This document shows positions 1 to 64,000 of a stretch of 64,000 nucleotides of DNA, piece by piece (the stretch's first letter is position 1; each line of letters opens with the position of its first letter). Source of the DNA: Nocardioides daphniae (lineage in GTDB: Bacteria; Actinomycetota; Actinomycetes; Propionibacteriales; Nocardioidaceae); assembly GCF_004777465.1 (NCBI RefSeq), contig NZ_CP038462.1:930001-994000 (forward strand), written 5' to 3'. The position numbers and the translations under genes are program-made. The notes beneath the pieces are model-generated. The model was not told the origin of the DNA. It did not search any database and saw only the letters and a program-made list of their open reading frames with translations.

Positions 1-816
1 CGAGCAGCCCGAAGAAGGTGATCGGGCCGACCAGCGCGGTGGAGACCGAGACGAGCACGGCGACCAGAGCCAGCACCTTGGTTGTCTCGCGGCGGTGGTC
101 GACGCCCAGGTTGGTGGCGGTCTCGGCGCCCAGGGCCAGCACGTCGAAGACGTGCAGCCGGCGCACCACGACCAAGGTCGCCACCGCCACGACGGCGGCG
201 GTGATCCAGACGAGGTCCTCGTCGACGGTCGTGAACGAGGCGAACATCAGGTTCTGCAGCGTCTGGAACTCGCTGGGGTCGATGAGCCGCTGCAGGAAGG
301 AGGCGATGCTGCGGAAGAGGGTGGCGAAGACCATCCCGACCAGGATCAGCACGTGCAGCGGGTAGCGGCCCGAGGCGAAGAGCCAGCGGAAGAGCGTGAG
401 CGCGAAGGCCAGCATCAGCAGCGTCTCGGCGACGAACTGCAGGCGCGGGTCGAGGTCACGCAGCAGCTGGCTGGAGAAGGCGAAGACCACGACGGTCTGC
501 AGGAGCACGTAGAGCGCGTCGAAGCCCATCAGTGCCGGGTCAGGATGCGGTTGCCGGTCACGGTCTGGAAGAGCACCGTCGAGAGCGCGACCGCCCACCC
601 GACCACGACCAGCGCGGCCAGGCGACGCAGCCGCAGCGGCACGACGAACTCCGCGTAGCCGTGGGTGTCGGCGAGCAGGAAGCCGGCGACGACAGCCAGG
701 GCCAGCGCGGCGGCGAGCGCCAGGCGCAGCCGCGGGGAGGGCGTACGACGCGTGCGTGCGCCCCGGCCCGTCGGCGCGGCGGCGAGCGGGGGAGCGGTGA
801 GCTGGTCAGGCGTCAC
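1..816 (-). pseudogene. iron-siderophore ABC transporter permease, FecCD family (partial, frameshifted)
   Basis: This is an inner-membrane permease subunit for ferric-siderophore import. The first 95 residues start at GTG 816, with a Pro/Arg-rich N-terminus, a membrane segment, and the family stretch FQTVTGNRILT. The frame then meets a stop at 529-531. Family members continue with a Pro-x-x-Met-Gly-Phe-Asp-Ala-Leu-Tyr motif, and exactly that sequence (MGFDALYVLLQT) resumes in another frame and stays open to the window edge. One missing C in the run near 535-541 would rejoin the two parts. The gene overlaps the next permease (806-1774) by 11 bases, so the two form one operon and probably a heterodimeric permease. 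The C-terminus lies outside the window. A sequencing indel is more likely than true decay because the downstream half is fully conserved. Confidence 0.8.
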
Positions 817-1774
817 GGGCGGTCCTCCTCAGGAGCAGGACGAGGAAGAAGGCAGCGCCGAGGACACCCATCACGGTGCCCACCGGGATCTCGTAGGGGT
901 GACGGACGAGCCGGCCGACGATGTCGCAGGCCAGCACGAGCCCGGAGCCGAGGATCGCGACCCAGGGCAGGCCGCGGCGGGCGTTGTCGCCAACCATCGT
1001 GCTGACGACGTTGGGCACGACCAGACCGATGAAGGGGATCATCCCCACGGTCACGACGACGACCGCACTGACCACGGAGATGATGCCGAGGCCCATGGCC
1101 ATCACCTTGCGGTGGTCGAGGCCGACGTTGGTGGAGAAGGTCTCGCCCATGCCGGCGACGGTGAAGCGGTCGGCGGCGACGAAGGCCACCGCGACCAGGA
1201 GCGCGGCCACCCAGAGCAGCTCGTAGCGCCCGCGCAGGATGCCCGAGAAGTCGCCGGTCATCCAGCTGTTGAGGGTCTGGAGGAGGTCGTTGTGGAAGGC
1301 CAGGAAGGTGGTGAGCGCGCCGACCACGCCGCCGAGCATCAGCCCGACCAGCGGCACCAGGATCGTCTCCTGCACCGGCATCATCCGCACCACCCGCAGG
1401 AAGAGCCAGGTGCCGGCCAGCGCGAAGAGCGCGGCGGTGCCCATCTTGGCCATCAGCGGGGCCCCGGGCGCCACCAGGGTGACCACGAGCAGCCCCAGGC
1501 CGGCGGCCTCGGTGGTGCCCACGGTCGACGGCTCGACGAAGCGGTTGCGCACGAGCAGCTGGAGCAGCAGGCCGCAGACGGCCAGGGCGGCCCCCGCGAG
1601 CACCAGCGCGAGCGTGCGCGGCAGGCGCGAGGTCAGGAAGATCTCGCGGTCGACGTCGGCCACGCCGATGGAGGCGCTGACGGCCGCCAGGACGAGCAGA
1701 CCGGCGACGCCGCACACCACCCCGACGGCACGGGTGGCCGGCGGGGTGGTGCGGGGGAGGACGGAGACCGTCAC
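806..1774 (-). CDS. iron-siderophore ABC transporter permease, FecCD family
   Basis: This is a 322-residue multi-pass permease of the FecCD/BtuC family and the second permease of the importer. Visible family features include the RLPRTLALVLAGAALAVCG segment after the first helix and conserved Gly-rich helices (FIGLVVPNVV, PYEIPVGTVMG) near the C-terminus. The start is taken as GTG 1774, two bases from the stop of the binding-protein gene (1776). The alternative frame upstream is a shadow of that gene. The pair of permeases fits a heterodimeric channel as in petrobactin- or catechol-type systems. No ATPase is visible; it probably lies beyond the left edge. Confidence 0.88.
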   Translation of the reverse strand: MTVSVLPRTTPPATRAVGVVCGVAGLLVLAAVSASIGVADVDREIFLTSRLPRTLALVLAGAALAVCGLLLQLLVRNRFVEPSTVGTTEAAGLGLLVVTLVAPGAPLMAKMGTAALFALAGTWLFLRVVRMMPVQETILVPLVGLMLGGVVGALTTFLAFHNDLLQTLNSWMTGDFSGILRGRYELLWVAALLVAVAFVAADRFTVAGMGETFSTNVGLDHRKVMAMGLGIISVVSAVVVVTVGMIPFIGLVVPNVVSTMVGDNARRGLPWVAILGSGLVLACDIVGRLVRHPYEIPVGTVMGVLGAAFFLVLLLRRTARDA

Positions 1775-1775
1775 G

Positions 1776-2735
1776 TCAGGAGAGGCTCTGCTCGACCTCG
1801 TCGATGAGCGTGCCCATGGAGGTGAGCCCGCCGACGACGATGTACCAGGCTTCGCCGTCGACGTAGGTGACCTGCTTCTGCTTCCAGGCCTTGGTGGCGC
1901 GGACGAGGTCGTTGTCGAGGATCTCCTCGGCCGACTTGCCCTCCTCGCCGATGGCGGCGTCGCGGTCGACGACGTAGAGGCGGTCGGGGTCGGTCTTGCG
2001 GACGAACTCGAACGAGATCGCCTCGCCGTGGCGGCTCTCCTCGTCGCCGAGCTCGCCGGTGGCGGCCTCGACGCCGAACTCCTCGTGCAGGAAGCCGAAG
2101 CGCGAGCCGACGGAGTACGCCGTGACCTCGCCGCCGCTGGTGAGCAGGACCAGGCCCTTGCCGGCACCGTCGGCCTTCTCGCGCACCGTCTCGATGCGCT
2201 CGGTCTGCTCCGCGATGACCTTCTCGGCCTCGTCGGTCCTGCCGAAGATCTTGGCGAGCTCGAGCACGTTGCTGCGGGCGCTGGTGAAGTAGTCGCCCTC
2301 GTCGACGGACATGTCCAGGACGGGGACGCCGTCGAACGTCTCCTCGAGGGTGTCGTGCATGGCCGAGGAGCGGCCGCCGACGATGATCAGGTCGGGCTCC
2401 GCGCGGGGGATCGCCTCGAGGTCGGGCTCGAAGAGGTCGCCGACGGTGACGTAGTCGTCGCTGGCGTACTTCTCCAGGTAGGACGGGACGGCACCACCCT
2501 TGGCGACACCGGTGACGGCGTCGACGCCGAGGGTGTCGAGGGTGTCGAGCACGCCCATGTCGAAGACCACGACGCTGTCGGGGTCGAGGGGGACCTGCTC
2601 CTCGCCGCGGGAGTCGGTCACGGTGACCGTCTCGCCGGAGTCGGCGGAGCTGGCGTCGTCGGAGCCGCAGCCCGCGAGGGAGAGGGTCAGGGCCGAAGCC
2701 AGGGCCGCAGCGGCCAGTGCCTTGGGGGTACGCAT
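1776..2735 (-). CDS. siderophore ABC transporter substrate-binding lipoprotein
   Basis: This is a 319-residue extracytoplasmic solute-binding lipoprotein that captures a ferric siderophore. The N-terminus has a basic start, a hydrophobic Ala/Leu stretch and the lipobox LAGC, followed by an acidic Ser-rich linker. The mature protein has the periplasmic-binding (Fhu/FepB-like) pattern: a VTVTDSRGEEQVPLDPDSVV strand, a helix predicting DTLDTLGVD, EPDLIIVGGR, and a C-terminal AWYIVVGGLTS segment. I chose ATG 2735 because GGAAGG lies about 8 bases upstream; a GTG three codons earlier is the alternative. It is the first gene of the importer operon. A near-perfect iron box at 2754-2772 indicates repression by iron-loaded IdeR/DtxR. 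Confidence 0.9.
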   Translation of the reverse strand: MRTPKALAAAALASALTLSLAGCGSDDASSADSGETVTVTDSRGEEQVPLDPDSVVVFDMGVLDTLDTLGVDAVTGVAKGGAVPSYLEKYASDDYVTVGDLFEPDLEAIPRAEPDLIIVGGRSSAMHDTLEETFDGVPVLDMSVDEGDYFTSARSNVLELAKIFGRTDEAEKVIAEQTERIETVREKADGAGKGLVLLTSGGEVTAYSVGSRFGFLHEEFGVEAATGELGDEESRHGEAISFEFVRKTDPDRLYVVDRDAAIGEEGKSAEEILDNDLVRATKAWKQKQVTYVDGEAWYIVVGGLTSMGTLIDEVEQSLS

Positions 2736-2753
2736 GGGATCCACCTTCCGAGT

Positions 2754-2772
2754 TCAGGTGAGGCTAACCTAA
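2754..2772 (-). promoter_or_regulatory. IdeR/DtxR-type iron box
   Basis: The 19-base sequence TCAGGTGAGGCTAACCTAA matches the DtxR/IdeR consensus TTAGGTTAGGCTAACCTAA at 17 positions. It sits 19 bases upstream of the binding-lipoprotein start and would cover its promoter, giving repression under iron sufficiency. Confidence 0.85.
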
Positions 2773-2848
2773 CCTCACGTTCGTTCGGGTGGTGACCTGG
2801 GGTCCCGTCGATGGACGGACGGCCGGGCGCGACGAACGGCCCGCAGCC

Positions 2849-3823
2849 TCACTCGTGGACGTCGACGTGCACGTGGTCGCGGTGCTCGAGGATCTTCCGG
2901 TCGCCCTTCGAGGAGCGCGGCACGCGGTAGTCGCGCCACCCGTCGCCGGAGCGTCGACCCGAGTGCCAGATCCGGTCGTCGAAGATGACGGTGGCGATGC
3001 CGAGCCGGTCGGCCATCGCGACCAGGTAGTGGGCCATCGCCCAGCCGCGCCGCTTGTTCTCCGCGTTGATCGGTCGGTAGAAGATGTCGACCGCGCGTCC
3101 GTCGTAGTGGGCCGAGCCGCGCATGTGGCCGCTGCTCACGCCGCGCGGCTCGAAGCCACCGAGCGACTGCTGGCCGAAGACCGAGACGACCTCCTCGCGC
3201 ACCACGTCGGCGCGCTCGGTGAGGCCGTTCGGCAGCAGGGCCGTCGAGCTCCGGTCGGGGTTGCCCTCGGTGGTGCAGTGGAAGGCGGCGCGCGAGTGCC
3301 CCCGCAGCGCCGAGGCCAGCACCCGGGCATCGGCCTCGTGGTCGGCGTACGCGTCGGGGTAGGCGGAGCGCTGCACCTTCTGCGCCGCGACGGTGACCTC
3401 CATGTCGCGGTAGCCGTCGAGCTTGACCAGGGCGTCGTAGAAGGCGTGGGTCGCGAAGACGGGATCCATGATCTCCTCCTCCGAGCCCCACCCTTGGGAG
3501 GGGCGCTGCTGGAAGAGGCCCAGGGAGTCGCGGTCGCCGTAGCTGATGTTGACGATCTTCGACTCCTGGTAGGCCGTCGCCAGGGCGATCGTCACCGCGC
3601 GCGCCGGGAGGCCGCGCGCCTCGCCGATGGCAGCGATCAGCGCGGCGTTCTCCGCCTGCTCGAGGCTGAGGGTGACGGTGGCGCCGTCGACCTCGGCGAC
3701 GCACTCCTCACGGGCGAGGAGCGGGCGTACGCCGCGGTCGACGAGCAGCCAGACGCCGGCGACGACGGCCGCGACCAGGGCCAGGGTGACCAGGGTCCCG
3801 ACCGCGCGCCGACGTCTGGACAT
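2849..3823 (-). CDS. membrane-anchored cell-wall protein with transglycosylase-like and M15-like regions
   Basis: This 324-residue protein has one N-terminal membrane segment (TLVTLALVAAVVAGVWLLV) and an extracellular remainder. Residues about 75-160 resemble a lysozyme-like fold: AYQESKIVNISYGDRDSLGLFQQRPSQ contains a Glu-Ser pair and a GLFQQRPS turn typical of transglycosylases. The C-terminal third has SAHYDGRAVDIF and a final HRDHVHVDV, which match the His-x6-Asp and His-x-His zinc ligands of M15-type peptidases. The inferred role is peptidoglycan remodelling; homologues are often named only as hypothetical or miscalled heavy-metal transporters. It sits three bases after dapD on the same strand and may be co-transcribed. 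Substrate and activity are inferred from motifs only. Confidence 0.75.
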   Translation of the reverse strand: MSRRRRAVGTLVTLALVAAVVAGVWLLVDRGVRPLLAREECVAEVDGATVTLSLEQAENAALIAAIGEARGLPARAVTIALATAYQESKIVNISYGDRDSLGLFQQRPSQGWGSEEEIMDPVFATHAFYDALVKLDGYRDMEVTVAAQKVQRSAYPDAYADHEADARVLASALRGHSRAAFHCTTEGNPDRSSTALLPNGLTERADVVREEVVSVFGQQSLGGFEPRGVSSGHMRGSAHYDGRAVDIFYRPINAENKRRGWAMAHYLVAMADRLGIATVIFDDRIWHSGRRSGDGWRDYRVPRSSKGDRKILEHRDHVHVDVHE

Positions 3824-3826
3824 GCG

Positions 3827-4768
3827 TCAGTTGGCGTGCAGCGCCGCGTTGAGCTCGATGCCCTGGCCGGTGCGGGCCACGGCCTCGACGGCGCCGGTCT
3901 GCGAGTTGCGACGGAAGAGCACGTTGTCGGCGCCGGAGAGCTCGGCGGCCTTGACGACGCGGGAGGAACCGCCGTCGTCGACGACGGTGACCTTGGTGCC
4001 GGCGGTGACGTAGCAACCGGCCTCCACGACGCAGTCGTCGCCCAGGGAGATGCCGATGCCGGCGTTGGCGCCCAGGAGGCAGCGCTCACCGATGGAGATG
4101 ACCTCCTTGCCGCCGCCCGACAGGGTGCCCATGATCGAGGCGCCACCGCCGATGTCGGAGCCGTCGCCGACGACGACGCCGGCCGAGATGCGGCCCTCGA
4201 CCATCGAGGCGCCCAGCGTGCCGGCGTTGAAGTTGACGAAGCCCTCGTGCATGACCGTGGTGCCCGACGCCAGGTGGGCGCCGAGGCGGACGCGGTCGGC
4301 GTCGGCGATGCGGACGCCGGAGGGGACGACGTAGTCGACCATGCGGGGGAACTTGTCGACGCCGTGGACGGCGACGTGGTGGCCGGCGGCCTTGAGGCGG
4401 GCGCGGGTGATCTCGAAGCCCTCGACGGCGCAGGGGCCGGCGGAGGTCCACACGACGTTGGTGAGGAGGCCGAACACGCCGTCCATGGAGATCGAGTGCG
4501 GCACGACCAGGCGCGACGACAGCAGGTGCAGGCGCAGCCAGGCGTCCTGGGCCGACGCGGGAGCGGCCGAGAGGTCGTCGACCGTCACGAGCTCGACGCT
4601 CGTGCGCACGCGGCGGACCTGGTCGGAGCCGGCCATCTCCTCCAGCACGGAGGGGGCCGGGGTGCCGTCCGGGGTGCCCAGCGCGGGGGCCGGGAACCAG
4701 GCGTCGAGCACGGCGTCGTTGGTGTCACGGGTGACGAGGGCGTAGCCCCAAGCAGCAGTCAGACTCAC
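3827..4768 (-). CDS. dapD: 2,3,4,5-tetrahydropyridine-2,6-dicarboxylate N-succinyltransferase
   Basis: DapD transfers succinyl from succinyl-CoA to tetrahydrodipicolinate in the diaminopimelate/lysine pathway, in the cytoplasm. The protein is 313 residues, the long actinobacterial type. Its centre is a left-handed beta-helix of hexapeptide repeats (for example [39 protein letters not shown] and [15 protein letters not shown]). I prefer GTG 4768 over GTG 4777 because a TAGAGT -10-like element ends seven bases upstream, which would give a leaderless transcript. DapE, which acts two steps later, is also in this window at 13248. It is divergent from the small membrane gene at 4807. Confidence 0.93.
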
Positions 4769-4806
4769 AGGCGTCACTCTACGGGGCCACCGATACCCTC
4801 ACCGAC

Positions 4807-5202
4807 GTGTATCCACCGCTCACCTACGCCGTCGCGGCCTTCCTGGGGCTCGTCGCCGTGCTGGCCCTCGTCGCCCTCAAGCAGCCCTCCCTCGAGCCCT
4901 TCGTCCGCCGGGCGATGAGGGCGGCCCACGCCGCCACGGCCGCGGTCGTCGCGCTCGACGCGATCAAGCTCATGCAGGGCCACGAGGTCGACAACATGGT
5001 GACCCACGTCGGCTACATGGTGGCCTCGGTCGGCCTGCCGGTGATCCTGCTGTCGCAGCGCGGTGAGTTCGACGAGGAGGGCAACGCGGTGCTCGACGAC
5101 GAGGGCAACCCCGTCGACTCGCCGCCGCCGCACCTGGCCGTCGTCGCGATCTGTGCGACCGCGATGCTGGTGCTGGTCGTCCGTCTGCAGCTGACGCTGT
5201 GA
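4807..5202 (+). CDS. small integral membrane protein of unknown function
   Basis: This is a 131-residue protein with about three predicted membrane helices (residues 6-24, 40-57 with a VVALDAIKLM segment, and 108-128) and an acidic loop rich in Asp/Glu/Asn before the last helix. I do not recognise a family. The GTG start follows a TACCCT -10-like hexamer by seven bases, suggesting leaderless translation. Its stop overlaps the GTG of the next gene, so the two membrane proteins are translationally coupled and may act together. Confidence 0.7.
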   Translation: MYPPLTYAVAAFLGLVAVLALVALKQPSLEPFVRRAMRAAHAATAAVVALDAIKLMQGHEVDNMVTHVGYMVASVGLPVILLSQRGEFDEEGNAVLDDEGNPVDSPPPHLAVVAICATAMLVLVVRLQLTL

Positions 5203-5618
5203 GCGGGCCGAGGAAGCCCCCGGCGCGGCACCGCGCCATGGGGCAGGTGCTCATCGCTGCGTACGCGGTCTTCGCGGTCTCCGCAGGCGCCCGCACCTTC
5301 TCGCAGGCGGTCACCCAGTTCGAGGTCGCCCCCGTGGCCTACCTGCTGTCGGGTGCCGCCGCGCTGGTCTACCTCGTCGCGACGCTCGCCTTCCGCAAGC
5401 CCGGGCGTACGTGGTTCCGGGTCGCGCTGGTGGCCTGCCTCTTCGAGCTGGTCGGGGTGCTGGGCATCGGCCTGTGGACCACCCTGCACCCCGAGCTCTT
5501 CGCCGACGCCACCGTCTGGTCGCACTTCGGGTCCTACGGCTACGTGCCGCTGGCGCTGCCCTTCGTCGGGCTGGCGTGGCTCAGGCACGTGGAGCCGGAG
5601 ACCCGTCCGGTGCGCTGA
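5199..5618 (+). CDS. integral membrane protein of unknown function
   Basis: This is a 139-residue protein with four hydrophobic helices and a basic N-terminus (RKPPARHR). The GTG start at 5199 overlaps the TGA of the preceding gene (GTGA), which supports this start and co-translation. The text AGARTFSQAV and RKPGRTWFRVALVACLFELVGV suggests a conserved actinobacterial membrane family, but I cannot name it. It is probably a small membrane complex with its partner; the function is unknown. Confidence 0.7.
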   Translation: MSGPRKPPARHRAMGQVLIAAYAVFAVSAGARTFSQAVTQFEVAPVAYLLSGAAALVYLVATLAFRKPGRTWFRVALVACLFELVGVLGIGLWTTLHPELFADATVWSHFGSYGYVPLALPFVGLAWLRHVEPETRPVR

Positions 5619-5729
5619 GCCCCGTCGTCCGTTGTGTGCGTACGTTGTGTGCGCAAACGCCCGCGACACGCCGCGCCGCGGCTCGGTTCGTGCACACAGA
5701 CAGCGGAGTGCCGGGTTCGAACCTGCCGG

Positions 5730-6264
5730 TCACTGGCCGGTGCGGCCGTCCAGGCACTCACGCAGCAGGTCGACGTGGCCCAGGTGGCGGGCGTACTCCT
5801 CGACCATGTGCACGGCCATGTCGCGCACGGTCAGCGTGTCGCCGTGGCCGTCGGGCAGACGGGCGCCGAGGTTGGCCTCGGGCCACTCCTCCCAGAGCCG
5901 GCGGGCGTGCTCGACCTCCGCGCGCCAGGCCATCCATGCCGACGCGACGCCCTCCTCGGTGGGCGTGATCTCGGTGAAGCCGCCGGTGCCGTCGTCGAAG
6001 ATTCGTCGTCCGGTGGGGTCGCCGCCGAGGAAGAGCCGGAACCACCGGTGCTCCACGCGCGCCATGTGCTGCACCATGCCGAGCAGGGAGAGGTCCGAGG
6101 GCGGCACGGCGCGGGTCCCCATCTGCTCCGGCGTCAGGTCCTCGCACTTCATCTCCAGCGTCAGCCGGTAGTGCTCCAGGTAGCTGGTCAGCGTCGCCTT
6201 CTCGTCCGCCCGACGGCAGCTGCCCCCGGGGGTCGTCCTCGGGGCGGATCCACGTGTCTGGCAT
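5730..6264 (-). pseudogene. DinB/DUF664 family protein (frameshifted near the N-terminus)
   Basis: This is a DinB-like four-helix protein of about 178 residues, a family related to metal-dependent thiol transferases. The body is well conserved: ADEKATLTSYLEHYR, CEDLTPEQM, PPSDLSLLGMVQHMARVEHRWF, and the final metal-ligand helix VRDMAVHMVEEYARHLGHVDLLRE. The expected N-terminus MPDTWIRPEDDPR starts at ATG 6264 but is in another frame; dropping one G from the G5 run near 6225-6230 rejoins the two. The frame break is probably an extra base call. In the intact frame alone the N-terminus would be an unlikely Cys/Arg-rich sequence. Confidence 0.75.
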
Positions 6265-6370
6265 GTCGTCCACCCGACCACAACCCGGCACGGCCGACAA
6301 GGGCGTGACGTGCCTCCGCGGCGTGTGACGCAATCGCGTTGGCGGGCGCCGTGCCCAGCCGCGTACGATG

Positions 6371-6582
6371 GCCGGAGGCGTCTGAGCCGTCATCAGCGGC
6401 GAGCCTCCGGAAGAACAGGCCTCCCACGCCGGGGAGCGCCCCACTAGAACCGGACGGGTCCGGCCCGACACAGCCGAAGAACGAGTGGCTGGGTGCGACT
6501 GCGCCCGGCAATCGAGGTGGTACCGCGGCTCCCGTCGTCCTCGTGTGAAGACCCCACGACCGACGCACGCAGGAGCCCCCTC
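6371..6582 (+). promoter_or_regulatory. ileS T-box riboswitch, translational type with short stem I
   Basis: This leader RNA senses uncharged tRNA-Ile. A short stem I is formed by GGCCGGAGGC (6370-6379) and GCCTCCGG (6403-6410). Its loop carries the specifier ATC at 6392-6394, an isoleucine codon. The T-box proper, GAGGTGGTACCGCGG, is at 6514-6528 and would pair with the tRNA NCCA end. Just after it, GGCTCC (6527-6532) is exactly complementary to GGAGCC (6572-6577), which includes the ribosome-binding site of ileS. The alternative pairing therefore hides or frees the Shine-Dalgarno sequence, so control is of translation rather than termination. This is the known actinobacterial ileS arrangement. 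Confidence 0.9.
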
Positions 6583-9500
6583 ATGGCCTATCCCTTGGTC
6601 TCGCACACCGGCGAGAGCAACGTCCCCTCGAGCCCGCGCTTCCCCGCGATCGAGGAGTCGGTGCTGGCCTACTGGAAGGCCGACGGCACCTTCGAGGCCT
6701 CCGTCGCGCAGCGCGACGGCGGCGAGCACGGCGAGGACGAGTTCGTCTTCTACGACGGCCCGCCCTTCGCCAACGGCCTGCCGCACTACGGCCACCTGCT
6801 GACCGGCTACGTCAAGGACATCGTCCCGCGCTACCAGACGATGCGCGGCAAGAAGGTGGAGCGCCGCTTCGGCTGGGACACCCACGGCCTGCCCGCCGAG
6901 CTCGAGGCGATGCGCCAGGGCGGCATCAAGACCACCGACGAGATCGTCGAGATGGGCATCGACAAGTTCAACGACGCCTGCCGCGCCTCGGTGCTGAAGT
7001 ACGCCGGCGAGTGGCAGACGTACGTCACCCGCCAGGCGCGCTGGGTCGACTTCGACAACGACTACAAGACCATGAACCCCGAGTTCATGGAGTCGGTCAT
7101 CTGGGCCTTCAAGCGGCTGCACGACAAGGGCTACGTCTACGAGGGCTTCCGCGTCCTGCCCTACTGCTGGAAGGACGAGACGCCGCTCTCCAACCACGAG
7201 CTGCGCATGGACGACGACGTCTACAAGATGCGCCAGGACCCGGCCGTCACCGTCGGCTTCACCCTCGAGGACCGTGGTGAGGGCAGCCCGCTCGACGGCG
7301 CCCGGATCCTGGTGTGGACGACCACCCCGTGGACCCTGCCCTCCAACCTGGCCGTGATGGTCGGCTCCGAGATCGACTACGTCGTCGTCGAGGCGACCGT
7401 GCCGGGCAGCGAGGAGAAGGCGCGGTACGTCCTCGCCGAGGCCCTGCTCGGCAAGTACGCCCGTGAGCTGGCCGACGCGGACGGCGAGTTCACGGTGCTC
7501 GCGACCTACAAGGGCGCCGACCTGGTCGGACGCACGTACGCGCCGCCGTTCTCCTACTACCTGGGCCACGAGAACGCCTTCCGCGTCGTCGCGGCCGACG
7601 ACGCCGTCACCACCACCGACGGAACCGGTGTCGTGCACACCGCCGGCGCCTTCGGCGAGGTCGACAAGGAGGTCACCGACCGCGAGGGCATCGAGGCGGT
7701 CATGCCGGTCGGCAAGGACGGTACCTTCACCCACCCGGTCTCCGAGTACGCCGGGATGCTGGTCTTCGACGCCAACCCGCACGTGATCGACCACCTCAAG
7801 GCCGCCACCCGCGCCGCCGGCGGCGACGCCTCGGGTGAGCAGGGCGCGGTCACCCCCGGCACGGTGCTGCTGCGCCGTGAGTCCTACGAGCACTCCTACC
7901 CGCACTGCTGGCGCTGCCGCGAGCCCCTGATCTACAAGGGCGTCTCGTCGTGGTTCGTCGAGGTGACCGCGTTCAAGGACCAGATGCTCGCCAACAACGA
8001 GCTGATCAACTGGGTGCCTGACCACATCAAGCACGGCCAGTTCGGCAAGTGGCTCGAGAACGCCCGCGACTGGTCGATCACCCGCAACCGCTTCTGGGGC
8101 TCCCCGGTGCCGGTGTGGAAGTCGGACAACCCGGAGTACCCGCGCCTCGACGTCTACGGCTCCTTCGAGGAGATCGAGCGCGACTTCGGCCGCCTGCCCC
8201 GCAACGCCGACGGCGAGCGCGACCTGCACCGCCCGTGGGTCGATGAGCTGACCCGCCCCAACCCCGACGACCCGACCGGTCAGTCGACGATGCGCCGCGT
8301 CACCGACGTCCTCGACGTCTGGTTCGACTCGGGCTCGATGTCGTTCGCCCAGAACCACTACCCGTTCGAGAACGCCGACTGGTTCGACGGCACCGCCGAG
8401 AAGAAGGCCCACTTCCCGGGCGACTTCATCGTCGAGTACATCGGCCAGACCCGCGGCTGGTTCTACACGCTGCACATCCTGGCCACCGGCATCTTCGGCA
8501 AGCCGGCCTTCAGCAACTGCATCAGCCACGGCATCGTGCTCGGCTCCGACGGCCAGAAGATGTCGAAGTCGCTGCGCAACTACCCCGACGTCTCCGAGGT
8601 CTTCGACCGCGACGGCGCCGACGCGATGCGCTGGTTCCTGATGTCGAGCCCGATCCTGCGCGGCGGCAACCTGGTCGTCACCGAGCAGGGCATCCGTGAC
8701 TCGGTGCGCCAGGTGATGATCCCGCTGTGGAACACCTGGTACTTCTTCCAGATGTACGCCAACGCGGCCGGCTACACCGCCCAGCGCCGCACCGATTCGG
8801 CGCACCCGATGGACCGCTACCTGCTGGCCAAGACCCGCGAGTTCGTCGCGACGTCGACCGAGCAGCAGGACGCCTACGACATCGCGGGTGCCTGCGAGTC
8901 GACGCGCACCTTCCTCGACGTGCTGACGAACTGGTACGTCCGTCGCTCGCGCGAGCGGTTCTGGGCCCAGGGCGTCACTGACGGCAACGTCACGCCGGAG
9001 ACCGCCGACGCCTTCGACACGCTCTACACGGTGCTCGAGACGGTGCTGCGCGTCGCCGCGCCGCTGCTGCCGCTGGTCACCGAGGAGATCTGGCGCGGCC
9101 TGACCGGTGGTCGCTCGGTGCACCTGACCGACTGGCCCACGCTCGACGAGCTGCCGGCCGACGACGCGCTGGTCACCCAGATGGACCTCGTGCGTGAGGT
9201 CTGCTCGGCCGGCTCGGCGCTGCGCAAGGGCGCCAACCTGCGCAACCGCCTGCCGCTGAGCGCGCTGACCGTGGTCGCCGACGGCGACTCGGTGACCGGC
9301 TTCGAGGCGTTGGTCGCCGACGAGCTCAACCTCAAGTCGGTGCGCGTCGTCGCGCCCGGCAGCGAGGAGGCGGCAGCGTACGCCGTCGAGCAGAAGCTCA
9401 CCGTCAACGCGCGCGCCGCCGGCCCCCGCCTGGGCAAGAACGTCCAGCTCGCGATCAAGGGCTCGAAGAGCGGCGACTGGTCGGTGGCCGCCGACGGCAC

Positions 9501-9894
9501 CGTGACCTCGGGCGGCCTGGAGCTGGTCGAGGGGGAGTACACCCTCGAGACCGTGGCCGGCGCCGCCGACGGTGGCACCGTGACCGGGATGCTGCCGGGC
9601 GGCGGGTTCGTCGTCCTCGACACCCGGGTGACGCCCGAGCTGGCCGCCGAGGGCATCGCGCGCGACGTCGTGCGTGCCGTCCAGCAGGCCCGCAAGGACG
9701 CCGGGCTGGAGGTCTCCGACAAGATCGCGCTCACGCTCGACGGCGACGAGGCCGTGCGGGCCGCCGTGGTCGCGCACGAGTCGCTGATCGCCGCCGAGGT
9801 CCAGGCCACCGCGTACGCCGTGGCTGCGGTCGAGGGCGAGTCCGTCGCCGTCGGTGACGGCAACACGGTGCGCTTCGTGGTGGCCAAGGCCTGA
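6583..9894 (+). CDS. ileS: isoleucine--tRNA ligase
   Basis: Cytoplasmic IleRS charges tRNA-Ile with isoleucine using ATP. It is 1,103 residues, the long eukaryote-like bacterial type (the form often tolerant of mupirocin). The class I signatures are present: a HIGH variant HYGH near residue 68 ([18 protein letters not shown]) and KMSKS in [11 protein letters not shown] near residue 655. The editing domain lies between, with [11 protein letters not shown]. The anticodon-binding and C-terminal domains are complete. ATG 6583 follows AGGAG at 6571 and is the first start after the T-box; an upstream in-frame ATG at 6493 lies inside the T-box and is rejected. Confidence 0.97.
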
Positions 9895-9901
9895 GCACGG
9901 C

Positions 9902-11170
9902 GTGATCGCCGCAGACGGGGGACAGCTCGACCGCCTCGCCGACGCCCTGCGCGTCGACGGGGTGGTCGTCGAGCAGTCGATGGGGGCCGGGGAGGCCGAG
10001 CAGGCGCACGACAGGATCGCGGCGCTCGTCCGGGAGACACCCTTCCCGGTGTACGTGGCGCTGGTCGCGGACACCCGCGGCGTCGCGGGGGCCGGTGTGG
10101 ACGTCAACGAGTCGCTCGCCGGCCTGCTGCACCGGCGGCTGGGCGACGAGCAGGCCCTCTTCGTCGTGGACAGCCCCGAGGGCATCGCCCAGGTCGTCTC
10201 CTTCGGGTTGGGGGCAGACCCGTCGCTCCTGTCGCTGAGCGCCAGCGCCGACCAGGAGCTCCTCCGGGCCGGGCTGGAGGAGGCGGTCGTCGACGAGATC
10301 GGGCACGGGGCCCCGCTGCCGTCGGTCGTGCTGGCCGAGGCGTGGGCGCAACAGGTCGAGGAGCTCGTGGCCGAGGCCAAGGACAGCGACGGCGACGTGT
10401 ATCCCCCCACCCTCACCGACGACGAGGTCGACCGCCTGGTCGAGGTGGCAGTGCCCCTCGCAACGCGCAGTGACTGGCGCCCCGACGTCGGCGACTTCGT
10501 CGAGGTCCGGGCCGCCTCCCGCGGCTTCAGCTGGCTCGTCTCGCTCCTCGCCGGCATGGTGGTCGCGCTGCTGCTCGGCCAGTCCTTGCGGGGCTGGCCC
10601 TCGCCGCGTGGTGCGAAGAGGCGGCAGGGCAGGAGCCCTGCCGCCGTTCCGGAGCCGACGACTCCCGCGCCGGAGGCGGCGCGGAGGAAGGCACGCCAGC
10701 TGGTGGGCGCCCTGGCCGAGGAGCTGGCCGCGGTCGACTGGACGGTGGTGGACCGGGAGTGGGCCGACCGTGCGGACGCCGCACGTGTCGCCGCCGAGAT
10801 GCTGCTCGACTCCGACGACGTGGGCGACCTCCTCGGGGCGCAGGCGTTGGCCCGGACCGGCAGCGTCGACCTGCGACGGGCGCAGGGCGAGGACGCGGCG
10901 TACCGCCCCTGCTTCTTCGACCCGCGGCACGGCGACGCGGGGCACACCGTGGGGTGGCGCCTCGGACAGGGGCGTGTCGACGTGCCGTGCTGTGGCGAGT
11001 GCAGCCGCGTGGTGGAGGCAGGCCGCCGTCCGCAGCCGTTGCGCCTGCCCGGTCGGCGGGGCGCACAGGCGTACTGGAAGCGCGACGACGTGTGGGCGCG
11101 CACCGGGTTCGGGGCGGTGACCGACACGTTGGCGCGTGACGTGCTGAGCGATCGTGAGGCCCGCCGGTGA
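9902..11170 (+). CDS. uncharacterised membrane protein with C-terminal CFFDP/CxxC domain (paralogue of 11890-13104)
   Basis: This is a 422-residue protein I cannot assign. The N-terminal 190 residues contain DRLADALRVDGVVVEQSM and PVYVALVADTRG, a layout that resembles TPM/YgcG-type domains. A single membrane helix follows at about 208-228 (WLVSLLAGMVVALLLG), then a basic Arg/Lys/Ala linker and a helical region. The C-terminal domain (about 330-422) has CFFDPRHG, a CCGEC cysteine cluster and WARTGFGA. The same domain occurs in the gene at 11890 (CFFNPLH, CEAC, WSRTGYGA), so the two are paralogues. The start is GTG 9902, seven bases after the ileS stop; the longer ATG start would run into ileS. 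The three genes 9902-13104 overlap end to end and form one operon. Confidence 0.75.
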   Translation: MIAADGGQLDRLADALRVDGVVVEQSMGAGEAEQAHDRIAALVRETPFPVYVALVADTRGVAGAGVDVNESLAGLLHRRLGDEQALFVVDSPEGIAQVVSFGLGADPSLLSLSASADQELLRAGLEEAVVDEIGHGAPLPSVVLAEAWAQQVEELVAEAKDSDGDVYPPTLTDDEVDRLVEVAVPLATRSDWRPDVGDFVEVRAASRGFSWLVSLLAGMVVALLLGQSLRGWPSPRGAKRRQGRSPAAVPEPTTPAPEAARRKARQLVGALAEELAAVDWTVVDREWADRADAARVAAEMLLDSDDVGDLLGAQALARTGSVDLRRAQGEDAAYRPCFFDPRHGDAGHTVGWRLGQGRVDVPCCGECSRVVEAGRRPQPLRLPGRRGAQAYWKRDDVWARTGFGAVTDTLARDVLSDREARR

Positions 11171-11890
11171 GCGCCGCGTCCGGGCGCAGGCCTGCGACCC
11201 AGCAGGTCTGGTGGCGCCGCCACGGGTGGGTGATCGGTGCCGCCGCGGGTGTCGCGACGACCGTCTTCATGGTGCCCGCGGTCCAGGAGGTCCAGGAGGA
11301 GCGCGAAGCCCGGGAGTGGGCCCAGCGGGTGGAGGTCTTCGAGCGCGAGGAGCAGTTCCCGCCGCCGAACGACGTGGTGCGCGAGCTGCTCGCGCAGGAC
11401 GGAACGGTGGTGGTCGCCGAACGGCTGGCCCGCGGGTGAGTGCCGCGGACGAGGCGCGGGCGGAGCGGTCCTGGCCACCACGTCCGTCCCGGTCCGCGTC
11501 GCCCTGCTGCCGGCCGGCGACCGCGACAGTGGCTACACCCACTCCGGTGCGGTGGCGATGTGGGCCGGTGCCGTGGGCGAGCCGGGGCACTACGTCGCGA
11601 TCTTCGACGACGGGACCGACGAGGTCTACTCGATCGGCCACGAGGACCCCTTCCTGGCCGACGTCGACACCAAGGGCCAGCCGGGCCCGGCCCTCGTGCG
11701 CCTCGCCGAGGCCGCCACCGCGTGGGAGGCCGAGCCCAGGACGATCACCCCGGTGGCCGAGCAGGACGACTGGGGAGGCGTCGGCGGCGGCATCGGCTTC
11801 GCGTTCCTCGTCGGCTGCTTCGTGGTGCTGCCACTCTTCTGGGTGCTGCGGATCGTGGTGGGCGTGCGCAAGGAGAGGAAGGGACTGTGA
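11167..11890 (+). pseudogene. uncharacterised bitopic membrane protein, probable frame break
   Basis: The first part (11167-11439, GTG overlapping the previous stop) encodes 90 residues with a membrane helix VIGAAAGVATTVFMVPAV and a Glu/Arg-rich coiled segment ending at TGA 11437. Codon usage typical of a real gene then continues in another frame from about 11465 to 11890: VLATTSVPVRVALLPAGDRD, HYVAIFDDGTDEVYSIGHEDP and a C-terminal helix IGFAFLVGCFVVLPLFWVLRIVV. No start codon precedes this second part at a suitable place. The simplest reading is a single protein of about 240 residues with helices at both ends and a frame break between 11420 and 11470. It is flanked by two paralogous membrane proteins. 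Function unknown. Confidence 0.55.
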
Positions 11891-13104
11891 TGGCGCGGGA
11901 GATCGACGACACGACGCTGGCCAAGATCGAGGCGGAGATGCGGGGCGACGGCGTCTGGATCGACGCCGACTTCGCGCGTGAGCACGGCATCTCCGCAGCG
12001 GACGAGTCACGGCTCGAGCAGCTGGTGGCGGGTGCCGACCACGCTGACCTGCGCATGCTGCTGGTCGACGTGGCCCGTGACGACGACCGGTTCCACGGCC
12101 GCGCCGCCCACCTGGTCGCCTGGGTGCAGGACAGCGTCGGCGGCGACGCGACGTACCTCGGCTGGGAGCGGTACGGCGACCCCCAGCTCACCGTCGTCAC
12201 CTACGGTGACCAGCCGTCCGCCGACGCGGTCGCACGGATCGCCGAGCGCGAGCACCCCGACGACCTCGTGGAGGCCCTGGCCCGCTCCGAGCAGCTGCTC
12301 GAGGATGGCAACGCCCGGGAGCTGTGGGAAGCGATCCCGCGCGAGGAGCGGTATCCGTGGACCGCCGACGACGGCGGGCTCCAGCAGTGGCTCGGCGATG
12401 CCACCCTCGGTCAGTGGGTCCTGCTCGGCGCCGGCGTCGCGGTGGTCCTGACGGCCGGGTACGCGTGGTGGTCCCGGCGGCGTGGTCGGCGCACGGGCGA
12501 CGAATTCGTGCTGCCCACTGCCGTGCTGCGCTCCGTACGCCTGGCCGAGGACAAGCAGGTGCGGGAGCGGGCCGAGCGTGAGGTGCTGGGGCTGGGTGAG
12601 GCGCTGGGCGCCCAGGATCCGGACGCCCGCTCGCTCGAGGTGTGGCAGCAGGCGCTCGACCACTACGACGCCGCCCGGTCCGTCCTGGCGCGGGCGGGGT
12701 CACCGGCCGACGTCGTCGGGGCCCTGGTCCTGGCGCGCCGTGGCGACGCGGCGCGGGCGGCTGCCCTTCCCGGCGCCCCGGACGGTGCAGGGGCTGGTGC
12801 CGCAACGACCTTGACGTGGCACCCGCCCACCCCCTGCTTCTTCAACCCCCTCCACGACGGTCCCGTCCGCAGGGTGACCTGGCACGGCGACGACAGGTCG
12901 GTGGAGGTCCCGGCGTGCGAGGCCTGTGCCGTGCGAGTGGAGCAGGACCGTGAGCCTGACGACGTCCTGGACTTCGTCGCGCAGGGATCGACCGTGCACT
13001 ACTTCCGCCTCGACATCGGTGCGTGGAGCCGGACCGGTTACGGCGCCCTGGACCCCGACCTCCTCGGCGCGCTGCGCTCGCGCCAGGGGCGACGACCGAG
13101 GTAG
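11890..13104 (+). CDS. uncharacterised membrane protein with C-terminal CFFNP/CxxC domain (paralogue of 9902-11170)
   Basis: This is a 404-residue protein starting at ATG 11890, overlapping the previous stop (TGATG). The N-terminal half has DDTTLAKIEAEMRGDGVWID and LRMLLVDVARDDDRF. A membrane helix lies at about 176-195 (WVLLGAGVAVVLTAGYAWW), followed by RRRGRRTGDE. The C-terminal domain carries TPCFFNPLHDGP, VEVPACEACAVRVEQ and WSRTGYGALDPDLL, matching the end of the protein at 9902. The Cys motifs could bind metal, but only two pairs are visible, so this is a guess. It is probably an operon with the two genes before it. I do not recognise the family. Confidence 0.75.
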   Translation: MAREIDDTTLAKIEAEMRGDGVWIDADFAREHGISAADESRLEQLVAGADHADLRMLLVDVARDDDRFHGRAAHLVAWVQDSVGGDATYLGWERYGDPQLTVVTYGDQPSADAVARIAEREHPDDLVEALARSEQLLEDGNARELWEAIPREERYPWTADDGGLQQWLGDATLGQWVLLGAGVAVVLTAGYAWWSRRRGRRTGDEFVLPTAVLRSVRLAEDKQVRERAEREVLGLGEALGAQDPDARSLEVWQQALDHYDAARSVLARAGSPADVVGALVLARRGDAARAAALPGAPDGAGAGAATTLTWHPPTPCFFNPLHDGPVRRVTWHGDDRSVEVPACEACAVRVEQDREPDDVLDFVAQGSTVHYFRLDIGAWSRTGYGALDPDLLGALRSRQGRRPR

Positions 13105-13247
13105 CCCCCTCGGGCCTTCGACCCGCGTGGTGACGGCCGAGGGCGACCGTGGCGAGCGTGATCGCCCACATGAACGCGACCCGGTTGGCGGCACGACTGA
13201 CGTGACACGTGCACGCCGCGTGCGGGGTCGCCTGATTGGATGAGGTC

Positions 13248-14330
13248 ATGGCCTCCCTCGACCTGAGCACCGACGTCGTCACCCTGACCGAGCAGCTGGT
13301 CAACATCCCCTCGGTCAGCCACCAGGAGGCGGAGATCGCCGACGCCGTGGAGGTGGCGTTGCGCGCACTGCCGCACCTCACGGTGGAGCGGCGCGGCCAC
13401 ACGCTCGTCGCGCGCACCCAGCTCGGGCGTGCCGAGCGCGTCGTCATCGCCGGCCACCTCGACACCGTCCCGGTCAACGACAACATGCCGGCTCGGCGCG
13501 ACGGCGAGATCCTGCACGGCCTCGGCACCTGCGACATGAAGGGCGGTGACGCCGTCATCCTCAAGCTCGCCGCCACGGTCACCGAGCCCAACCGCGACCT
13601 GACCCTGGTGCTGTACGACGCCGAGGAGGTCGCCAGCATCCACAACGGCCTGCGCAAGCTCGCCGAGTCGGAGCCGGAGCTGCTGGCCGCTGACTTCGCG
13701 ATCCTGATGGAGCCCTCCAACGCCGGCGTCGAGGCCGGCTGCCAGGGCACCCTGCGGGCGGAGGTGCGTACGCGGGGCGAGCGCGCCCACTCGGCGCGCA
13801 GCTGGCGCGGCGTCAACGCGATCCACGGCGCCGGCGAGGTCCTCGACCGGCTCCGGGCGTACGAGGCCCGTCGTCCCGTGATCGACGGCCTCGAGTACCA
13901 CGAGGGCCTCAACGCGGTCGCGATCAGTGGCGGCGTCGCCGGCAACGTCATCCCCGACGAGTGCGTGGTGACCGTCAACTTCCGTTTCGCCCCCGACCGC
14001 AGCGAGCAGGAGGCGGAGGCGTACGTCCGCGACTTCTTCTCCGGCTTCGAGGTCGAGGTGACCGACCTTGCGCCCGGCGCGCTGCCGGGCCTCGACCGTC
14101 CGGCCGCCCGGGCCTTCGTCGCCGCGGTCGGCGGCGAGGTGAACCCGAAGTTCGGATGGACCGACGTCGCGCGTTTCACCACGCTCGGGGTGCCCGCGGT
14201 GAACTACGGTCCGGGTGACCCCATGTACGCCCACAAGCAGGACGAGCACGTGCGGATCGAGGAGATCGTCTCGTGCGAGGCCACGCTGAGGGCCTGGCTG
14301 ACGGATGCAGGAGAGGTGGCCCCCGCATGA
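13248..14330 (+). CDS. dapE: succinyl-diaminopimelate desuccinylase
   Basis: DapE hydrolyses N-succinyl-LL-diaminopimelate to LL-diaminopimelate and succinate, feeding lysine and peptidoglycan synthesis. It is a 360-residue M20-family dimetal hydrolase. Metal ligands and catalytic residues are visible: AGHLDTVPVND (His and Asp near residues 69-71), GTCDMKGGDAV (bridging Asp), LYDAEEVAS (general-base Glu pair) and a C-terminal MYAHKQDEHV His. The dimerisation lid (NVIPDECVVTVNFR) is in the expected place. ATG 13248 is preferred over the in-frame upstream ATG 13236; a TTGGAT hexamer lies just upstream. The stop overlaps the next gene. Confidence 0.93.
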   Translation: MASLDLSTDVVTLTEQLVNIPSVSHQEAEIADAVEVALRALPHLTVERRGHTLVARTQLGRAERVVIAGHLDTVPVNDNMPARRDGEILHGLGTCDMKGGDAVILKLAATVTEPNRDLTLVLYDAEEVASIHNGLRKLAESEPELLAADFAILMEPSNAGVEAGCQGTLRAEVRTRGERAHSARSWRGVNAIHGAGEVLDRLRAYEARRPVIDGLEYHEGLNAVAISGGVAGNVIPDECVVTVNFRFAPDRSEQEAEAYVRDFFSGFEVEVTDLAPGALPGLDRPAARAFVAAVGGEVNPKFGWTDVARFTTLGVPAVNYGPGDPMYAHKQDEHVRIEEIVSCEATLRAWLTDAGEVAPA

Positions 14331-15088
14331 TGGACAAGTTCCGCGGCCCGATGCGGCTGCGTCGCAGCCAGGTCGACTACGTCACCCATGACCAGCGCCT
14401 GCTCGACTCGCGCGGACCGTCGGACTGGGTGCACACCGACCCTTGGCGTGTGATGCGCATCCAGGCTGAGTTCATCGAGGGCTTCGGCTCCCTGTCGGAC
14501 CTCGGCCCCGCGATCTCGGTCTTCGGATCGGCCCGCACGCCCCAGGACCACGGCGACTTCGCCCGCGGCGAGGAGATCGGCCGCAAGCTCGTCGAGGCCG
14601 GCTTCGCGGTCATCACCGGCGGTGGTCCCGGCGCCATGGAGGCGGCCAACAAGGGAGCCAGTGAGGCGGGCGGTGTCTCCGTCGGCCTGGGCATCGAGCT
14701 GCCCTTCGAGGCAGGGCTCAACCCGTGGGTCGACAAGGGGATCAACTTCCGCTACTTCTTCGCCCGCAAGACGATGTTCATCAAGTACTCCCAGGGCTAC
14801 GTCGTGCTGCCCGGGGGCGTCGGCACCCTCGACGAGCTCTTCGAGGCGATCACGCTGGTCCAGACCGGCAAGATCACCTCGTTCCCGATCGTGCTCTTCG
14901 GCAGCGAGTACTGGTCCGGGCTCGTGGACTGGATCCGTGACACGGTGCTGGCGCGCGGCATGATCAGCCCCAGCGACCTGGACCACTTCCGCGTCACCGA
15001 CGACGTCGACGAGGCGGTCGAGATCATGAAGCAGGCCCGCGCCGAGCGGGCCGCCCGCCCGGTCGAGCGCCGCGGGCAGTGGGACTGA
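14327..15088 (+). CDS. LOG family protein (TIGR00730-type Rossmann fold)
   Basis: This 253-residue cytoplasmic protein belongs to the lysine-decarboxylase-like LOG family, whose characterised members remove phosphoribose from cytokinin-type nucleotides. Conserved features are ISVFGSARTP, the GGGPGAMEAANKGA loop, and the active-site motif PGGVGTLDELFEA near residues 161-173, preceded by FARKTMF. The N-terminal 60 residues are an actinobacterial extension. The start ATG 14327 (or the adjacent ATG 14330) overlaps the dapE stop, so the genes are co-translated. The true substrate in this organism is not shown by the sequence. Confidence 0.88.
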   Translation: MMDKFRGPMRLRRSQVDYVTHDQRLLDSRGPSDWVHTDPWRVMRIQAEFIEGFGSLSDLGPAISVFGSARTPQDHGDFARGEEIGRKLVEAGFAVITGGGPGAMEAANKGASEAGGVSVGLGIELPFEAGLNPWVDKGINFRYFFARKTMFIKYSQGYVVLPGGVGTLDELFEAITLVQTGKITSFPIVLFGSEYWSGLVDWIRDTVLARGMISPSDLDHFRVTDDVDEAVEIMKQARAERAARPVERRGQWD

Positions 15089-15117
15089 GCAGAACCGATG
15101 AGCAGGGGGAGCAGTCG

Positions 15118-15381
15118 ATGATGTGGGTCTTCGCCATCCTGGTGGGGCTGGTGCTGGGGGTCGTCGCCACCGTCGCCGCCGGCCGGGTGGGCTTCCTCCC
15201 GCCCGTCGAGACGCGCCTGGGCGCCACGCCGCCCGACGCGCCGCTGGAGCCCCGCGACCTGCGCGACGTACGTTTCTCGCTCGCCGTCCGTGGCTACCGG
15301 ATGGACGAGGTCGACGCCCTGCTCGACCGGCTCGCCGCCGAGTGGGAGCAGCGCGACGCGAGGCGCACCGAGGCACCCTGA
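15118..15381 (+). CDS. DivIVA domain-containing small membrane protein
   Basis: This 87-residue protein has an N-terminal membrane helix (WVFAILVGLVLGVVATVAAG) and a short C-terminal DivIVA-type segment (VRFSLAVRGYRMDEVDALLDRLAAEW). DivIVA proteins bind curved membrane and recruit cell-pole or septum factors; this truncated form has only the first coiled segment. ATG 15118 follows AGGGGGA. An ATG one codon later is possible. It follows the LOG gene by 29 bases and may share its transcript. Confidence 0.8.
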   Translation: MMWVFAILVGLVLGVVATVAAGRVGFLPPVETRLGATPPDAPLEPRDLRDVRFSLAVRGYRMDEVDALLDRLAAEWEQRDARRTEAP

Positions 15382-15454
15382 CGGTGGCCCGGGGCTGACG
15401 TGGGGGTGACCTGGGCGTGGCGCGTCCGGCGCTGCGTGGTGCATAGTGCGCCCT

Positions 15455-15877
15455 GTGTCACCTGAAATCATCGTCTGGGTCCTCAGCTTCCTCGGCGCCG
15501 TCGTCGTGGTGCTGACGCGCGTGCGCCTGGGCAAGGAGCTCGACGACGGCACCAAGCCGGTCAGCCGCACCATCCTGACCGTGCACACCAGCGTCGGCCT
15601 GGTGGCCGTGGTGGTCTGGACGCTCTTCCTCGTCTTCCCGCCGTCCAGCACGCTGGGCGGCGACCTGGTCGGGGTCGCGGGGCTGGGCCTGTGGTGGGTC
15701 ACCGTCTTCGCCGGCCTGGGCCTCCTGCTGCGGTGGCTGCCCTCGCGCGGGCGGCACACCAGCTCGCTCTCCGAGGACGAGTGGGCCGAGGGGCCGGGCC
15801 TGTCGCTGCTGGCCCACGCCGGGCTGCTGCTCGGCGTGCTGGTCTTCACCTGGGCCTTCGCCACCGGCACGGTCTGA
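15455..15877 (+). CDS. small integral membrane protein of unknown function
   Basis: This is a 140-residue protein with four predicted helices: residues 5-22, 48-67, 76-95 and 119-137. Short charged loops include RVRLGKELDDGTKPVSR. I do not recognise a family. The GTG at 15455 lies seven bases after a CATAGT hexamer, which looks like a -10 element of a leaderless transcript; a GTG at 15446 is the alternative start. It converges with the PaaX-like regulator. Confidence 0.65.
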   Translation: MSPEIIVWVLSFLGAVVVVLTRVRLGKELDDGTKPVSRTILTVHTSVGLVAVVVWTLFLVFPPSSTLGGDLVGVAGLGLWWVTVFAGLGLLLRWLPSRGRHTSSLSEDEWAEGPGLSLLAHAGLLLGVLVFTWAFATGTV

Positions 15878-15906
15878 GCCCTCAGCCGGCTCGCCCGTCG
15901 GGCCCG

Positions 15907-16770
15907 TCAGCCGAGCGCGCGGGCCACGAACCTCGCCGCGCCCTCGCGCAGCCGGTCGGCCTCGGCGGTGAAGTAGGCCGCCGCCTCGTGCCCGGGCCAG
16001 TCCTCGGGCAGCAGCTCGGCCGGCAGCCCGGGGTCGGAGAAGAGGAACATCCGCCACTCGTGCACGAGGTGGAAGCGGGCGGCGAAGGCCGCCTCGTCCT
16101 CGTCGGCGTGCGTGGAGAGGTGGCTCTCGACCTTTGCCGCCACGTGCTCGAGCCAGTCGACGTAGGACTGGCGCAGCGTCTCGAGGTCCCAGGCCGCCAA
16201 CGGCGCACTCGCCGGCCGGAAGCTGCTCACGGTCGCGACCACGGCGCTGGCGTCGCATCGCTGCAGCACGTCGTCGAGCTCCGCGCTGCTCCACGGGCTG
16301 ACCCACACGTCGCTGCGCAGCTCGGCGTGGCCGAGCCAGCCGAGCTCGCGGGCGAGCCGTCCGCGGGCAGCGCGCCCGGGCGGGGGAGTGACGGCGATCA
16401 GCTGCCAGGTCCCGTCCCAGGCGCGCTCCTGGCTGGGGTAGATCCGGGCCGCCGCCTGCTCGTAACGGGTCTCGGCGCGTGCGGTGGCGGCGTACCCGCG
16501 CCCCTTCGGGAGGGTGACCGGTTCCAGCCATCCCTGGCTGACCATCCGGGAGACGGCGGTGCGCACCGCAGGGGCCGCGATCCCGACCGGGGCGAGCAGG
16601 CGCACGAGCGCCGCGACGGTCGTACGTCGTCCGTGCTCCGGCAGCAGGTCGCCGTACACGTCGAAGATCGCGGAGCGGGCGTGCATGGCCCGCAGTCTCG
16701 CAGCAAACGGGTCGTCGCGCTGGGGTCGGGGAGGGATCACGTGCCCTGTGGTGCGGGTCACTCGACTCAT
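15907..16770 (-). CDS. PaaX-family transcriptional regulator
   Basis: This 287-residue DNA-binding protein resembles PaaX, the phenylacetyl-CoA-responsive repressor. It has an N-terminal winged helix (SAIFDVYGDLLPEH, then VRTAVSRMVSQGWLEP), a central PaaX fold (WDGTWQLIAVTPP), and the C-terminal PaaX-C helices (HLVHEWRMFLFSDPGLPAELLPEDWPG). ATG 16770 is preferred; upstream GTG 16788 would run into the divergent DUF3117 promoter. Whether it controls a phenylacetate pathway is unknown, since no paa genes are in the window. Confidence 0.88.
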   Translation of the reverse strand: MSRVTRTTGHVIPPRPQRDDPFAARLRAMHARSAIFDVYGDLLPEHGRRTTVAALVRLLAPVGIAAPAVRTAVSRMVSQGWLEPVTLPKGRGYAATARAETRYEQAAARIYPSQERAWDGTWQLIAVTPPPGRAARGRLARELGWLGHAELRSDVWVSPWSSAELDDVLQRCDASAVVATVSSFRPASAPLAAWDLETLRQSYVDWLEHVAAKVESHLSTHADEDEAAFAARFHLVHEWRMFLFSDPGLPAELLPEDWPGHEAAAYFTAEADRLREGAARFVARALG

Positions 16771-16842
16771 AGGGGATAATGGGCCCACGGCATTTCCCTG
16801 CGGCGACCCGGCCGCGCAACAACAGGAAGCAGAGGTGCGCTC

Positions 16843-17010
16843 ATGGCGGCCATGAAGCCGAGGACTGGCGACGGACCGTTGGAGGTCACCAAGGAAGGAC
16901 GCGGCATCGTGATGCGCGTCCCGCTCGAAGGTGGGGGACGTCTTGTCGTCGAGCTCAACGCCGAAGAGGCAGCAGCCCTCGGTGACGCCCTCAAGGACGT
17001 CGTCGGCTGA
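16843..17010 (+). CDS. DUF3117 domain-containing small protein
   Basis: This is a 55-residue protein of the actinobacterial DUF3117 family. It starts MAAMKPRTGDGPLEVTKEGR and ends LGDALKDVVG, with a central RIVMRVPLEGGG-like beta segment. The family is widespread in actinomycetes and has no assigned function. The ATG at 16843 has a purine-rich stretch (GGAAGCAGAGG) upstream, and a GATAAT -10-like sequence lies at about 16775. Its stop is two bases before the pepA start. Confidence 0.88.
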   Translation: MAAMKPRTGDGPLEVTKEGRGIVMRVPLEGGGRLVVELNAEEAAALGDALKDVVG

Positions 17011-17012
17011 TT

Positions 17013-18577
17013 GTGGTCACGCACCTGACCCCCGCGCTCCCGGCGCAGGTCTCGCCGCCCGAGTTCGCGCTGAGCGCGACCCGGCCGCACGAGATCAGCG
17101 GTGTCGAGGTCCTCGCCCTGCCGGTCCTGCCGGCGGACGGCGAGGACTCCTCGGTCACGCTCGGACCGGGCGCGGACGAGGCCGCCGAGGCGCTGGGGAT
17201 CGACCTCCTCGGCGTCCTGGAGAGCCTGAAGGCGACCGGGCGCACCGGAGAGGTGACGCGCGTCCCCGTCCTGGACGGTGACCTGACGCTGGTCCTGCTC
17301 GTCGGCGTCGGTGGGCAGAGCGCCACCGACTTCCGGCGCGCCGGCGCCGCGTTGGCCCGTGCGGTCAAGGACCGCGCGAGCGTGGCCAGCAGCATCAGCG
17401 CCATCGCCGACGACCGTGGCTTCGAGGCCTTCGTGGTCGGCGTGATGCGGGCTCCTTCGGGTTCCACTGGCGCTCGGAGGGCCCCAAGGAGCGCCCCGTG
17501 CGCCAGGTGGTGCTGGCCGGTGTCGCCGAGGCCGAGCCCCTGCGGCCGGCACTGGCCGCCGCCCTCGCCATCGGTGGCGCCGGGTGGCGCTACGGATGCT
17601 CGCGACGGTCCCGTCCAGCGTGAAGAACCCCGCGTGGCTCGCCGACCAGGCCGTCGAGGTGGCCGGGGCGGCCGGCCTCGAGGTCAAGGTGTGGGACGAG
17701 GCCGACCTGGCCGAGGAGGGCTTCGGCGGCCTGCTGGCCGTCGGGCGCGCGAGCGCCACGCCCCCGCGGCTCGTGCAGCTGGAGTACTCGCCCGTCACCG
17801 ACGCCCACGAGGAGCTCCCGCACCTCGTGTCTGGTCGGCAAGGGCATCACCTTCGACACCGGCGGCCTGAGCATCAAGCCGGCCGAGGGCATGGTCAACA
17901 TGAAACGCGACATGACCGGTGCCGCCGTCGTGCTCGCCACGATGGCCGCCCTGGCCGACGTCGGCTGCCCGGTGCGCGTGACCGGCCTGCTGGCCGTCGC
18001 GGAGAACGCGGTCGGTGGTGACGCGATGCGTCCGGGCGACGTCATCCGGCACTACGGCGGGCGTACGTCCGAGGTCAACAACACCGACGCCGAGGGACGG
18101 CTCGTGCTCGCCGACGCCATGGCGTACGCCGTCGCGGAGCTCCACCCCGACGTGCTCGTCGACGTGGCCACGCTGACCGGTGCGATGAAGGTCGCGCTCG
18201 GCGTGCAGACCGGTGGCTTCTTCGCCAACGACGAGACCCTGGCCGAGCGGGTCCGCGCCGCCGGTGACGCGGCCGGCGAGCCGGTCTGGCGCATGCCCCT
18301 GGTCGCCGACTACGAGGAGAAGATCGCCTCCAAGGTCGCTGACGGCGACAACGCCGCCGGAGGGGCCGGGGCGATCACCGCGGCGCTCTTCCTGCAGCAC
18401 TTCGCCGGGGACGTGCCGTGGGCCCACCTCGACATCGCGTCGGTGGGCGACTCGGGCTCCGAGCGCCACGAGTGGACCGCCGGACCGACCGGCTTCGGTC
18501 CGCGCCTGCTCCTGGAGTGGCTGCGCAGCGAGGCGCCCCTGGCGGGCGTCGGCACCGGTGCGGGAGCGAAGCGATGA
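17013..18577 (+). pseudogene. pepA: leucyl aminopeptidase, M17 family (three frame breaks)
   Basis: PepA is a cytoplasmic dizinc aminopeptidase. The gene reads through three frames: 17013 to about 17452 (N-terminal domain); about 17452-17590 (GSFGFHWRSEGPKERPVRQ); about 17590-17830 (ATVPSSVKNPAWLADQ up to EELPHLV); and about 17830-18577 (LVGKGITFDTGGLSIKP through the end). The catalytic core is intact: GKGITFDTGG lysine and aspartate, NMKRDMTGAA, and NNTDAEGRLVLADA with the bicarbonate-binding Arg. Each break is repaired by a single base. Three indels in one conserved enzyme with all catalytic residues kept suggests read errors rather than decay, though a pseudogene cannot be excluded. Confidence 0.85.
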
Positions 18578-18912
18578 AGGGCCTGTCCGTCCGCTGGCCG
18601 TTGGCCCAAGCGCCCTCCGGCGCCGAGCAGGAGCTGCGCGACTACGTCGCCGACTCCTCGCACGCCCGTTTCTCCGGCATGTCCGGGCTCCGCTTCAAGA
18701 CCTGGCGCATGCGCGAGGGGGAGTGGTTCGAGGGGACCTACGTCTTCGTGAGCGACGAGGCACGCGCCGAGTTCGAGGCCGGGTTCCGTCCGGGCGCCGA
18801 CGACTCGCCGGTGTCGAAGATCGTCGGGGCCGGCCCCGAGTCGATCGAGCCGTTCGAGGTCGTGGCGATCGCCGAGGGCTGGGACGGCTTCAGCTCGTCC
18901 GCCCGCGGCTGA
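18574..18912 (+). CDS. small cytosolic protein, monooxygenase-like (YdhR/ABM-like) fold possible
   Basis: This is a 112-residue soluble protein starting at ATG 18574, overlapping the pepA stop (ATGA). Phrases such as LRFKTWRMREGEWFEGTYVFVSDEARAEFEAGFR and SKIVGAGPESIEPFEVVAIAEGWDGF resemble dimeric alpha-beta barrel proteins annotated as putative monooxygenases. That assignment is by general pattern only. The overlap suggests co-translation with pepA. Confidence 0.65.
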   Translation: MKGLSVRWPLAQAPSGAEQELRDYVADSSHARFSGMSGLRFKTWRMREGEWFEGTYVFVSDEARAEFEAGFRPGADDSPVSKIVGAGPESIEPFEVVAIAEGWDGFSSSARG

Positions 18913-18943
18913 CCGCCACCGAGGGTGAGGGGGTCGGGGCGCC

Positions 18944-19597
18944 TCAGGCGTCGCCGGCCCACTCCTTCTTGGCCACCAGCAGGCCGTCGCCCACGGGCAG
19001 CAGCACCGGCACGAGGTTGTCGTTCTCGGCGACGAGGCGGCTGAGCTCGCGGATCGCGGAGGTCTCCGGGTCGCGCTGCGACGGGTCGGCCACCCGGTCG
19101 TGCCACAGGGCGTTGTCGAACGCCACCACGCCGCCGGGGCGCAGCAGGCGCAGGGCCTCGGCCAGGTAGGCGGAGTACTCACGCTTGTCTCCGTCGCAGA
19201 AGACCAGGTCGTAGTGGCCGTCGGTGAGGCGGGGGGGGAGCACGTCGAGGGCCGAGCCGCTGATCGTGCGGGCGCGCTGCGAGGGGATGCCGGCCTCGCT
19301 GAAGGTCTCCTTGGCGAGGCGCTGGTGCTCGGCCTCGATGTCGACCGTGGTGAGGACGCCGTCAGGGCGCATCCCGCGGAGCATCCACAGCCCCGAGACG
19401 CCGGTGCCCGTGCCGATCTCGACGACCGTGCGCGCCTCCAGGACGGCGGTGAGGAAGCGCAGCGCCGCACCCGTGCCCGAGCTGATCGGGACCACGCCCA
19501 CCTCGTCCGCGCGGGCCCGGGCGGCGTGCAGGACCTCGTCCTCGGTGATGAACTGCTCGGAGTAGTTCCAGCTCGCGGGCTTCAGCGGAGCGGTGAT
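18944..19597 (-). CDS. SAM-dependent O-methyltransferase (start codon unclear)
   Basis: This is a catechol-type (class I, O-MT family 3) methyltransferase. The SAM motif VVEIGTGTGVSGLWML and the acidic VDIEAEHQ turn are present, along with the metal-binding pair DLVFCDGDKREYSAY and DNALW. The conserved N-terminus (ITAPLKPASWNYSEQFITEDEVLHAARARADEV, 19597-19499) is encoded in frame upstream of the first legal start GTG 19501. That region reads ATC-ATC-ACC after a GGAGG box, with no ATG, GTG or TTG in reach. Either a rare ATC start is used, the start has mutated, or one base is miscalled. If the internal GTG is used, about 32 conserved residues are lost. Confidence 0.8.
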   Translation of the reverse strand: MTAPLKPASWNYSEQFITEDEVLHAARARADEVGVVPISSGTGAALRFLTAVLEARTVVEIGTGTGVSGLWMLRGMRPDGVLTTVDIEAEHQRLAKETFSEAGIPSQRARTISGSALDVLPPRLTDGHYDLVFCDGDKREYSAYLAEALRLLRPGGVVAFDNALWHDRVADPSQRDPETSAIRELSRLVAENDNLVPVLLPVGDGLLVAKKEWAGDA

Positions 19598-19735
19598 GAT
19601 GGCCTCCTCAGTGGGGGCCGCCTGGCGAGGCGGCTGGGCACGCTCGTCGCCGCGGTGGCGACATGCCTGTGGACTCTATCGCGAAAGGGTCCCGCCGGGC
19701 GGCAGCCGTGGGGCGTACGACGTGCGGATCCCGCG

Positions 19736-19761
19736 GGAACACCACGTGCAGGTCGTTCGTT
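19736..19761 (+). promoter_or_regulatory. candidate ECF sigma-type promoter upstream of sigE
   Basis: GGAAC (19736-19740) and CGTT (19758-19761) are separated by exactly 17 bases. This matches the GGAAC-N17/18-CGTT form recognised by actinobacterial SigE/SigH-like ECF factors. It lies about 135 bases upstream of the sigma gene, so autoregulation is likely. Other elements in the surrounding roughly 300-base gene-free stretch (19598-19896) are a repeated GTTCTTC motif at 19775-19800 and the Shine-Dalgarno of sigE. Confidence 0.55.
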
Positions 19762-19896
19762 GGGGCCGGTGAGGAGTTCTTCAACGCCTCACAGGTTCTT
19801 CTCAGTCCAGCGGCCTAGCCTCGAGTGGCACCACAGGAGATCGAAGTGTTCGGACTTCCGCAGCGACCGCACCGGTCGGGCCGACAGGAGGAGACC

Positions 19897-20487
19897 ATGG
19901 AGCCAGGAGTGGCTGACGCCGTCCCCACGTGGGACGAGATCGTCACGCAGCACTCCGACCGGGTCTTCCGCCTCGCCTACCGGCTGACCGGCAACCGCTA
20001 CGACGCCGAGGACCTCACCCAGGAGGTCTTCGTCCGGGTCTTCCGCAAGCTCGACACCTACACCCCCGGCACCTTCGAGGGGTGGCTGCACCGCGTCACC
20101 ACCAACCTCTTCCTCGACCAGGCGCGCCGCAGGCAGCGCATCCGCTTCGACGCGCTCTCCGACGAGCGGGCCGGCCGCCTCGCCTCGGGCGAGCTCGACC
20201 CCGAGTCCGCGATGACGGCGCAGACCTTCGACGACGACGTCGAGCGGGCCCTGGCCACGCTGCCGCCCGACTTCCGTGCCGCCGTCGTCCTCTGCGACGT
20301 CGAGGGACTGACGTACGAGGAGATCGCGGAGATCATGGGCGCCAAGCTCGGCACCGTGCGCTCGCGCATCCACCGGGGCCGCGCCATGCTGCGTACGGCG
20401 CTGGCCCACCGCGCGCCCGCCCCCGGGCGGCAGCGCCACTCCGGCCCGGCGACCGGTCCCGTCCGCGTCCTGGGAGGGGCCCAGTGA
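19897..20487 (+). CDS. sigE: ECF RNA polymerase sigma factor, SigE-like
   Basis: This 196-residue extracytoplasmic-function sigma factor directs RNA polymerase to stress promoters. Region 2 spans residues about 20-85 ([27 protein letters not shown] and [17 protein letters not shown]). Region 4 spans about 120-175 ([25 protein letters not shown] and [15 protein letters not shown]). ATG 19897 follows AGGAGG closely; GTG 19825 would add a 24-residue unlikely extension. It overlaps an anti-sigma factor, then an HtrA protease. This is the conserved actinobacterial sigE-rseA-htrA order for envelope stress. Confidence 0.93.
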
Positions 20488-20996
20488 TCGGCGGCCACCT
20501 CGGCACCAAGGTCAGCGCCCTGCTCGACGGGTGCCTCTCCCCGGCGGAGGAGGAGCGGGCCTGGGAGCACGTGCACACCTGCCACCCGTGCCGTGACGCC
20601 GTCGAGCGTGAGGGCTGGGTCAAGACCCAGCTCTCCCAGATCGGCCCCTGCCCGAGCGCGTCGCGCGGCTTCTCCGTGGCGCTGCGCGAGAGCCTGCTGA
20701 GCCCCCACTTCGCGGCCGCCGGGGCGACCTACCCCGACGAGCTGCCCGAGGTGCCGGTCTCGCAGTCCGTGCGCCCCCGCCACCTGGTGGCGCTCGGCAG
20801 CAGCGCGATCGGCATGGCGGTGCTCGGTGTGGTGGCTCTCGGCGCGGCTCCGGCCAACGCCCCCTCGCTCGACCGCAGGGCGCCGACGACCAGCATCGTG
20901 CCGCCCACGACGACCTCGGTCGTACGCCCTGCGACCACGCCCGCTGCGACGGCCACCGTGCGCCCCTACGTGCTTCGCGACACAATGGCCCCGTGA
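20484..20996 (+). CDS. zinc-containing anti-sigma factor, RseA-like
   Basis: This 170-residue regulator is expected to hold the neighbouring sigma factor inactive at the membrane. The N-terminal zinc anti-sigma motif His-x3-Cys-x2-Cys is seen in [12 protein letters not shown] near residues 33-44. A hydrophobic segment [18 protein letters not shown] near residues 107-125 is a likely membrane anchor, followed by a Thr/Pro-rich outer tail ([13 protein letters not shown]). The start GTG 20484 overlaps the sigma-factor stop (GTGA), so the pair are co-translated. The stop in turn overlaps the protease start. Confidence 0.88.
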
Positions 20997-22447
20997 GCCA
21001 GGACCCCACCGCCTCCCACGAGCCCTCCTCCCCGTCGTCGGACCAGCCTGCGGAACCCCCGCGGGCCGAGGAGCCCGTCTCCGAGCTGAGTGCCGAGCAC
21101 GGCTCCGAGCTGGGTGCCGAGCCCGCCTCCGAGCGAGCCTCAGAGCCAAGTGTTGGGCCCGCCGCTGAGCCCGCCGCTGAGCCCGCCGCTGAGCCCGTCG
21201 AGGCGCAGGCGCCCGTCCGGGAGCAGCCGACCGAGGTGACGCGCCCGCTCCCGCCGGTCCCGGCCGGGCAGTACGCCGCGCACCAGGCTCCGCCGTTCTT
21301 CCCGCCCGCCACGCCGCCGGCCCCTGCCCCGCCCTCACCCGGGGCGCCGGTGGGCACCCACGCGAAGCGGCCCGCCGTCCCTGCCTGGACGTGGCCCGCC
21401 ATCGCGGCGACCTCGCTGGTCCTGGGTCTGCTCGGTGGCGTGCTGGGCGCCGGCATCCAGGACCGCATCGACACCTCCAGCCTCGGCCTCGGGTCGTCGG
21501 GCACCCGCACCGCGCCGCCACTGGCGAAGGACAACCAGTCGATCGCCGCGGTCGCCGACGAGCTGCTCCCCAGCACCGTGCAGGTGCTCGCCTCCGGCAA
21601 CGGCGCCGCGGGCACCGGCTCCGGCTTCGTGCTCGACCGGGCCGGCCACGTGGTCACCAACAACCACGTCGTGACCGGGGCCGCCGACGGCGGCACCGTC
21701 GAGGTGGTCGCCGCCAACGGCCGCGTCTACGACGCCGAGGTCATCGGGCGCAGCCGCGTCTACGACCTGGCCGTGCTCAAGGTGGCCGGCGCCAAGGAGC
21801 TGCGCCCCGCCAGCCTCGGTGCCTCCGACGACCTGCTGGTCGGCGACGGCGTCGTCGCCTTCGGCGCGCCGCTCGGCCTGAGCCAGACCGTCACGGCCGG
21901 CATCGTGAGCGCCAAGAACCGTCCGGTCACCACCGGCTCCTCGTCGGACGAGTCGTCCTTCATCAACGCCGTCCAGACCGATGCCGCCATCAACCCCGGC
22001 AACTCGGGTGGCCCGCTGGTCGACCTCCAGGGTCGGGTCGTCGGCGTCAACACCGCCATCGCCACCACCGGCGGCGTGCTCGCCGAGGCCGGCAACATCG
22101 GCGTCGGCTTCGCCATCCCGATCGAGCAGGTCAAGGTGACCGCCGACCAGATCCTGCGGACCGGCGAGGCGCGCTACCCGGTGATCGGGGCACGGGTCGA
22201 CACCAGCGACGCGCAGAAGGGCAACGGCGCCGTCATCGACGAGGTGCTGGCCAACTCGCCCGCCCAGAGCGCGGGCCTCGAGGACGACGACCTCGTGCTC
22301 GCCGTCGACGGCGTACGCGTGACCGACGGCATCGCGCTGATCGTGCGGATCCGCACCTTCCAGCCCGGCGACGAGGTGGAGTTCACCGTGCGCCGCGACG
22401 GCAAGGAGCGCACCCTCCGGATCACCCTGGGCTCAGAGGTGGGCTGA
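20993..22447 (+). CDS. HtrA/DegP-type membrane-anchored serine protease with PDZ domain
   Basis: This is a 484-residue envelope protease. Residues 1-120 are a disordered cytoplasmic Pro/Ala/Glu-rich region, including three 12-base tandem copies encoding Ala-Glu-Pro-Ala. A membrane helix spans about 131-150 (WPAIAATSLVLGLLGGVLGA). The trypsin-like domain has the full triad: His in TNNHVVTG, Asp in RVYDLAVLKV and Ser in NPGNSGGPLV. A PDZ domain occupies the C-terminal 95 residues (LANSPAQSAGLEDDDLVLAVDG). It is the third gene of the sigma/anti-sigma operon, and likely degrades misfolded envelope proteins or takes part in anti-sigma turnover. Confidence 0.93.
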   Translation: MSQDPTASHEPSSPSSDQPAEPPRAEEPVSELSAEHGSELGAEPASERASEPSVGPAAEPAAEPAAEPVEAQAPVREQPTEVTRPLPPVPAGQYAAHQAPPFFPPATPPAPAPPSPGAPVGTHAKRPAVPAWTWPAIAATSLVLGLLGGVLGAGIQDRIDTSSLGLGSSGTRTAPPLAKDNQSIAAVADELLPSTVQVLASGNGAAGTGSGFVLDRAGHVVTNNHVVTGAADGGTVEVVAANGRVYDAEVIGRSRVYDLAVLKVAGAKELRPASLGASDDLLVGDGVVAFGAPLGLSQTVTAGIVSAKNRPVTTGSSSDESSFINAVQTDAAINPGNSGGPLVDLQGRVVGVNTAIATTGGVLAEAGNIGVGFAIPIEQVKVTADQILRTGEARYPVIGARVDTSDAQKGNGAVIDEVLANSPAQSAGLEDDDLVLAVDGVRVTDGIALIVRIRTFQPGDEVEFTVRRDGKERTLRITLGSEVG

Positions 22448-22479
22448 CGCCCCCTCGCCCGGAGCAGGGGCTCGGAGGG

Positions 22480-22728
22480 TCAGACCTCCTGGCCACGCCC
22501 GGCGTCGGCCTCCACGAAGGGATGGTCGTCGACGAAGGCCTTGGTCTCGGTGTACATCTTCTCGATGAACGACTCGAGCTGGCTGGCCTCGACGCGCCAC
22601 TGGCCGCGCCCACCGATCTTGATCGCAGGCAGCTCACCGCGCCGGACGAGTGCGTACACCTGGGCGCTGGAGGTGTTGAGGACTTCCGCCACATCGGCCA
22701 ACGTGAGGAATCGGGGTGTGCCGCTCAT
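22480..22728 (-). CDS. helix-turn-helix protein, excisionase/BldC-like
   Basis: This 82-residue MerR-like DNA-binding protein has one winged helix: LTLADVAEVLNTSSAQVYALVRRGELPAIKI, then GRGQWRVEASQLESFIEKMY. The family includes BldC of Streptomyces and phage excisionases. ATG 22728 follows GGAG; the longer in-frame start gives an unlikely Cys-rich extension. It is divergent from the CpaB-like gene at 22819 and 30 bases from the htrA stop. It may control the pilus genes beside it, but there is no direct evidence. Confidence 0.85.
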   Translation of the reverse strand: MSGTPRFLTLADVAEVLNTSSAQVYALVRRGELPAIKIGGRGQWRVEASQLESFIEKMYTETKAFVDDHPFVEADAGRGQEV

Positions 22729-22818
22729 TACTCCATCGTGCCACTGAATCGCGCAACCACAAGGGCTGAATCCGTCCGCTGTGGACAACGCCTGTCGCAA
22801 ACAGCGAGACCCGCCAAG

Positions 22819-23478
22819 ATGTGGCTCGTGAACATGGGGCTCGGGAAGTCAGAGATCAAGCCAGCCGTGCGCGGCTCGTCGCCGGGATGGCGCGACCCGC
22901 GGCTGTGGACGGGCATCGCGCTGATGCTCTGCTCCGTCGTGGTCGGCGCCAAGGTCGTGGGGTCGGCCGACGACAGCGTCGCCATGTGGACGTTGCGTGC
23001 CGACATGGCACCCGGAGACGTGGTCACCCCGGCCGACCTGGTCACGACCCGCGTCCGCTTCGAGCAGGCCTCCGAGGCGCAGCGCTACTTCACCGTCGAC
23101 GACACGCTGCCGGCGCAGCGCCACCTCGTACGCCCGGTCTCCGCCGGCGAGCTGCTCCCGCGTGCCGGCCTGGGGGAGGGCGACCCCGACACGTCCCGCG
23201 TCTCGGTGTCGGTGCCGGGCAGCCAGCTGCCGCCCGACGTCGAGGCCGGGAGCCGCGTCGACCTGTGGGTCGCGCCGCAGGGCTCCGGCGACCGCGGGCG
23301 GGCGAGCCTGGCCGTGCGAGACGTCGTGGTCCTGGCGGCACCGGAGGCCTCCGCCGAGCTCGTCGGCGCAGGAGGGGAGCGCCAGGTGGTGCTCGCGGTG
23401 CCGGACGACGGCACGGTCCTGGCCGAGGTGCTCACCGCCAGCGGGACCGGTCGCCTCATGATCGTCGGTCGGGGCTGA
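22819..23478 (+). CDS. SAF-domain Flp pilus assembly protein, CpaB/RcpC-like
   Basis: This 219-residue protein has an N-terminal membrane helix (LWTGIALMLCSVVVGAKVVG) followed by a SAF domain (TLRADMAPGDVVTPADLVTTRVRF), as in CpaB/RcpC of Tad pilus systems. The C-terminal part (VSVPGSQLPPDVEAGSRVDLWV and ASLAVRDVVVLAA) matches the rest of that family. ATG 22819 is used; GTG 22828 is possible. It is followed one base later by a TadZ-like ATPase gene, which supports a pilus role. The main tad operon starts 16 kb downstream. Confidence 0.83.
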   Translation: MWLVNMGLGKSEIKPAVRGSSPGWRDPRLWTGIALMLCSVVVGAKVVGSADDSVAMWTLRADMAPGDVVTPADLVTTRVRFEQASEAQRYFTVDDTLPAQRHLVRPVSAGELLPRAGLGEGDPDTSRVSVSVPGSQLPPDVEAGSRVDLWVAPQGSGDRGRASLAVRDVVVLAAPEASAELVGAGGERQVVLAVPDDGTVLAEVLTASGTGRLMIVGRG

Positions 23479-23479
23479 C

Positions 23480-24751
23480 GTGCGCTGCGTGCTGGTCCTG
23501 GCCTCGGGAGCCGCGTGGGAGTCCGACGCGCTGGACCGGCTGCGGGAGGCCTCAGGCATCGTCGTGCTGAAGCGGTGCGTCGACGTCGACGACCTGCTCG
23601 CCAGCGCAGCCACCCAGCAGGCCGACGTCGCGGTGGTCTCCTCCGACGCCCCGGGCCTGGACGGCTCGACGGTGCAGGCGCTGCGTCGCCACGGTGTCGG
23701 CGTCGTCGCGGTCACCGGGACCCACCTGCGCGAGGACGCCGAGGCTCGCCTGGCCCGGGTGGGGGTCCTGGCCGCGGTGCCGGAGACCGACCTGACCTCG
23801 TTGCCGGGGGCGCTGCTCGCGCTGGCCGACCACGAGGCGGCCGTGCCGGCCCCGCGTACGCCGCTGGCCGACGCCCCTGGTGCGGGTGACGCCGGGGGCG
23901 CGCCGCGACCCGCCGAGCCCGGTCGGGTCACCGTCGTCTGGGGTCCGGTCGGGGCACCCGGGCGCACCACGGTGGCCACGGCGATCGCCAGCGAGCTCGC
24001 CCGCCGGTCGCGGGCCACCGTGCTGGTCGACGCCGACCCCCACGCGAGCGTCGCGCAGCACCTGGGCGTGCAGGACCAGGTCTCGGGGCTGCTCTCGGCC
24101 GCCCGCACCGCCTCGCCCGTGCAGGCCGAGCGGCTCGCCGCCGCAGCCCGCGGGGTCGACGACCACCTGGCCCTGCTCACCGGGCTCCCGCGGCCCGAGC
24201 GCCAGGTCGAGCTGCGCGACGGCGTCCTCGGCGAGATCCTCACCGAGCTGGCGCTCACGTGCGACGTGGTCGTCGACACCGGCGCCGACCTGCTGGCGCC
24301 CCACGGTCTGCGTGACGGGGTCGCCGGGCTCACCCTGGAGGCGCTCGAGTCGGCCGACGAGGTGGTCGTCGTGGGGGCGGCCGACCCGGTCGGCCTGGCC
24401 CGCCTCGCGCGTGGCCTGGTGCAGCTGCGGGAGGGCTGGAGCGACACCCCGGTCCGGGTCGTCGTCAACCGGATGCGCCCCTCGCTGGGCTGGTCGCGCG
24501 CCGACGTCGCCGCCATGGTCGAGGGCTTCGCCTCGGTCTCCTCGCTGCACTTCCTGCCCGACGACCGGCAGGCCGTCGACCGTGCGCTCGTCGCGGCCCG
24601 CAGCGTGGCGCACGAGGAGGGGAGTGCGTTGGCCGGCGGCGTACGCGAGCTCGTCGACGCCCTGCACCCCGACACCTACCGCGCGCAGCCGCGCGGGGCC
24701 GGGTGGCCGCGGCTCAGGAGGCGAACAGCAGGAACAGTCCGCCAGCGGTGA
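23480..24751 (+). CDS. TadZ/CpaE-like MinD-family ATPase
   Basis: This 423-residue protein has an N-terminal degenerate receiver-like region (residues 1-120, VLVLASGAAWESDALDRL) and a MinD-like ATPase domain from about 150. The deviant Walker A is present as WGPVGAPGRTTVATAIASELA, followed by VLVDADPHASVAQHLG. TadZ/CpaE proteins place the Tad pilus machinery at a cell site. The usual signature Lys of deviant Walker A is replaced by Arg-Thr-Thr, as seen in many actinobacterial members. The 3' end overlaps the convergent membrane gene by 38 bases. Confidence 0.83.
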   Translation: MRCVLVLASGAAWESDALDRLREASGIVVLKRCVDVDDLLASAATQQADVAVVSSDAPGLDGSTVQALRRHGVGVVAVTGTHLREDAEARLARVGVLAAVPETDLTSLPGALLALADHEAAVPAPRTPLADAPGAGDAGGAPRPAEPGRVTVVWGPVGAPGRTTVATAIASELARRSRATVLVDADPHASVAQHLGVQDQVSGLLSAARTASPVQAERLAAAARGVDDHLALLTGLPRPERQVELRDGVLGEILTELALTCDVVVDTGADLLAPHGLRDGVAGLTLEALESADEVVVVGAADPVGLARLARGLVQLREGWSDTPVRVVVNRMRPSLGWSRADVAAMVEGFASVSSLHFLPDDRQAVDRALVAARSVAHEEGSALAGGVRELVDALHPDTYRAQPRGAGWPRLRRRTAGTVRQR

Positions 24752-26039
24752 AGGCCACCATCGCGACGAGCAGCGAGAGCTGACCACGCACCTGGTGCTC
24801 CTTGGGCAGCAGCGTCATGGCCCGGTCGTGCGAGGCGACCGCACCCAGCACGTGGCCGGTGACCACCGCGACGACCTTCATCACCGCCAGCGCCGTGGCC
24901 TGGTAGGCGATGGAGTGGTTGACCGCCCACCCGCCGGTGCCGAACCAGTCGTCGCCGCGCGACAGTGGGTCGCTCATCTGGATGACCGTGGTCTGGCCGA
25001 GCACGACCAGGTAGGAGAAGTAGTGGGCGACCATGTAGCCCACCACGATCGGCGGCGTCATCGAGTGCGCGTAGCGACGCGGCAGGTCGAGGCGGCGCGC
25101 GCCCGGCGCCAGGCCGGTCGCCATCGTGCCGAGCGTGAGGATCGCCCCGGCGAGCAGGACGAAGCCGGCCAGCGCGAGGTTGTTGAGCAGCGTCTGGTCG
25201 ATCTCGTTGGTCTGGAGGAACTTCACCCACGGCGGTGACTCCCGGAAGGAGTCGTAGGCGGTGCTGCCCAGCAGGACCGCCATCACCGCGGGCAGCCCCG
25301 GGCTGGGGGGCGTGGAGGCGAGGTTGCGCAGGGGGGAGACCAGCACCAGCCGGCCGTCGGCGCGACGTCCCCACACCGACAGCCTGGCCAGCAGCGAGGA
25401 GTAGACCTCGAAGGGGTCCGCGGCGGCCAGGAAGCGGTTGCCGAAGAGGAGCGCGCCGAGCACCATGGCGACGGCGTAGACGGTGATCCACAGCCGCAGC
25501 GTGCCGAGCGCGGTCTGGGAGGGGGAGACGAGCTCGAGCCAGACGAAGGCGTAGAGACCCGCGGCGGCGAGCCACAGGCCGAGCCGCTCGGGGAAGGCGT
25601 ACAGGCCGGTCTCGGGGTCGACCCGCAGCAAGCGGGAGAGCACCGCGTTGACCGCGCGGAAGGGGCTGAACGCCTTCCACACCGGACCGAGGACGAGGCT
25701 GGCCGGGACGATTCCGACCCAGAGCAGCACGTAGACCATGCCGAAGGCCGGGTTGGTCTCCAGGTCCTGACCGGCGACCAGGGTCAGCCCGAGGTAGGCG
25801 GAGGCGAGGAGGCCGACGACGGCCATGGCCACCCGCGCGGCCGTGGACTCCACGACGGCCTGGAGCTGCGGCAGGGGCCGCGAGCGCTCCATCGACTCGA
25901 AGCGCGGGTTGCGCCAGGCGATGGCCAGGACGACGAAGGAGACGACCAGCGCGGCGACGGCGCCGACGACCGCGAACTCCGCCGGGATGGGCAGGTCCTT
26001 GGCGCCGCCCAGGCCGTGGGCGGAGTAGGTGCCGTCCAC
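24714..26039 (-). CDS. polytopic membrane protein, type often named fenitrothion hydrolase
   Basis: This 441-residue protein has about ten membrane helices. It starts AHGLGGAKDLPIPAEFAVVG, a motif shared by actinobacterial proteins often named fenitrothion hydrolase, a name that probably says little about native function. Other features are LRLWITVYAVAMVLGALLFG, SPPWVKFLQTNEIDQT and VVGYMVAHYFSYL. GTG 26039 starts just after the lipoprotein stop at 26041. A longer frame through the lipoprotein exists only because of a frame break there. The pairing with a cupredoxin-like lipoprotein suggests a metal- or redox-linked membrane complex. Confidence 0.75.
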   Translation of the reverse strand: MDGTYSAHGLGGAKDLPIPAEFAVVGAVAALVVSFVVLAIAWRNPRFESMERSRPLPQLQAVVESTAARVAMAVVGLLASAYLGLTLVAGQDLETNPAFGMVYVLLWVGIVPASLVLGPVWKAFSPFRAVNAVLSRLLRVDPETGLYAFPERLGLWLAAAGLYAFVWLELVSPSQTALGTLRLWITVYAVAMVLGALLFGNRFLAAADPFEVYSSLLARLSVWGRRADGRLVLVSPLRNLASTPPSPGLPAVMAVLLGSTAYDSFRESPPWVKFLQTNEIDQTLLNNLALAGFVLLAGAILTLGTMATGLAPGARRLDLPRRYAHSMTPPIVVGYMVAHYFSYLVVLGQTTVIQMSDPLSRGDDWFGTGGWAVNHSIAYQATALAVMKVVAVVTGHVLGAVASHDRAMTLLPKEHQVRGQLSLLVAMVAFTAGGLFLLFAS

Positions 26040-26040
26040 G

Positions 26041-26414
26041 TCAGCGGACTTCGAGCTGGAGCACGACCACGTCGGGGTCGTGCAGCTCGACCTCGGCGAC
26101 CCGGGCTGGTCCAGCGTGGCCTCGATCGTGGTGGTGCCCTCCTCGAACGCCCACTCCTGCTCGGGGTTGGAGTGCACGTGCATCTCACCGGCACGGTCGG
26201 CGGTGATCTCGACGGTGAAGGGCTCACCGGCCGGGACCTCGACCCGCTCACCGAGCGGGGAGACCTCGTCGTCGGTGATCGTGATGGAGATCTTCTCCGG
26301 CGCCGGGGAGTCGGTCGGCTCGTCCTCGGAGCAGCCGGTCAGCGCCAGCGCCGCGGCCAGGGCCAGGGCAGCCACTCGGGGGGTCGATCGGGATCCAGCC
26401 ACGCGGGCAGACAT
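26041..26414 (-). pseudogene. cupredoxin-like lipoprotein (frameshifted near the C-terminus)
   Basis: This is a lipoprotein of about 124 residues. The signal peptide ends in the lipobox LTGC, followed by SEDEPTDSPAPEK and a beta-rich domain (ITITDDEVSPLGERVEVPAGEPFTVEITADRAGEMHVHSN) typical of cupredoxin-like EfeO/CopC-related folds. The expected ending VAEVELHDPDVVVLQLEVR is present, but one frame off. Adding one G at the CCCGGG near 26100-26104 restores it with a stop at 26041. As sequenced, the frame runs on into the membrane gene, giving an artificial 581-residue fusion. ATG 26414 has GGAGGAG upstream. Confidence 0.72.
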
Positions 26415-26491
26415 CTGGGTGTTTCTCCTCCGGTCGGGATCTTTCTGCCAGAATCCCATGTGCAGGCAAGCAGATGGACGGAAGGGCAGAC

Positions 26492-27985
26492 ATGACGGAG
26501 CGGCTCCGGCCGCGGGACCTGGCCTTCCTGGCCACGGATTCGCCCTCGACCCCCATGCACAACGCGACCCTCGAGGTCTTCGAGAGCGGCACCCTCGACC
26601 ACGCCCGGGCCCTCGAGCTGGTCCAGGATCGGATCTCCTACGTGCCCCGCTACCGCCAGCGCCTGCAGTACGTGCCCGGGCAGCTCGCCAACCCGCTGTG
26701 GGTCGACGACACCGAGTTCGACCTGACCTACCACGTGCGTCGCTCCGCGCTGCCGCGTCCCGGCACCATGGACCAGCTGCGTGAGCTGACCGCCCGCATC
26801 GTCTCGCGTCCCCTCGACCGCAGCCGCCCGCTCTGGGAGGTCTACGTGATCGAGGGCCTCGAGGAGGGGCGCGTCGCGATGCTGTCGAAGTCGCACCAGA
26901 TCCTCGTCGACGGCGTCGAGACCGTCGACCTCGGCCAGGTCGTCATGGACGTCGACCCCGACCAAGGGCCGCTCGGCCTTGACGAGGAGTGGCGCCCACG
27001 GCGTACGCCGACGCCTGCGGCCCTGGTGCTGGGTGCGGTCGCCGACAACCTCGAGTCACCCCGCACCCTCCTCCAGACCGTACGCAGCGGAGCCGGCGCC
27101 GTCGGTCGGCGCGCGGAGTCGGTGGCGACCCGGGTCGGCCAGGTGGCCGGAGTCTTCTCGTCGCGCCCTGCGGCGGTCTCGCCGGTCAACGGCGAGCTCT
27201 CCCAGCAGCGCCGCATCGTTACCGTGGCCACCGACCTGGCTGACTACCGCACGATCCGTCGGGTGCACCAGACGACCGTCAACGACGTCGTCCTGGCCAC
27301 CGTCACCGGTGCCCTGCGCGGCTGGCTGATGACCCGCGACGAGGCGCTCTACGGGATCAAGAAGCTGAAGGCCGTCGTGCCGATGTCGGTCATCGACGAC
27401 GAGCTCGAGGCCACCTCGCTCGGCACCCAGGTGATCGGCCACGAGGTCAACCTGCCGATCGGTGAGGTCAGCCCCGTGGTCCGCCTGCTCCAGGTGAGCT
27501 ACAGCTTCAACGGCCACCGCGAGACCGGCCGTGCGGTCAGCGCCCAGCGGCTGACCGGCATCGCCGGCTTCGCCCCGACGACCTTCCACGCGCTCGGGTC
27601 GCGGGTCGCGGCCCGTGAGCTGCGTCGGGGCTTCCACGTCTCGGTGACCAACGTGCCGGGGCCGCAGTTCCCGCTCTACGCTGCGGGCGCGCAGATGCTG
27701 GAGACCTACCCGATCCACCCGCTGCTGCCGGGCCACGCCCTGGCGATCGGGGTGACGTCCTACGACGGCCAGGTCTTCTACGGCATCACCGCCGACCGTG
27801 ACCTCGTGCCCGACGCCGACGTCCTGGGCCAGTGCCTGCTGGAGACGCTGGAGGAGCTCAAGGACACCGCCACGGACGTACGGCCCCGGGCGCCGCGCGG
27901 CCGCAAGAAGAAGGCGGTCAAGAAGTCCGAGCCGGCCGGCCGGAAGCCTGCCCAGAAGCCTGCCCAGAGCCGGGAGAAGAAGTGA
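26492..27985 (+). CDS. WS/DGAT-family acyltransferase homologue with altered active-site motif
   Basis: This 497-residue protein belongs to the wax-ester synthase/diacylglycerol acyltransferase superfamily (condensation-domain fold). The N-terminus LRPRDLAFLATDSPSTPMHN, the middle LPRPGTMDQLRELTARIVSRPLDRSRPLWEVYVIEG, and the C-terminal VTNVPGPQFPLYAAGAQML are all characteristic. The catalytic HHxxxDG motif reads HQILVDG here (residues about 141-147), so the second, catalytic His is Gln. Triacylglycerol synthesis is therefore doubtful. A Lys/Ala-rich tail ends the protein. ATG 26492 follows GGAAGG. The stop overlaps the next gene. Confidence 0.85.
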   Translation: MTERLRPRDLAFLATDSPSTPMHNATLEVFESGTLDHARALELVQDRISYVPRYRQRLQYVPGQLANPLWVDDTEFDLTYHVRRSALPRPGTMDQLRELTARIVSRPLDRSRPLWEVYVIEGLEEGRVAMLSKSHQILVDGVETVDLGQVVMDVDPDQGPLGLDEEWRPRRTPTPAALVLGAVADNLESPRTLLQTVRSGAGAVGRRAESVATRVGQVAGVFSSRPAAVSPVNGELSQQRRIVTVATDLADYRTIRRVHQTTVNDVVLATVTGALRGWLMTRDEALYGIKKLKAVVPMSVIDDELEATSLGTQVIGHEVNLPIGEVSPVVRLLQVSYSFNGHRETGRAVSAQRLTGIAGFAPTTFHALGSRVAARELRRGFHVSVTNVPGPQFPLYAAGAQMLETYPIHPLLPGHALAIGVTSYDGQVFYGITADRDLVPDADVLGQCLLETLEELKDTATDVRPRAPRGRKKKAVKKSEPAGRKPAQKPAQSREKK

Positions 27986-28341
27986 GCGTCCGGGTCTACC
28001 TGCCCACCACCCGTGCCGGCCTGGCCGCCCTCGTCGGCGGCGACGATGACTGGCGCGCGGTCGCCGGCGCCGAGCCGGTGGTGGCCGAGGGTGACTCCGA
28101 GGACGAGGAGTACGCGGCGCTGATGACCGCCGCCGACGCCTCCACCGCCCTCTACGAGACCCTCGGGGAGGCGGGACGACGGCGCGTGGTCGTGGTCGCC
28201 GAGGTCGCCTCGCCCGACGCCCCGGTCGGGCTCGGCGACGTCGCGTCGGTGCACCTCGACACCGACGACCGCGCCGCGAACGCGGACCCCGACGACGACC
28301 TGGCGTGGTTCGTCCCGGAGGAGCTCCAGCACCTGCTCTGA
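27982..28341 (+). CDS. small acidic protein, DUF6912-like
   Basis: This is a 119-residue soluble acidic protein starting with a beta strand (VRVYLPTTRAGLAALV) and ending DDDLAWFVPEELQHLL. It is a conserved actinobacterial protein of unknown function that I associate with DUF6912. GTG 27982 overlaps the acyltransferase stop (GTGA), so it is co-translated with it. Confidence 0.75.
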   Translation: MSVRVYLPTTRAGLAALVGGDDDWRAVAGAEPVVAEGDSEDEEYAALMTAADASTALYETLGEAGRRRVVVVAEVASPDAPVGLGDVASVHLDTDDRAANADPDDDLAWFVPEELQHLL

Positions 28342-28367
28342 GGTGCGGAGCCGGGCCCGGCCGTCGC

Positions 28368-28847
28368 TCAGGCCAGGTGCTTGACGCCGACCTCGTGCTC
28401 GGTGCGCAGCGCCGCCTTGAGCAGGTCGACGACGACGCCCTCGAGCTTGCCGCCGACCAGCGGGATCGAGACGGTGACCTCGAGGTCGACGGTCTCGACG
28501 GTCCGGCCACCGGCCTCGCGCAGCGAGACCGTGCCGCTGATCTGGCCGGGCTTGCCGGGGATGCCGACGGTGTAGTCGCCCGCGGTGAGGTCGCGCCATG
28601 CCTCGCGGTGGACGATCGTGATCTGGTCGCCGACGACCTTCGCGGCCACCGCGGGCACGCCGGTGACGGCCTGGACCCGCTCGACCGTGACGTCGGCGGC
28701 GTCGCCGTCGGCGGTCACGGTGACGTCGTGGCTGATGACGCGCTGGCGCTCGCAGACCTTCTCGCGGAAGGCGGGGTCGCGCAGCATGGCAGCCACCTCG
28801 GCCAGCGGCGCGTCGTAGGTCAGCTCGTGCTGGAGTCGCTTCGTCAT
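28368..28847 (-). CDS. DUF2505 family protein (START/SRPBCC-like)
   Basis: This 159-residue protein has the SRPBCC-type layout: LQHELTYDAPLAEVAAMLRDPAFREKVCE at the start, a central antiparallel sheet, and a long C-terminal helix with VGGKLEGVVVDLLKAAL. It matches actinobacterial DUF2505 proteins, which probably bind a hydrophobic ligand. ATG 28847 is the natural start. It is convergent with the DUF6912-like gene and divergent from glutamate dehydrogenase. Confidence 0.82.
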   Translation of the reverse strand: MTKRLQHELTYDAPLAEVAAMLRDPAFREKVCERQRVISHDVTVTADGDAADVTVERVQAVTGVPAVAAKVVGDQITIVHREAWRDLTAGDYTVGIPGKPGQISGTVSLREAGGRTVETVDLEVTVSIPLVGGKLEGVVVDLLKAALRTEHEVGVKHLA

Positions 28848-28917
28848 GGGGCCATCATGACGCCTCGCCCGGGGCCGGGTGTTGCCGCGTCCAGAGGCGC
28901 CACCTAGGGTCGAGGGC

Positions 28918-31900
28918 GTGTCGATCAGCAGCACGGAGGCAGAGAAGACGACGGTGCTCTCGCACGCGGCCGACAGGGCGCGGCGAGGGCCGCTTCCTGA
29001 CGGGGCGTTGGTGGAGGCCTACTTCCGCCACGTCGCCCCGGAGGACGTCGTGGCGCGCGAGGACGAGCTCGTCGACGTGGTGGTCAGCCACCACGACCTG
29101 GCGCGGGTGCGGCCGGAGGGCCGAGCCAACCTCAGGGTGAGCGAGGTCGGCGACCGCACGGTGGTCGAGGTGGTCACCGACGACATGCCCTTCCTGGTCG
29201 ACTCGGTCACGATGGAGCTGGTGCGCCAGCACCGCCCGATCCACCTGGTCGTCCACCCGCGCTGGTCGGTGCGACGGGACGCCGTCGGCACGCTGCTGGA
29301 CATCGCGCCGGTCGACGACGCCGTGCCTGACCGCGAGAAGGCCCGCAACGAGTCGTGGATCAGGGTCGAGGTCGACCGGGTCGCCGACGAGGACGACGCC
29401 GCCGTCCTGGCCGAGGGGCTCGACCGGGTGCTGCGCGACGTGCGTGAGGCCGTCGAGGACTGGCCGCGCATGCGGTCCCATGTCCGCTCCCTGGCCGAGG
29501 GGCTGGACGACGTCCCGGCCGACGTGCCCCGCGACGAGGTCGCCGCCGCCCGGGCCCTGCTGGAGTGGCTGGCCGACGACCACTTCACCTTCCTGGGCTG
29601 CCGCGAGTACCGCCTCGAGACCCGCGAGGGGGAGAAGGGCGAGGAGCTCTTCCTGCGTCCGGTGCCCGGCTCGGGCCTGGGCATCCTGCGCGACGACCCG
29701 GACCTCTCCGTCGAGCCGCCGGCGCTCAGCGAGGCCGGCGAGCGTGCCGCCCGCATGCGTACGCCGCTGGTGCTCACCAAGGCCAACTCGCGCGCCACCG
29801 TCCACCGCCGTGCCTACCTCGACTACGTCGGGGTGCGGCTCTTCGCCGAGGACGGCTCGGTCGCCGGCGAGCACCGCTTCCTCGGCCTGCTCTCCTCGGG
29901 CGCCTACACCGAGTCGATCCTGCGGATCCCGGTGGTGCGCGAGCGGGCCGCCGCCGTGCTCGCGCGGGTGGGCTTCGACGCCCACTCCCACGCGGGCAAG
30001 GAGGTCATCGACATCCTCGAGAACTACCCGCGCGACGAGCTCTTCCACACCAGCGTCGACGACCTCGTGCCGGTCGTGCGCAGCCTCCTGTACGCCGGTC
30101 AGCGGCGCCGGTTGGCGGCCTTCGGGCGCCGCGACCCCTTCGGTCGCTTCGTCTCGATCCTCGTGCACCTGCCGCGCGACCGCTACAGCACTGTCGTGCG
30201 GGAGCGATTCGCCGAGATCCTGCGCACCGAGCTGGGCGGCGAGGAGGTGGAGTTCTCCGCGCGCGTCGACGAGTCGCCGACGGCGCGGGTCCACTTCGTC
30301 CTGCACCCGCCCGCCGGGAAGCGGATCGGCCAGTTCGACGCCGCCGTCATCGAGGAGAAGCTCGCCCAGGCGTCGCGCTCGTGGCGCGACGACTTCGTGG
30401 TCGAGGCGACCGGGCCTGACGAGGACGCGCGAGAGCTGCGCACCTGGGCGGAGTCGTTCCCCGAGGGCTACAAGGAGCGTTTCAGCGCCACCGAGGCGGT
30501 GGCCGACATGGAGCGCCTCCGCGCGATCACGCCGCCCGCGGCGGAGCGGGGTGGGGAGGGTCACCCGGTCAACGGCTTCGACCTCTCCCTGGTCGAGGAG
30601 CCGGTCGACGAGAGCAGCCCGGAGCGTCGCGCGCAGCTCAAGGTCTACCGGGTCGGCGAGGCGATCTCGCTCTCCCACGTGCTGCCGCTGATCTCCTCGC
30701 TCGGCGTGGAGGTCGTCGACGAGCGACCGCACCGTCTCGAGGGGCTGGGCGCGACGACGTACGTCTACGAGTTCGGCCTGCGCCACCCCGGCCCGTTGCC
30801 CTACTCCGACCCCGACCTGGTGGTCGAGGCGCTGCTCGCGACGTGGCGCGGCCACAACGAGGTCGACGGCCTCAACGGCCTGGTGCTCGACGCCGGCCTG
30901 AGCTGGCGCCAGGTCGGGTGGCTGCGGGCGTACGCGAAGTACATGCGGCAGGGCAACAGCCCCTTCGGGCAGGCTTCGATCATCGACGCGCTGCGCGCCA
31001 ACGTCGAGATCACCCGGATGCTGGTGGAGCTCTTCGAGGTCCGTTTCGACCCGGAGCACGACTGGACGGCCGAGGAGCGCGACACCCGGCAGGAGGAGGT
31101 CGAGCAGCGCCTCGCCGAGGCGCTCGACGCCGTCGTCAGCCTCGACCACGACCGCATCCTGCGCTCCTACCTGACCCACCTGCGGGCGACGCTGCGCACC
31201 AACGCGTTCCGGGTCGACGAGCACGGCGAGCCCCGGCCCCACCTGGCGCTCAAGCTCGACCCCGCGCGGATCCCCGGCCTGCCGGAGCCGCGCCCGGCGT
31301 ACGAGATTTTCGTGCACTCGCCGCGCGTCGAGGGCGTCCACCTGCGCTTCGGCTCGGTGGCCCGCGGCGGCCTGCGCTGGTCGGACCGGCGCGACGACTT
31401 CCGCACCGAGGTCCTCGGCCTGGTCAAGGCACAGATGGTCAAGAACACCGTGATCGTGCCGGTCGGCGCGAAGGGCGGCTTCTACGCCAAGCAGCTGCCC
31501 GACATGTCCGACCGTGAGGCGTGGCTGGCGGAGGGCAAGGAGAGCTACCGCACCTTCATCCGGGGCCTGCTCGACGTCACCGACAACCTGGTCGAGGGCG
31601 AGGTCGTGCCGCCCGAGGGCGTGGTGCGCCACGACGGTGACGACTACTACCTGGTGGTGGCGGCCGACAAGGGCACCGCGACCTTCTCCGACATCGCCAA
31701 CGAGCTCGCCGTCGAGCGCGGCTTCTGGCTCGGCGACGCCTTCGCCTCCGGCGGCTCGGTGGGCTACGACCACAAGGCGATGGGCATCACCGCCCGCGGC
31801 GCGTGGGTCTCGGTGCAGCGGCACTTCCGCGAGCGCGGCATCGACTGCCAGACCCAGGAGTTCACCTGCGTCGGCATCGGCGACATGTCCGGCGACGTCT

Positions 31901-33777
31901 TCGGCAACGGACTGCTCTGCTCCGAGACCACCCGGCTGGTGGCGGCCTTCGACCACCGCGACATCTTCGTCGACCCGCACCCCGACGCCGCGACCTCGTA
32001 CGCCGAGCGTCGCCGCCTCTTCGAGCTCCCGCGCTCCAGCTGGCAGGACTACGACCGGTCGCTGATCTCCGAGGGTGGCGGGGTCTTCAGCCGCTCCGCG
32101 AAGTCGGTGCCGGTCACCCCCCAGATGCGCGAGGTGCTCGGCCTGGACGAGGGCGTCACCTCGCTCGCGCCGACCGACCTGATCCGGGCCGTGCTCACCG
32201 CTCCGGTCGACCTGCTGTGGAACGGCGGCGTCGGCACCTACGTGAAGGCGTCGACCGAGTCGCACGCCGACGTCGGTGACAAGAGCAACGACGCGTTGCG
32301 CGTCGACGGGCGCGACCTGCGCGCAGCCTGCGTGGGTGAGGGCGGCAACCTCGGCTTCACCCAGGCCGGGCGCATCGAGTACGCCCGGGAGACCGGTGGT
32401 GCGATCAACACCGACTTCATCGACAACTCGGCCGGCGTGGACACCTCCGACCACGAGGTCAACATCAAGATCCTGCTCGACCGCGTCGTCGCCACGGGCG
32501 CCCTGGACGCCGACCACCGCAACACCCTGCTCGCCTCGATGACCGACGAGGTCGGCGCGCTGGTGCTGCGCGACAACTACGAGCAGAACCTGGCGCTCTC
32601 CAACGCGGTCGCGACCGCCCCCGAGATGCTGCACGTGCACGAGGACTGGATGCGGGCGCTCACCTCCCAGGGCGTGCTCAACCGGGAGCTCGAGGGGCTG
32701 CCGTCGTCGAAGGAGGTGAAGCGGCGCCTGGAGGCCGGCGAGGGGTTGACCGGTCCGGAGCTCGCGGTGCTGCTGTCGTGGACCAAGATCGTCCTGGCCG
32801 ACGAGCTGCTCGCCTCCGACATCCCCGACGACCCCTACCTGCGCGGCGACCTGATCGGCTACTTCCCCTCCGCGATGCGCCAGGACTACCGCGCCCAGAT
32901 GATGGAGCACCCGCTGCGGCGCGAGATCGTCACGACCCAGGTGGTCAACGAGCTGGTCAACGGGGCGGGCCTGACCTACTGGATGCGGCTGGCATCGGAG
33001 ACCGGGCAGTCGGCGGCCGAGCTGACCCGCGCCAACTTCGTCGCCCGCGAGATCTTCGGCTCCGCGGCGCTGCGGGCCGACGTCGACGCGCTCGACAACG
33101 TGCTGCCCGCGACGGTGCAGACCCGGATGCGGATCGAGATGCGCACGCTGGTCGAGCGCACCTCACGCTGGCTGGTCAACCACTACGACCCGCCGATCGA
33201 CAGCGAGGAGGTCGTCGACGCCCTGAGCGTCCCGGTGCAGCGGCTGATGGCGGCGCTGCCGGAGATCCTCGAGGGCCACGAGCGGACCACGTTCGAGGAG
33301 CGGCGCGCGACGTTGACGTCGGCCGGCGTCGACCCTGAGCTGGCCACGCGCGTCGCGGTCCTGCCCGCGGCGTACGCGTTGCTCGGCGTCGTGGCCACCG
33401 CGCGCCGCGACGGCGTCGACCCCGAGACGGTCGCGCGCGCCCACTACGCGCTGGGGGAGCGGTTGGGGCTGCCGGTGCTGGTGCGGGCCGTCGTGGCGCT
33501 GCCGCGCGGCGACCGGTGGCAGGCGATGGCGCGTGCGGCGCTGCGCGACGACCTGTACGCCGTGCACGCGCGCCTGACCAGCGAGGTGCTGGCCGCGAGT
33601 GCCGAGGCGGGCGAGGCGTCCGCGGAGGCTCGCGTCGCGACCTGGGAGGAGCAGCGCGGGGAGCGGGTGGAGACGGCTGTCGCCACCCTGAAGGAGATCA
33701 TCGGCGAGGAGGAGCCCGACCTGGCCCGGATGTCGGTGGGGCTGCGCGTGGTGCGCAGCCTCCTGGACAACGGCTGA
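28918..33777 (+). CDS. NAD-specific glutamate dehydrogenase, large (180 kDa) type
   Basis: This enzyme oxidatively deaminates L-glutamate to 2-oxoglutarate with NAD. It is 1,619 residues, the usual length for the L_180 class of actinobacteria. The N-terminal 700 residues hold ACT-like regulatory regions (TVVEVVTDDMPFLVDSVTMEL). The catalytic core is near residues 810-1150: GGLRWSDRRDDFRTEVLGLVKAQ, KNTVIVPVGAKGGF, DKGTATFSDIAN and FTCVGIGDMSGDVFGNG. GTG 28918 follows a TAGGGT hexamer by seven bases, so a leaderless mRNA is likely. It stands alone, convergent with Ku. Confidence 0.95.
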   Translation: MSISSTEAEKTTVLSHAADRARRGPLPDGALVEAYFRHVAPEDVVAREDELVDVVVSHHDLARVRPEGRANLRVSEVGDRTVVEVVTDDMPFLVDSVTMELVRQHRPIHLVVHPRWSVRRDAVGTLLDIAPVDDAVPDREKARNESWIRVEVDRVADEDDAAVLAEGLDRVLRDVREAVEDWPRMRSHVRSLAEGLDDVPADVPRDEVAAARALLEWLADDHFTFLGCREYRLETREGEKGEELFLRPVPGSGLGILRDDPDLSVEPPALSEAGERAARMRTPLVLTKANSRATVHRRAYLDYVGVRLFAEDGSVAGEHRFLGLLSSGAYTESILRIPVVRERAAAVLARVGFDAHSHAGKEVIDILENYPRDELFHTSVDDLVPVVRSLLYAGQRRRLAAFGRRDPFGRFVSILVHLPRDRYSTVVRERFAEILRTELGGEEVEFSARVDESPTARVHFVLHPPAGKRIGQFDAAVIEEKLAQASRSWRDDFVVEATGPDEDARELRTWAESFPEGYKERFSATEAVADMERLRAITPPAAERGGEGHPVNGFDLSLVEEPVDESSPERRAQLKVYRVGEAISLSHVLPLISSLGVEVVDERPHRLEGLGATTYVYEFGLRHPGPLPYSDPDLVVEALLATWRGHNEVDGLNGLVLDAGLSWRQVGWLRAYAKYMRQGNSPFGQASIIDALRANVEITRMLVELFEVRFDPEHDWTAEERDTRQEEVEQRLAEALDAVVSLDHDRILRSYLTHLRATLRTNAFRVDEHGEPRPHLALKLDPARIPGLPEPRPAYEIFVHSPRVEGVHLRFGSVARGGLRWSDRRDDFRTEVLGLVKAQMVKNTVIVPVGAKGGFYAKQLPDMSDREAWLAEGKESYRTFIRGLLDVTDNLVEGEVVPPEGVVRHDGDDYYLVVAADKGTATFSDIANELAVERGFWLGDAFASGGSVGYDHKAMGITARGAWVSVQRHFRERGIDCQTQEFTCVGIGDMSGDVFGNGLLCSETTRLVAAFDHRDIFVDPHPDAATSYAERRRLFELPRSSWQDYDRSLISEGGGVFSRSAKSVPVTPQMREVLGLDEGVTSLAPTDLIRAVLTAPVDLLWNGGVGTYVKASTESHADVGDKSNDALRVDGRDLRAACVGEGGNLGFTQAGRIEYARETGGAINTDFIDNSAGVDTSDHEVNIKILLDRVVATGALDADHRNTLLASMTDEVGALVLRDNYEQNLALSNAVATAPEMLHVHEDWMRALTSQGVLNRELEGLPSSKEVKRRLEAGEGLTGPELAVLLSWTKIVLADELLASDIPDDPYLRGDLIGYFPSAMRQDYRAQMMEHPLRREIVTTQVVNELVNGAGLTYWMRLASETGQSAAELTRANFVAREIFGSAALRADVDALDNVLPATVQTRMRIEMRTLVERTSRWLVNHYDPPIDSEEVVDALSVPVQRLMAALPEILEGHERTTFEERRATLTSAGVDPELATRVAVLPAAYALLGVVATARRDGVDPETVARAHYALGERLGLPVLVRAVVALPRGDRWQAMARAALRDDLYAVHARLTSEVLAASAEAGEASAEARVATWEEQRGERVETAVATLKEIIGEEEPDLARMSVGLRVVRSLLDNG

Positions 33778-33789
33778 GGGGAGGCGGGC

Positions 33790-34779
33790 TCAGCTCGCCT
33801 TCTTGACCTGCTTCTTCGCGGTGGCCTTGGACGCGGTCTTCTTGGCCGTGGACTTGGAGGCGGCCTTCTCGGCGGTCGTCTTCTTCGCCGCCGTCTTCTT
33901 GGTCGCGGTCTTGGCCGTCTTGGCCGTCGTCTTCCTGGCCGTCGACTTCTTCGCTGCCTTCTCGGGGGTGCTGGCCTCCTCCGGCACCTCCTCGCCGCGT
34001 GCCTGCTTGGCCGCGGCGACCGACTTCTGCAGGGCCGCCAGCAGGTCGACGACCTCGCCGGAGCTCTTCGTGCTGGTCTCGGTGCGCTTGACCTCGCCGC
34101 CCTCGATCTTGGCCTTGACCAGGGCCTCGACGGCGTCGGCGTAGTCGTCCTCGAACTCGGTGGCGTCGAAGTCGCCGGCCAGCGTCTCGACGAGCATCTG
34201 GGCCATCTTGACCTCGGAGTCCTTGACCTCGCCCAGCTCGACGGAGAAGTCCGGCACCCGGATCTCGTCGGGCCACATCATCGTCTGGAGCACGATCACG
34301 TCACCGTTGTCGGTGGGGCGCACCCGCAGCACGGCCACCGACGTGCGCTGGCGCAGCGCGACGGTGACCACGGCCATCCGGTCCGACTCGACCAGCGCCT
34401 CGCGGAGCAGGGCGTACGCCTTGGCGCCGCTGGCGTCGGGCTCGAGGTAGTAGGACTTCTCGAAGAGCATCGGGTCGATCTGGTCGCTCGGCACGAACTT
34501 CTCCACGGAGATCTCGCGCGAGGAGGTGAGCGGGAGGTCCTTGAAGTCGTCGTCGGTGAGGATGACCATCTCGCCGTCCTCGGTCTCGTAGCCCTTGGCG
34601 ATCTGGGAGTAGGGGACCTCCTCGCCGTCGATCGAGCAGATCCGCTGGTACTTGATGCGTCCGCCGTCAGCCTCGTGCACCTGCCGGAAGGAGACGTCGT
34701 GCGACTCGGTCGCCGAGTAGAGCTTGACCGGCACGTTGACCAGGCCGAACGAGACCGAGCCCTTCCAGATGGCACGCAT
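33790..34779 (-). CDS. ku: non-homologous end-joining protein Ku
   Basis: Ku is a homodimeric ring that binds double-strand DNA ends and recruits LigD. The 329-residue protein has the Ku core at residues 1-255 (MRAIWKGSVSFGLVNVPVKLYSAT, FKDLPLTSSREISVEKFVP and DGDVIVL-like strands). Its C-terminal 75 residues are almost entirely Lys/Ala/Thr repeats (KKTAAKKTTAEK), the histone-H1-like tail of many actinobacterial Ku proteins that binds DNA. ATG 34779 follows GGAGGATCGTC. It is divergent from the ligase gene at 34884, and the shared 105-base region holds both promoters. Confidence 0.95.
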   Translation of the reverse strand: MRAIWKGSVSFGLVNVPVKLYSATESHDVSFRQVHEADGGRIKYQRICSIDGEEVPYSQIAKGYETEDGEMVILTDDDFKDLPLTSSREISVEKFVPSDQIDPMLFEKSYYLEPDASGAKAYALLREALVESDRMAVVTVALRQRTSVAVLRVRPTDNGDVIVLQTMMWPDEIRVPDFSVELGEVKDSEVKMAQMLVETLAGDFDATEFEDDYADAVEALVKAKIEGGEVKRTETSTKSSGEVVDLLAALQKSVAAAKQARGEEVPEEASTPEKAAKKSTARKTTAKTAKTATKKTAAKKTTAEKAASKSTAKKTASKATAKKQVKKAS

Positions 34780-34816
34780 GACGATCCTCCGTGCACCCGG
34801 GTCGCCCGGGTGTTCC

Positions 34817-34838
34817 CTCGACAGTGACTCGACAGTGA
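34817..34838. repeat. tandem 11-base repeat in the Ku/ligase divergent promoter
   Basis: Two adjacent perfect copies of CTCGACAGTGA lie between the Ku and ligase starts, next to a GATACT -10-like sequence for Ku. They could be an operator for a regulator of both genes, but no protein can be named. Confidence 0.5.
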
Positions 34839-34883
34839 GAAGGCCAGTATCACCCACTGGGCCCATCGGGGAGGATGGGCGAC

Positions 34884-35825
34884 ATGCGCCCGATGCTCGC
34901 CACCCGCGGAGACCACGTGCCCGTCGGCGACGACTGGATCCACGAGGTGAAGTGGGACGGGATGCGCGTGATCGTCGAGGTGGCCGCCGGCCGCACCCGT
35001 CTGACCAGCCGCAACGGCAACGACGTGACCGGCGCCTTCCCCGAGCTGGCCACGCTCGAGGTGCCTGACCTGGTGCTCGACGGCGAGGTGGTCGCCTTCA
35101 CCGACGGACGCCCCGACTTCGGCGCCCTGGCCACCCGGTTCCAGCGCCGTGGGCGCGGGGCGCTGCGCGGCGCCGAGGCGGTGCCGGCGACCCTGCTCGC
35201 CTTCGACGTCCTGCGCCTGGGTGAGCGCGACCTGCGGCGTGAGCCGCTGTCGGTGCGTCGCGAGCTGCTCGAGTCGTTGCACCTGGGCGACGACCAGGTG
35301 CAGGTGCCACCGACGTACGACGACGGGCAGATGCTGCTGGAGGCCACCCGGGCGCAGTCGCTGGAGGGGATCGTCTCCAAGCGGCTCGCCTCGCGCTACG
35401 AGGAGGGGGTCCGCAGCCGCAGCTGGCTGAAGTTCGCCCACCGCGCGCGCACCTCGTGGGTGGTCGGTGGCTGGCGCTTCGAGACCGGGTCGACGTCGCG
35501 GATCGGGGCGGTGCTGGTGGGGGAGCCGACCGAGGCGGGGTTCCTCTACCGCGGGCGTGTGGGGTCGGGGATCACCGGTCGCGTCGGCGTCGCGCTCAAG
35601 GAGACGCTGGAGGCGTACGCCGTCGACGCCAACCCGTTCGACGACGAGGTGCCTCGCCCCGACCGGCTCGGCACGCAGTGGGTGCGGCCCGAGGTGGTGG
35701 TCGACGTCGAGTCGCTGGGCTTCTCCTCCGGCGGGCGGCTGCGGCAGCCCTCCTTCCGCGGGGTGCGCGTCGACCTGTCCCCGGACGACCTGCGGAGCCA
35801 GTCGCGGGAGGCCGACGATGCCTGA
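34884..35825 (+). CDS. ATP-dependent DNA ligase, LigD/LigC-like
   Basis: This 313-residue ligase seals DNA nicks and ends using ATP. The adenylation motif I contains the nucleophilic Lys in EVKWDGMRV (near residue 27). Motif III LDGEVVAF, motif IV with LEGIVSKR and motif V RSWLKFAHRA follow in order, and then an OB-fold domain (RYRGRVGSGITG-like segment). No nuclease domain is fused. ATG 34884 is preferred over ATG 34875 because a GAGGAT -10-like hexamer ends seven bases before it. Its stop overlaps the polymerase gene, so the LigD functions are split into two co-translated proteins. Confidence 0.9.
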   Translation: MRPMLATRGDHVPVGDDWIHEVKWDGMRVIVEVAAGRTRLTSRNGNDVTGAFPELATLEVPDLVLDGEVVAFTDGRPDFGALATRFQRRGRGALRGAEAVPATLLAFDVLRLGERDLRREPLSVRRELLESLHLGDDQVQVPPTYDDGQMLLEATRAQSLEGIVSKRLASRYEEGVRSRSWLKFAHRARTSWVVGGWRFETGSTSRIGAVLVGEPTEAGFLYRGRVGSGITGRVGVALKETLEAYAVDANPFDDEVPRPDRLGTQWVRPEVVVDVESLGFSSGGRLRQPSFRGVRVDLSPDDLRSQSREADDA

Positions 35826-36749
35826 GAAGTACGACAAGGCCGAGGTGCAGGTCGAGGTCGACGGGCGCCGCCTCACGATCAGCAGCCTCGACAAGGTGCT
35901 CTACCCGCGCACCGGCACCACCAAGGGCGAGGTGCTCCACTACTACGCCGCCATCGCGCCGGTGCTGCTGCCGCACCTGGCCGGGCGCTGCGTCACCCGG
36001 ATCCGGTGGCCGCACGGGGTCGCCGACGGCAGCTTCTTCGAGAAGAACGTGCCCGGCGGCACGCCGTCGTGGGTGCACACCGCCGAGGTGCCGACGACCG
36101 GCTCGCGCACCGGCGCCGGCAGCGGCACGTTGCGCTTCCCGATCGTCGACGACGTCGCGACCCTGACCTGGCTGGCCAACCTGGCCGCCCTCGAGCTGCA
36201 CGTGCACCAGTGGCGCGTCGACGAGCACGACCAGCCGCTGCCGCCGGACCGGTTGGTCATCGACCTCGACCCGGGTGAGCCGGCCACGCTGCACGAGTGT
36301 GCCCAGGTCGCGCTGCTGGTGCGGGAGGCGTTGCGCGAGCGCGGGCTGGAGAGCTGCCCCGTGACGAGTGGCTCCAAGGGCTGCACCTGTACGCCGGCCT
36401 CGACGGCGTGACGATCGACGACGAGGTCCCCGACAGCGACGTGGTCACGGCCTTCGCCAAGGAGGTGGCCGAGGAGCTGCAGGCCTCCCACGGCCAGCTG
36501 GTCACGGCGACGATGACGAAGTCACGTCGCGGCGGCAAGGTCTTCCTCGACTGGTCGCAGAATGCCGGCTCCAAGACGACGGTGTCGCCCTACTCGCTGC
36601 GCGGGCGGGAGCGGCCGACGGTGGCGACCCCGTTGACCTGGGACGAGGTGGCCCAGGTCGCCGACGACCCGTTGGCCTTCGAGCAGTTCACCGCCGAGGA
36701 GGTGCTGGCCCGGGTGGCCGAGCACGGCGACCTGCTCCAGCTCGACTGA
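35818..36749 (+). pseudogene. LigD polymerase/primase-domain protein (frameshifted)
   Basis: This is an archaeo-eukaryotic-primase-type NHEJ polymerase of about 310 residues that fills gaps at breaks. The first frame carries LTISSLDKVLYPRTG, RWPHGVADGSFFEKNVP and the catalytic Asp-x-Asp in LVIDLDPGEP. At about 36380 the frame breaks; the missing C after SGSKG restores LHLYAGLDG. The second part continues with VTIDDEVPDSD, KVFLDWSQN and PYSLRGRERPTVATPLTWDEV, the standard ending. All catalytic residues are kept, so the break looks like a read error. The start overlaps the ligase stop by eight bases. Confidence 0.85.
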
Positions 36750-36768
36750 CGCTGCCTGTCTCCGGCGC

Positions 36769-37323
36769 TCAGCGGCCGCGGAGGCGGCGTACGAGGCCCA
36801 CGCGCGGCGCGGCGAGGGTGGCGTCGACCAGCGACGCGAAGCGGTCGACGGTCTCGCTGCGGGTGCCGGCGTGACCGCGCTCCGGGCGGCCCTGCTGCCG
36901 GGTCTCGGCGACGGCAGCGCGCAGCTCGTCGAGGGTGCGGACCAGGCGGATGGTGCCCTCCTCGGCGAGCCGGGCGGTGAAGTCGACCTGGTGGCCGTCG
37001 ACGTGCTCACCGAGGGCGGGGTCGCGCGGGGAGACCAGCGGGAGGTGGCGGCGGCGCGCGGCCTCCATGATCAGCCCGGGGCCGCCGTGGGTGATGACCA
37101 CGTCGGCGTGGGTCAGCAGGTCGCCGAGCTCGCGGATGCCGAGGATGCGGCTGCCGTCGAGGTTGGCGGGCCGGTCGTCGGGCCACGTGGTGAAGCCGTG
37201 CTGGACGAACCACCGCTGGCCGTCCTCGGCGGCGAGGGTGGCCGCCCACTCGACCAGGCGGTCGTAGGGGTGGTGGTCGGTGCCGAGCAGCACGGCGACC
37301 TGCGGGTGCGCGGCCACGGTCAC
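36769..37323 (-). CDS. glycosyltransferase, Alg13/PssE-like catalytic half
   Basis: This 184-residue protein resembles the C-terminal, sugar-nucleotide-binding half of a GT-B glycosyltransferase. It contains VAVLLGTDHHPYDRLVEW, a short FVQHG segment, and the signature THADVVITHGGPGLIMEAARRRHLPLVSPR. GTG 37323 overlaps the stop of the partner gene, as in PssD/PssE and Alg14/Alg13 pairs, where the membrane half recruits the catalytic half. It probably adds a sugar to a lipid-linked cell-surface glycan precursor. Sugar and acceptor are unknown. Confidence 0.85.
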   Translation of the reverse strand: MTVAAHPQVAVLLGTDHHPYDRLVEWAATLAAEDGQRWFVQHGFTTWPDDRPANLDGSRILGIRELGDLLTHADVVITHGGPGLIMEAARRRHLPLVSPRDPALGEHVDGHQVDFTARLAEEGTIRLVRTLDELRAAVAETRQQGRPERGHAGTRSETVDRFASLVDATLAAPRVGLVRRLRGR

Positions 37324-37775
37324 CACACCTTCCCGACGAGCACCGAGCCCGGGTAGAAGCGCTGCTGCTCGGGCCACTGCACGCAGAAGAGGTCGGTGAC
37401 CGGGCGGCAGAGCCGGCCGGTCAGGGTGGGGGAGTCCACCCGGTCGATCACCTCGAGGTAGACGGTACGCGCCTGCGGTCCGGCGAGCCGGCGCAGCCAG
37501 AAGAACGGGACCGCCGCTCCGGCGCCGCTGGAGACGATGACGTCGGGGCGCTCGCGCCGCAGCAGGCGCAGGGCGAGCAGGGCGTTGCGCACGAGGTTGA
37601 CCACGTTGCGCGTGGTGGGGGAGTGGGCGTAGGTGACCCGCTCGCCCTCCAGCTTGCTGACCGCGTCCTCGGTGTCGAAGGTGACCCAGTGGCGGTCGTG
37701 CTCCGACCACCACTGCTCCAGGCAGGTGAGGTGGGTGAGGTGACCCCCGGACGAGCAGACCAGCAGGACCTTCAC
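37320..37775 (-). CDS. glycosyltransferase, Alg14/PssD-like acceptor half
   Basis: This 151-residue protein is the N-terminal half of a split GT-B enzyme. It starts MKVLLVCSSGGHLTHLTCLEQWW, the PssD/Alg14 signature, and has PDVIVSSGAGAAVPFFWLRRLAG and VYLEVIDRVDSPTLTGRL. It is translationally coupled to the PssE-like gene that follows. The pair sits next to regulators of a pilus locus but has no clear link to it. Confidence 0.87.
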   Translation of the reverse strand: MKVLLVCSSGGHLTHLTCLEQWWSEHDRHWVTFDTEDAVSKLEGERVTYAHSPTTRNVVNLVRNALLALRLLRRERPDVIVSSGAGAAVPFFWLRRLAGPQARTVYLEVIDRVDSPTLTGRLCRPVTDLFCVQWPEQQRFYPGSVLVGKVW

Positions 37776-37815
37776 GTTTCCCCCGGACGGTGACGTGGGC
37801 GCGCGGCCCCTGCGG

Positions 37816-38493
37816 TCAGTTCTTGGCGACGGGCGGCATCCAGCCGGCGTTGTGGGCCAGGCCGACGGCGCCGATCTGCGAGCTGACCTCGAGCTTGGCC
37901 AGGATCGACTTCACCTGCGTACGCACGGTGGCCTCGGAGACGACGGAGGCCTCGGCGATCTGGCGCACCTGGCGGCCGTTCATCAGCTGGCCGAGCACCT
38001 CGGCCTCACGGGCGGTGAGGCGGTTGAGGCGGTCGAGCAGGTCGGCGACCTGGGCGCGCTCCTCCTGCCAGTGGCGTACGAGGTCCTCGCGCTCCTCGAG
38101 CGTCATGACCGGGCGACCCTCGCCGATGAGGCGGATGGTCGCCAGGATCTCGTTGAGCGGCGCGGTCTTCTCCATCACCTTGCGGGCGCCGAGGCGTACG
38201 CAGTGTCCCCACCGCGCGCGGTCGTTGGAGCCGGTCAGCACCACGACGGCGGTGCCGGCGCGGGTGACGGGCTCGATCAGGCGGCTGCCGTCGGCGTTGC
38301 CGAGGTCGAGGTCGAGGAGGAGGACGTGCGGCTGGTGCTTCATCACCGCCGGCAGCAGCGTGGTGGCGCTGTGGAGGTCGTCAGGAAGCGGGACCCGACG
38401 GACCTCGTGCCCCTTGAGCTCCAGAGCGATCTGAAGTGACTCCGCGAAGAGGGTGTGATCCTCGATCACACACACGCGTGATGCGCCCCTCAT
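37816..38493 (-). CDS. orphan response regulator, NarL/LuxR type
   Basis: This is a 225-residue two-domain regulator. The receiver domain has the acidic pair in VCVIEDHTLFAES, a phosphoacceptor Asp in VLLLDLDLGNADG, the Thr/Ser switch VVVLTGSNDR and the Lys of ARKVMEKTAP. The C-terminal LuxR HTH reads RLTAREAEVLGQLMNGRQVRQIAEASVVSEATVRTQVKSIL. No histidine kinase is adjacent. ATG 38493 has AGGAGG upstream; ATG 38511 is the alternative. It is divergent from the second LuxR-type gene, and the intergenic region holds a palindrome at 38602. Confidence 0.9.
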   Translation of the reverse strand: MRGASRVCVIEDHTLFAESLQIALELKGHEVRRVPLPDDLHSATTLLPAVMKHQPHVLLLDLDLGNADGSRLIEPVTRAGTAVVVLTGSNDRARWGHCVRLGARKVMEKTAPLNEILATIRLIGEGRPVMTLEEREDLVRHWQEERAQVADLLDRLNRLTAREAEVLGQLMNGRQVRQIAEASVVSEATVRTQVKSILAKLEVSSQIGAVGLAHNAGWMPPVAKN

Positions 38494-38601
38494 GCCCCAT
38501 TCCTCCTGCATCCTGCTGTCGCCGGTCGGTGTCCGGTGCTCCAGAACCTGCCGTTCATTGGTCTGGAGCAGAGCGTCAGCGCCCTCATGCTAGTGCTGAA
38601 G

Positions 38602-38617
38602 CCCCCAATTGTGGGGG
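38602..38617. promoter_or_regulatory. palindromic candidate operator between the divergent LuxR-type genes
   Basis: CCCCCAATTGTGGGGG has perfect six-base arms. Its CCCAATT-N-TGGG core is shared with the two sites at 38758 and 39700, suggesting one DNA-binding protein. It lies in the 400-base gene-free stretch 38494-38894, which otherwise holds only AT-richer promoter-like sequence. Confidence 0.5.
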
Positions 38618-38757
38618 CGAACTTGTCCTCCGATACGCCGGGACGGCGCGTGCTCCTGTGCGAATTCTTTCGGTTGTGTGCTGGAGCGAGGGTCTCCTTC
38701 CGGGGAGGATATGACCGTCAGGCGCGACCGGGCCCACTGGTCTCATCGACAAAATGA

Positions 38758-38770
38758 CCAATTCTGGGTA
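38758..38770 (+). promoter_or_regulatory. CCAATTCTGGGTA motif, copy 1 (upstream of the LuxR-type gene 38895)
   Basis: This is a 13-base sequence identical to copy 2 at 39701-39713. It lies 125 bases upstream of the regulator start and resembles the palindrome at 38602. It is a candidate binding site for one of the LuxR-type regulators. Confidence 0.5.
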
Positions 38771-38894
38771 AATGCGTGAAGTGTTGGTAAGAGTTCGCCC
38801 GACACCAGCCCGTGCCCGGTTGCGGAGTGCCAATCTGTAGCGGTGGTGCCTCCGTGGCGGCGGTGCCCATGCACAGGACAAGGGGCGCGCAGGA

Positions 38895-39590
38895 ATGGTG
38901 CATGACCGGTCTCCCGAGAAGGGGGAGCGACCGCGGGTCGCCGTGCTCGCCGAGGGGCACCTCGTCGGCGAGACGATCGTGCTGGCGCTGGTGGCGCAGG
39001 ACCTCGAGGTCACTGACTTCCCCTACCCGCGCTCGCGGGTGGAGCTGCTCGAGACGCGACGTGAGGTCAGCGCTGCGGGCGCCCAGGTCGGCATCGTGGT
39101 GGCCGAGATCGACGACGTCGCGCAGTGGCGCGGCGTGATGGCCGTGGTCGAGACGATCCCGCTGCGCTGGATCCTCGTCACCGGCTCCTCCAACCCGCCT
39201 CGCTGGGGTGGCCTGATCGCGGCCGGCTGCCAGGGCATCGTGTCGATGACCGACGGCCTGGACACCCTCGCGGCGACGGTGCGCACGGTCGCGCGCGGTG
39301 GCCAGGGGTTGAGCCCGGAGGTGCGCGAGCGGGCCCTCGAGGCGTGGGAGCGCCTCGGCCCGGAGCGCCGCGACCTGATCAAGCGGATCGCCGCGCTGTC
39401 GCCGCGCGAGTGGCAGGTGCTCGGGATGCTCAACGAGGGCCAGTCGATCACCACCATCGCCGACTCCGGCGGGGTGAGTGAGGGCACCGTGCGCAGCCAG
39501 GTTCGCGCCATTCGGCAGAAGCTCAACGTGAAGTCGCAATTGGCGGCCGTCGCGGCCTACCAGGAGGCCGTGGAGTTCGACCGCGTCTGA
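38895..39590 (+). CDS. LuxR-type regulator with degenerate receiver domain
   Basis: This is a 231-residue regulator. The C-terminal HTH is clear: ALSPREWQVLGMLNEGQSITTIADSGGVSEGTVRSQVRAIRQKLNVKSQ. The N-terminal 130 residues have receiver-like topology (RVAVLAEGHLVGETIVLALV, then WILVTGSSNPPRWGG). The acidic pair is absent and the usual phosphoacceptor strand reads GIVVAEIDDVAQW, so phosphorylation is unlikely. It is the nearest upstream gene to the tad operon and shares a 13-base motif with that promoter region. The inferred role is control of pilus genes. Confidence 0.85.
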   Translation: MVHDRSPEKGERPRVAVLAEGHLVGETIVLALVAQDLEVTDFPYPRSRVELLETRREVSAAGAQVGIVVAEIDDVAQWRGVMAVVETIPLRWILVTGSSNPPRWGGLIAAGCQGIVSMTDGLDTLAATVRTVARGGQGLSPEVRERALEAWERLGPERRDLIKRIAALSPREWQVLGMLNEGQSITTIADSGGVSEGTVRSQVRAIRQKLNVKSQLAAVAAYQEAVEFDRV

Positions 39591-39699
39591 GCACCTCCGG
39601 CGATCCGCGAGCGCCACGAAAAGCAAAAGTTCTTGCGGTCTAGACACGGGCTCGAATCGGGCAGAACGAGCGCTGTTGCGGCATCTTGATCCTCATTCG

Positions 39700-39713
39700 C
39701 CCAATTCTGGGTA
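39700..39713 (+). promoter_or_regulatory. CCAATTCTGGGTA motif, copy 2 (upstream of tadA)
   Basis: CCCAATTCTGGGTA lies about 115 bases upstream of the tadA start, in the gene-free stretch 39591-39828. The last 13 bases equal copy 1 at 38758. This links the pilus operon and the LuxR-type gene to the same regulator. Confidence 0.5.
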
Positions 39714-39828
39714 TTTCGTTCCGTCAAGGCCGAGTTGTCCACAGATACGCCGTCCAGCCGACGCGGGCCTCTTTTGATTTCGTTAGCGTCCCGAGGGCCA
39801 TCAGGACCACTCGGGACAGGACCTCGCC

Positions 39829-41106
39829 ATGTCGACTTCGGCCACCTCGCGCGGCGTCATCGGGGCCCTCGACGCCGCGTTGCGTGACGCCGTACGCCGT
39901 GAGGGCGTCGACCCGCAGCGGGAGTCCGACGTCGTACGTCGCCTCGCCCGCCAGGTCGTGCGCGACCACGACGACCGCTCGCTCAGCGGTGCCGGCGCCC
40001 CGGTCGAGGACCCGGTCGCGGTGGTCGACGAGCTGGTCGCCGGGGTCGCAGGCTTCGGCCCGCTGCAGGTGCTGCTCGACGACCCCGACGTCGAGGAGAT
40101 CTGGATCAACGACCCGAGCCGGGTCTTCGTGGCCCGCCACGGACGTCATGAGCTGACCGACGTGCTGCTCGACAAGGGGCAGGTCAACGAGCTGGTCGAG
40201 CGGATGCTGAAGTCGAGCGGTCGGCGCCTCGACCTGAGCCGCCCCTTCGTCGACGCGATGCTGCCCGGGGGCCACCGGTTGCACGTCGTGCTGGAGGGGA
40301 TCAGCCGTGGCTTCTCCGCGGTCAACATCCGCAAGTTCCGCCTCCAGGCCGCGCGGCTCACCGAGCTGGTCGAGCTCGGCAGCCTGACCCCGGAGGCGGC
40401 CGCCTTCCTCGGCGCGTCGGTGAGGGCCGGGCTCAACGTTCTGGTGGCTGGCGGGACGCAGGCCGGCAAGACGACCCTCCTGAACTGCCTCGCGGCGGCG
40501 ATCCCGGGTGGGGAACGGGTGATCAGCGCCGAGGAGGTCTTCGAGCTCAAGTTCCCGCACCCCGACTGGGTGCCGATGCAGACCCGGCAGGCCGGCCTGG
40601 AGGGAACCGGCGAGATCAAGCTCCGCGAGCTGGTCAAGGAGGCGCTGCGCATGCGTCCCTCCCGGGTGCTGGTGGGTGAGGTGCGGGCCGAGGAGTGCCT
40701 CGACCTGCTCCTGGCGCTCAACTCGGGGCTCCCGGGGATGTGCACCCTGCACGCCAACAGCGCCCGCGAGGCGCTCACGAAGATGTGTACTCTGCCGCTC
40801 CTCGCCGGCGAGAACATCTCCGCCCGCTTCGTCGTGCCGACCGTGGCCAGCGCCGTCGACCTGGTGGTGCACCTGTCGCTGGACTCCCACGGGACGCGGC
40901 GGGTCTCCGAGATCGTCGCAGTGCCGGGCCGGGTCGAGGACGACATCATCGAGGTCGAGCCGATCTTCGAGCGGCGTGACGAGCAGCTGGTCTGGGTGGG
41001 TGGGATCCCGCCGCGGCCCGAGCGCTACCGCCGCATCGGCGTCGACGTGCACGCCCTGCTCAACGGGGCGCCCGACGTGGCGCGAGCCCCCGCCGGGGTC
41101 GGCTGA
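39829..41106 (+). CDS. tadA: Tad/Flp pilus assembly ATPase, CpaF/TadA type
   Basis: This 425-residue hexameric secretion ATPase powers Tad pilus assembly. The N-terminal domain has FGPLQVLLDDPDVEEIWINDPSRVFV, typical of CpaF. Walker A is LVAGGTQAGKTTLLN near residues 206-217, Walker B is RPSRVLVGEVRAEE, and the His box includes MCTLHANSAREALTKM. All are intact. ATG 39829 is used. The stop overlaps the tadB start, so the operon is tightly coupled. Confidence 0.93.
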   Translation: MSTSATSRGVIGALDAALRDAVRREGVDPQRESDVVRRLARQVVRDHDDRSLSGAGAPVEDPVAVVDELVAGVAGFGPLQVLLDDPDVEEIWINDPSRVFVARHGRHELTDVLLDKGQVNELVERMLKSSGRRLDLSRPFVDAMLPGGHRLHVVLEGISRGFSAVNIRKFRLQAARLTELVELGSLTPEAAAFLGASVRAGLNVLVAGGTQAGKTTLLNCLAAAIPGGERVISAEEVFELKFPHPDWVPMQTRQAGLEGTGEIKLRELVKEALRMRPSRVLVGEVRAEECLDLLLALNSGLPGMCTLHANSAREALTKMCTLPLLAGENISARFVVPTVASAVDLVVHLSLDSHGTRRVSEIVAVPGRVEDDIIEVEPIFERRDEQLVWVGGIPPRPERYRRIGVDVHALLNGAPDVARAPAGVG

Positions 41107-41795
41107 TGGGCGCGGTGGTCGGGCTCGGGTTCGGGATGGGCGCCCTGCTGGTCTGGGCGTCTTTCGCGTTGCCGCGCCCTGAACGCACGGAGGGCGCGCC
41201 CAGTCGTACGGCAGCTCTCCTGGCCCGCGCGGGGATGGGCAACGTCTCGGTCAGCAGCGTCACCGGGCTCTCGATCGCCCTGGGCGCGGTCGCCTTCCTC
41301 GTCGTCCAGGTCGTCTCGGAGACGTTCCCCGTCGCCCTGGTCTTCGGACTCATCGCCTCGTCCGGCCCGATGGCGGCGGTGCAGCGACGGGCGCGCGTCC
41401 GGCAGCAGGAGTTCGCCCAGGTCTGGCCGGAGGCCGTCGACAACCTCGCCTCCGCCGTCCGCGCCGGCCTGTCACTGCCCGACGCCCTGATCAGCCTGTC
41501 GCGCAGCGGCCCGCCGCCCCTGCGCGACGCCTTCGCCCAGTTCGGGATCGACTACCACGTGAGCGGGCGCTTCGGGGAGTCGCTCGACCGGCTGAAGGAG
41601 CGCCTCGCCGACCCGGTCGGTGACCGCATGGTCGAGGGCCTGAGGGTGGCCCGTGAGGTCGGTGGCGGCGACCTCGGTCGACTCCTGCGCAACCTCTCGC
41701 ACTACCTGCGCGAGGAGGCGCGGACCCGGTCCGAGCTCGAGGCGCGCCAGGCGTGGACCGTCAACGGTGCCCGGCTCGCAATCCGTGTCCAATAA
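41106..41795 (+). CDS. tadB: TadB-like pilus inner-membrane platform protein, 5' part interrupted by the mobile element
   Basis: This is the first 224 native residues of a type II secretion F-domain protein. It has membrane segments at the N-terminus and residues 55-90, and an F domain WPEAVDNLASAVRAGLSLPDALISL through LREEARTRSELEARQAWTVNGARLA. At 41778-41779 the frame passes into element DNA and ends after five foreign codons at TAA 41795. The missing part is at 53113-53290. Joining 41106-41779 with 53113-53290 gives 852 bases, exactly 284 codons. As it stands the protein lacks its last two membrane helices and is very probably inactive. Confidence 0.9.
   Translation: MGAVVGLGFGMGALLVWASFALPRPERTEGAPSRTAALLARAGMGNVSVSSVTGLSIALGAVAFLVVQVVSETFPVALVFGLIASSGPMAAVQRRARVRQQEFAQVWPEAVDNLASAVRAGLSLPDALISLSRSGPPPLRDAFAQFGIDYHVSGRFGESLDRLKERLADPVGDRMVEGLRVAREVGGGDLGRLLRNLSHYLREEARTRSELEARQAWTVNGARLAIRVQ
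41767..41792 (+). other. attL of the serine integrase
   Basis: The left junction consists of tadB sequence GTGCCCGGCTC, the GC crossover dinucleotide at 41778-41779, then the element half-site AATCCGTGTCCAA. The integrase promoter (TACAAT at 41813) and start codon begin within 50 bases, as usual for attP-linked integrases. Confidence 0.8.
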
Positions 41796-41826
41796 GATTG
41801 GTCCTGCTCGGATACAATCGAGACCT

Positions 41827-43494
41827 ATGACGGATCGACAGATGCGGGCGGTCCTCTACGCCCGAAAGTCCAACAAGCAGGACCGCACCGAAGAGCAGTC
41901 TGCCTCAGTCGGCGACCAGTTGACGCGCGGTCGCGCCTATGCGACCGAGCGCGGTTGGCAGGTGGTTGGCGAGTTCACCGACGACGGTAGGTCCGGCCTG
42001 CTCGATCGGACGAAGCGACCTGGCCTCGACTCGGCGCTCTCCCTCATCGAGGCAGGTGACGCCGACGTCATCGTCACGCTGTGGACCAGCCGCCTAAGTC
42101 GTGAGGAACGGCAGCGTGCCGAGATTCTCGACCTGCTCGATTTCCTCAAGGTCGAGTGGCACGCGGTTGCAGACGGTGGCCGGATTGACCGCAGCACGTA
42201 CGCCGGATACGTCACGTACGGCATCCACACGCTGTTCGACGTTGCCTACTCGAAACGGGTCGGGGAGAACTGGCGGAACGCCCATCAGAAGCGGATCGAC
42301 GCGGGCTTGCCCAAGTCCAGGTCACCGCGCTTCGGCTACCGCTGGGACGGCGACGAGCGGGCATTCGTGGTCCACGATGCCGAGGCCGACGCCGTGCGGG
42401 AGTTGTACCGGCGGTACACGCGAGGCGATGGCTTCACGCAGTTGGTGAAGTGGCTAAACGATGCAGGCTGGCGTGTTGCTGGCACCGAGAACCCGTGGAG
42501 CGTCCGGACCCTCAACCGCTTCATGGACAACGGCTTCGCAGCGGGGTTCATCAGTCGTGAGGACGACCTGCGCGATCTGCGCGGCGCACACGATCCGATC
42601 ATCTCGGAGACGGCGTGGCTCGCCTATCGTGCCGAGCGGGAGCGGCGTGCCGAGTTCGGCAAGAAAGCGTCAGGTGCTGGCGAACGGTGGTGGCTGGCTG
42701 GGGTGGTGAAGTGCGGCCGTTGCGGCGGGCCAACCTACGTGGACTCCTTCAAGCGACCGGACGGCAAGTCCTCCGTCATGTGCAGCAACCGCCGCAGCAA
42801 CCCGGACTCGTGCGCGGGGGTGACGATCCTCCGTGCGTACGTCGAGGACGCTGTAGGACTCTGGCTCGGTGGTCACCTTGACCAACTTGACGCGCTGTCC
42901 AAAGGCGAGCGACGGGCAACCGCCGATACCGCCGCAGACGTGTTCGGGGCGGCTGTCGCGGGTCGCGACAAGATCATCGACGGTCTGGCCGACCTCGAAG
43001 AGTCGAGGCTTCTACAGGACATTGAGCCCGCCGTGTATCGACGCACCAAGGACCGGCTGACCGCCCGCCTCCGCGACGCTGAGCGAGCGGTGAAGGAAGC
43101 AGCTGCATCGCTGGAAGCACCGGAGGCAGACACGACCCTGCTGCGCGGCTGCGCCACCGATGGGAAGTGGAACGCTGACGGACGAGCCGCCTTGCGCGGC
43201 GTGCTGGCTCGCGTCGAGGTCGGCAAGGACGCGTTGACGATCCTGCCCGTGATCGGGGAGCCGGTGACGTTGGCTCGGTCGGCGATGCACGGCCGCTGCA
43301 AGATCGACGGCTGCGGAAAGCGGGAGCGCACCAAGGGTCTGTGCACGTCCCACTCGATGCGCGCACGCAACCTCGGCATCCTCGATGAACTGGCGCGCCG
43401 AGTCGCTGAGTCCGTTGAGGCTCCCGGCCCCACGATCACCGTCGAGCAGGTTGACGCCCTCTTTGCTTCGGCGCACGAGGCTGCGTCTGCGTGA
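41827..43494 (+). CDS. large serine recombinase (integrase)
   Basis: This 555-residue site-specific integrase catalyses attP x attB recombination. The resolvase domain (1-150) has the nucleophile in VLYARKSNK (Ser15) and the conserved Arg region LWTSRLSREERQR. The recombinase domain follows (FGYRWDGDERAF). A zinc ribbon near 293-325 has KCGRCGG and CSNRRSNPDSC, and a coiled coil lies at 395-450. The C-terminus has an extra Cys-x4-Cys...Cys-x2-His motif (CKIDGCGKRERTKGLCTSH) not typical of all family members. A TACAAT -10 lies eight bases before ATG 41827, so the mRNA is leaderless or nearly so. It sits 47 bases from the attL crossover. Confidence 0.95.
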   Translation: MTDRQMRAVLYARKSNKQDRTEEQSASVGDQLTRGRAYATERGWQVVGEFTDDGRSGLLDRTKRPGLDSALSLIEAGDADVIVTLWTSRLSREERQRAEILDLLDFLKVEWHAVADGGRIDRSTYAGYVTYGIHTLFDVAYSKRVGENWRNAHQKRIDAGLPKSRSPRFGYRWDGDERAFVVHDAEADAVRELYRRYTRGDGFTQLVKWLNDAGWRVAGTENPWSVRTLNRFMDNGFAAGFISREDDLRDLRGAHDPIISETAWLAYRAERERRAEFGKKASGAGERWWLAGVVKCGRCGGPTYVDSFKRPDGKSSVMCSNRRSNPDSCAGVTILRAYVEDAVGLWLGGHLDQLDALSKGERRATADTAADVFGAAVAGRDKIIDGLADLEESRLLQDIEPAVYRRTKDRLTARLRDAERAVKEAAASLEAPEADTTLLRGCATDGKWNADGRAALRGVLARVEVGKDALTILPVIGEPVTLARSAMHGRCKIDGCGKRERTKGLCTSHSMRARNLGILDELARRVAESVEAPGPTITVEQVDALFASAHEAASA

Positions 43495-43535
43495 CCAAGG
43501 TCAGTAGCTACCAAGTCGGTTATAGTTGACCTTGG
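43495..43535. repeat. 9-base inverted repeat between integrase and XRE gene
   Basis: CCAAGGTCA (43495-43503) and TGACCTTGG (43527-43535) form perfect arms around a TTATAGT -10-like sequence. It is a candidate operator for the XRE protein encoded next, or a stem-loop ending the integrase transcript. Confidence 0.55.
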
Positions 43536-43649
43536 CCCTAGCGGTACAGCCAGACGAGCCACCTGATCAGACCGGGTGAGTGACGAGGCCGACGTAACGA
43601 CGTAAGACGTTGAAACTGTCGGCACGTGGTCTGGCTAGGAGGCACAAGG

Positions 43650-43907
43650 GTGCCTAACGCAAGAGGAGAGACCAAGTACGGTCCTCAGCCCATTCGAGTC
43701 GTGCTGTTCGAGCGCGGCGTCCCTGGTTCCGAGTTCGCTGACCAGATCGGGATCAACCGTCTGCACGTGAGCAAGGTTAACCGGGGTCACATCATCCCGT
43801 CACAGGCATACATCGACGCCGCGTGCGATGCGCTCGCACTGCCTGCTGATCGGTTGTTCAGCCAGGAAGCGCTCAATGCTTCCTACTACCGCGGGGTCAA
43901 GCGATGA
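43650..43907 (+). CDS. XRE-family helix-turn-helix regulator
   Basis: This 85-residue Cro/CI-type protein has one HTH: VLFERGVPGSEFADQIGINRLHVSKVNRGHIIPSQAYIDAACDAL. It is the likely switch protein of the element, controlling integrase or replication genes. GTG 43650 follows AGGAGG at the right distance; GTG 43626 is rejected because that ribosome-binding site would lie inside the gene. Its stop overlaps the next small gene. Confidence 0.82.
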   Translation: MPNARGETKYGPQPIRVVLFERGVPGSEFADQIGINRLHVSKVNRGHIIPSQAYIDAACDALALPADRLFSQEALNASYYRGVKR

Positions 43908-44023
43908 GCCCCGCAAAGAAGACGGCGACCACGCTGTACGCGGTCGCCGTCCTGAACGGGTTCGCCGGCCCGTTCTTCGCTGTCCTGCTGATCGCCGCTC
44001 TAATGAAGGGCGGTGCTGCATGA
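43904..44023 (+). CDS. 39-residue single-pass membrane protein
   Basis: This very small gene is overlapped at both ends by neighbours (ATGA at 43904 and at 44020), which is strong evidence of real translation. The product has a basic N-terminus SPAKKTATT and one membrane helix (LYAVAVLNGFAGPFFAVLLIAAL). Function unknown; it could be a coupling or membrane-targeting peptide of the element. Confidence 0.6.
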   Translation: MSPAKKTATTLYAVAVLNGFAGPFFAVLLIAALMKGGAA

Positions 44024-46200
44024 CCAACGGCAACGGTATCCCCCCGACCGCCAGCGGGGTCCCCGCTGATGTGTTGTGGGTCGTCCAGAAGATTGGGTGG
44101 CCGGTCTTCCCGGTGTACGAGATCGAGCGCGGTCGGTGCGCCTGCGGGAAGATCGACTGCAAGTCGCCGGGCAAGCATCCGCGCAGTCAGAACGGTGTGG
44201 GCGACGCGACCACGGACATGACCAAGATCGAGACCTGGGCGGCTCGCTTCCCACAGGCCAACTGGGCTGCATCGCCGGTCGGTGGCGTCGTAGTTGACAT
44301 CGACCCGCGTAACGGCGGGTTCGACTCGATGGGCGAATGGGACGTGTCCCTTCCGCACACGACCACGGTCTTGACCGGCGGTGGCGGCAAGCACCTCTAC
44401 TTCCTGCTCCCGGAAGGCGTCACCGTGGGCAACCGAAACAACTGGCTGCCGGGTGTGGATGCCAAGACGGTCGGTGGCTACGTGCTCTTGCCAGGCAGCA
44501 ACCACACCAGCGGTGGCGTCTACCAGTGGCAGACCCAGTGTGAGCCGGTCCCCGCGCCGGACGGCCTGATCGCCGCACTCCGTGAACGCAAGGGGTTGGG
44601 CTTGCCCGGAACCGACGTCCTGCTGGACGGCGTGCCGGACGGTCAGCGCGACGACATGATCTTCCGTGCTTGCTGCCGATGGTGGCGGCAGTTCCGCCAT
44701 CACGAGGACAACGGGCTCTCGGCAGTGACGGCGCGCGCGCTGGAGATGGGCCGTAGATGCGAGCCGCCGTTCAGCGACAAGGAGATCGCCACGAAGGTGA
44801 AGTCGGCTGCTCGTTACGCACTGGAAGAGCCACGGTTCCGCCACACCGACGACGGGAACGCACAGTTGTACGCGGAGCAGCACGCGGGGTCGTTGAAGTT
44901 CACCAACGACTCCAAGACGTGGTTCGCGTGGGACGGGCGGCGTTGGGTCCGCGACGCCGATTTGACCGCGCTGCATAGGGCCAGGCTGACGGCGAGGTCG
45001 CTCGTGGACTATGCGATGGACCTCAACAGCGAGGATGCGGGACGCGGAGCCGCGATCGGCTGGGCCAGGACCAGCCTCAACAGTGGCCGGATCAAGGCGA
45101 TGCCGGAACTCGCGAAGTCGGATGAGCGAATCCACGCGAAGAACGCGGACTTCGACGCACGACCCGACCTCCTCAACACGCCCACCGGGGTCGTGGACCT
45201 GAGGACGGGCAAGTTGCTCCCGCACGACCGCGACCAGTTGCACTCCAAGATGACCACCGTCGGGTACGACCCTGATGCCTCGACGGAGTGGTGGGAGAGT
45301 TTCGTCCACTGGGCGATGGTCGGTCGCCCTGACCTGATCGAGTTCTTGCAGCGGTCTGTGGGCTACGCACTCACCGGCGAAACCTCAGAGCAGGCGATCT
45401 GGCTCCATCACGGTGGCGGAGCCAACGGCAAGTCCACCTTCGTGGAGGCGATCAGCGGCGTCATCGGTGACTATGCAGCTACCGCCGACCCGGAGTTGCT
45501 GACGGGCGGTCACACGACGGGCCTGGCCGACCTCCACGGCAAGCGCTTTGTCGCGCTGAGCGAGGTCAAGGAGGGGGCCAAGGTCGATGAGCAGCGCTTC
45601 AAGATGCTCTCCGGTGAGGACAAGATCAAGGCGCGGTTCCTCTACAAGGACTTCTTCGAGTTCAAGTCCACGGCGACGATCTTCTGGGCGATGAACCACC
45701 TGCCCAAGATCGGCGACGACACGTATGGCATGTGGCGGCGCATCTTCGCCATGCCGTGGGACGCGACCCTGCCACGCGAGCAGCAGAAGAAGGGCGTGGC
45801 GGACTGGGCGATCAAGACCCACGGCGCGGGCATCCTGAAGTGGGCGGTACAGGGTGCGGTGGAGTGGTACGCCAGCGGGTTGGTTGTTCCGGCTGACGTG
45901 CAGCGCAAGACAGAGGCGTACAAGAACCGTGAGGACACCATGTCGTCCTTCTACGCCGAGCACTTCGTCAAGGAGGTAGACGCGAAGATGCCCGCCACCG
46001 ACGTGGTGGCGGCGTACAACTCATGGTGCAGGTCTGAGGGTGTCACGGACAAGGAAAGGCTCGGCTCGACGACCGTCAAGCGCAAGTTCGAGGAACGGCT
46101 CGGATTGGAGCGCAAGCGCATCATGATCGACGGCCAGAAGGTCGCAGGTTACGAGGGTTACCGAGCCGTCGGGCTTGACGCTGTGCGGTCGTGGTCGTGA
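44020..46200 (+). CDS. primase-polymerase/D5-type helicase replication protein
   Basis: This 726-residue replication initiator is typical of satellites and phages. The N-terminal prim-pol domain (about 20-190) has the catalytic pair in VVVDIDPRNGG and the GGGGKHLYF His motif, and begins with a Cys cluster RCACGKIDCKS. A helical primase C-terminal region follows. The D5_N domain (about 290-430) precedes a superfamily 3 helicase with Walker A HHGGGANGKSTFVEAI (about 462-477) and ALSEVKEG. The C-terminal end has a winged-helix look (SWCRSEGVTDKERLGSTTVKRKFEERL). It allows the element to replicate on its own after excision. Confidence 0.93.
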   Translation: MTNGNGIPPTASGVPADVLWVVQKIGWPVFPVYEIERGRCACGKIDCKSPGKHPRSQNGVGDATTDMTKIETWAARFPQANWAASPVGGVVVDIDPRNGGFDSMGEWDVSLPHTTTVLTGGGGKHLYFLLPEGVTVGNRNNWLPGVDAKTVGGYVLLPGSNHTSGGVYQWQTQCEPVPAPDGLIAALRERKGLGLPGTDVLLDGVPDGQRDDMIFRACCRWWRQFRHHEDNGLSAVTARALEMGRRCEPPFSDKEIATKVKSAARYALEEPRFRHTDDGNAQLYAEQHAGSLKFTNDSKTWFAWDGRRWVRDADLTALHRARLTARSLVDYAMDLNSEDAGRGAAIGWARTSLNSGRIKAMPELAKSDERIHAKNADFDARPDLLNTPTGVVDLRTGKLLPHDRDQLHSKMTTVGYDPDASTEWWESFVHWAMVGRPDLIEFLQRSVGYALTGETSEQAIWLHHGGGANGKSTFVEAISGVIGDYAATADPELLTGGHTTGLADLHGKRFVALSEVKEGAKVDEQRFKMLSGEDKIKARFLYKDFFEFKSTATIFWAMNHLPKIGDDTYGMWRRIFAMPWDATLPREQQKKGVADWAIKTHGAGILKWAVQGAVEWYASGLVVPADVQRKTEAYKNREDTMSSFYAEHFVKEVDAKMPATDVVAAYNSWCRSEGVTDKERLGSTTVKRKFEERLGLERKRIMIDGQKVAGYEGYRAVGLDAVRSWS

Positions 46201-46752
46201 TTTCCTCGGTTCGGCCGGTCCAGTCCGAAAAAACTGGTCCGTCGATCAACTCTTCTAGAGTCACTCTTTCGAGAGGAGAGTTGGTCGAAGGACCGAAAAA
46301 ATCGGACCGTGGTTTCGAAGCCAATACGCGGGCGCTCGCGCGCAAGACGGTTGCTGCCAGCCACATCCACGCCGGGGTCCCTGAAACTGCCGTGAGGCCC
46401 GATGACGGCCAGACGTCCCGTGCTGCAAACGAAGCCGAGGACTGGGCCATTTGCCTGGACGCGTGGCCCGAACTTCGCGTCCTTGCCGATGAGGTGAAGG
46501 ACTCCACCGACTGGGAAGACGTCGTGACCCGGCTGTTGGACCTCGACCTTCCCGTAGAGGTCTACGACCTTGCGGTGGACGTGCTGCATGAACGGGTGGC
46601 GCTCCCGCCCGTTGCCGGAGTCGCGGTACCCGTGGCGCGAGGCAGGGCTGAGCAGGGCCACCCTGTTGGACGAGTTGCTAAGACTGGGCTACACCGGCTC
46701 CGTCAGCAAGACGGCCAGCGACCTCTGGCGACTGATCCTCGAACGTCGCTGA
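46197..46752 (+). CDS. element protein of unknown function, probable frame break near 46600
   Basis: GTG 46197 overlaps the helicase stop (GTGA). The first frame gives about 135 convincing residues (AANEAEDWAICLDAWPELRVLADEV and STDWEDVVTRLLDLDLPVEVYDLAVDVL). Good coding then shifts to the frame ending at 46752 (LSRATLLDELLRLGYTGSVSKTASDLWRLILERR). That ending resembles residues 34-60 of the protein at 47604, suggesting a shared fold. Either one base is miscalled near 46590-46640 or two genes overlap. If unshifted, the first frame runs to 46949. An imperfect inverted repeat spans about 46236-46287. Confidence 0.45.
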
Positions 46753-46879
46753 GACGGGCCAGAAGACGATCTGGCGGGCTCGGAGGATCACCACGGGTCA
46801 ACTACCAGCCGGTGACTGTTGACCCGCCAGACGACCTCTCAGCACGTGACCCCGCTTTCTGGAGAAAGCGAGTTCGCGC

Positions 46880-47431
46880 TTACGGCTTGCGCACCCACTC
46901 GTCGATCATTTTCTTGGGCATCCCGAGGGACTCCATGGCCCTCACTTGAGCCTCATAGTTGCTGATCTCCTTCAACGTGGAGTCCCGCCTCGCTCGCGCG
47001 TCCCGCGCCTTCTTGATGCGATCCACCCGACCGCCGTAGACGATTGCGACGACTGCTGAGGCAACCGCGGGAAGAGACAGGAGGGCGCTAGTCGAGTAGT
47101 CGACCGACTCTGGGGTGATGCTGTCCAGAGCGAGCCAGGCGAAGTACACGAAGGCGACCAAACTCAGTACGACCATGGCCCAGGTCGCGAAGTACGTGCC
47201 CTTGTCTCGGCCGCTGTTCCTTGCCGCGTAGAACTCGACCTCGTAGAGCAACTGCGCCCGCAACGCCTTGCCCTCGGGCGACTCGGCTGCCGTCTCCTTG
47301 GTCGTCTCAATCAGCAACTTCAGTTGCTGCACCTCGCGCGTCTGGCGCGTAGCGGTCAGTCGCGCCGCAAGTGCGCTGATGACCGCGACTGCGACGGTGG
47401 CTAGAGGGGCTGCGTAGTCCGAGATGTTCAC
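46880..47431 (-). CDS. membrane protein of unknown function, element cargo candidate
   Basis: This is a 183-residue protein on the opposite strand to its neighbours. One helix is at the N-terminus (ATVAVAVISALAARL), then a cytoplasmic coiled segment (TRQTREVQQLKLLIETTKETAAES), two further helices (FATWAMVVLSLVAFVYFAWLAL and SLPAVASAVVAIVYG), and a basic C-terminus with a coiled region. GTG 47431 is preferred; longer starts give a low-complexity extension. An isolated gene facing against the replication block is a common place for cargo or immunity genes in satellites. No family recognised. Confidence 0.65.
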   Translation of the reverse strand: MNISDYAAPLATVAVAVISALAARLTATRQTREVQQLKLLIETTKETAAESPEGKALRAQLLYEVEFYAARNSGRDKGTYFATWAMVVLSLVAFVYFAWLALDSITPESVDYSTSALLSLPAVASAVVAIVYGGRVDRIKKARDARARRDSTLKEISNYEAQVRAMESLGMPKKMIDEWVRKP

Positions 47432-47561
47432 GGCGGAGGACTGTATCGGCGAGCGACGAGTGCGAGGGGCGGAATCGTGCAATGGACGCCCGAAGCCCGC
47501 TGGTGCGGGTCTGTGCATCCCGGTTTACATCGCCACATCGACCTGCCGTAATCGACTCGAA

Positions 47562-47577
47562 CCGAACGCTTGTTCGG
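47562..47577 (+). promoter_or_regulatory. LexA-like SOS box
   Basis: CCGAACGCTTGTTCGG is a perfect palindrome with six-base arms and contains the actinobacterial LexA core CGAAC-N4-GTTCG. It is 27 bases upstream of the ATG at 47604, in front of the two-gene unit ending with the second recombinase. DNA damage could thus switch on this unit. Confidence 0.65.
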
Positions 47578-47603
47578 GCGACGGAACGATGGAAGGAACC
47601 GAC

Positions 47604-47999
47604 ATGGCTACCGCAACCGCACGTAAGACCGCCGCCAAGAAGGCAGCGACGAAGGCCCCCGCTACCCCTGCCAAGGAGGCGCCCGTCAAGGGCCAGCACC
47701 GCTCGGCGCTGCTGGACGAACTGAAGGCGGCGGGATGGACCGGCCCTACCTCCTACACCGCTACGGCTCTGCGGGAGACCCTCCTGCCGTGGGTGAAGGC
47801 AGGGTGCCCCGCTGGCAACGAAGGGATCCCAGCCGGTGCCATGAACCACGCGCACCCCAAGCCGAAGGTCGAGCGCAAGACGCGCGCCAGCAAGGCGCGC
47901 GTCGCAGCGTTGGGGGACGTCGCCACGCTCATCCAAGGTGGCGCATCGCTCGCTGACGTCAAGAAGTGGCTGGCTGAGCAGCTGCAGCACGCCTCATGA
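47604..47999 (+). CDS. small basic protein with Ala/Lys-rich N-terminus
   Basis: This 131-residue protein begins with a histone-like tail (RKTAAKKAATKAP). A short helical module follows: HRSALLDELKAAGWTGPTSYTATALRETLLPW. It shares the pattern R-x-x-LLDEL...GxTG...TA with the end of the protein at 46197-46752. ATG 47604 has GGAAGG upstream and is 27 bases after the LexA-like box. The stop overlaps the recombinase start. It could be a DNA-binding accessory factor, for example a recombination directionality factor, but this is inference. Confidence 0.65.
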   Translation: MATATARKTAAKKAATKAPATPAKEAPVKGQHRSALLDELKAAGWTGPTSYTATALRETLLPWVKAGCPAGNEGIPAGAMNHAHPKPKVERKTRASKARVAALGDVATLIQGGASLADVKKWLAEQLQHAS

Positions 48000-48718
48000 C
48001 CGTCCGCGCCAACGCATCGCGGCCCGTGCCCTACCGAGGTGCGGGCCGCCGTGCCGTCATCTACCTCCGCACCTCTGGTCTTGGACAGGTGGACCGTGAA
48101 GGACCCCGCGTGCAGGAGGCTGACTGCCGCCGCTACGCCGCCGCCCTCGGCATGACTGTCGTTGCTGTGCTGCACGAGGCAGCCGTCACGGGTGACGCAG
48201 ACGACCGCCCTGCCTTCGCTGACGCTCTTCTTGCCATCGAGGACGGCGAAGCGGACGCGGTGGTGGTCGCCACCCGCTCCCGACTGGCGCGCAATCTGAT
48301 GGTGCAGGAGGCGCTACTGCGACGCGCCTGGGACCTTGGCGCGGAGGTGCATGAAGCCGACTACGGGTTGATCCCGGAGGACGACCCCGACGACCCCACC
48401 CGGACGTTCGTTCGCCAGATGCTCGGTGCCGTTGCCCAACTGGACAAGGCCATGACCGTGCAGAGGCTCCGCAAGGCCCGCCAGCAGAAGGCGGCGCGCG
48501 GCGAGAAGGCCGTAGGTCGCTACAAGTTCGGGCAAGGCGGCAAGGACCACGCAAGGGAGGCGGTTGTCCTCGCCGACCTCCGCGCCCGCCTCGACGCGGG
48601 CCAGACCCCCGAGCAGGTCGCGTTCGCACTCAACGCCCTGCCGTACGACCACTGGCGGACCCGCTCGGGCAAGCCCTGGACCCCGGCGAACGTGAAGCGG
48701 GTGGCCTCGTTGGCGTAG
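47996..48718 (+). CDS. serine recombinase, resolvase/invertase type
   Basis: This 240-residue recombinase has the resolvase catalytic domain: RRAVIYLRTSGLGQVDREGPRVQEADC (nucleophile Ser27), then AVVVATRSRLARNLMVQEALL with the active-site Arg pair. The region EDDPDDPTRTFVRQMLGAVAQLDKAMTVQRLRKARQQK matches the long E helix, and a C-terminal HTH-like region follows. It is much shorter than the integrase at 41827 and is the second serine recombinase of the element. It may resolve replication multimers or help excision. ATG 47996 overlaps the previous stop. Expression may depend on the LexA-like box. Confidence 0.88.
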   Translation: MTVRANASRPVPYRGAGRRAVIYLRTSGLGQVDREGPRVQEADCRRYAAALGMTVVAVLHEAAVTGDADDRPAFADALLAIEDGEADAVVVATRSRLARNLMVQEALLRRAWDLGAEVHEADYGLIPEDDPDDPTRTFVRQMLGAVAQLDKAMTVQRLRKARQQKAARGEKAVGRYKFGQGGKDHAREAVVLADLRARLDAGQTPEQVAFALNALPYDHWRTRSGKPWTPANVKRVASLA

Positions 48719-48997
48719 ACGGCTTCTACGCGAGGTCGGGCCTCAGGGAGCGAGAACCTTCGGGCCGTTGCGAGGACCGTCGGCGTAGATCCCCAAAGAT
48801 CGGCCAGCTAGCCGACTTCATCATCGAAGAACGCGCCATGCTTGACCTTGTGGAAGTTTTTTTGAGAGTTACGTACACCATTGCAGAGGCCATGCCCACA
48901 ATTGGGTAAGAGGCTTCAAACTCCCAGGTCAAGTGGCATTTGTCAGCAACTACAAACGCGCAAACTGACGCGTACACACCACTGCTAACTTTGTAGA

Positions 48998-49011
48998 CCC
49001 CTCCGAAGGGG
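48998..49011. terminator. short GC-rich stem-loop, possible terminator
   Basis: CCCCT-CCGA-AGGGG forms a compact hairpin, followed by GGTT. It lies in the gene-free stretch 48719-49103, which is distinctly AT-richer than its surroundings. Apart from this hairpin, I see no repeats or convincing ORF there. It could hold the promoter of the next gene or a replication origin. Confidence 0.4.
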
Positions 49012-49103
49012 GGTTACGAGTTGCGCGATCCGCTTGCGTTCGATTGGGAGTCCCCCTAGGGTTCTCGTCAGGTGGGAGCGGTCCCAAGAAGGAGGTGCAC
49101 ATC

Positions 49104-49859
49104 GTGAGCAGCGACAGCTTCGAGTTCGAGGAAGTCACGCTCCCCGTGGGGGATGACGTGAGGCAGGGGTCCGGTGCGCCCTACATGTCGTACAAGGGGT
49201 TTCTGAACCTGCTGACCCGGTTCTCCGAAGAGGGGTTGCCGGGGCGCTTCGATGGCAGCTACTTCGGGAACGCCAGCGGCAGCCTCGTCGCACAGGTGCG
49301 AGGCTCCATGCGCTTCCTGGACCTCATCGACGAGGAGAAGCACCCGACGGACCTGCTCAAGACCATCACCGAGGCGAGCGAGGACGAGCGCAAGCAGTAC
49401 CTCAAGATGATCTTTGAGGAGAAGTACGCCGACGCCCTCGCCCTGAGCAAGAACGCCACTGCTGGTCAGTTGGCCGAAGTCTTCCGCGACCGAGGCCTCT
49501 CCGGTGCCACGGTGCAGAAGGCGATCACGTTCTTCCTTGGCATGGCCGATGACGTGGGCGTCGAGTTGAGCCCGCACTTCAAGAAGGGCCGCGTCGCCGC
49601 CAGCAACGGTGGGAGCCGAAAGCGACGTGCCGCGAAGACGGCTCCCGCTGCCCCGACTCCCGCCCCTACTCCCCACGTGGTCGAGCCGAAGGTGTCGTCC
49701 GTCGAGGCGCAGAAGGCCGCCTACGTGAACATGCTGATGGATCTCGCTACGAAGGACAACGCCGACGCGAACTCCCAGCAGACGTTGCTCGACCGAATTG
49801 AGAAGGCGCTGGGGATCGGTGCCCCTGGCGCAGGGGGAGGACCTACAGACTTGCCCTGA
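49104..49859 (+). CDS. DUF5343-like protein
   Basis: This is a 251-residue protein. Residues about 25-170 match the DUF5343 pattern: MSYKGFLNLLTRFSEEGLPGRFDGSYFGNASG, RGSMRFLDLIDEEKHPTDLLKTI and LSGATVQKAITFFLGMADDVGVELSPHFK. A basic then Pro/Ala-rich linker (RKRRAAKTAPAAPTPAPTP) leads to a final helix (KAAYVNMLMDLATKD). DUF5343 proteins often occur in mobile elements and have no assigned function. GTG 49104 has AAGGAGG upstream. It is convergent with the leftward structural genes. Confidence 0.75.
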   Translation: MSSDSFEFEEVTLPVGDDVRQGSGAPYMSYKGFLNLLTRFSEEGLPGRFDGSYFGNASGSLVAQVRGSMRFLDLIDEEKHPTDLLKTITEASEDERKQYLKMIFEEKYADALALSKNATAGQLAEVFRDRGLSGATVQKAITFFLGMADDVGVELSPHFKKGRVAASNGGSRKRRAAKTAPAAPTPAPTPHVVEPKVSSVEAQKAAYVNMLMDLATKDNADANSQQTLLDRIEKALGIGAPGAGGGPTDLP

Positions 49860-50100
49860 CGGGAATGCGGGGGTCCACACCCTGCTCCAACCCAGATGGG
49901 AAGAAGGAGACGGCGAACGTACGCGCTGGCTCCAACGATCGGCCGGTGGCGTCAGTCTTGCGAGGGCGGGCGTCACCGGCCACCTTCTTCAGTGGCTTGC
50001 GCACATAGTAGCCACGTATCGCGTGTGCCGACTAGGTAACAGGTCACATCCGCCATGCTGCGGACCGTACTCGCGACCACCGACACTCTTGCGCCCTCGG

Positions 50101-50147
50101 CGCGACGGGCGCGAACCGGCCTCTCGCCATCGTTCGCGCCCGTCGCG
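50101..50147. terminator. 16-base perfect inverted repeat, bidirectional terminator candidate
   Basis: CGCGACGGGCGCGAAC (50101-50116) pairs perfectly with 50132-50147 around a 15-base loop. It lies between the convergent genes ending at 49859 and 50169, in the 309-base gene-free stretch 49860-50168. No clear ORF is seen there. Confidence 0.6.
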
Positions 50148-50168
50148 GGTATCTGTCCCGACTACGAG

Positions 50169-50483
50169 CTACGACCCGTCAGAGGGCATCTCAGGACACC
50201 GAACCACGAAGGTGTGTCCGGCCCCCAGGGCCTCGCCGCACTGGACGCAGATGAGATCCTCGCCAGTGTCCTCCGGACAGTCCTCCGGACAGTCCGCCTT
50301 GTGCGGCTCCCGGCTGAGGTCAACCTCGCAGCAACAGCACGTGGTGAAGTCGACGCGGAACTGCGCGCCCTCAAGAGACTTGAGCGCCCCGCCCCTCCGG
50401 TGGGCGGTGAACTCAACGGCGCCGAGATGCGCAGGCGGCACGCCCAAGTAGTCGGCTACTGCCGCGCGAATCCTGTCAGTCAT
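50169..50483 (-). CDS. small Cys-rich phage-type protein
   Basis: This 104-residue protein has an N-terminal helical part (RIRAAVADYLGVPPAHLGAVEFT), a CCCC cluster with nearby Cys/His (TTCCCCEVDLSREPHKADCPEDCPED), and a Cys-x2-Cys pair (LICVQCGEALG). It probably binds zinc. ATG 50483 follows AGGAGG. It is separated from the capsid operon by two strong hairpins, so it is a separate unit. Function unknown. Confidence 0.65.
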   Translation of the reverse strand: MTDRIRAAVADYLGVPPAHLGAVEFTAHRRGGALKSLEGAQFRVDFTTCCCCEVDLSREPHKADCPEDCPEDTGEDLICVQCGEALGAGHTFVVRCPEMPSDGS

Positions 50484-50642
50484 GTGAAGCCTCCTGTGCT
50501 TCGGAGTCGTTGGACGACTCAAACGAAGCAGCGGGGTCCCTCACGGCTGAATGGCCCGACACGCCATCGCTTACCGCGTGCTGGTCACTGCGTGAGCAAG
50601 CATGCAGGACGGAAACCTGTTGCGCAAGGCGAAGCGCTGGTT

Positions 50643-50733
50643 CCCCGCCCGACCGGCCCATGAGCGAAACCGGTCGGGCGGGGTGATCGTGTGCCGAGTG
50701 CGGGGCGGCGGCACTGGCAGCCCCGCACTCGGC
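50643..50733. terminator. two consecutive strong stem-loops after the leftward structural operon
   Basis: The first stem is CCCCGCCCGACCGG (50643-50656) with 50670-50683. The second is GCCGAGTGCGGGGC (50693-50706) with 50720-50733. Both have perfect 14-base arms. They lie just downstream of the TerS-like gene (read leftward) in the 268-base gap 50484-50751, and look like tandem terminators. Confidence 0.6.
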
Positions 50734-50751
50734 GTACCCGGCACGGGCACG

Positions 50752-51420
50752 TCATCCGGCGTCGAGATCGTCCCGGATGTGCTTGGGGATGCGAGCAGCC
50801 TGCTTGGCTGCCGCGGCATCCGTAGGTGCGTCGAACATCGACGGCTGGCGGTGCGCGTAGGGACCCGGCTCACCGAAGGCTCTCATCGAGACGACCTCAG
50901 CGTCGGGGGTGTGACTCTCAGCGAAGGCGTCGTAGGCGTCCTGAACGGGGTCGAGAACCTCGCCCCGAACAACCTCCCCTGCCTCGATCGCGGGAGGCGC
51001 TGCAGGATGATCAACACGCCTGGGGGCAAGCCCCTCGGGGTCGCCCAGCAGGTTGCGGAACAACTTCTCGACCGGGTCGGTCTCGATGTCCACCACGACC
51101 TTCTTGGCGTCCTCCATCCCCGTTGCTTTCATGACCATCTCGGCAGCCTTCAACCTCGCCGCATCCGAGGACTTGGGGTTGTTGAGGATGCCCTCCACGA
51201 CCTCACGCGCCTGGTCCGCAAGGTTGACGTACCGCTCTTTGGCGCGCTTCTGGACGTTGGGCAGGTGACCCCCGTGCTTGTCGCAGACGATGGACCCTGC
51301 GAGCGCCTCACGCTTGCAGCGAGTCCCAGCCTGCGTCGGTGCCGCGCAGCGGACGACGGGCGAACCGGCCCACTCCATCTGTTGCCACCGCTCTTCCGAG
51401 TGGCTGATCCGCCGTCCCAT
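50752..51420 (-). CDS. zinc-binding small-terminase-like protein
   Basis: This is a 222-residue protein. The N-terminal region has a Cys/His module (VRCAAPTQAGTRCKREALAGSIVCDKHGGHLPNVQKRAKERY), followed by helices (AREVVEGILNNPKSSDAARLKAAEMVMKATG) and a disordered acidic tail. This layout is seen in actinophage proteins annotated as small terminase subunits or terminase-associated. A TerS-like role, selecting element DNA for packaging, would fit a phage satellite. The assignment is tentative. ATG 51420 lies three bases after the upstream gene's stop, in one operon with the capsid gene. Confidence 0.6.
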   Translation of the reverse strand: MGRRISHSEERWQQMEWAGSPVVRCAAPTQAGTRCKREALAGSIVCDKHGGHLPNVQKRAKERYVNLADQAREVVEGILNNPKSSDAARLKAAEMVMKATGMEDAKKVVVDIETDPVEKLFRNLLGDPEGLAPRRVDHPAAPPAIEAGEVVRGEVLDPVQDAYDAFAESHTPDAEVVSMRAFGEPGPYAHRQPSMFDAPTDAAAAKQAARIPKHIRDDLDAG

Positions 51421-51423
51421 CGC

Positions 51424-51831
51424 TCACTCCTTCCACTGAACCGGACCGAAGTTGTCGTTCAGGTAGTCCACGCACATCAGGCAGACGTGGAACTCGATGG
51501 CGGCGGTACCAGCAGGGACCAGGACTGTGCGGCCGGTGGTGCTGACGTGGTGTCCGTCGCAGCGGTCGCAAATGGTCCACACGTCGGCGGTGGGACGGTC
51601 GGTGTCGATCCCGTGGACCTTGCGTGCCTCGAACGCTCGTTGAGCGGGAAGCACGCGGACGTGCTCGGCTTCCAGCGGTTCGTCGTGGCCGAACGTGTGA
51701 CGACCGTTGGCGGCGAACTCGACAATGCGGCCAATCAGTTCGTCCTCGGTCAGGTGGGCGTTGCCGCCGCACAGGAGGTTGACCTCCTGCACGGCAGCAA
51801 CGACGTTGTCCGCGTGGGTCTGAGTGCTCAT
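51424..51831 (-). CDS. zinc-ribbon protein of unknown function in the capsid operon
   Basis: This 135-residue protein has two Cys-x2-Cys pairs (TICDRCDGHHVST and FHVCLMCVDYLNDN) forming a likely zinc ribbon, and an N-terminal helical part (NVVAAVQEVNLLCGGNAHLTEDELIGR). ATG 51831 is 13 bases after the capsid gene stop. It is probably a phage-type accessory protein; no named family recognised. Confidence 0.65.
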   Translation of the reverse strand: MSTQTHADNVVAAVQEVNLLCGGNAHLTEDELIGRIVEFAANGRHTFGHDEPLEAEHVRVLPAQRAFEARKVHGIDTDRPTADVWTICDRCDGHHVSTTGRTVLVPAGTAAIEFHVCLMCVDYLNDNFGPVQWKE

Positions 51832-51844
51832 GTCAGTACCTCTC

Positions 51845-52927
51845 TCAGAACGTCGGAGCGGTGTAGCTCGCGTTGGTGGTGACCTGCAGGACCGCAGCCG
51901 CGCCGCGGTGACGGACGCCGACGCCGAAGCCTCGGTTGTAGTACGAGTCGATCAGCGGGTAGTCGGGCGTCTTGCCCTTGACGATCCGCAGCCCCTGCAG
52001 GCTGGTCTGCACGTGCTCACGGAACGCAATCGGATTGCGTTCCGAGTTCGACCCGCCCGTCGCGAGGCAAGCCACGTAACCAGCAGGGATCAGCGGGTTG
52101 CTGACGATCAGGGCGTACCCGTACTGGCCGAGAACCTTGAGACCGTTGAACTGGCCGGAGGGGCGACTTCCCACCAGCGTCTCAGCGGTCAGGTACGGGG
52201 GCGCGTCGTCGGAGGCGATGAAGTCGAACTTGGCGCCGCTGCCCGAACGGAATCCAGCGATGACGTCGGCTTCCTCCGGGTTGGCGAGGACCACCAGCGT
52301 CTGGCCGTCCCCGTCGCCGTACCCGTGGTGCTTCACGGTGTCGACCAGGACCTCGACGTCCGCCGGGGCGAGGGCTGCCGTCCCGGTCGTGAGGTAGTGA
52401 CTGTGGGTCGAGGGGAACGTGGACCCGTTGTGCTCGGGCGGCGCCTTGCCGTCCGTTCCGTTCCACAGCGAGTAGACGGTCGTACCGTCCTCGTTGACGC
52501 CGTTAACGTTGCTGAACAGCCGGTTCATGATCGCCTTGAACGTGAGCCGGTTGTCCGCCTCGAGCGCGCCGTTGTGAACCGCAGCAACCTGGTTTGCCGA
52601 CGCGTCGGCGAGGTACTTCCACGTGAAGCGGGTCGCGAGGTCGTACCACTTGAAGGTGTAGCCCATCGGCAGCATTCCTGCCTCTAGACGGGCGCCCTTG
52701 GGGACGCCGTACTCGGACGCTTCCTCGAAGTCCGAGGTGCCGCCCGGCGTCTGCAGGACGGTCTCGCCCTTGGCCGTGGTCTGGAAGGTGAACAGGTCAA
52801 CCAGCGCGCTGCGCTTCTGGTTGGCGAGGTCCAGGGTCGAGATGAACTCGTCCCAGATGCTGTTGATGTCGGTGCCGTCGGCGAGGACCTTCAAGACGTC
52901 GCCGGCAGCGTTGTATCCGCGTGCCAT
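51845..52927 (-). CDS. HK97-type major capsid protein
   Basis: This 360-residue protein closely follows the layout of actinophage major capsid proteins: YNAAGDVLKVLADGTDINSIWDEF, RSALVDLFTFQTTAKGETVLQTPGG, FEEASEYGVPKG, KWYDLATRFTWKYLADASA, ALEADNRLTFKAIMNRLF, and a C-terminal YYNRGFGVGVRHRGAAAVLQV strand. There is no long N-terminal scaffold domain and no protease gene, so assembly may need helper functions. ATG 52927 follows GGAGA. It is the first gene of the leftward operon, and 184 bases of non-coding DNA separate it from attR. Confidence 0.85.
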   Translation of the reverse strand: MARGYNAAGDVLKVLADGTDINSIWDEFISTLDLANQKRSALVDLFTFQTTAKGETVLQTPGGTSDFEEASEYGVPKGARLEAGMLPMGYTFKWYDLATRFTWKYLADASANQVAAVHNGALEADNRLTFKAIMNRLFSNVNGVNEDGTTVYSLWNGTDGKAPPEHNGSTFPSTHSHYLTTGTAALAPADVEVLVDTVKHHGYGDGDGQTLVVLANPEEADVIAGFRSGSGAKFDFIASDDAPPYLTAETLVGSRPSGQFNGLKVLGQYGYALIVSNPLIPAGYVACLATGGSNSERNPIAFREHVQTSLQGLRIVKGKTPDYPLIDSYYNRGFGVGVRHRGAAAVLQVTTNASYTAPTF

Positions 52928-53097
52928 GGGGTCTCCTTGGAGATGAGAGTCGTGTCGGGGTCACGCCCTATCCCTCCGGGACACGGGTCGTGCGGTGAGT
53001 CTTTGGCGCTGCCTATGGACTCGGGGCGACGGCGGGACCTCTGGTCAACCTGCCGTCCGTCGAAGTCGATAGTAGCCGAGATGGAAAGACCTTCTTT

Positions 53098-53126
53098 TTA
53101 GACACGGTTGGCGGTCTCCGCCCCGT
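53098..53126 (+). other. attR of the serine integrase
   Basis: The right junction consists of the element half-site TTAGACACGGTTG, the GC dinucleotide at 53111-53112, then tadB sequence GGTCTCCGCCCCGT. The element half-site is the inverse of the attL half-site at 10 of 13 positions, so the circular attP is an imperfect palindrome around GC. Confidence 0.8.
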
Positions 53127-53290
53127 GGGTCGTGCTGCTGATCATGTCCTTCCAGTCCGACGTGATCACGCGCTACTCCTCGGCCACCGGTGTGCTGGTG
53201 CTCGCCGTGGGGGCGGCCGCCTGCACGGGGGCGTACGCACTGATGACGCGCATCGGTCGGCTGCCCGTCGAGCGAAGGATCCTGGCGTGA
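53113..53290 (+). pseudogene. tadB: tadB 3' part, displaced by the mobile element
   Basis: This encodes the last 58 residues of TadB: VSAPWVVLLIMSFQSDVITRYSS, a second helix GVLVLAVGAAACTGAYALM and the tail RIGRLPVERRILA. It has no start or ribosome-binding site of its own. It joins the 5' part (41106-41779) in frame once the element is removed. The stop overlaps the tadC start, so tadC translation may also suffer while the element is present. Confidence 0.9.
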
Positions 53291-54255
53291 CTCCGGCGGT
53301 GGCCGGCGCCTTCGTCGGCGCGCTCGGGGGAGTGGGCCTGCTCGTCGTCGCGGCTCGCATCGTCGCCATCCGGCGTACGTCGCTCGACCTCCGTGTGCTG
53401 CCGTGGGTGCAGGACCTGCCCCGCCTCGACACCGCCGTCGGTCCCGTACGCCGACTGGTCGCCCCCTCGCCCGACGAGCCCAGCGCCTCACCGCTCGCCG
53501 CGGCCTCGGGGTTGGTGGCGCCCGCGTTGCGACGGGCCGCCGACGCGGTCGACAGCGTGCTCGGCGGGAGTGCCTCCGTGCAGCGCCGCCTGCAACGCGC
53601 GGGGCTGGAGACCACCGTCCATGAGTTCCGGGTCGAGCAGGTCGTGTGGGGACTGGTCGGCTTCGCCGCCGTCGCAGCGTGGCGGGTCCTCGCGGCGTTG
53701 GGCGGCGACACCCGGGTGGTCCCGGCCCTGCTGCTCTGCGCGTGTGCCTTCGCCGGCGGGGTCATCGCCCGCGACCAGCGGCTCAGCAGCCAGGCGGTCG
53801 CCCGGGACCGCGCGATCCTGGCCGAGTTCCCGGTGCTGGCCGAGCTGCTGGCGCTGGCCGTCGCGTCGGGGGAGGGGCCCGTCGCGGCGCTCGACCGGGT
53901 GGTCGCGAGGAGCACCGGCGAGCTGTCGCAGGACCTCGGCCGGGTGCTGGCCGAGATCCGGACCGGCGAGCCCGTCATCGTCGCCTTCGACCGGCTCTCG
54001 CGCACGACAGGCGTCCCGATGGTCGCCCAGTTCTCCCAGGGCCTGGCGATCGCGCTCGAGCGGGGCACCCCGCTCGCCGACGTCCTGCACGCCCAGGCCG
54101 GCGACGTACGCGAGGCGGGACGTCGCGCCCTGATCGAGTCCGCCGCGCGGCGCGAGGTCTTCATGCTCGTGCCGGTCGTCTTCCTCGTGCTCCCGGTCGT
54201 CATCCTCTTCGCCCTCTACCCGGGCCTCGTCGGCCTGCGGATCACCACGCCCTGA
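53287..54255 (+). CDS. tadC: TadC-like pilus inner-membrane protein
   Basis: This is the second type II secretion F-domain protein of the Tad system, 322 residues. It has a first membrane helix (AVAGAFVGALGGVGLLVVAARIV), a helix pair around 120-165, the F domain FPVLAELLALAVASGEGPVAALDRVVAR, and a last helix VFMLVPVVFLVLPVVILFALYPG. GTG 53287 overlaps the tadB stop. With TadB it forms the platform through which pilin is extruded. It is cut off from the tadA promoter by the 11.3 kb insert. Confidence 0.9.
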   Translation: MTPAVAGAFVGALGGVGLLVVAARIVAIRRTSLDLRVLPWVQDLPRLDTAVGPVRRLVAPSPDEPSASPLAAASGLVAPALRRAADAVDSVLGGSASVQRRLQRAGLETTVHEFRVEQVVWGLVGFAAVAAWRVLAALGGDTRVVPALLLCACAFAGGVIARDQRLSSQAVARDRAILAEFPVLAELLALAVASGEGPVAALDRVVARSTGELSQDLGRVLAEIRTGEPVIVAFDRLSRTTGVPMVAQFSQGLAIALERGTPLADVLHAQAGDVREAGRRALIESAARREVFMLVPVVFLVLPVVILFALYPGLVGLRITTP

Positions 54256-54295
54256 CCACCGCTCATCACCACCCACCACATCTCGGAGGAAAGCC

Positions 54296-54517
54296 ATGCC
54301 CACCCCGCGTCTCGACCACCTCACCCGCGTCTCCCTCGCCGTGCGCGTGACCACCCACCTGCTCGGTCTGGGGGAGCGTCGCGACGAGCGTGGCGACGTC
54401 CCCGGCTGGGTGATGATCACGGTGATGACCGTCGGTCTGGTCGCCGGCCTCCAGCTCTTCATCGGTCCCGAGCTCGAGTCGATGCTGCGCTCGGCCCTCG
54501 GCAAGGTCACCAACTGA
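54296..54517 (+). CDS. Flp-type pilin-like small protein
   Basis: This 73-residue protein has the sequence ERGDVPGWVMITVMTVGLVAGLQLF: a charged segment ending in Gly, then a hydrophobic helix, as in Flp/Fap prepilins cleaved after Gly. The start has GGAGGAAAGCC upstream. The position between tadC and tadE fits the major pilin or a DUF4244-like relative. No prepilin peptidase gene is visible in the window. Confidence 0.75.
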   Translation: MPTPRLDHLTRVSLAVRVTTHLLGLGERRDERGDVPGWVMITVMTVGLVAGLQLFIGPELESMLRSALGKVTN

Positions 54518-54518
54518 C

Positions 54519-54926
54519 GTGTCGCGGCTCCGGGAGCATGACGAGCGCGGGTCGGCGGTCGTCGACTTCGTGCTCGTGATGGTGCTCCTGGTGCCGCTCG
54601 TGCTCGGCGTGATGCAGCTGGCGCTGGTGCTCCACGTGCGCAACACGGTCGCGCTCGCGGCCTCCGAGGGTGCGCGCCACGCGGCCGCGTGGGAGTCCAC
54701 GCCCTCGGACGGCCTCGTGCGCACCCGCGACCAGTGGACGGGCGCGGTCGCCGAGCGTTTCGTGAAGGCGACCCGTATCGAGGTCACCGACTTCGCGGGG
54801 ACGCCCGCCTACCGGGTCGAGGTCGACGTGGCCGTGCCTGCCCTGGGGCTCGGCGGCCCCGCGGTCGCCTTCACCGTCGCCGGCAACGCGGTGATCGAGC
54901 CCGACCCGAGCGGGGCCGTGCCGTGA
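54519..54926 (+). CDS. tadE: TadE-like pseudopilin
   Basis: This 135-residue protein begins with the class III prepilin-like pattern DERGSAVVDFVLVMVLLVPLVLGVMQLALVLHVRNTVALAASEGAR, the TadE signature, followed by an extracellular beta-rich part. GTG 54519 is one base after the pilin stop. It is probably a minor pilin or assembly factor. Confidence 0.85.
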   Translation: MSRLREHDERGSAVVDFVLVMVLLVPLVLGVMQLALVLHVRNTVALAASEGARHAAAWESTPSDGLVRTRDQWTGAVAERFVKATRIEVTDFAGTPAYRVEVDVAVPALGLGGPAVAFTVAGNAVIEPDPSGAVP

Positions 54927-55381
54927 GCCGCCGGGCGCTGGTCGGACGCCGCGACGAGCGGGGCAGCGGACTCATCGAGTTCATCTGGCTGGGGATCCTG
55001 CTGATCGTCCCGCTGGTCTGGATCGTGCTGTCGGTCTTCGAGGTGCAGCGCGGTGCGTTCGCGGTGAGTGCGGCTGCTCGGGCCGCGGGACGGGCGTACG
55101 TCCTCGCCCCCGACGAAGCCAGCGCGCGTGCGCGTGCCACCGAGGCCGCCCGGCAGACCCTCAAGGACCAGGGCGGTCCCGACATGCCGCTCGACGTGGA
55201 GGTCGACTGCAGCCTAGGCGCCGGTCGCTGCCTGGCGGGTACGTCCGTGGTCACCGTGACGATCAGCTCCGGTGTCACGCTGCCGATGGTGCCCGAGATC
55301 TTCCGGCGTGGGCAGACCGACTTCGACCTCGAGGCCAGGCACCGAGTCCCGATCGGCCAGTACGTCGAGGGTGCGCCGTGA
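54923..55381 (+). CDS. TadE/TadG-like pseudopilin
   Basis: This 152-residue protein has the start DERGSGLIEFIWLGILLIVPLVWIVLSVFEVQRGAFAVSAAARAAGRAYV, a TadE-type helix with the Glu at position +5. Two Cys (VDCSLGAGRCLAG) may form a disulfide outside. GTG 54923 overlaps the previous stop. Confidence 0.82.
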   Translation: MSRRALVGRRDERGSGLIEFIWLGILLIVPLVWIVLSVFEVQRGAFAVSAAARAAGRAYVLAPDEASARARATEAARQTLKDQGGPDMPLDVEVDCSLGAGRCLAGTSVVTVTISSGVTLPMVPEIFRRGQTDFDLEARHRVPIGQYVEGAP

Positions 55382-55833
55382 CCAGGCAGCCGGGGGAGTT
55401 CTGGCGGAGCGAGCGGGGGTCGGTGACGCCGATGATCATCGGTTTCGCCGCCTTCCTGCTCGTCCTGGTCGCGGTGGTGGTCGACGCCTCAGCCGCCTAC
55501 CTGCAGCGCCAGGGTCTGACCACGTTGGCCGACGGAGCCGCGTTGCAGGGCGCCGACCTTGGGTCCGTGGGCGCCTACACCGACGGCATCCCCGAGGGGC
55601 GGCTGACGCAGAGCGCCGAGCAGGTCCACACCGCCGTCGGCCAGCACCTCGCCGCGGTGGGGGCGTACGACACGTACCCCGGCCTGGCCCACGACGTCGC
55701 CGTCGATCCCGGCGCGGGCGTCGTCACGGTGACCCTGCGCGCACCACTCGACCTGCCGCTCGCGGTGCCGGGCGTCGCAAGCGATCCTGTGATCGTCGCG
55801 ACCGGGCGGGCCGCGGTCACGGTGCAGCGCTGA
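55378..55833 (+). CDS. TadG-like pilus-associated protein
   Basis: This 151-residue protein begins SERGSVTPMIIGFAAFLLVLVAVVVDASAAYLQRQGLTTLADGAALQGA, matching the Flp pilus-assembly TadG N-terminal domain. It is much shorter than classical TadG and lacks the von Willebrand part. GTG 55378 overlaps the previous stop. It is the last gene of the tad operon. Confidence 0.82.
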   Translation: MTRQPGEFWRSERGSVTPMIIGFAAFLLVLVAVVVDASAAYLQRQGLTTLADGAALQGADLGSVGAYTDGIPEGRLTQSAEQVHTAVGQHLAAVGAYDTYPGLAHDVAVDPGAGVVTVTLRAPLDLPLAVPGVASDPVIVATGRAAVTVQR

Positions 55834-55920
55834 GCCCAGCCTCGGGCTCAACCCGGCCCCGGCCAGCGCTGTGCACGCCCCCGCGCAGCACAGCACCGGC
55901 CGGGCCGAGGCGGGTGCTGG

Positions 55921-56067
55921 CTACTCAGCCACCACCGCGTACTGCAGGCCAGCCACGGCGTCGGAGTCGTCACCTACGTTGACGACCAGTGCGACGCTCA
56001 GAGTGACGGCGCTGATCGCGACCACGCGCCGCACCTGCCTCTTCCCCCAGGTCGTGTCTGACTGCAT
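55921..56067 (-). CDS. possible 48-residue single-pass membrane protein
   Basis: This is a small reading frame starting MQSDTTWGKRQVRRVV, with one helix VAISAVTLSVALVVNVG and a short tail. AGGA lies eight bases upstream of ATG 56067. Coding character is moderate and I know no family. It is the only candidate in the roughly 410-base stretch 55834-56245. Confidence 0.35.
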   Translation of the reverse strand: MQSDTTWGKRQVRRVVAISAVTLSVALVVNVGDDSDAVAGLQYAVVAE

Positions 56068-56245
56068 GCGGAGATCCTGTCCGCCAGCCCCACCGGGTCG
56101 ACAGAGTCGATGTACTCACTTCAGGGCCGATGGTCCCGAGCCACCGGGCTGGCTGCTGCATCACCGCACCCGTCGATGGGTACAGGGCTGTCCGACCACG
56201 CGCGGCCACCCGCCGCCCGATGCCGACGACACGGAGGAGAACCCG

Positions 56246-56461
56246 ATGAGCCACACCCCTGACGAGCCCAACCTGGTCGACGACAGCCCCGCCGAGACCA
56301 GCGCCCAGATGGGCGACCAGTCCCACGACCAGGACAGCGAGCCCAGCTCCGCTCCCTCCGGCGCGGCGGCCGCCGAGACCGACGACGACGCCGACCCTGA
56401 CGCCGGTCCTGCCTCCGCCCCGGCAGGCGCCGCAGACCCGGACGCAGACGAGGAGGTGTGA
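56246..56461 (+). CDS. small acidic disordered protein
   Basis: This 71-residue protein is almost only Asp, Glu, Ala, Ser and Pro (for example SPAETSAQMGDQSHDQDSEP and ETDDDADPDAGPASAP). ATG 56246 follows GGAGGAGA. It is probably intrinsically disordered. No family recognised. Confidence 0.6.
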   Translation: MSHTPDEPNLVDDSPAETSAQMGDQSHDQDSEPSSAPSGAAAAETDDDADPDAGPASAPAGAADPDADEEV

Positions 56462-56545
56462 ACGCCGCCGAGGTGGGGACGGAGTAGCCATGACGACGGC
56501 ACTGCACGAAGAGACGGGTGACTCGACGGCGCGTGACGGCAGGAG

Positions 56546-57352
56546 GTGACCGCGGCCAGCGAGGTGGTCAACCTCGACGACGCACGCCGCAGGCGCAAGG
56601 CCCGCGTCCCCGGTGGACGCTTCGGCATCGTCGCCACGACAGAAGGCCGACCACGAGCGCCTCGACCAGCTCCTCGACGAGTCACCGCACCCCGCGGACG
56701 CGACGCCACCGACCGCGCTCGTACGCTCTCCGCCATCGCGCGCCTCGTCTTCCCGCACGCCTACGCCGAGGAGTCCTTGCTGTGGCCGGTGGTCCGCCGC
56801 GCGGTGCCCTTCGGTGAGGCCCTCACCGCCGGCGTCGAGGAGGAGCACCAGGAGGTCAACGCCCTGTGGCGCCGCCTCGAGGCCCTGCAGCACTCCGGCG
56901 ACCTCGACGAGGACCACCAGGCCGTGGTCGCCCGGCTGGTCGAGCTGCTGCGCGCCGACGTGCGCGACGAGGAGGAGCGGATCCTCCCGCGCCTCGAGGA
57001 GACCCTCACCCCGACCCAGCTGCGGATGATCGGCCTGGGCTGGGAGCTGGTCCGCCGCACCGCCCCCAGCCGGCCGCACCCCGTCACCTCCCGCCTGGCG
57101 CCCGGCCACGTCATCACCGCCGTACCCCTCACCGTCCTCGACCGCAGCCGTGACCTGCTCGACGCCGTCAGCCTGCGCAGCCCCCGGATCGCCCGCCCCT
57201 GCCGGGGCGTCAGCGCCCGCCTGGGCGGCGCCGCAGCCCGCCTCGAGCGGATCGGCGCCCAGCCCGAGGATGAGCGCGCGCCACGTCGTACGCCCGGGGT
57301 CGCCCGCCTCCGCCTGGTCGGTGGCGCGGACACCGTGCCGGGACCGGTGTGA
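56546..57352 (+). CDS. hemerythrin HHE-domain protein, N-terminus disrupted
   Basis: The reliable part is from about 56720: RTLSAIARLVFPHAYAEESLLWPVVRRAVP and VEEEHQEVNALWRRLEAL, then RADVRDEEERILPRLEETL, giving the His/Glu ligands of a di-iron hemerythrin fold. Upstream, QKADHERLDQLLDES (another frame, about 56640-56690) is the expected first HHE helix, and MTTALHEETGDSTARD at 56490 in a third frame looks like the native start. The N-terminal 75 codons therefore contain two or more frame breaks. The C-terminal 80 residues are Arg-rich and unassigned. The role may be oxygen, iron or nitric-oxide sensing. Confidence 0.65.
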   Translation: MTAASEVVNLDDARRRRKARVPGGRFGIVATTEGRPRAPRPAPRRVTAPRGRDATDRARTLSAIARLVFPHAYAEESLLWPVVRRAVPFGEALTAGVEEEHQEVNALWRRLEALQHSGDLDEDHQAVVARLVELLRADVRDEEERILPRLEETLTPTQLRMIGLGWELVRRTAPSRPHPVTSRLAPGHVITAVPLTVLDRSRDLLDAVSLRSPRIARPCRGVSARLGGAAARLERIGAQPEDERAPRRTPGVARLRLVGGADTVPGPV

Positions 57353-57370
57353 GCCCGAAGTGAGACCGAC

Positions 57371-58168
57371 GTGAGCCAGACCGGGGACACCCTCACCTTC
57401 ATCGGCACGGCCACCACGGTCCTGCGGATCGGCTCCTTCACGCTCCTCACCGACCCCAACTTCCTGCACCGCGGCCAGCGTGCCTACCTGGGCAAGGGGT
57501 TGTGGTCGCGGCGCGTGACCGAGCCCGCGCTCCAGCCCGCCGACCTGCCCCGGCTCGACGCGGTCGTGCTCTCGCACCTGCACGGGGACCACTTCGACCG
57601 GGTCGCCCGCCGCGACCTCGACCGCACCCCGCCGGTGCTCACCACCGGGCCCGCCGCCGACAAGCTGCGGAAGTGGGGCTTCGACGCCCGCGGCCTGCAC
57701 ACCTGGGAGCGCCACGTGCTGAGGGCCGGCGACGAGACCCTCGCCGTCGAGTCGCTGCCCGGCATCCACGCGCGCGGCGTGATGGGGGCGCTGCTGCCCC
57801 CGGTCATGGGGTCGCTGCTCGAGCACAGCGTCGGCGGGCGGGTGCGTCAGCGCGTCTACCTCAGCGGCGACACCCTCACCGGCGGCCACCTCAGCGAGAT
57901 CGCCCGCCGGCACCCGCACATCGACACCGCGGTCGTCCACCTCGGCGGCACCCGGGTGCTGCTGCACACCGTCACCATGGACGCCGCCCAGGGCGTCGAC
58001 TTCCTGCGCCGGGTGCACCCGGAGCGGACCGTGCCCGTGCACCACGACGACTACCCGGTCTTCCGCTCACCGCTCTCGCACTTCCTGCAGCTCGCCCGCC
58101 GCGAAGGCCTCGCCGACGGCATCCAGACCGTCGAGCGCGGGCAGACCGTCTCGATCGAGCCGGTGTGA
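57371..58168 (+). CDS. MBL-fold metal-dependent hydrolase, UlaG/RomA-like
   Basis: This 265-residue protein is a metallo-beta-lactamase-fold hydrolase. The metal-binding motif HLHGDHFD is near residues 68-75, with further ligands in LPGIHARG, YLSGDTL and VPVHHDDY. The N-terminus LTFIGTATTVLRIGSFTLLTDPNF is typical of the UlaG-like group (COG2220). The substrate is unknown. GTG 57371 is 16 bases after the hemerythrin stop. Confidence 0.88.
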   Translation: MSQTGDTLTFIGTATTVLRIGSFTLLTDPNFLHRGQRAYLGKGLWSRRVTEPALQPADLPRLDAVVLSHLHGDHFDRVARRDLDRTPPVLTTGPAADKLRKWGFDARGLHTWERHVLRAGDETLAVESLPGIHARGVMGALLPPVMGSLLEHSVGGRVRQRVYLSGDTLTGGHLSEIARRHPHIDTAVVHLGGTRVLLHTVTMDAAQGVDFLRRVHPERTVPVHHDDYPVFRSPLSHFLQLARREGLADGIQTVERGQTVSIEPV

Positions 58169-58226
58169 GAGCAGCCCAGATGGGTACGGGTGCACCCACC
58201 AAGCTTCCCGACACGAGGAGATGCAG

Positions 58227-58706
58227 ATGAGCGCCAGTGACGATGGAGTCGTGAAGGTCAGCCGCGACGTCGATGCCCCCGCCTCCGCGGTGTGGGACGT
58301 GCTCGCCGACGGCTGGTTCTACCCGATGTGGGTGGTGGGCGCCGCCCGGATGCGCGACGTCGACCCCGACTGGCCCGCCGTCGGGTCGCGGCTGCACCAC
58401 TCGGTGGGCAACTGGCCGCTGCTGCTCGACGACAAGACCGAGGTGCTCGAGGTCGAGGAGCCCCGTCTGCTGCGGCTCAAGACGCACGGGTGGCCCGCGG
58501 GCGCCGCCGAGGTGATCCTCGAGGTCGAGGAGGTCGGGGCCGACCACTGCCGCATCCACATCCGTGAGGACGCGGTCGAGGGCCCGGGGTCCCTGGTGCC
58601 CCAGCCGGTGCGTCAGCTGATGATCGGCCCCCGCAACCGCGAGACGATGCGCCGCCTGGCGCTGCTGGTCGAGGGTCGCGCGAGGGGCCGAGGCACCAGC
58701 GACTGA
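58227..58706 (+). CDS. SRPBCC family protein
   Basis: This 159-residue START/Bet v1-type lipid- or ligand-binding protein has VKVSRDVDAPASAVWDVLADGWFYPMWV, a curved sheet (VGSRLHHSVGNWPLLLDDKTEVLEVEEPRLLRLKTHGWPAG) and a long C-terminal helix. ATG 58227 has GAGGAG six bases upstream. It lies beside an FAD oxidoreductase on the opposite strand; the pair is common in actinobacteria, which suggests a linked but unknown pathway. Confidence 0.85.
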   Translation: MSASDDGVVKVSRDVDAPASAVWDVLADGWFYPMWVVGAARMRDVDPDWPAVGSRLHHSVGNWPLLLDDKTEVLEVEEPRLLRLKTHGWPAGAAEVILEVEEVGADHCRIHIREDAVEGPGSLVPQPVRQLMIGPRNRETMRRLALLVEGRARGRGTSD

Positions 58707-58713
58707 CGCTGGC

Positions 58714-60303
58714 TCAGGGCAGCAGCCGCGACCAGGCCGTGCGCAGCAGCTGACGGCGTACGGCCCCCTGGGCGCCCAGGGCGGAGCGCGCGGCGTTCCA
58801 CCCGCAGGCACCGTGGACGCCGCCGCCGGGGTGCGCCGACGCGCCCGCCAGGTAGAGCCCCGGCACCGGCGTCTCCGGGCGCCCGGTGCCGTTGGCGGGC
58901 CGGAAGACCAGCTGCTGGTGCAGGTGGGCGGTGCCGCCGTTGATGGCGCCGTTGACCAAGTTGCTGTTGGCAGTCTGCAGGTCAGCCGGACGCTGCACGT
59001 GCTCGGCCAGCACCCGGTCGGAGAAGCCGGGAGCCGCCTCCTCGATCACGCGGCGCATCGCCTCCGCGCTCGCCTCGACCCCGGCCTCGTCCCGGGCCAG
59101 GTCGTGGGAGAGGTGGCTGTAGGCCCAGACGCTCTCGGTGCCGGCGGGGGAGCGAGTGGCGTCAGCCGTCGTCATCTGCCCGAGCAGCACGAACGGGTCG
59201 CGCGAGACCCGCCCGGTCGCCATCGAGGCGGCGTGGTCGACGAAGCCGTGGCGCCCCACGCCCAGGTGCACGGTGCCGGCGCCGACGGCCTCCGGCGAGC
59301 GCCACGGGACAGGCCCGTCGAGCGCCCAGTTGAGCTTGAGGGTGGGGTGGTCCCACTGGAAGCGCGACAGGGCCCGGACGTACGACTCGGGCAGGTGCTC
59401 GTGGCCCACCAGCCGGTGGAAGAGGGTCGGCGCGTCGACGTCGGCGAGCACGGCGCGGCGGGCGGCGATCCGCTCACCGTCAGCCAGGCGTACGCCGACC
59501 GCACGGCCGTGGCGCACCTCCACGGCCTCGACCCGGACGCCCGTACGCACGCTCCCACCCGCCGCGGTGAAGCGCGCGGCCATCGCGTCCGCCAGAGACT
59601 GCGCACCACCGCGCGGGGTGGGGAAGCCGACGTCCTGGGCGAGCATGCTCATCAGCCAGCCGAAGAGGCCGCTGCCGGCGGAGTCCGGGGGCAGGTCTGA
59701 GTGCATGGCGTTGCCGGTCAGCAGCGCCCGCGGGCCCTCGCCGGCGAACCGCTCGTCGCCGAGCCGGGTCACCGGCAGCAGGGCAAGGCGTACGAACTCG
59801 AGCATGCCCTCGGTGCCGAGCCGGCGCACCAGCCGCGCCCCGGCCTTCACCGGCGGGATCGGGGTGAAGAGCGCATCGAGCAGCGGCTCCTTCACCTGGT
59901 CCCACTGGGCGACCATCGTCAGCCAGGCGTCGCCGTCGCCGGCGGCCTGGTCGTCGAGGGCGGCAGCCGTCGCCTCCGCGTTCCGCTCGATCGCGGTGGC
60001 GCTGCCGTCGGGGAAGACGTGGGTGACCACGCGTGGTGCCTGCTCCCAGGCCAGCCCGTGGTGCTCCAGGTGGAGGTCACGGATCACCGGCGAGGCAGCG
60101 GCCAGCGGGTAGAACGCGCTGAAGAGGTCGTTGCGGAAGCCCGGCGCGGTGACCTCGGCGGTCCGCACCGCCCCGCCGACGGTCTCGTTGGCCTCGACCA
60201 GGACCACGCTCCACCCGGCGTCGGCCAGGGCGTTGGCGGCCACCAGGCCGTTGGGTCCGGCCCCGACGACGACCGCGTCGGCGCTGCTGGGCGTGGGGGT
60301 CAT
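58714..60303 (-). CDS. FAD-dependent oxidoreductase, phytoene desaturase-like
   Basis: This 529-residue flavoprotein starts with the dinucleotide-binding motif VVVGAGPNGLVAANALADAGWSVVLVEA, then GGAVRTAEVTAPGFRNDLFSAFYPLA. The C-terminal FAD motif is present as PVPGLYLAGASAHPGGGVHGACGWNAARSAL. It belongs to the CrtI/PYROXD2-like group. The true substrate is not clear: it has no carotenoid genes nearby. Convergent with the SRPBCC gene. Confidence 0.88.
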   Translation of the reverse strand: MTPTPSSADAVVVGAGPNGLVAANALADAGWSVVLVEANETVGGAVRTAEVTAPGFRNDLFSAFYPLAAASPVIRDLHLEHHGLAWEQAPRVVTHVFPDGSATAIERNAEATAAALDDQAAGDGDAWLTMVAQWDQVKEPLLDALFTPIPPVKAGARLVRRLGTEGMLEFVRLALLPVTRLGDERFAGEGPRALLTGNAMHSDLPPDSAGSGLFGWLMSMLAQDVGFPTPRGGAQSLADAMAARFTAAGGSVRTGVRVEAVEVRHGRAVGVRLADGERIAARRAVLADVDAPTLFHRLVGHEHLPESYVRALSRFQWDHPTLKLNWALDGPVPWRSPEAVGAGTVHLGVGRHGFVDHAASMATGRVSRDPFVLLGQMTTADATRSPAGTESVWAYSHLSHDLARDEAGVEASAEAMRRVIEEAAPGFSDRVLAEHVQRPADLQTANSNLVNGAINGGTAHLHQQLVFRPANGTGRPETPVPGLYLAGASAHPGGGVHGACGWNAARSALGAQGAVRRQLLRTAWSRLLP

Positions 60304-60364
60304 GGGCTCTCCGGAGGTCGGGGCGGGGACGGGCGGACCACGTCAATCTGCAGGTCAGTCTGGC

Positions 60365-60667
60365 TCAGTCTCCCGGCCACTCGCCGGTCCAGCGCTCGAA
60401 GGCGCGCGCACCACCGCGGTTGATCAGGGCGCGGACGACCGTGAAGATCGCGCCCTGCACGGCCGCGGCGGCGATGATCTTGGGCAGGTGGTGCTCCGAC
60501 TGCAGCGGCGTCGGCGGGTCCTCGGAGACCGGGTCGACCGCGGCCCAGACGCGTTGGAAGATCTGGGCGGCCACGATGCCGCCGAGCATGGAGGCGACCA
60601 GCCCCCACGGTCGGTAGAGGATCTTGGCCGACTTGCTGGTCTGCTTCTCGGCGCGGGCGGTGCTCAT
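60365..60667 (-). CDS. DUF4235 membrane protein
   Basis: This 100-residue protein has two membrane helices (YRPWGLVASMLGGIVAAQIFQRVW and LPKIIAAAAVQGAIFTVVRALI), a Pro-rich loop between them, and the end GARAFERWTGEWPGD, all typical of the actinobacterial DUF4235 family. ATG 60667 follows GGAGGCACGC. Function unknown. Confidence 0.85.
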   Translation of the reverse strand: MSTARAEKQTSKSAKILYRPWGLVASMLGGIVAAQIFQRVWAAVDPVSEDPPTPLQSEHHLPKIIAAAAVQGAIFTVVRALINRGGARAFERWTGEWPGD

Positions 60668-60796
60668 GCGTGCCTCCGAAAGGTCGGGGAGTGGGCGGGT
60701 CGAGAGGGTGCGTCCGGCCGGTGGCCGGCTCCCTTGCCCGTTCCCCACTCGCCCCCAAGTCATGCCACCCTGCCGGATGAGCTGTCCCGAGATGCG

Positions 60797-60836
60797 CGAC
60801 GGCCGGTGGCGTGCGGATGCACACCACCGGCCGTCG
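60797..60836 (-). terminator. 13-base stem-loop downstream of fahA
   Basis: CGACGGCCGGTGG (60797-60809) pairs perfectly with 60824-60836 around a 14-base loop. It lies 48 bases after the end of the leftward homogentisate operon and is a likely terminator. Confidence 0.65.
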
Positions 60837-60883
60837 TGCCGGGCTCGGGGCCATGGGGGTTGCCCCGAGAGACCGAGCCTGGG

Positions 60884-62071
60884 TCAGCGCGCGGGCAGGA
60901 TCCGCCCGGTGCACTCGCCGAAGCCGATCCGGTGGCCGTTGGCCCCCGGAGCGGTGGCGGTCAGGGTGATCTCGTCGCCGTCGAGCAGGAACGTGCGCTC
61001 CTCGCCGTTGACGGTGATGGGCTCCGCGCCGCCCCAGGTCAGCTCGATGAAGGCGCCGCGCTGGTCCTTCTCCGGGCCGGAGATGGTGCCCGACGCATAG
61101 ACGTCACCGGTGCGGGTGGGGGCGCCGTTGACCGTGGTGTGGGCCAGCATCTGCGCGGGCGACCAGTACATCTCCGCGTACGGGGGACGGGTCACGGTCT
61201 GGCCGTTCCAGGCGACCTCGAGGTCGACGTCGAGGCCCCACGGCTGCTTCATCTGCAGGTAGGACAGGACCTGGGGGTCCTGGTCGGGGACGCTGACCTT
61301 GGCCTCCTGCAGCGCGAGCATCGGGATGACCCACGCCGAGATGGTCGAGGCGAACGACTTGCCGAGGTTGGGGCCGAGCGGGACGTACTCCCAGGCCTGG
61401 ATGTCGCGGGCCGACCAGTCGTTGAAGAGCACCGCGCCGAAGATGTGCTGCTCTGCCTCGTCGGCGGCGATCTGGGTGCCCATCGCGTTGCCGGTGCCGA
61501 CGATGAAGCCGAGCTCGGCCTCGATGTCGAGGCGCACCGACGGTCCGAAGACCGGCTCGGGGTCCTGCGGGCCCTTGCGTTGGCCCTGCGGGCGGACGAT
61601 GTCGGTGCCCGAGACCACGATGGAGGCGGAGCGGCCGTGGTAGCCGACCGGCAGGTGCTTCCAGTTCGGCATCAACGGGTCCGGGTTGTCCGGGCGGAAG
61701 AGTCGACCGAGGTTGGAGGCGTGGTGCTCGGAGGCGTAGAAGTCGACGTAGTCGGCGACCTCGACCGGCAGGTGCATGGTCACGTCGGTCAGCGAGTGGA
61801 TCGCCTCGTGCGGCACGTCGCCGCGCAGGGCCTCGCCGATCGCGGCCCGCACCTCGACCCAGCGGGCACGGCCCTGGGCCATGAACGGGTTGAGGGTGGA
61901 GGCCTCGAAGACCGCGTTGTCGCCGTCGGTGCCGAGCAGCAGCCCCAGGTCGATCGCGTGGTTGTCGAGGCGGGTGGCCACGCGCGGGGCGGAGCCGTCG
62001 ACGCTGTAGACGCCGTAGGGGAGGTTGTCGAGCCCGAAGAGGGAGTCCTCGGGGACGCTGAGCGCGGTCAT
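60884..62071 (-). CDS. fahA: fumarylacetoacetase
   Basis: FAH hydrolyses 4-fumarylacetoacetate to fumarate and acetoacetate, the last step of tyrosine breakdown. The 395-residue protein has the N-terminal SH3-like domain (FGLDNLPYGVYS) and the catalytic domain with YVDFYASEHHASNLGRLFR, LPVGYHGRSASIVVSG, ELGFIVGTGN and VLFNDWSARDIQAWEYVPLGP, which hold the metal ligands and the His-Glu pair. ATG 62071 overlaps the stop of the preceding gene (ATGA). It is the last gene of the operon in this window. Confidence 0.95.
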   Translation of the reverse strand: MTALSVPEDSLFGLDNLPYGVYSVDGSAPRVATRLDNHAIDLGLLLGTDGDNAVFEASTLNPFMAQGRARWVEVRAAIGEALRGDVPHEAIHSLTDVTMHLPVEVADYVDFYASEHHASNLGRLFRPDNPDPLMPNWKHLPVGYHGRSASIVVSGTDIVRPQGQRKGPQDPEPVFGPSVRLDIEAELGFIVGTGNAMGTQIAADEAEQHIFGAVLFNDWSARDIQAWEYVPLGPNLGKSFASTISAWVIPMLALQEAKVSVPDQDPQVLSYLQMKQPWGLDVDLEVAWNGQTVTRPPYAEMYWSPAQMLAHTTVNGAPTRTGDVYASGTISGPEKDQRGAFIELTWGGAEPITVNGEERTFLLDGDEITLTATAPGANGHRIGFGECTGRILPAR

Positions 62072-62949
62072 TCGTCGTTTCCTTCGAAAGGGTTGAGGTC
62101 GAGCGTGAGGAGGCCGAGGTCGGCCATCTCGTCGTGTGGCTCGACGATCGAGCAGGTGCCGAAGCTGCGGAAGGCTGCCCGGACCTCGCCGCCGCGGGCG
62201 GCAGCCGCACGTACGCGGGTGGTCACCGCCTCAGGGTCGCGCTCGGCGAGCGCCTGGACGACCTCGTCGGTGCCGGCGCCGCGCTGGGCGGCGTCGACGG
62301 CGGCGAGCAGGTTGAGGAAGCCGTGCTGCTCGAAGCCGGTGCTCGGGTCGGTGTTGCGCAGCGCGTGGTGCAGGCCGGCGGTGGCCTTGAACGGCACCCC
62401 CGCCTCCACCAGCGTCGACACAGCCTCGCCGAGCTCGCGCTCGTCGGGGTAGAGGTCGGCACGGATGCCGCCGGTGCGCAGCTTGGCCAGGTAGGGCGTG
62501 CCGGCCAGGGCCTTCACGATCGCCGGGCGACGGTCGTCGCGGGGGAGCTCGACGAAGACCTCGATGCCGTCGCGCCCAGCCAGGGCCTCGGCCAGGGCGG
62601 GGACCACCGCGTCGGGCTCGACGCCCTCGGGCACCACGACCTCCAGGGCCGCGACCACGACACCGCCGATCGCGTCGGCCGTGGCCAGCACGGAGCTGAC
62701 CTCGCCCGGCGAGGGCACCGTCACCGCGACCTCGAAGCGCTCGTCGGCGTCCACCAGGTCGGCCAGCTGCGGCAGGGCCGCGGCCGACACGATGAACGGA
62801 CCGACCAGGCCCGCGTGCCCGCTCGCCAGGTGCTCGCGGTGGGCCGGCACGGCCGACTCCAGCGCGAGGTTGCCGGGAGGGAAGATCGCCGCGTCGTCGC
62901 AGAAGCCGGTGAGCAGGCTGCGTACGTCAGGATCGGTGGACAGGGTCAC
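62068..62949 (-). CDS. uncharacterised protein in the homogentisate operon
   Basis: This is a 293-residue soluble protein between homogentisate dioxygenase and fumarylacetoacetase, overlapping both by four bases. Sequences include LLTGFCDDAAIFPPGNLALESAV, GLVGPFIVSAAALPQLADLV, PYLAKLRTGGIRADLYPDERELGEAVSTLVEAGVPFKATAGLHHALRN and HGFLNLLAAVDAAQRG. Alternating strands and helices suggest a TIM-barrel-like fold. I do not recognise a characterised family. The coupling implies a role in the same pathway, for example the maleylacetoacetate isomerase step, which is otherwise missing here. That is inference. The start is GTG 62949. Confidence 0.8.
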   Translation of the reverse strand: MTLSTDPDVRSLLTGFCDDAAIFPPGNLALESAVPAHREHLASGHAGLVGPFIVSAAALPQLADLVDADERFEVAVTVPSPGEVSSVLATADAIGGVVVAALEVVVPEGVEPDAVVPALAEALAGRDGIEVFVELPRDDRRPAIVKALAGTPYLAKLRTGGIRADLYPDERELGEAVSTLVEAGVPFKATAGLHHALRNTDPSTGFEQHGFLNLLAAVDAAQRGAGTDEVVQALAERDPEAVTTRVRAAAARGGEVRAAFRSFGTCSIVEPHDEMADLGLLTLDLNPFEGNDE

Positions 62950-64000
62950 TTGGTGCCGCCCGACTGGCCGCCGTTCCACGAGTACGTGTAGACGCCGTCG
63001 TCGGTCGCGCGACCGGCCTCACCGAGGTCGAGCGGACGGAACGTGTCGACCATGACGGCGAGCTCGTCGAAGAACTCGGCGCCGATCGAATGCTCGTACG
63101 CGCCCGGCTGCGGGCCGTGCGGGTGACCGCCCGGGTGCAGGCTGATCGAGCCCTGGCCGATGCCCGAGCCCTTGCGGGCCTCGTAGTCGCCACCCACGTA
63201 GAACATGACCTCGTCGGAGTCCACGTTGGAGTGGTAGTAGGGCACCGGGATCGCCAGCGGGTGGTAGTCGACCTTGCGTGGCACGAAGTTGCAGATCACG
63301 AAGTTGTGGCCCTCGAAGACCTGGTGCGCCGGCGGCGGCTGGTGGACCCGGCCGGTGATCGGCTCGTAGTCGGAGATGTTGAAGGCGTACGGGTAGAGGC
63401 AGCCGTCCCAGCCCACCACGTCGAAGGGGTGGTGCGGCAGCGTGTGCACCGACCCGGCGATGCCCGACGGGCCCGGGCCGCGATGCTTGATGAAGACGTC
63501 GACGTTTTCGCCCTTGACGACGCGCGGGGCCGACGGGCCGCGCAGGTCACGCTCGCAGTAGGGCGCGTGCTCGAGGAGCTGGCCGTACTTGGAGAGGAAC
63601 CGCTTCGGCGGGCCGATGTGGCTGTTGGCCTCGATCACGTAGATCCGGGTCGGGCCCTTCGGGACGACCCGGAAGGTGGTCGCGCGGGGCACGATCACGT
63701 AGTCGCCCTGGCCCGCCTCGATGTCGCCGAAGACGGTCTCGACGACCGCCTCGCCGTCCTCGAGGTAGAGGCACTCGTCACCGATCGCGTTGCGGTAGTA
63801 CGGGCTGGTCTCGGTGGCGAGCACGTAGGACAGGCGGACGTCGGCGTTGCCGAGCAGCAGCCGGCGACCGGTCACCGCGTCGACGCCCTCACCCGGCGCG
63901 GCGTCGGGGAAGAGCTGGTGGGTCGAGAGGTGGATCGGTCGCAGCGGGTGGTTCGGGACCAGCGACAGGTCGCCGATCTCCCACTCGCGCACCTCAGCCA
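62946..64000 (-). CDS. hmgA: homogentisate 1,2-dioxygenase (partial at window edge)
   Basis: HGD opens the ring of homogentisate to maleylacetoacetate with Fe(II) and O2. About 350 C-terminal residues are present. The region GPGPSGIAGSVHTLPHHPFDVVGWDGCLYPYAFNISDYEPITGRVHQPPP contains the His segment of the active site. The iron ligands follow in YYHSNVDSDEVMFYVGG and SISLHPGGHPHGPQPG. The N-terminal quarter lies beyond the right edge, since the frame stays open there; GTG 63992 is an internal codon rather than the true start. The stop overlaps the next gene. Confidence 0.93.
   Translation of the reverse strand, partial: AEVREWEIGDLSLVPNHPLRPIHLSTHQLFPDAAPGEGVDAVTGRRLLLGNADVRLSYVLATETSPYYRNAIGDECLYLEDGEAVVETVFGDIEAGQGDYVIVPRATTFRVVPKGPTRIYVIEANSHIGPPKRFLSKYGQLLEHAPYCERDLRGPSAPRVVKGENVDVFIKHRGPGPSGIAGSVHTLPHHPFDVVGWDGCLYPYAFNISDYEPITGRVHQPPPAHQVFEGHNFVICNFVPRKVDYHPLAIPVPYYHSNVDSDEVMFYVGGDYEARKGSGIGQGSISLHPGGHPHGPQPGAYEHSIGAEFFDELAVMVDTFRPLDLGEAGRATDDGVYTYSWNGGQSGGTK

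Follow-up and report, generated by a model that had tools for sequence, protein, structure and literature searches.

A candidate family of actinobacterial phage satellites carrying a major capsid gene together with a small terminase gene

PICIs span ~8-18 kb and carry an integrase, a regulator, a primase-helicase and a small terminase subunit (TerS), their regulation resting on a Stl/AlpA-type pair with a divergent control region. Several described satellites also encode capsid genes. According to the accessible text of PMC10690885, cf-PICIs encode a major capsid protein (MCP), protease, portal, connectors, large terminase (TerL), TerS and HNH, relying on the helper for tails alone, while the Streptomyces satellites MulchRoom and MiniFlayer encode TerS, TerL, portal, MCP, scaffold and adaptor on linear genomes with terminal repeats and with key replication genes missing. 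The Mycobacterium candidate PICIs, including phiRv1 and phiRv2, are defined by an integrase together with an MCP in the available part of PMC10654092; there any MCP qualifies, some of the elements have serine integrases, some have replication and terminase genes, and some carry scaffold genes or toxin systems. Here we analyse a 64,000-nucleotide stretch of the Nocardioides daphniae chromosome (the window), in which an initial annotation, made from the sequence alone, had proposed a capsid-encoding satellite with a minimal gene set.

An integrated element within a pilus gene cluster

A tadB-like pilus gene of N. daphniae is split by the element (Table 1). When the element is removed in silico, the two flanking gene parts join without loss into an uninterrupted TadB-like protein, which aligns with tadB elsewhere without a gap at the junction in all nine loci that gave a match (16 searched); the ends, as originally placed, are therefore exact. 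The GC content drops to ~0.65 inside the element, as compared with ~0.72 in its surroundings. The adjoining T2SSE gene, intact here, is the target interrupted by most sister elements.

Table 1. Features of the element and its flanks (window positions)
Feature	Position	Strand	Evidence
T2SSE (TadA/CpaF-like) pilus ATPase gene, intact, adjoins element	39829..41106	+	PF00437 E 2.4e-35; Walker A at residue 208
tadB-like (T2SSF) gene, 5' part	41106..41779	+	PF00482 E 1.9e-11; empty-site alignment
Integrated element, 11,333 bp	41780..53112	.	gap-free junction protein in 9/9 loci; GC drop
Large serine integrase, 555 aa	41827..43494	+	phrog_95 E 6.9e-75; PF00239, PF07508, PF13408
XRE-like regulator, weak	43650..43907	+	HTH_31 E 0.0043, 17.8 bits vs cutoff 27; phrog_2439 E 5.6e-5
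Membrane-like ORF, 39 aa, overlapping primase start	43904..44023	+	sequence reading; no PHROG match
PrimPol-D5 helicase replication protein	44020..46200	+	PF09250 E 1.4e-29, PF08706 E 9.4e-25, PF19263, PF08708
Uncharacterised ORF, extent unsure	46191..46949	+	44% over residues 76-145 in G157 element
Membrane protein, weak Holin-X resemblance	46880..47431	-	PF07332 19 bits vs cutoff 28.4
Lys/Ala-rich protein, 131 aa	47604..47999	+	47% in G157 element; no PHROG match
Small serine recombinase, 240 aa	47996..48718	+	PF00239 E 1.8e-23, phrog_125
DUF5343-like protein, possible cargo	49104..49859	+	PF17278 21 bits, cutoff 27 not reached; relatives in G097, G051
Cys-rich ORF, 104 aa	50169..50483	-	best PHROGs match E 0.1
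TerS, N-terminal zinc motif	50752..51420	-	family profile: 7joq, 6w7t; phrog_10899
ZnR zinc-ribbon protein, 135 aa, family hallmark	51424..51831	-	present at 17/18 loci
MCP, 360 aa	51845..52927	-	phrog_3990 E 2e-109; 8saj, 8giu; relatives in 153 phage records
tadB-like (T2SSF) gene, 3' part	53113..53290	+	empty-site alignment

Most of the initial gene assignments are borne out by family searches. The proposed large serine integrase has Resolvase, Recombinase and Zn-ribbon domains (searches were run on the longer frame 41653-43494, the start being judged at ATG 41827), and its tail holds a weak HNH-like stretch (phrog_1271, E 4e-4), the only HNH match in the element. The proposed prim-pol/helicase matches PrimPol, D5_N and DUF5906 domains (longer frame 43828-46200 searched). 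The proposed XRE switch stands in part: an XRE-like match is present, as the sole regulator candidate and oriented with the primase, but it scores below the cutoff. The membrane protein, apart from its sub-cutoff Holin-X resemblance, resembles Rz-like spanins (E 0.006), so that a lysis gene is possible. The initial list lacked the small serine recombinase, a resembling ORF being found at 17/18 capsid loci, as well as the DUF5343-like gene and the tadB insertion.

A frame-by-frame scan of the element found no TerL, portal, protease, scaffold or tail gene, in agreement with the absence claimed originally. All other frames of at least 300 aa run antisense to named genes and match no family; they include 43897-45309 (-) and 49068-49976 (-), searched against PHROGs only. 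A 426 aa frame at 50602-51882 (+), antisense to TerS, ZnR and the MCP end, was rejected on the same ground. A search with three Pfam families found no TerL in the window's genome. No cos or pac site was identified, DNA comparison of 13 elements revealing chiefly coding similarity; one near-palindrome of 23 bp occurs without change in two of the 13, has two mismatches in a third and four at two more places, and is absent from the window.

The capsid, zinc-ribbon and terminase genes

The assignment of an MCP is firmly supported by its PHROG family (major head protein) and by solved phage capsids (8saj, E 1.6e-83; 8giu, E 1.3e-79). The latter are the T=7 capsids of phages Adjutor (8SAJ) and Patience (8GIU), as given in the accessible text of PMC10635136. 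Their capsid proteins, homologous to the satellite MCP, are 400-403 aa long and match from residue 27-31, whereas in the satellite protein of 360 aa the match starts at residue 4; a shorter N-terminus was not kept as a mark of satellites, some of which have an upstream start. The family MCP remains complete in length, 50 columns being invariant across 13 sequences, and its pN/pS of 0.24-0.56 (6 pairs) shows that satellite MCPs are under purifying selection. In a tree of 35 rows one branch (90/98) splits satellites from phages; in a tree of 108 rows the satellites require two changes and a single clade is not rejected (p-AU 0.74), which is compatible with satellite capsids forming one clade. 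Beside the MCP of one element (G140) lies a gene with 50% identity to a phage 'minor capsid protein' (phrog_5042); its product, at a guess a decoration protein, would fit real shells.

The TerS-like assignment likewise holds. A single-sequence search gave phrog_10899 (E 2.4e-7) and nothing further; the family profile reached two small terminases of solved structure, 7joq (E 8.7e-10) and 6w7t (E 2.1e-7). The predicted TerS model is poor (pLDDT 64.6), and its top fold match, again small terminase 7joq, is not significant (E 0.52). ZnR has no significant relative in Pfam, PHROG or PDB sequences, and its fair model (pLDDT 80.7) has no significant match among PDB and BFVD folds; we propose that it acts in building heads or in linking shell and terminase. 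The pN/pS is 0.34-0.71 for TerS (4 pairs) and 0.31-0.65 for ZnR (4 pairs); both proteins evolve fast, TerS of the window and G157 giving the 0.71. The original view that only the capsid and perhaps TerS remain was right about both genes; ZnR, the third gene of the module, was missing from the initial list.

In phages, TerS is partly matched by 18 records; none of the three phage regions read has TerL adjacent to the partial match, the TerL of SM23 lying ~1.7 kb away. The TerS profile found no relative in viral contigs, and TerS was not found in plasmids.

Distribution of the family and alternative readings

The family capsid was found in 14 of 215 Nocardioides genomes, with 13 full-length places in 11 genomes; TerS is present at all 13, and the stretch examined at each shows no related TerL or portal. 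An order-level survey gave 4/293 genomes and nothing further outside the genus. Across bacterial genomes there are 18 full-length loci with the family MCP (Aeromicrobium endophyticum M2KJ-4 and Nocardioides halotolerans DSM 19273 being among the carriers of family members), all with TerS and 17 with ZnR, the three profiles being built partly from loci in which they were counted; four loci outside the ZnR model (G097, G282, G053 and the set-aside G169) match it nevertheless. Left out of the counts were G169 (contig edge; partial MCP, ZnR and TerS), G121 (an MCP fragment), and G032 and G233 (weak partial matches); of 13 further regions examined, four (L144-L147) are half-loci. Probes drawn from two phages, Wollypog and Kurnik, detected no related TerL, portal, protease, scaffold or tail gene at any of the 18 loci in the stretch examined, unrelated TerL and portal families at the 17 loci other than that of the window being excluded only as far as the ORF scans reach. 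Twenty large unassigned ORFs in or near the elements (some lie outside) gave no TerL and no portal against PHROGs (E 1e-6), their matches being replication, integrase, metabolic, unknown or none. At viral loci with a related MCP, on the other hand, another structural gene was present in 96/96 (18/18 and 78/78, the second set coming from the best 80 of 102; 93 distinct contigs, with L030/L209, L031/L212 and L032/L215 as doubles), and no satellite was seen among them; the 78 loci of the second set had no ZnR and a weak TerS in two.

Thirteen of the 18 MCP loci lie within Tad/Flp pilus genes. The 12 tad-inserted MCP elements with resolved ends measure 11,038-12,778 bp (CV 4.8%), as compared with 3,912-18,190 (CV 40%) among 11 tad-inserted elements of other kinds (Levene p 0.005), a comparison of one family with a mixed set in which ends are alignment ends, and which leaves out G146 (contig end) as well as G097 and four phrog_1-integrase loci (no resolved ends). 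The near-constant length suggests a capacity limit, set probably by a shell below the T=7 size of the phage relatives, or else by multimer packaging.

The reading that we favor, with a probability of roughly 0.65, is a satellite family that supplies its own head shell and packaging specificity and takes the remainder from a helper phage; helper dependence and particle formation we infer. Upon infection or induction of a tailed phage, the element would excise and replicate with its own PrimPol-D5 protein; its MCP would form shells on a portal from the helper, which might also lend scaffold and protease; its TerS would steer helper TerL onto element DNA, and helper tails would join the element-filled heads. 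In its favor we count the recurrence of TerS and ZnR at the MCP loci, the contrast between these loci and the viral ones in other particle genes, the branch that separates satellite from phage MCPs in the smaller tree, the pN/pS values, the narrow range of lengths, the minor-capsid gene of G140, and TerS loci without the family MCP, as among ordinary PICIs. Against it count the searches that gave no TerL in the window's genome, no cos or pac site, no scaffold gene and no satellite among the viral loci, as well as the two changes in the larger tree, the fast evolution of TerS and ZnR, and the poor TerS model.

This has to be weighed against the possibility that MCP, ZnR and TerS poison or shrink helper heads and misdirect terminase as a defence, element DNA using helper shells or other routes. 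TerS relatives do occur at further Nocardioides loci without the family MCP, several sister elements have genes of a defence-like kind (TIR effector, methylase/specificity fusion, DndB-like, PDC-M30A-like), and the missing scaffold and portal would fit as well. We consider it unlikely, since the conserved full-length MCP and the minor-capsid gene of one element exceed the needs of a decoy and element length is near-constant; moreover, identity of the MCP to phage MCPs does not exceed 51% among the matches listed, and co-assembly with a helper MCP is therefore less likely. Improbable to a greater degree is a decayed prophage that kept MCP and TerS by chance, as might be read from the few structural genes, the phage-like genes with foreign GC and the broken MCP at G121. 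The MCP-ZnR-TerS module recurs at 17-18 of 18 loci (which also disposes of chance ORFs) beside differing integrases and replication genes: the serine integrases of the window and G157 share 24% identity, and G090, G053, L058 and L065 have phrog_1 integrases, which we take to be tyrosine-type. The ends are precise, the module is under purifying selection, and the gene order differs from that of the phages read, in which MCP comes after scaffold and ahead of adaptor or tail genes.

A tailless or gene-transfer-like vehicle made of MCP, ZnR, TerS and host parts without a phage helper would fit the 18 loci, at which no tail gene was found, and a ZnR with no assigned function; neither a portal nor a packaging motor was found in the element, the search above gave no TerL for the window's genome, and no host substitute for portal or motor is known, which leaves this reading slighter still. 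As for an encapsulin or other cellular compartment, the HK97 fold is common to encapsulins; the MCP has no Pfam match and therefore no encapsulin match, its best matches are a phage MCP family and the capsids of Patience and Adjutor, and we reject this identity as having next to no probability. The initial annotation had itself raised two doubts, a deletion remnant of a prophage still whole in sister strains and an encapsulin or unrelated protein; no full prophage with the family capsid turned up among the sister genomes examined, and the capsid matches are phage major capsid proteins. Overall, the phage-satellite reading is supported.

Relation to known satellites

The element is integrated and carries integrase and replication genes with an incomplete particle set, as phage satellites generally do. 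A broader and tentative reading, to which we lend somewhat less than even weight, is that of a distinct satellite class of Nocardioidaceae and a few other Actinomycetota, which would give its helper only a shell protein, a new zinc-ribbon head factor and TerS, yielding small chimeric heads, and which would settle in Tad/Flp pilus genes, disabling a pilus through which actinobacteria can take up DNA and hence escaping curing by transformation. The family would stand between satellites that reshape a helper capsid and those equipped for an entire head; it also suggests that shell and packaging specificity can form a stable unit. It provides a natural setting in which to ask whether the shell of one virus can be combined with the portal and motor of another, names ZnR as a new conserved head-module protein, and draws attention to a pilus gene seen only in pieces in 42 of the 131 Nocardioides genomes (~1/3) where it was seen; this hotspot may be a bigger surprise than the satellite itself.

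In size (11,333 bp), integrase, primase-helicase, TerS and, weakly, regulator, the element matches the PICI feature list; it has an MCP, which a classic PICI lacks. It resembles PICIs and SaPIs with their own TerS as a small integrated island whose TerS would redirect packaging; in the accessible text of PMC10690885 those remodel helper shells by scaffold-type proteins, in place of which the window element has an MCP. With cf-PICIs it shares an own capsid, TerS and, judging from the genes here, helper dependence, but it shows MCP, ZnR and TerS only; no portal, protease, connectors or TerL were found in it, and of an HNH endonuclease no more than the weak stretch in the integrase tail. Like MulchRoom and MiniFlayer, it is actinobacterial and has its own capsid gene (PMC10690885, in part). 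Among the literature matches listed (titles and abstract openings, few subscription papers), no satellite family with MCP and TerS only appeared, nor one in Nocardioides. The suggestion that such a satellite may be undescribed thus holds for the family within the literature searched but not for the principle, as capsid-plus-integrase candidate PICIs are published for Mycobacterium (PMC10654092, available part). Like these integrated actinobacterial elements, which are not complete phages, ours has integration machinery and an MCP within a single phage-like region; the available descriptions mention neither ZnR, nor a uniform MCP-ZnR-TerS module, nor insertion into tad genes. Satellites with an MCP and an integrase being already known from that source, the MCP-ZnR-TerS family is a variant of that kind.

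Gene content and limits of the element

The TadB-like (T2SSF) protein becomes unbroken again once the element is removed in silico, and the limits proposed in the initial annotation are borne out by the empty-site junction, which is gap-free over the conserved stretch WTVNGARLA|VSAPW in 9 out of 9 loci with a match (16 other loci searched). The GC content drops from ~0.72 outside to 0.65 within the element. No tRNA genes were found in the window by ARAGORN.

From left to right, the element carries a large serine integrase, a weak XRE gene, a 39 aa membrane-like ORF, a PrimPol-D5 protein, an uncertain ORF, a membrane protein (reverse strand), a 131 aa protein rich in Lys and Ala, a small serine recombinase, a DUF5343-like gene, a short Cys-rich ORF and, all three on the reverse strand, the small terminase subunit (TerS), a 135 aa zinc-ribbon protein (ZnR) and the major capsid protein (MCP), a module read in the direction MCP-ZnR-TerS. 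The originally listed serine integrase and replication protein (PrimPol-D5) stand, the XRE switch only weakly. The capsid assignment is confirmed by a match to phrog_3990 (E 2e-109) and to structures 8giu (phage Patience) and 8saj (phage Adjutor), both described in PMC10635136 as capsids with T=7 geometry. The TerS-like assignment also held, as the family profile matches solved small terminases (7joq, E 8.7e-10; 6w7t, E 2.1e-7). Members of the ZnR family (~120-170 aa) combine a helical N-terminal part with a C-terminal CxxC...CxxC ribbon; no significant match was obtained in Pfam, PHROG, PDB sequences or a fold search with a fair model (pLDDT 80.7).

Coordinates of the element and associated features (L numbers, loci fetched from other genomes; T2SSE, TadA/CpaF-like pilus ATPase)
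Feature	Position	Length	Remark
Intact T2SSE gene	window 39829-41106		
Interrupted region	window 41106-53290		
Integrated element	window 41780-53112	11,333 bp	inside tadB
Membrane protein	window 46880-47431		sub-threshold likeness to actinobacterial Holin-X
Defence-like cargo of sister elements	L041:2735-4825, L041:14708-15823, L047:7046-8602, L049:7457-8881		
Element with TerS-like gene	L119:4664-19194		in satellite-carrying genome G097
Near-palindromic non-coding stretch	L128:19594-19616, L039:6005-6027	23 bp	identical in both

The candidate satellite family and its viral relatives

The MCP was detected in 14 of 215 Nocardioides genomes (13 full-length places in 11 genomes; partial matches in G169, G121 and G032). 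Of 294 genomes searched at family level 11 matched, several of them already known; the new places are full-length in G326 and G282 and weak in G233. A scan in which each species was represented by a single genome recovered 14 loci, 10 in Nocardioides and the other four in Micromonospora endolithica, Mycolicibacterium sp. BiH015, an Intrasporangiaceae MAG and Aeromicrobium endophyticum. Merging overlapping scans left 18 distinct full-length loci. The suggested search for the same gene order in actinobacterial genomes came out positive: in profile searches TerS accompanies the MCP in 18/18 loci and ZnR in 17/18, the Mycolicibacterium locus having no detected ZnR and an inverted TerS ~5 kb away. 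Probes from phages Wollypog and Kurnik revealed no large terminase (TerL), portal, protease, scaffold or tail gene in the stretch examined at any of the 18 loci, nor did a TerL or portal emerge at E 1e-6 from 20 large ORFs without assignment that lie within or close to the elements. Only in G140 does a gene beside the MCP show 50% identity to the "minor capsid protein" of Kurnik (phrog_5042, function not annotated); our guess is a decoration protein. An ORF resembling the small serine recombinase of the window element occurs in 17/18 loci. Integrases are mostly serine-type, with phrog_1 integrases, which we take to be tyrosine-type, in G090, G053, L058 and L065.

By comparison, where a related MCP occurs in viral sequences, at least one other structural gene is present at 18/18 and 78/78 loci (93 distinct contigs in all); the 78 loci, from a second scan of the best 80 of 102, include no ZnR and two weak TerS matches. 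A single branch divides satellites from phages in a 35-row MCP tree (90/98), while a 108-row tree (73 more viral sequences, quick method) needs two changes and does not reject a single satellite clade (p-AU 0.74). The module genes are under selection, with pN/pS by simple counting of 0.24-0.56 for MCP (6 pairs), 0.34-0.71 for TerS (4) and 0.31-0.65 for ZnR (4).

The 12 tad-inserted MCP elements with both ends available span 11,038-12,778 bp (CV 4.8%). The lengths of 11 further elements inserted in this gene run from 3,912 to 18,190 bp (CV 40%), and the two spreads differ (Levene p 0.005; permutation p 0.0005). As the ends are alignment ends, precise to some tens of bases (less so in G172B), and the second set is mixed, this narrow range supports, rather than proves, a capacity limit.

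TerS matches occur in 33 of 209 genomes, and some Nocardioides loci that lack the phrog_3990 capsid contain TerS relatives (L110-L118, L120; the comparison concerns this capsid only). In one of these, L111, a phrog_1 integrase and a serine recombinase are encoded close by, an arrangement resembling capsid-less satellites. The L119 element combines its TerS-like gene with a phrog_1 integrase and decoration-like and tape-measure genes, no TerL or portal being found in the 10 ORFs scanned; it is possibly another satellite type or a damaged prophage. Defence-like cargo differs among sister elements (methylase/specificity fusion, TIR effector, PDC-M30A-like and DndB-like genes). The near-palindromic stretch recurs with 2 mismatches in G140, is absent from the window, and may be an origin or control site.

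Insertion into tad genes

Besides the window element in tadB, 12 MCP elements lie within a T2SSE gene, so that 13/18 loci are inserted in Tad/Flp pilus (tad) genes. Six follow WINDPS (residue 96/97), five interrupt the Walker A motif GGTQAGK|TT (~214) and one lies near residue 295, the position in G172B being less exact and the T2SSE of G282 a divergent copy (39-47% identical). In G146 the two T2SSE halves are on different contigs, one of them with the element; the G097 element adjoins a fragment of T2SSE, and an intact copy of the gene lies close by. The four loci with phrog_1 integrases have no tad match. Genomes G172 (L041/L042) and G199 (L039/L040) each hold two capsid-bearing elements at different sites of one interrupted pilus gene.

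Judging from sequence comparison, the T2SSE gene looks like a general insertion hotspot in Nocardioides. Among the matches listed for 147 genomes, the ortholog (at least 67% identity) is full length in 88, only partial in 42, cut by a contig end in 1 and without a listed ortholog in 16, as sorted by hand; in draft genomes a partial match may sometimes reflect the end of a contig. Cut points recur among the 42. All 9 fetched loci with both T2SSE halves (L135-L143; elements of 4-18 kb) have a large-serine-recombinase-like ORF at or near one junction; 4 further fetched loci, being half-loci, are outside this count.

Natural transformation of Micrococcus luteus is described as requiring the tad genes (PMC4322843), and competence genes interrupted by mobile elements are described in other species (PMC4774983). 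We hypothesize that tad insertions protect the elements against curing by transformation; another hypothesis places the benefit in the loss of a pilus serving as phage receptor.

Proposed life cycle and comparison with known satellites

The sequences show the gene content, the insertion, the existence of a family and selection on the module. We infer that the element would excise during helper growth, be replicated by its own machinery and enter a shell built from its own capsid protein, with its TerS guiding packaging by the helper TerL, and portal and tail supplied by the helper. As no TerL was found in the window's genome (3.56 Mb, one contig) by PF20441, PF03237 and PF03354, the helper is presumably external to it.

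The element does not belong to the cf-PICIs, since these, as described in PMC10690885, also bear portal, protease, connectors and TerL, none of which was found in it. It is likewise distinct from MulchRoom and MiniFlayer, which the same source describes as encoding TerL, portal and scaffold. Within the papers searched, the suggestion that such a satellite may be undescribed holds for this family; the nearest published kind is that of the Mycobacterium candidate PICIs (including phiRv1 and phiRv2), defined in PMC10654092 by an integrase and an MCP.
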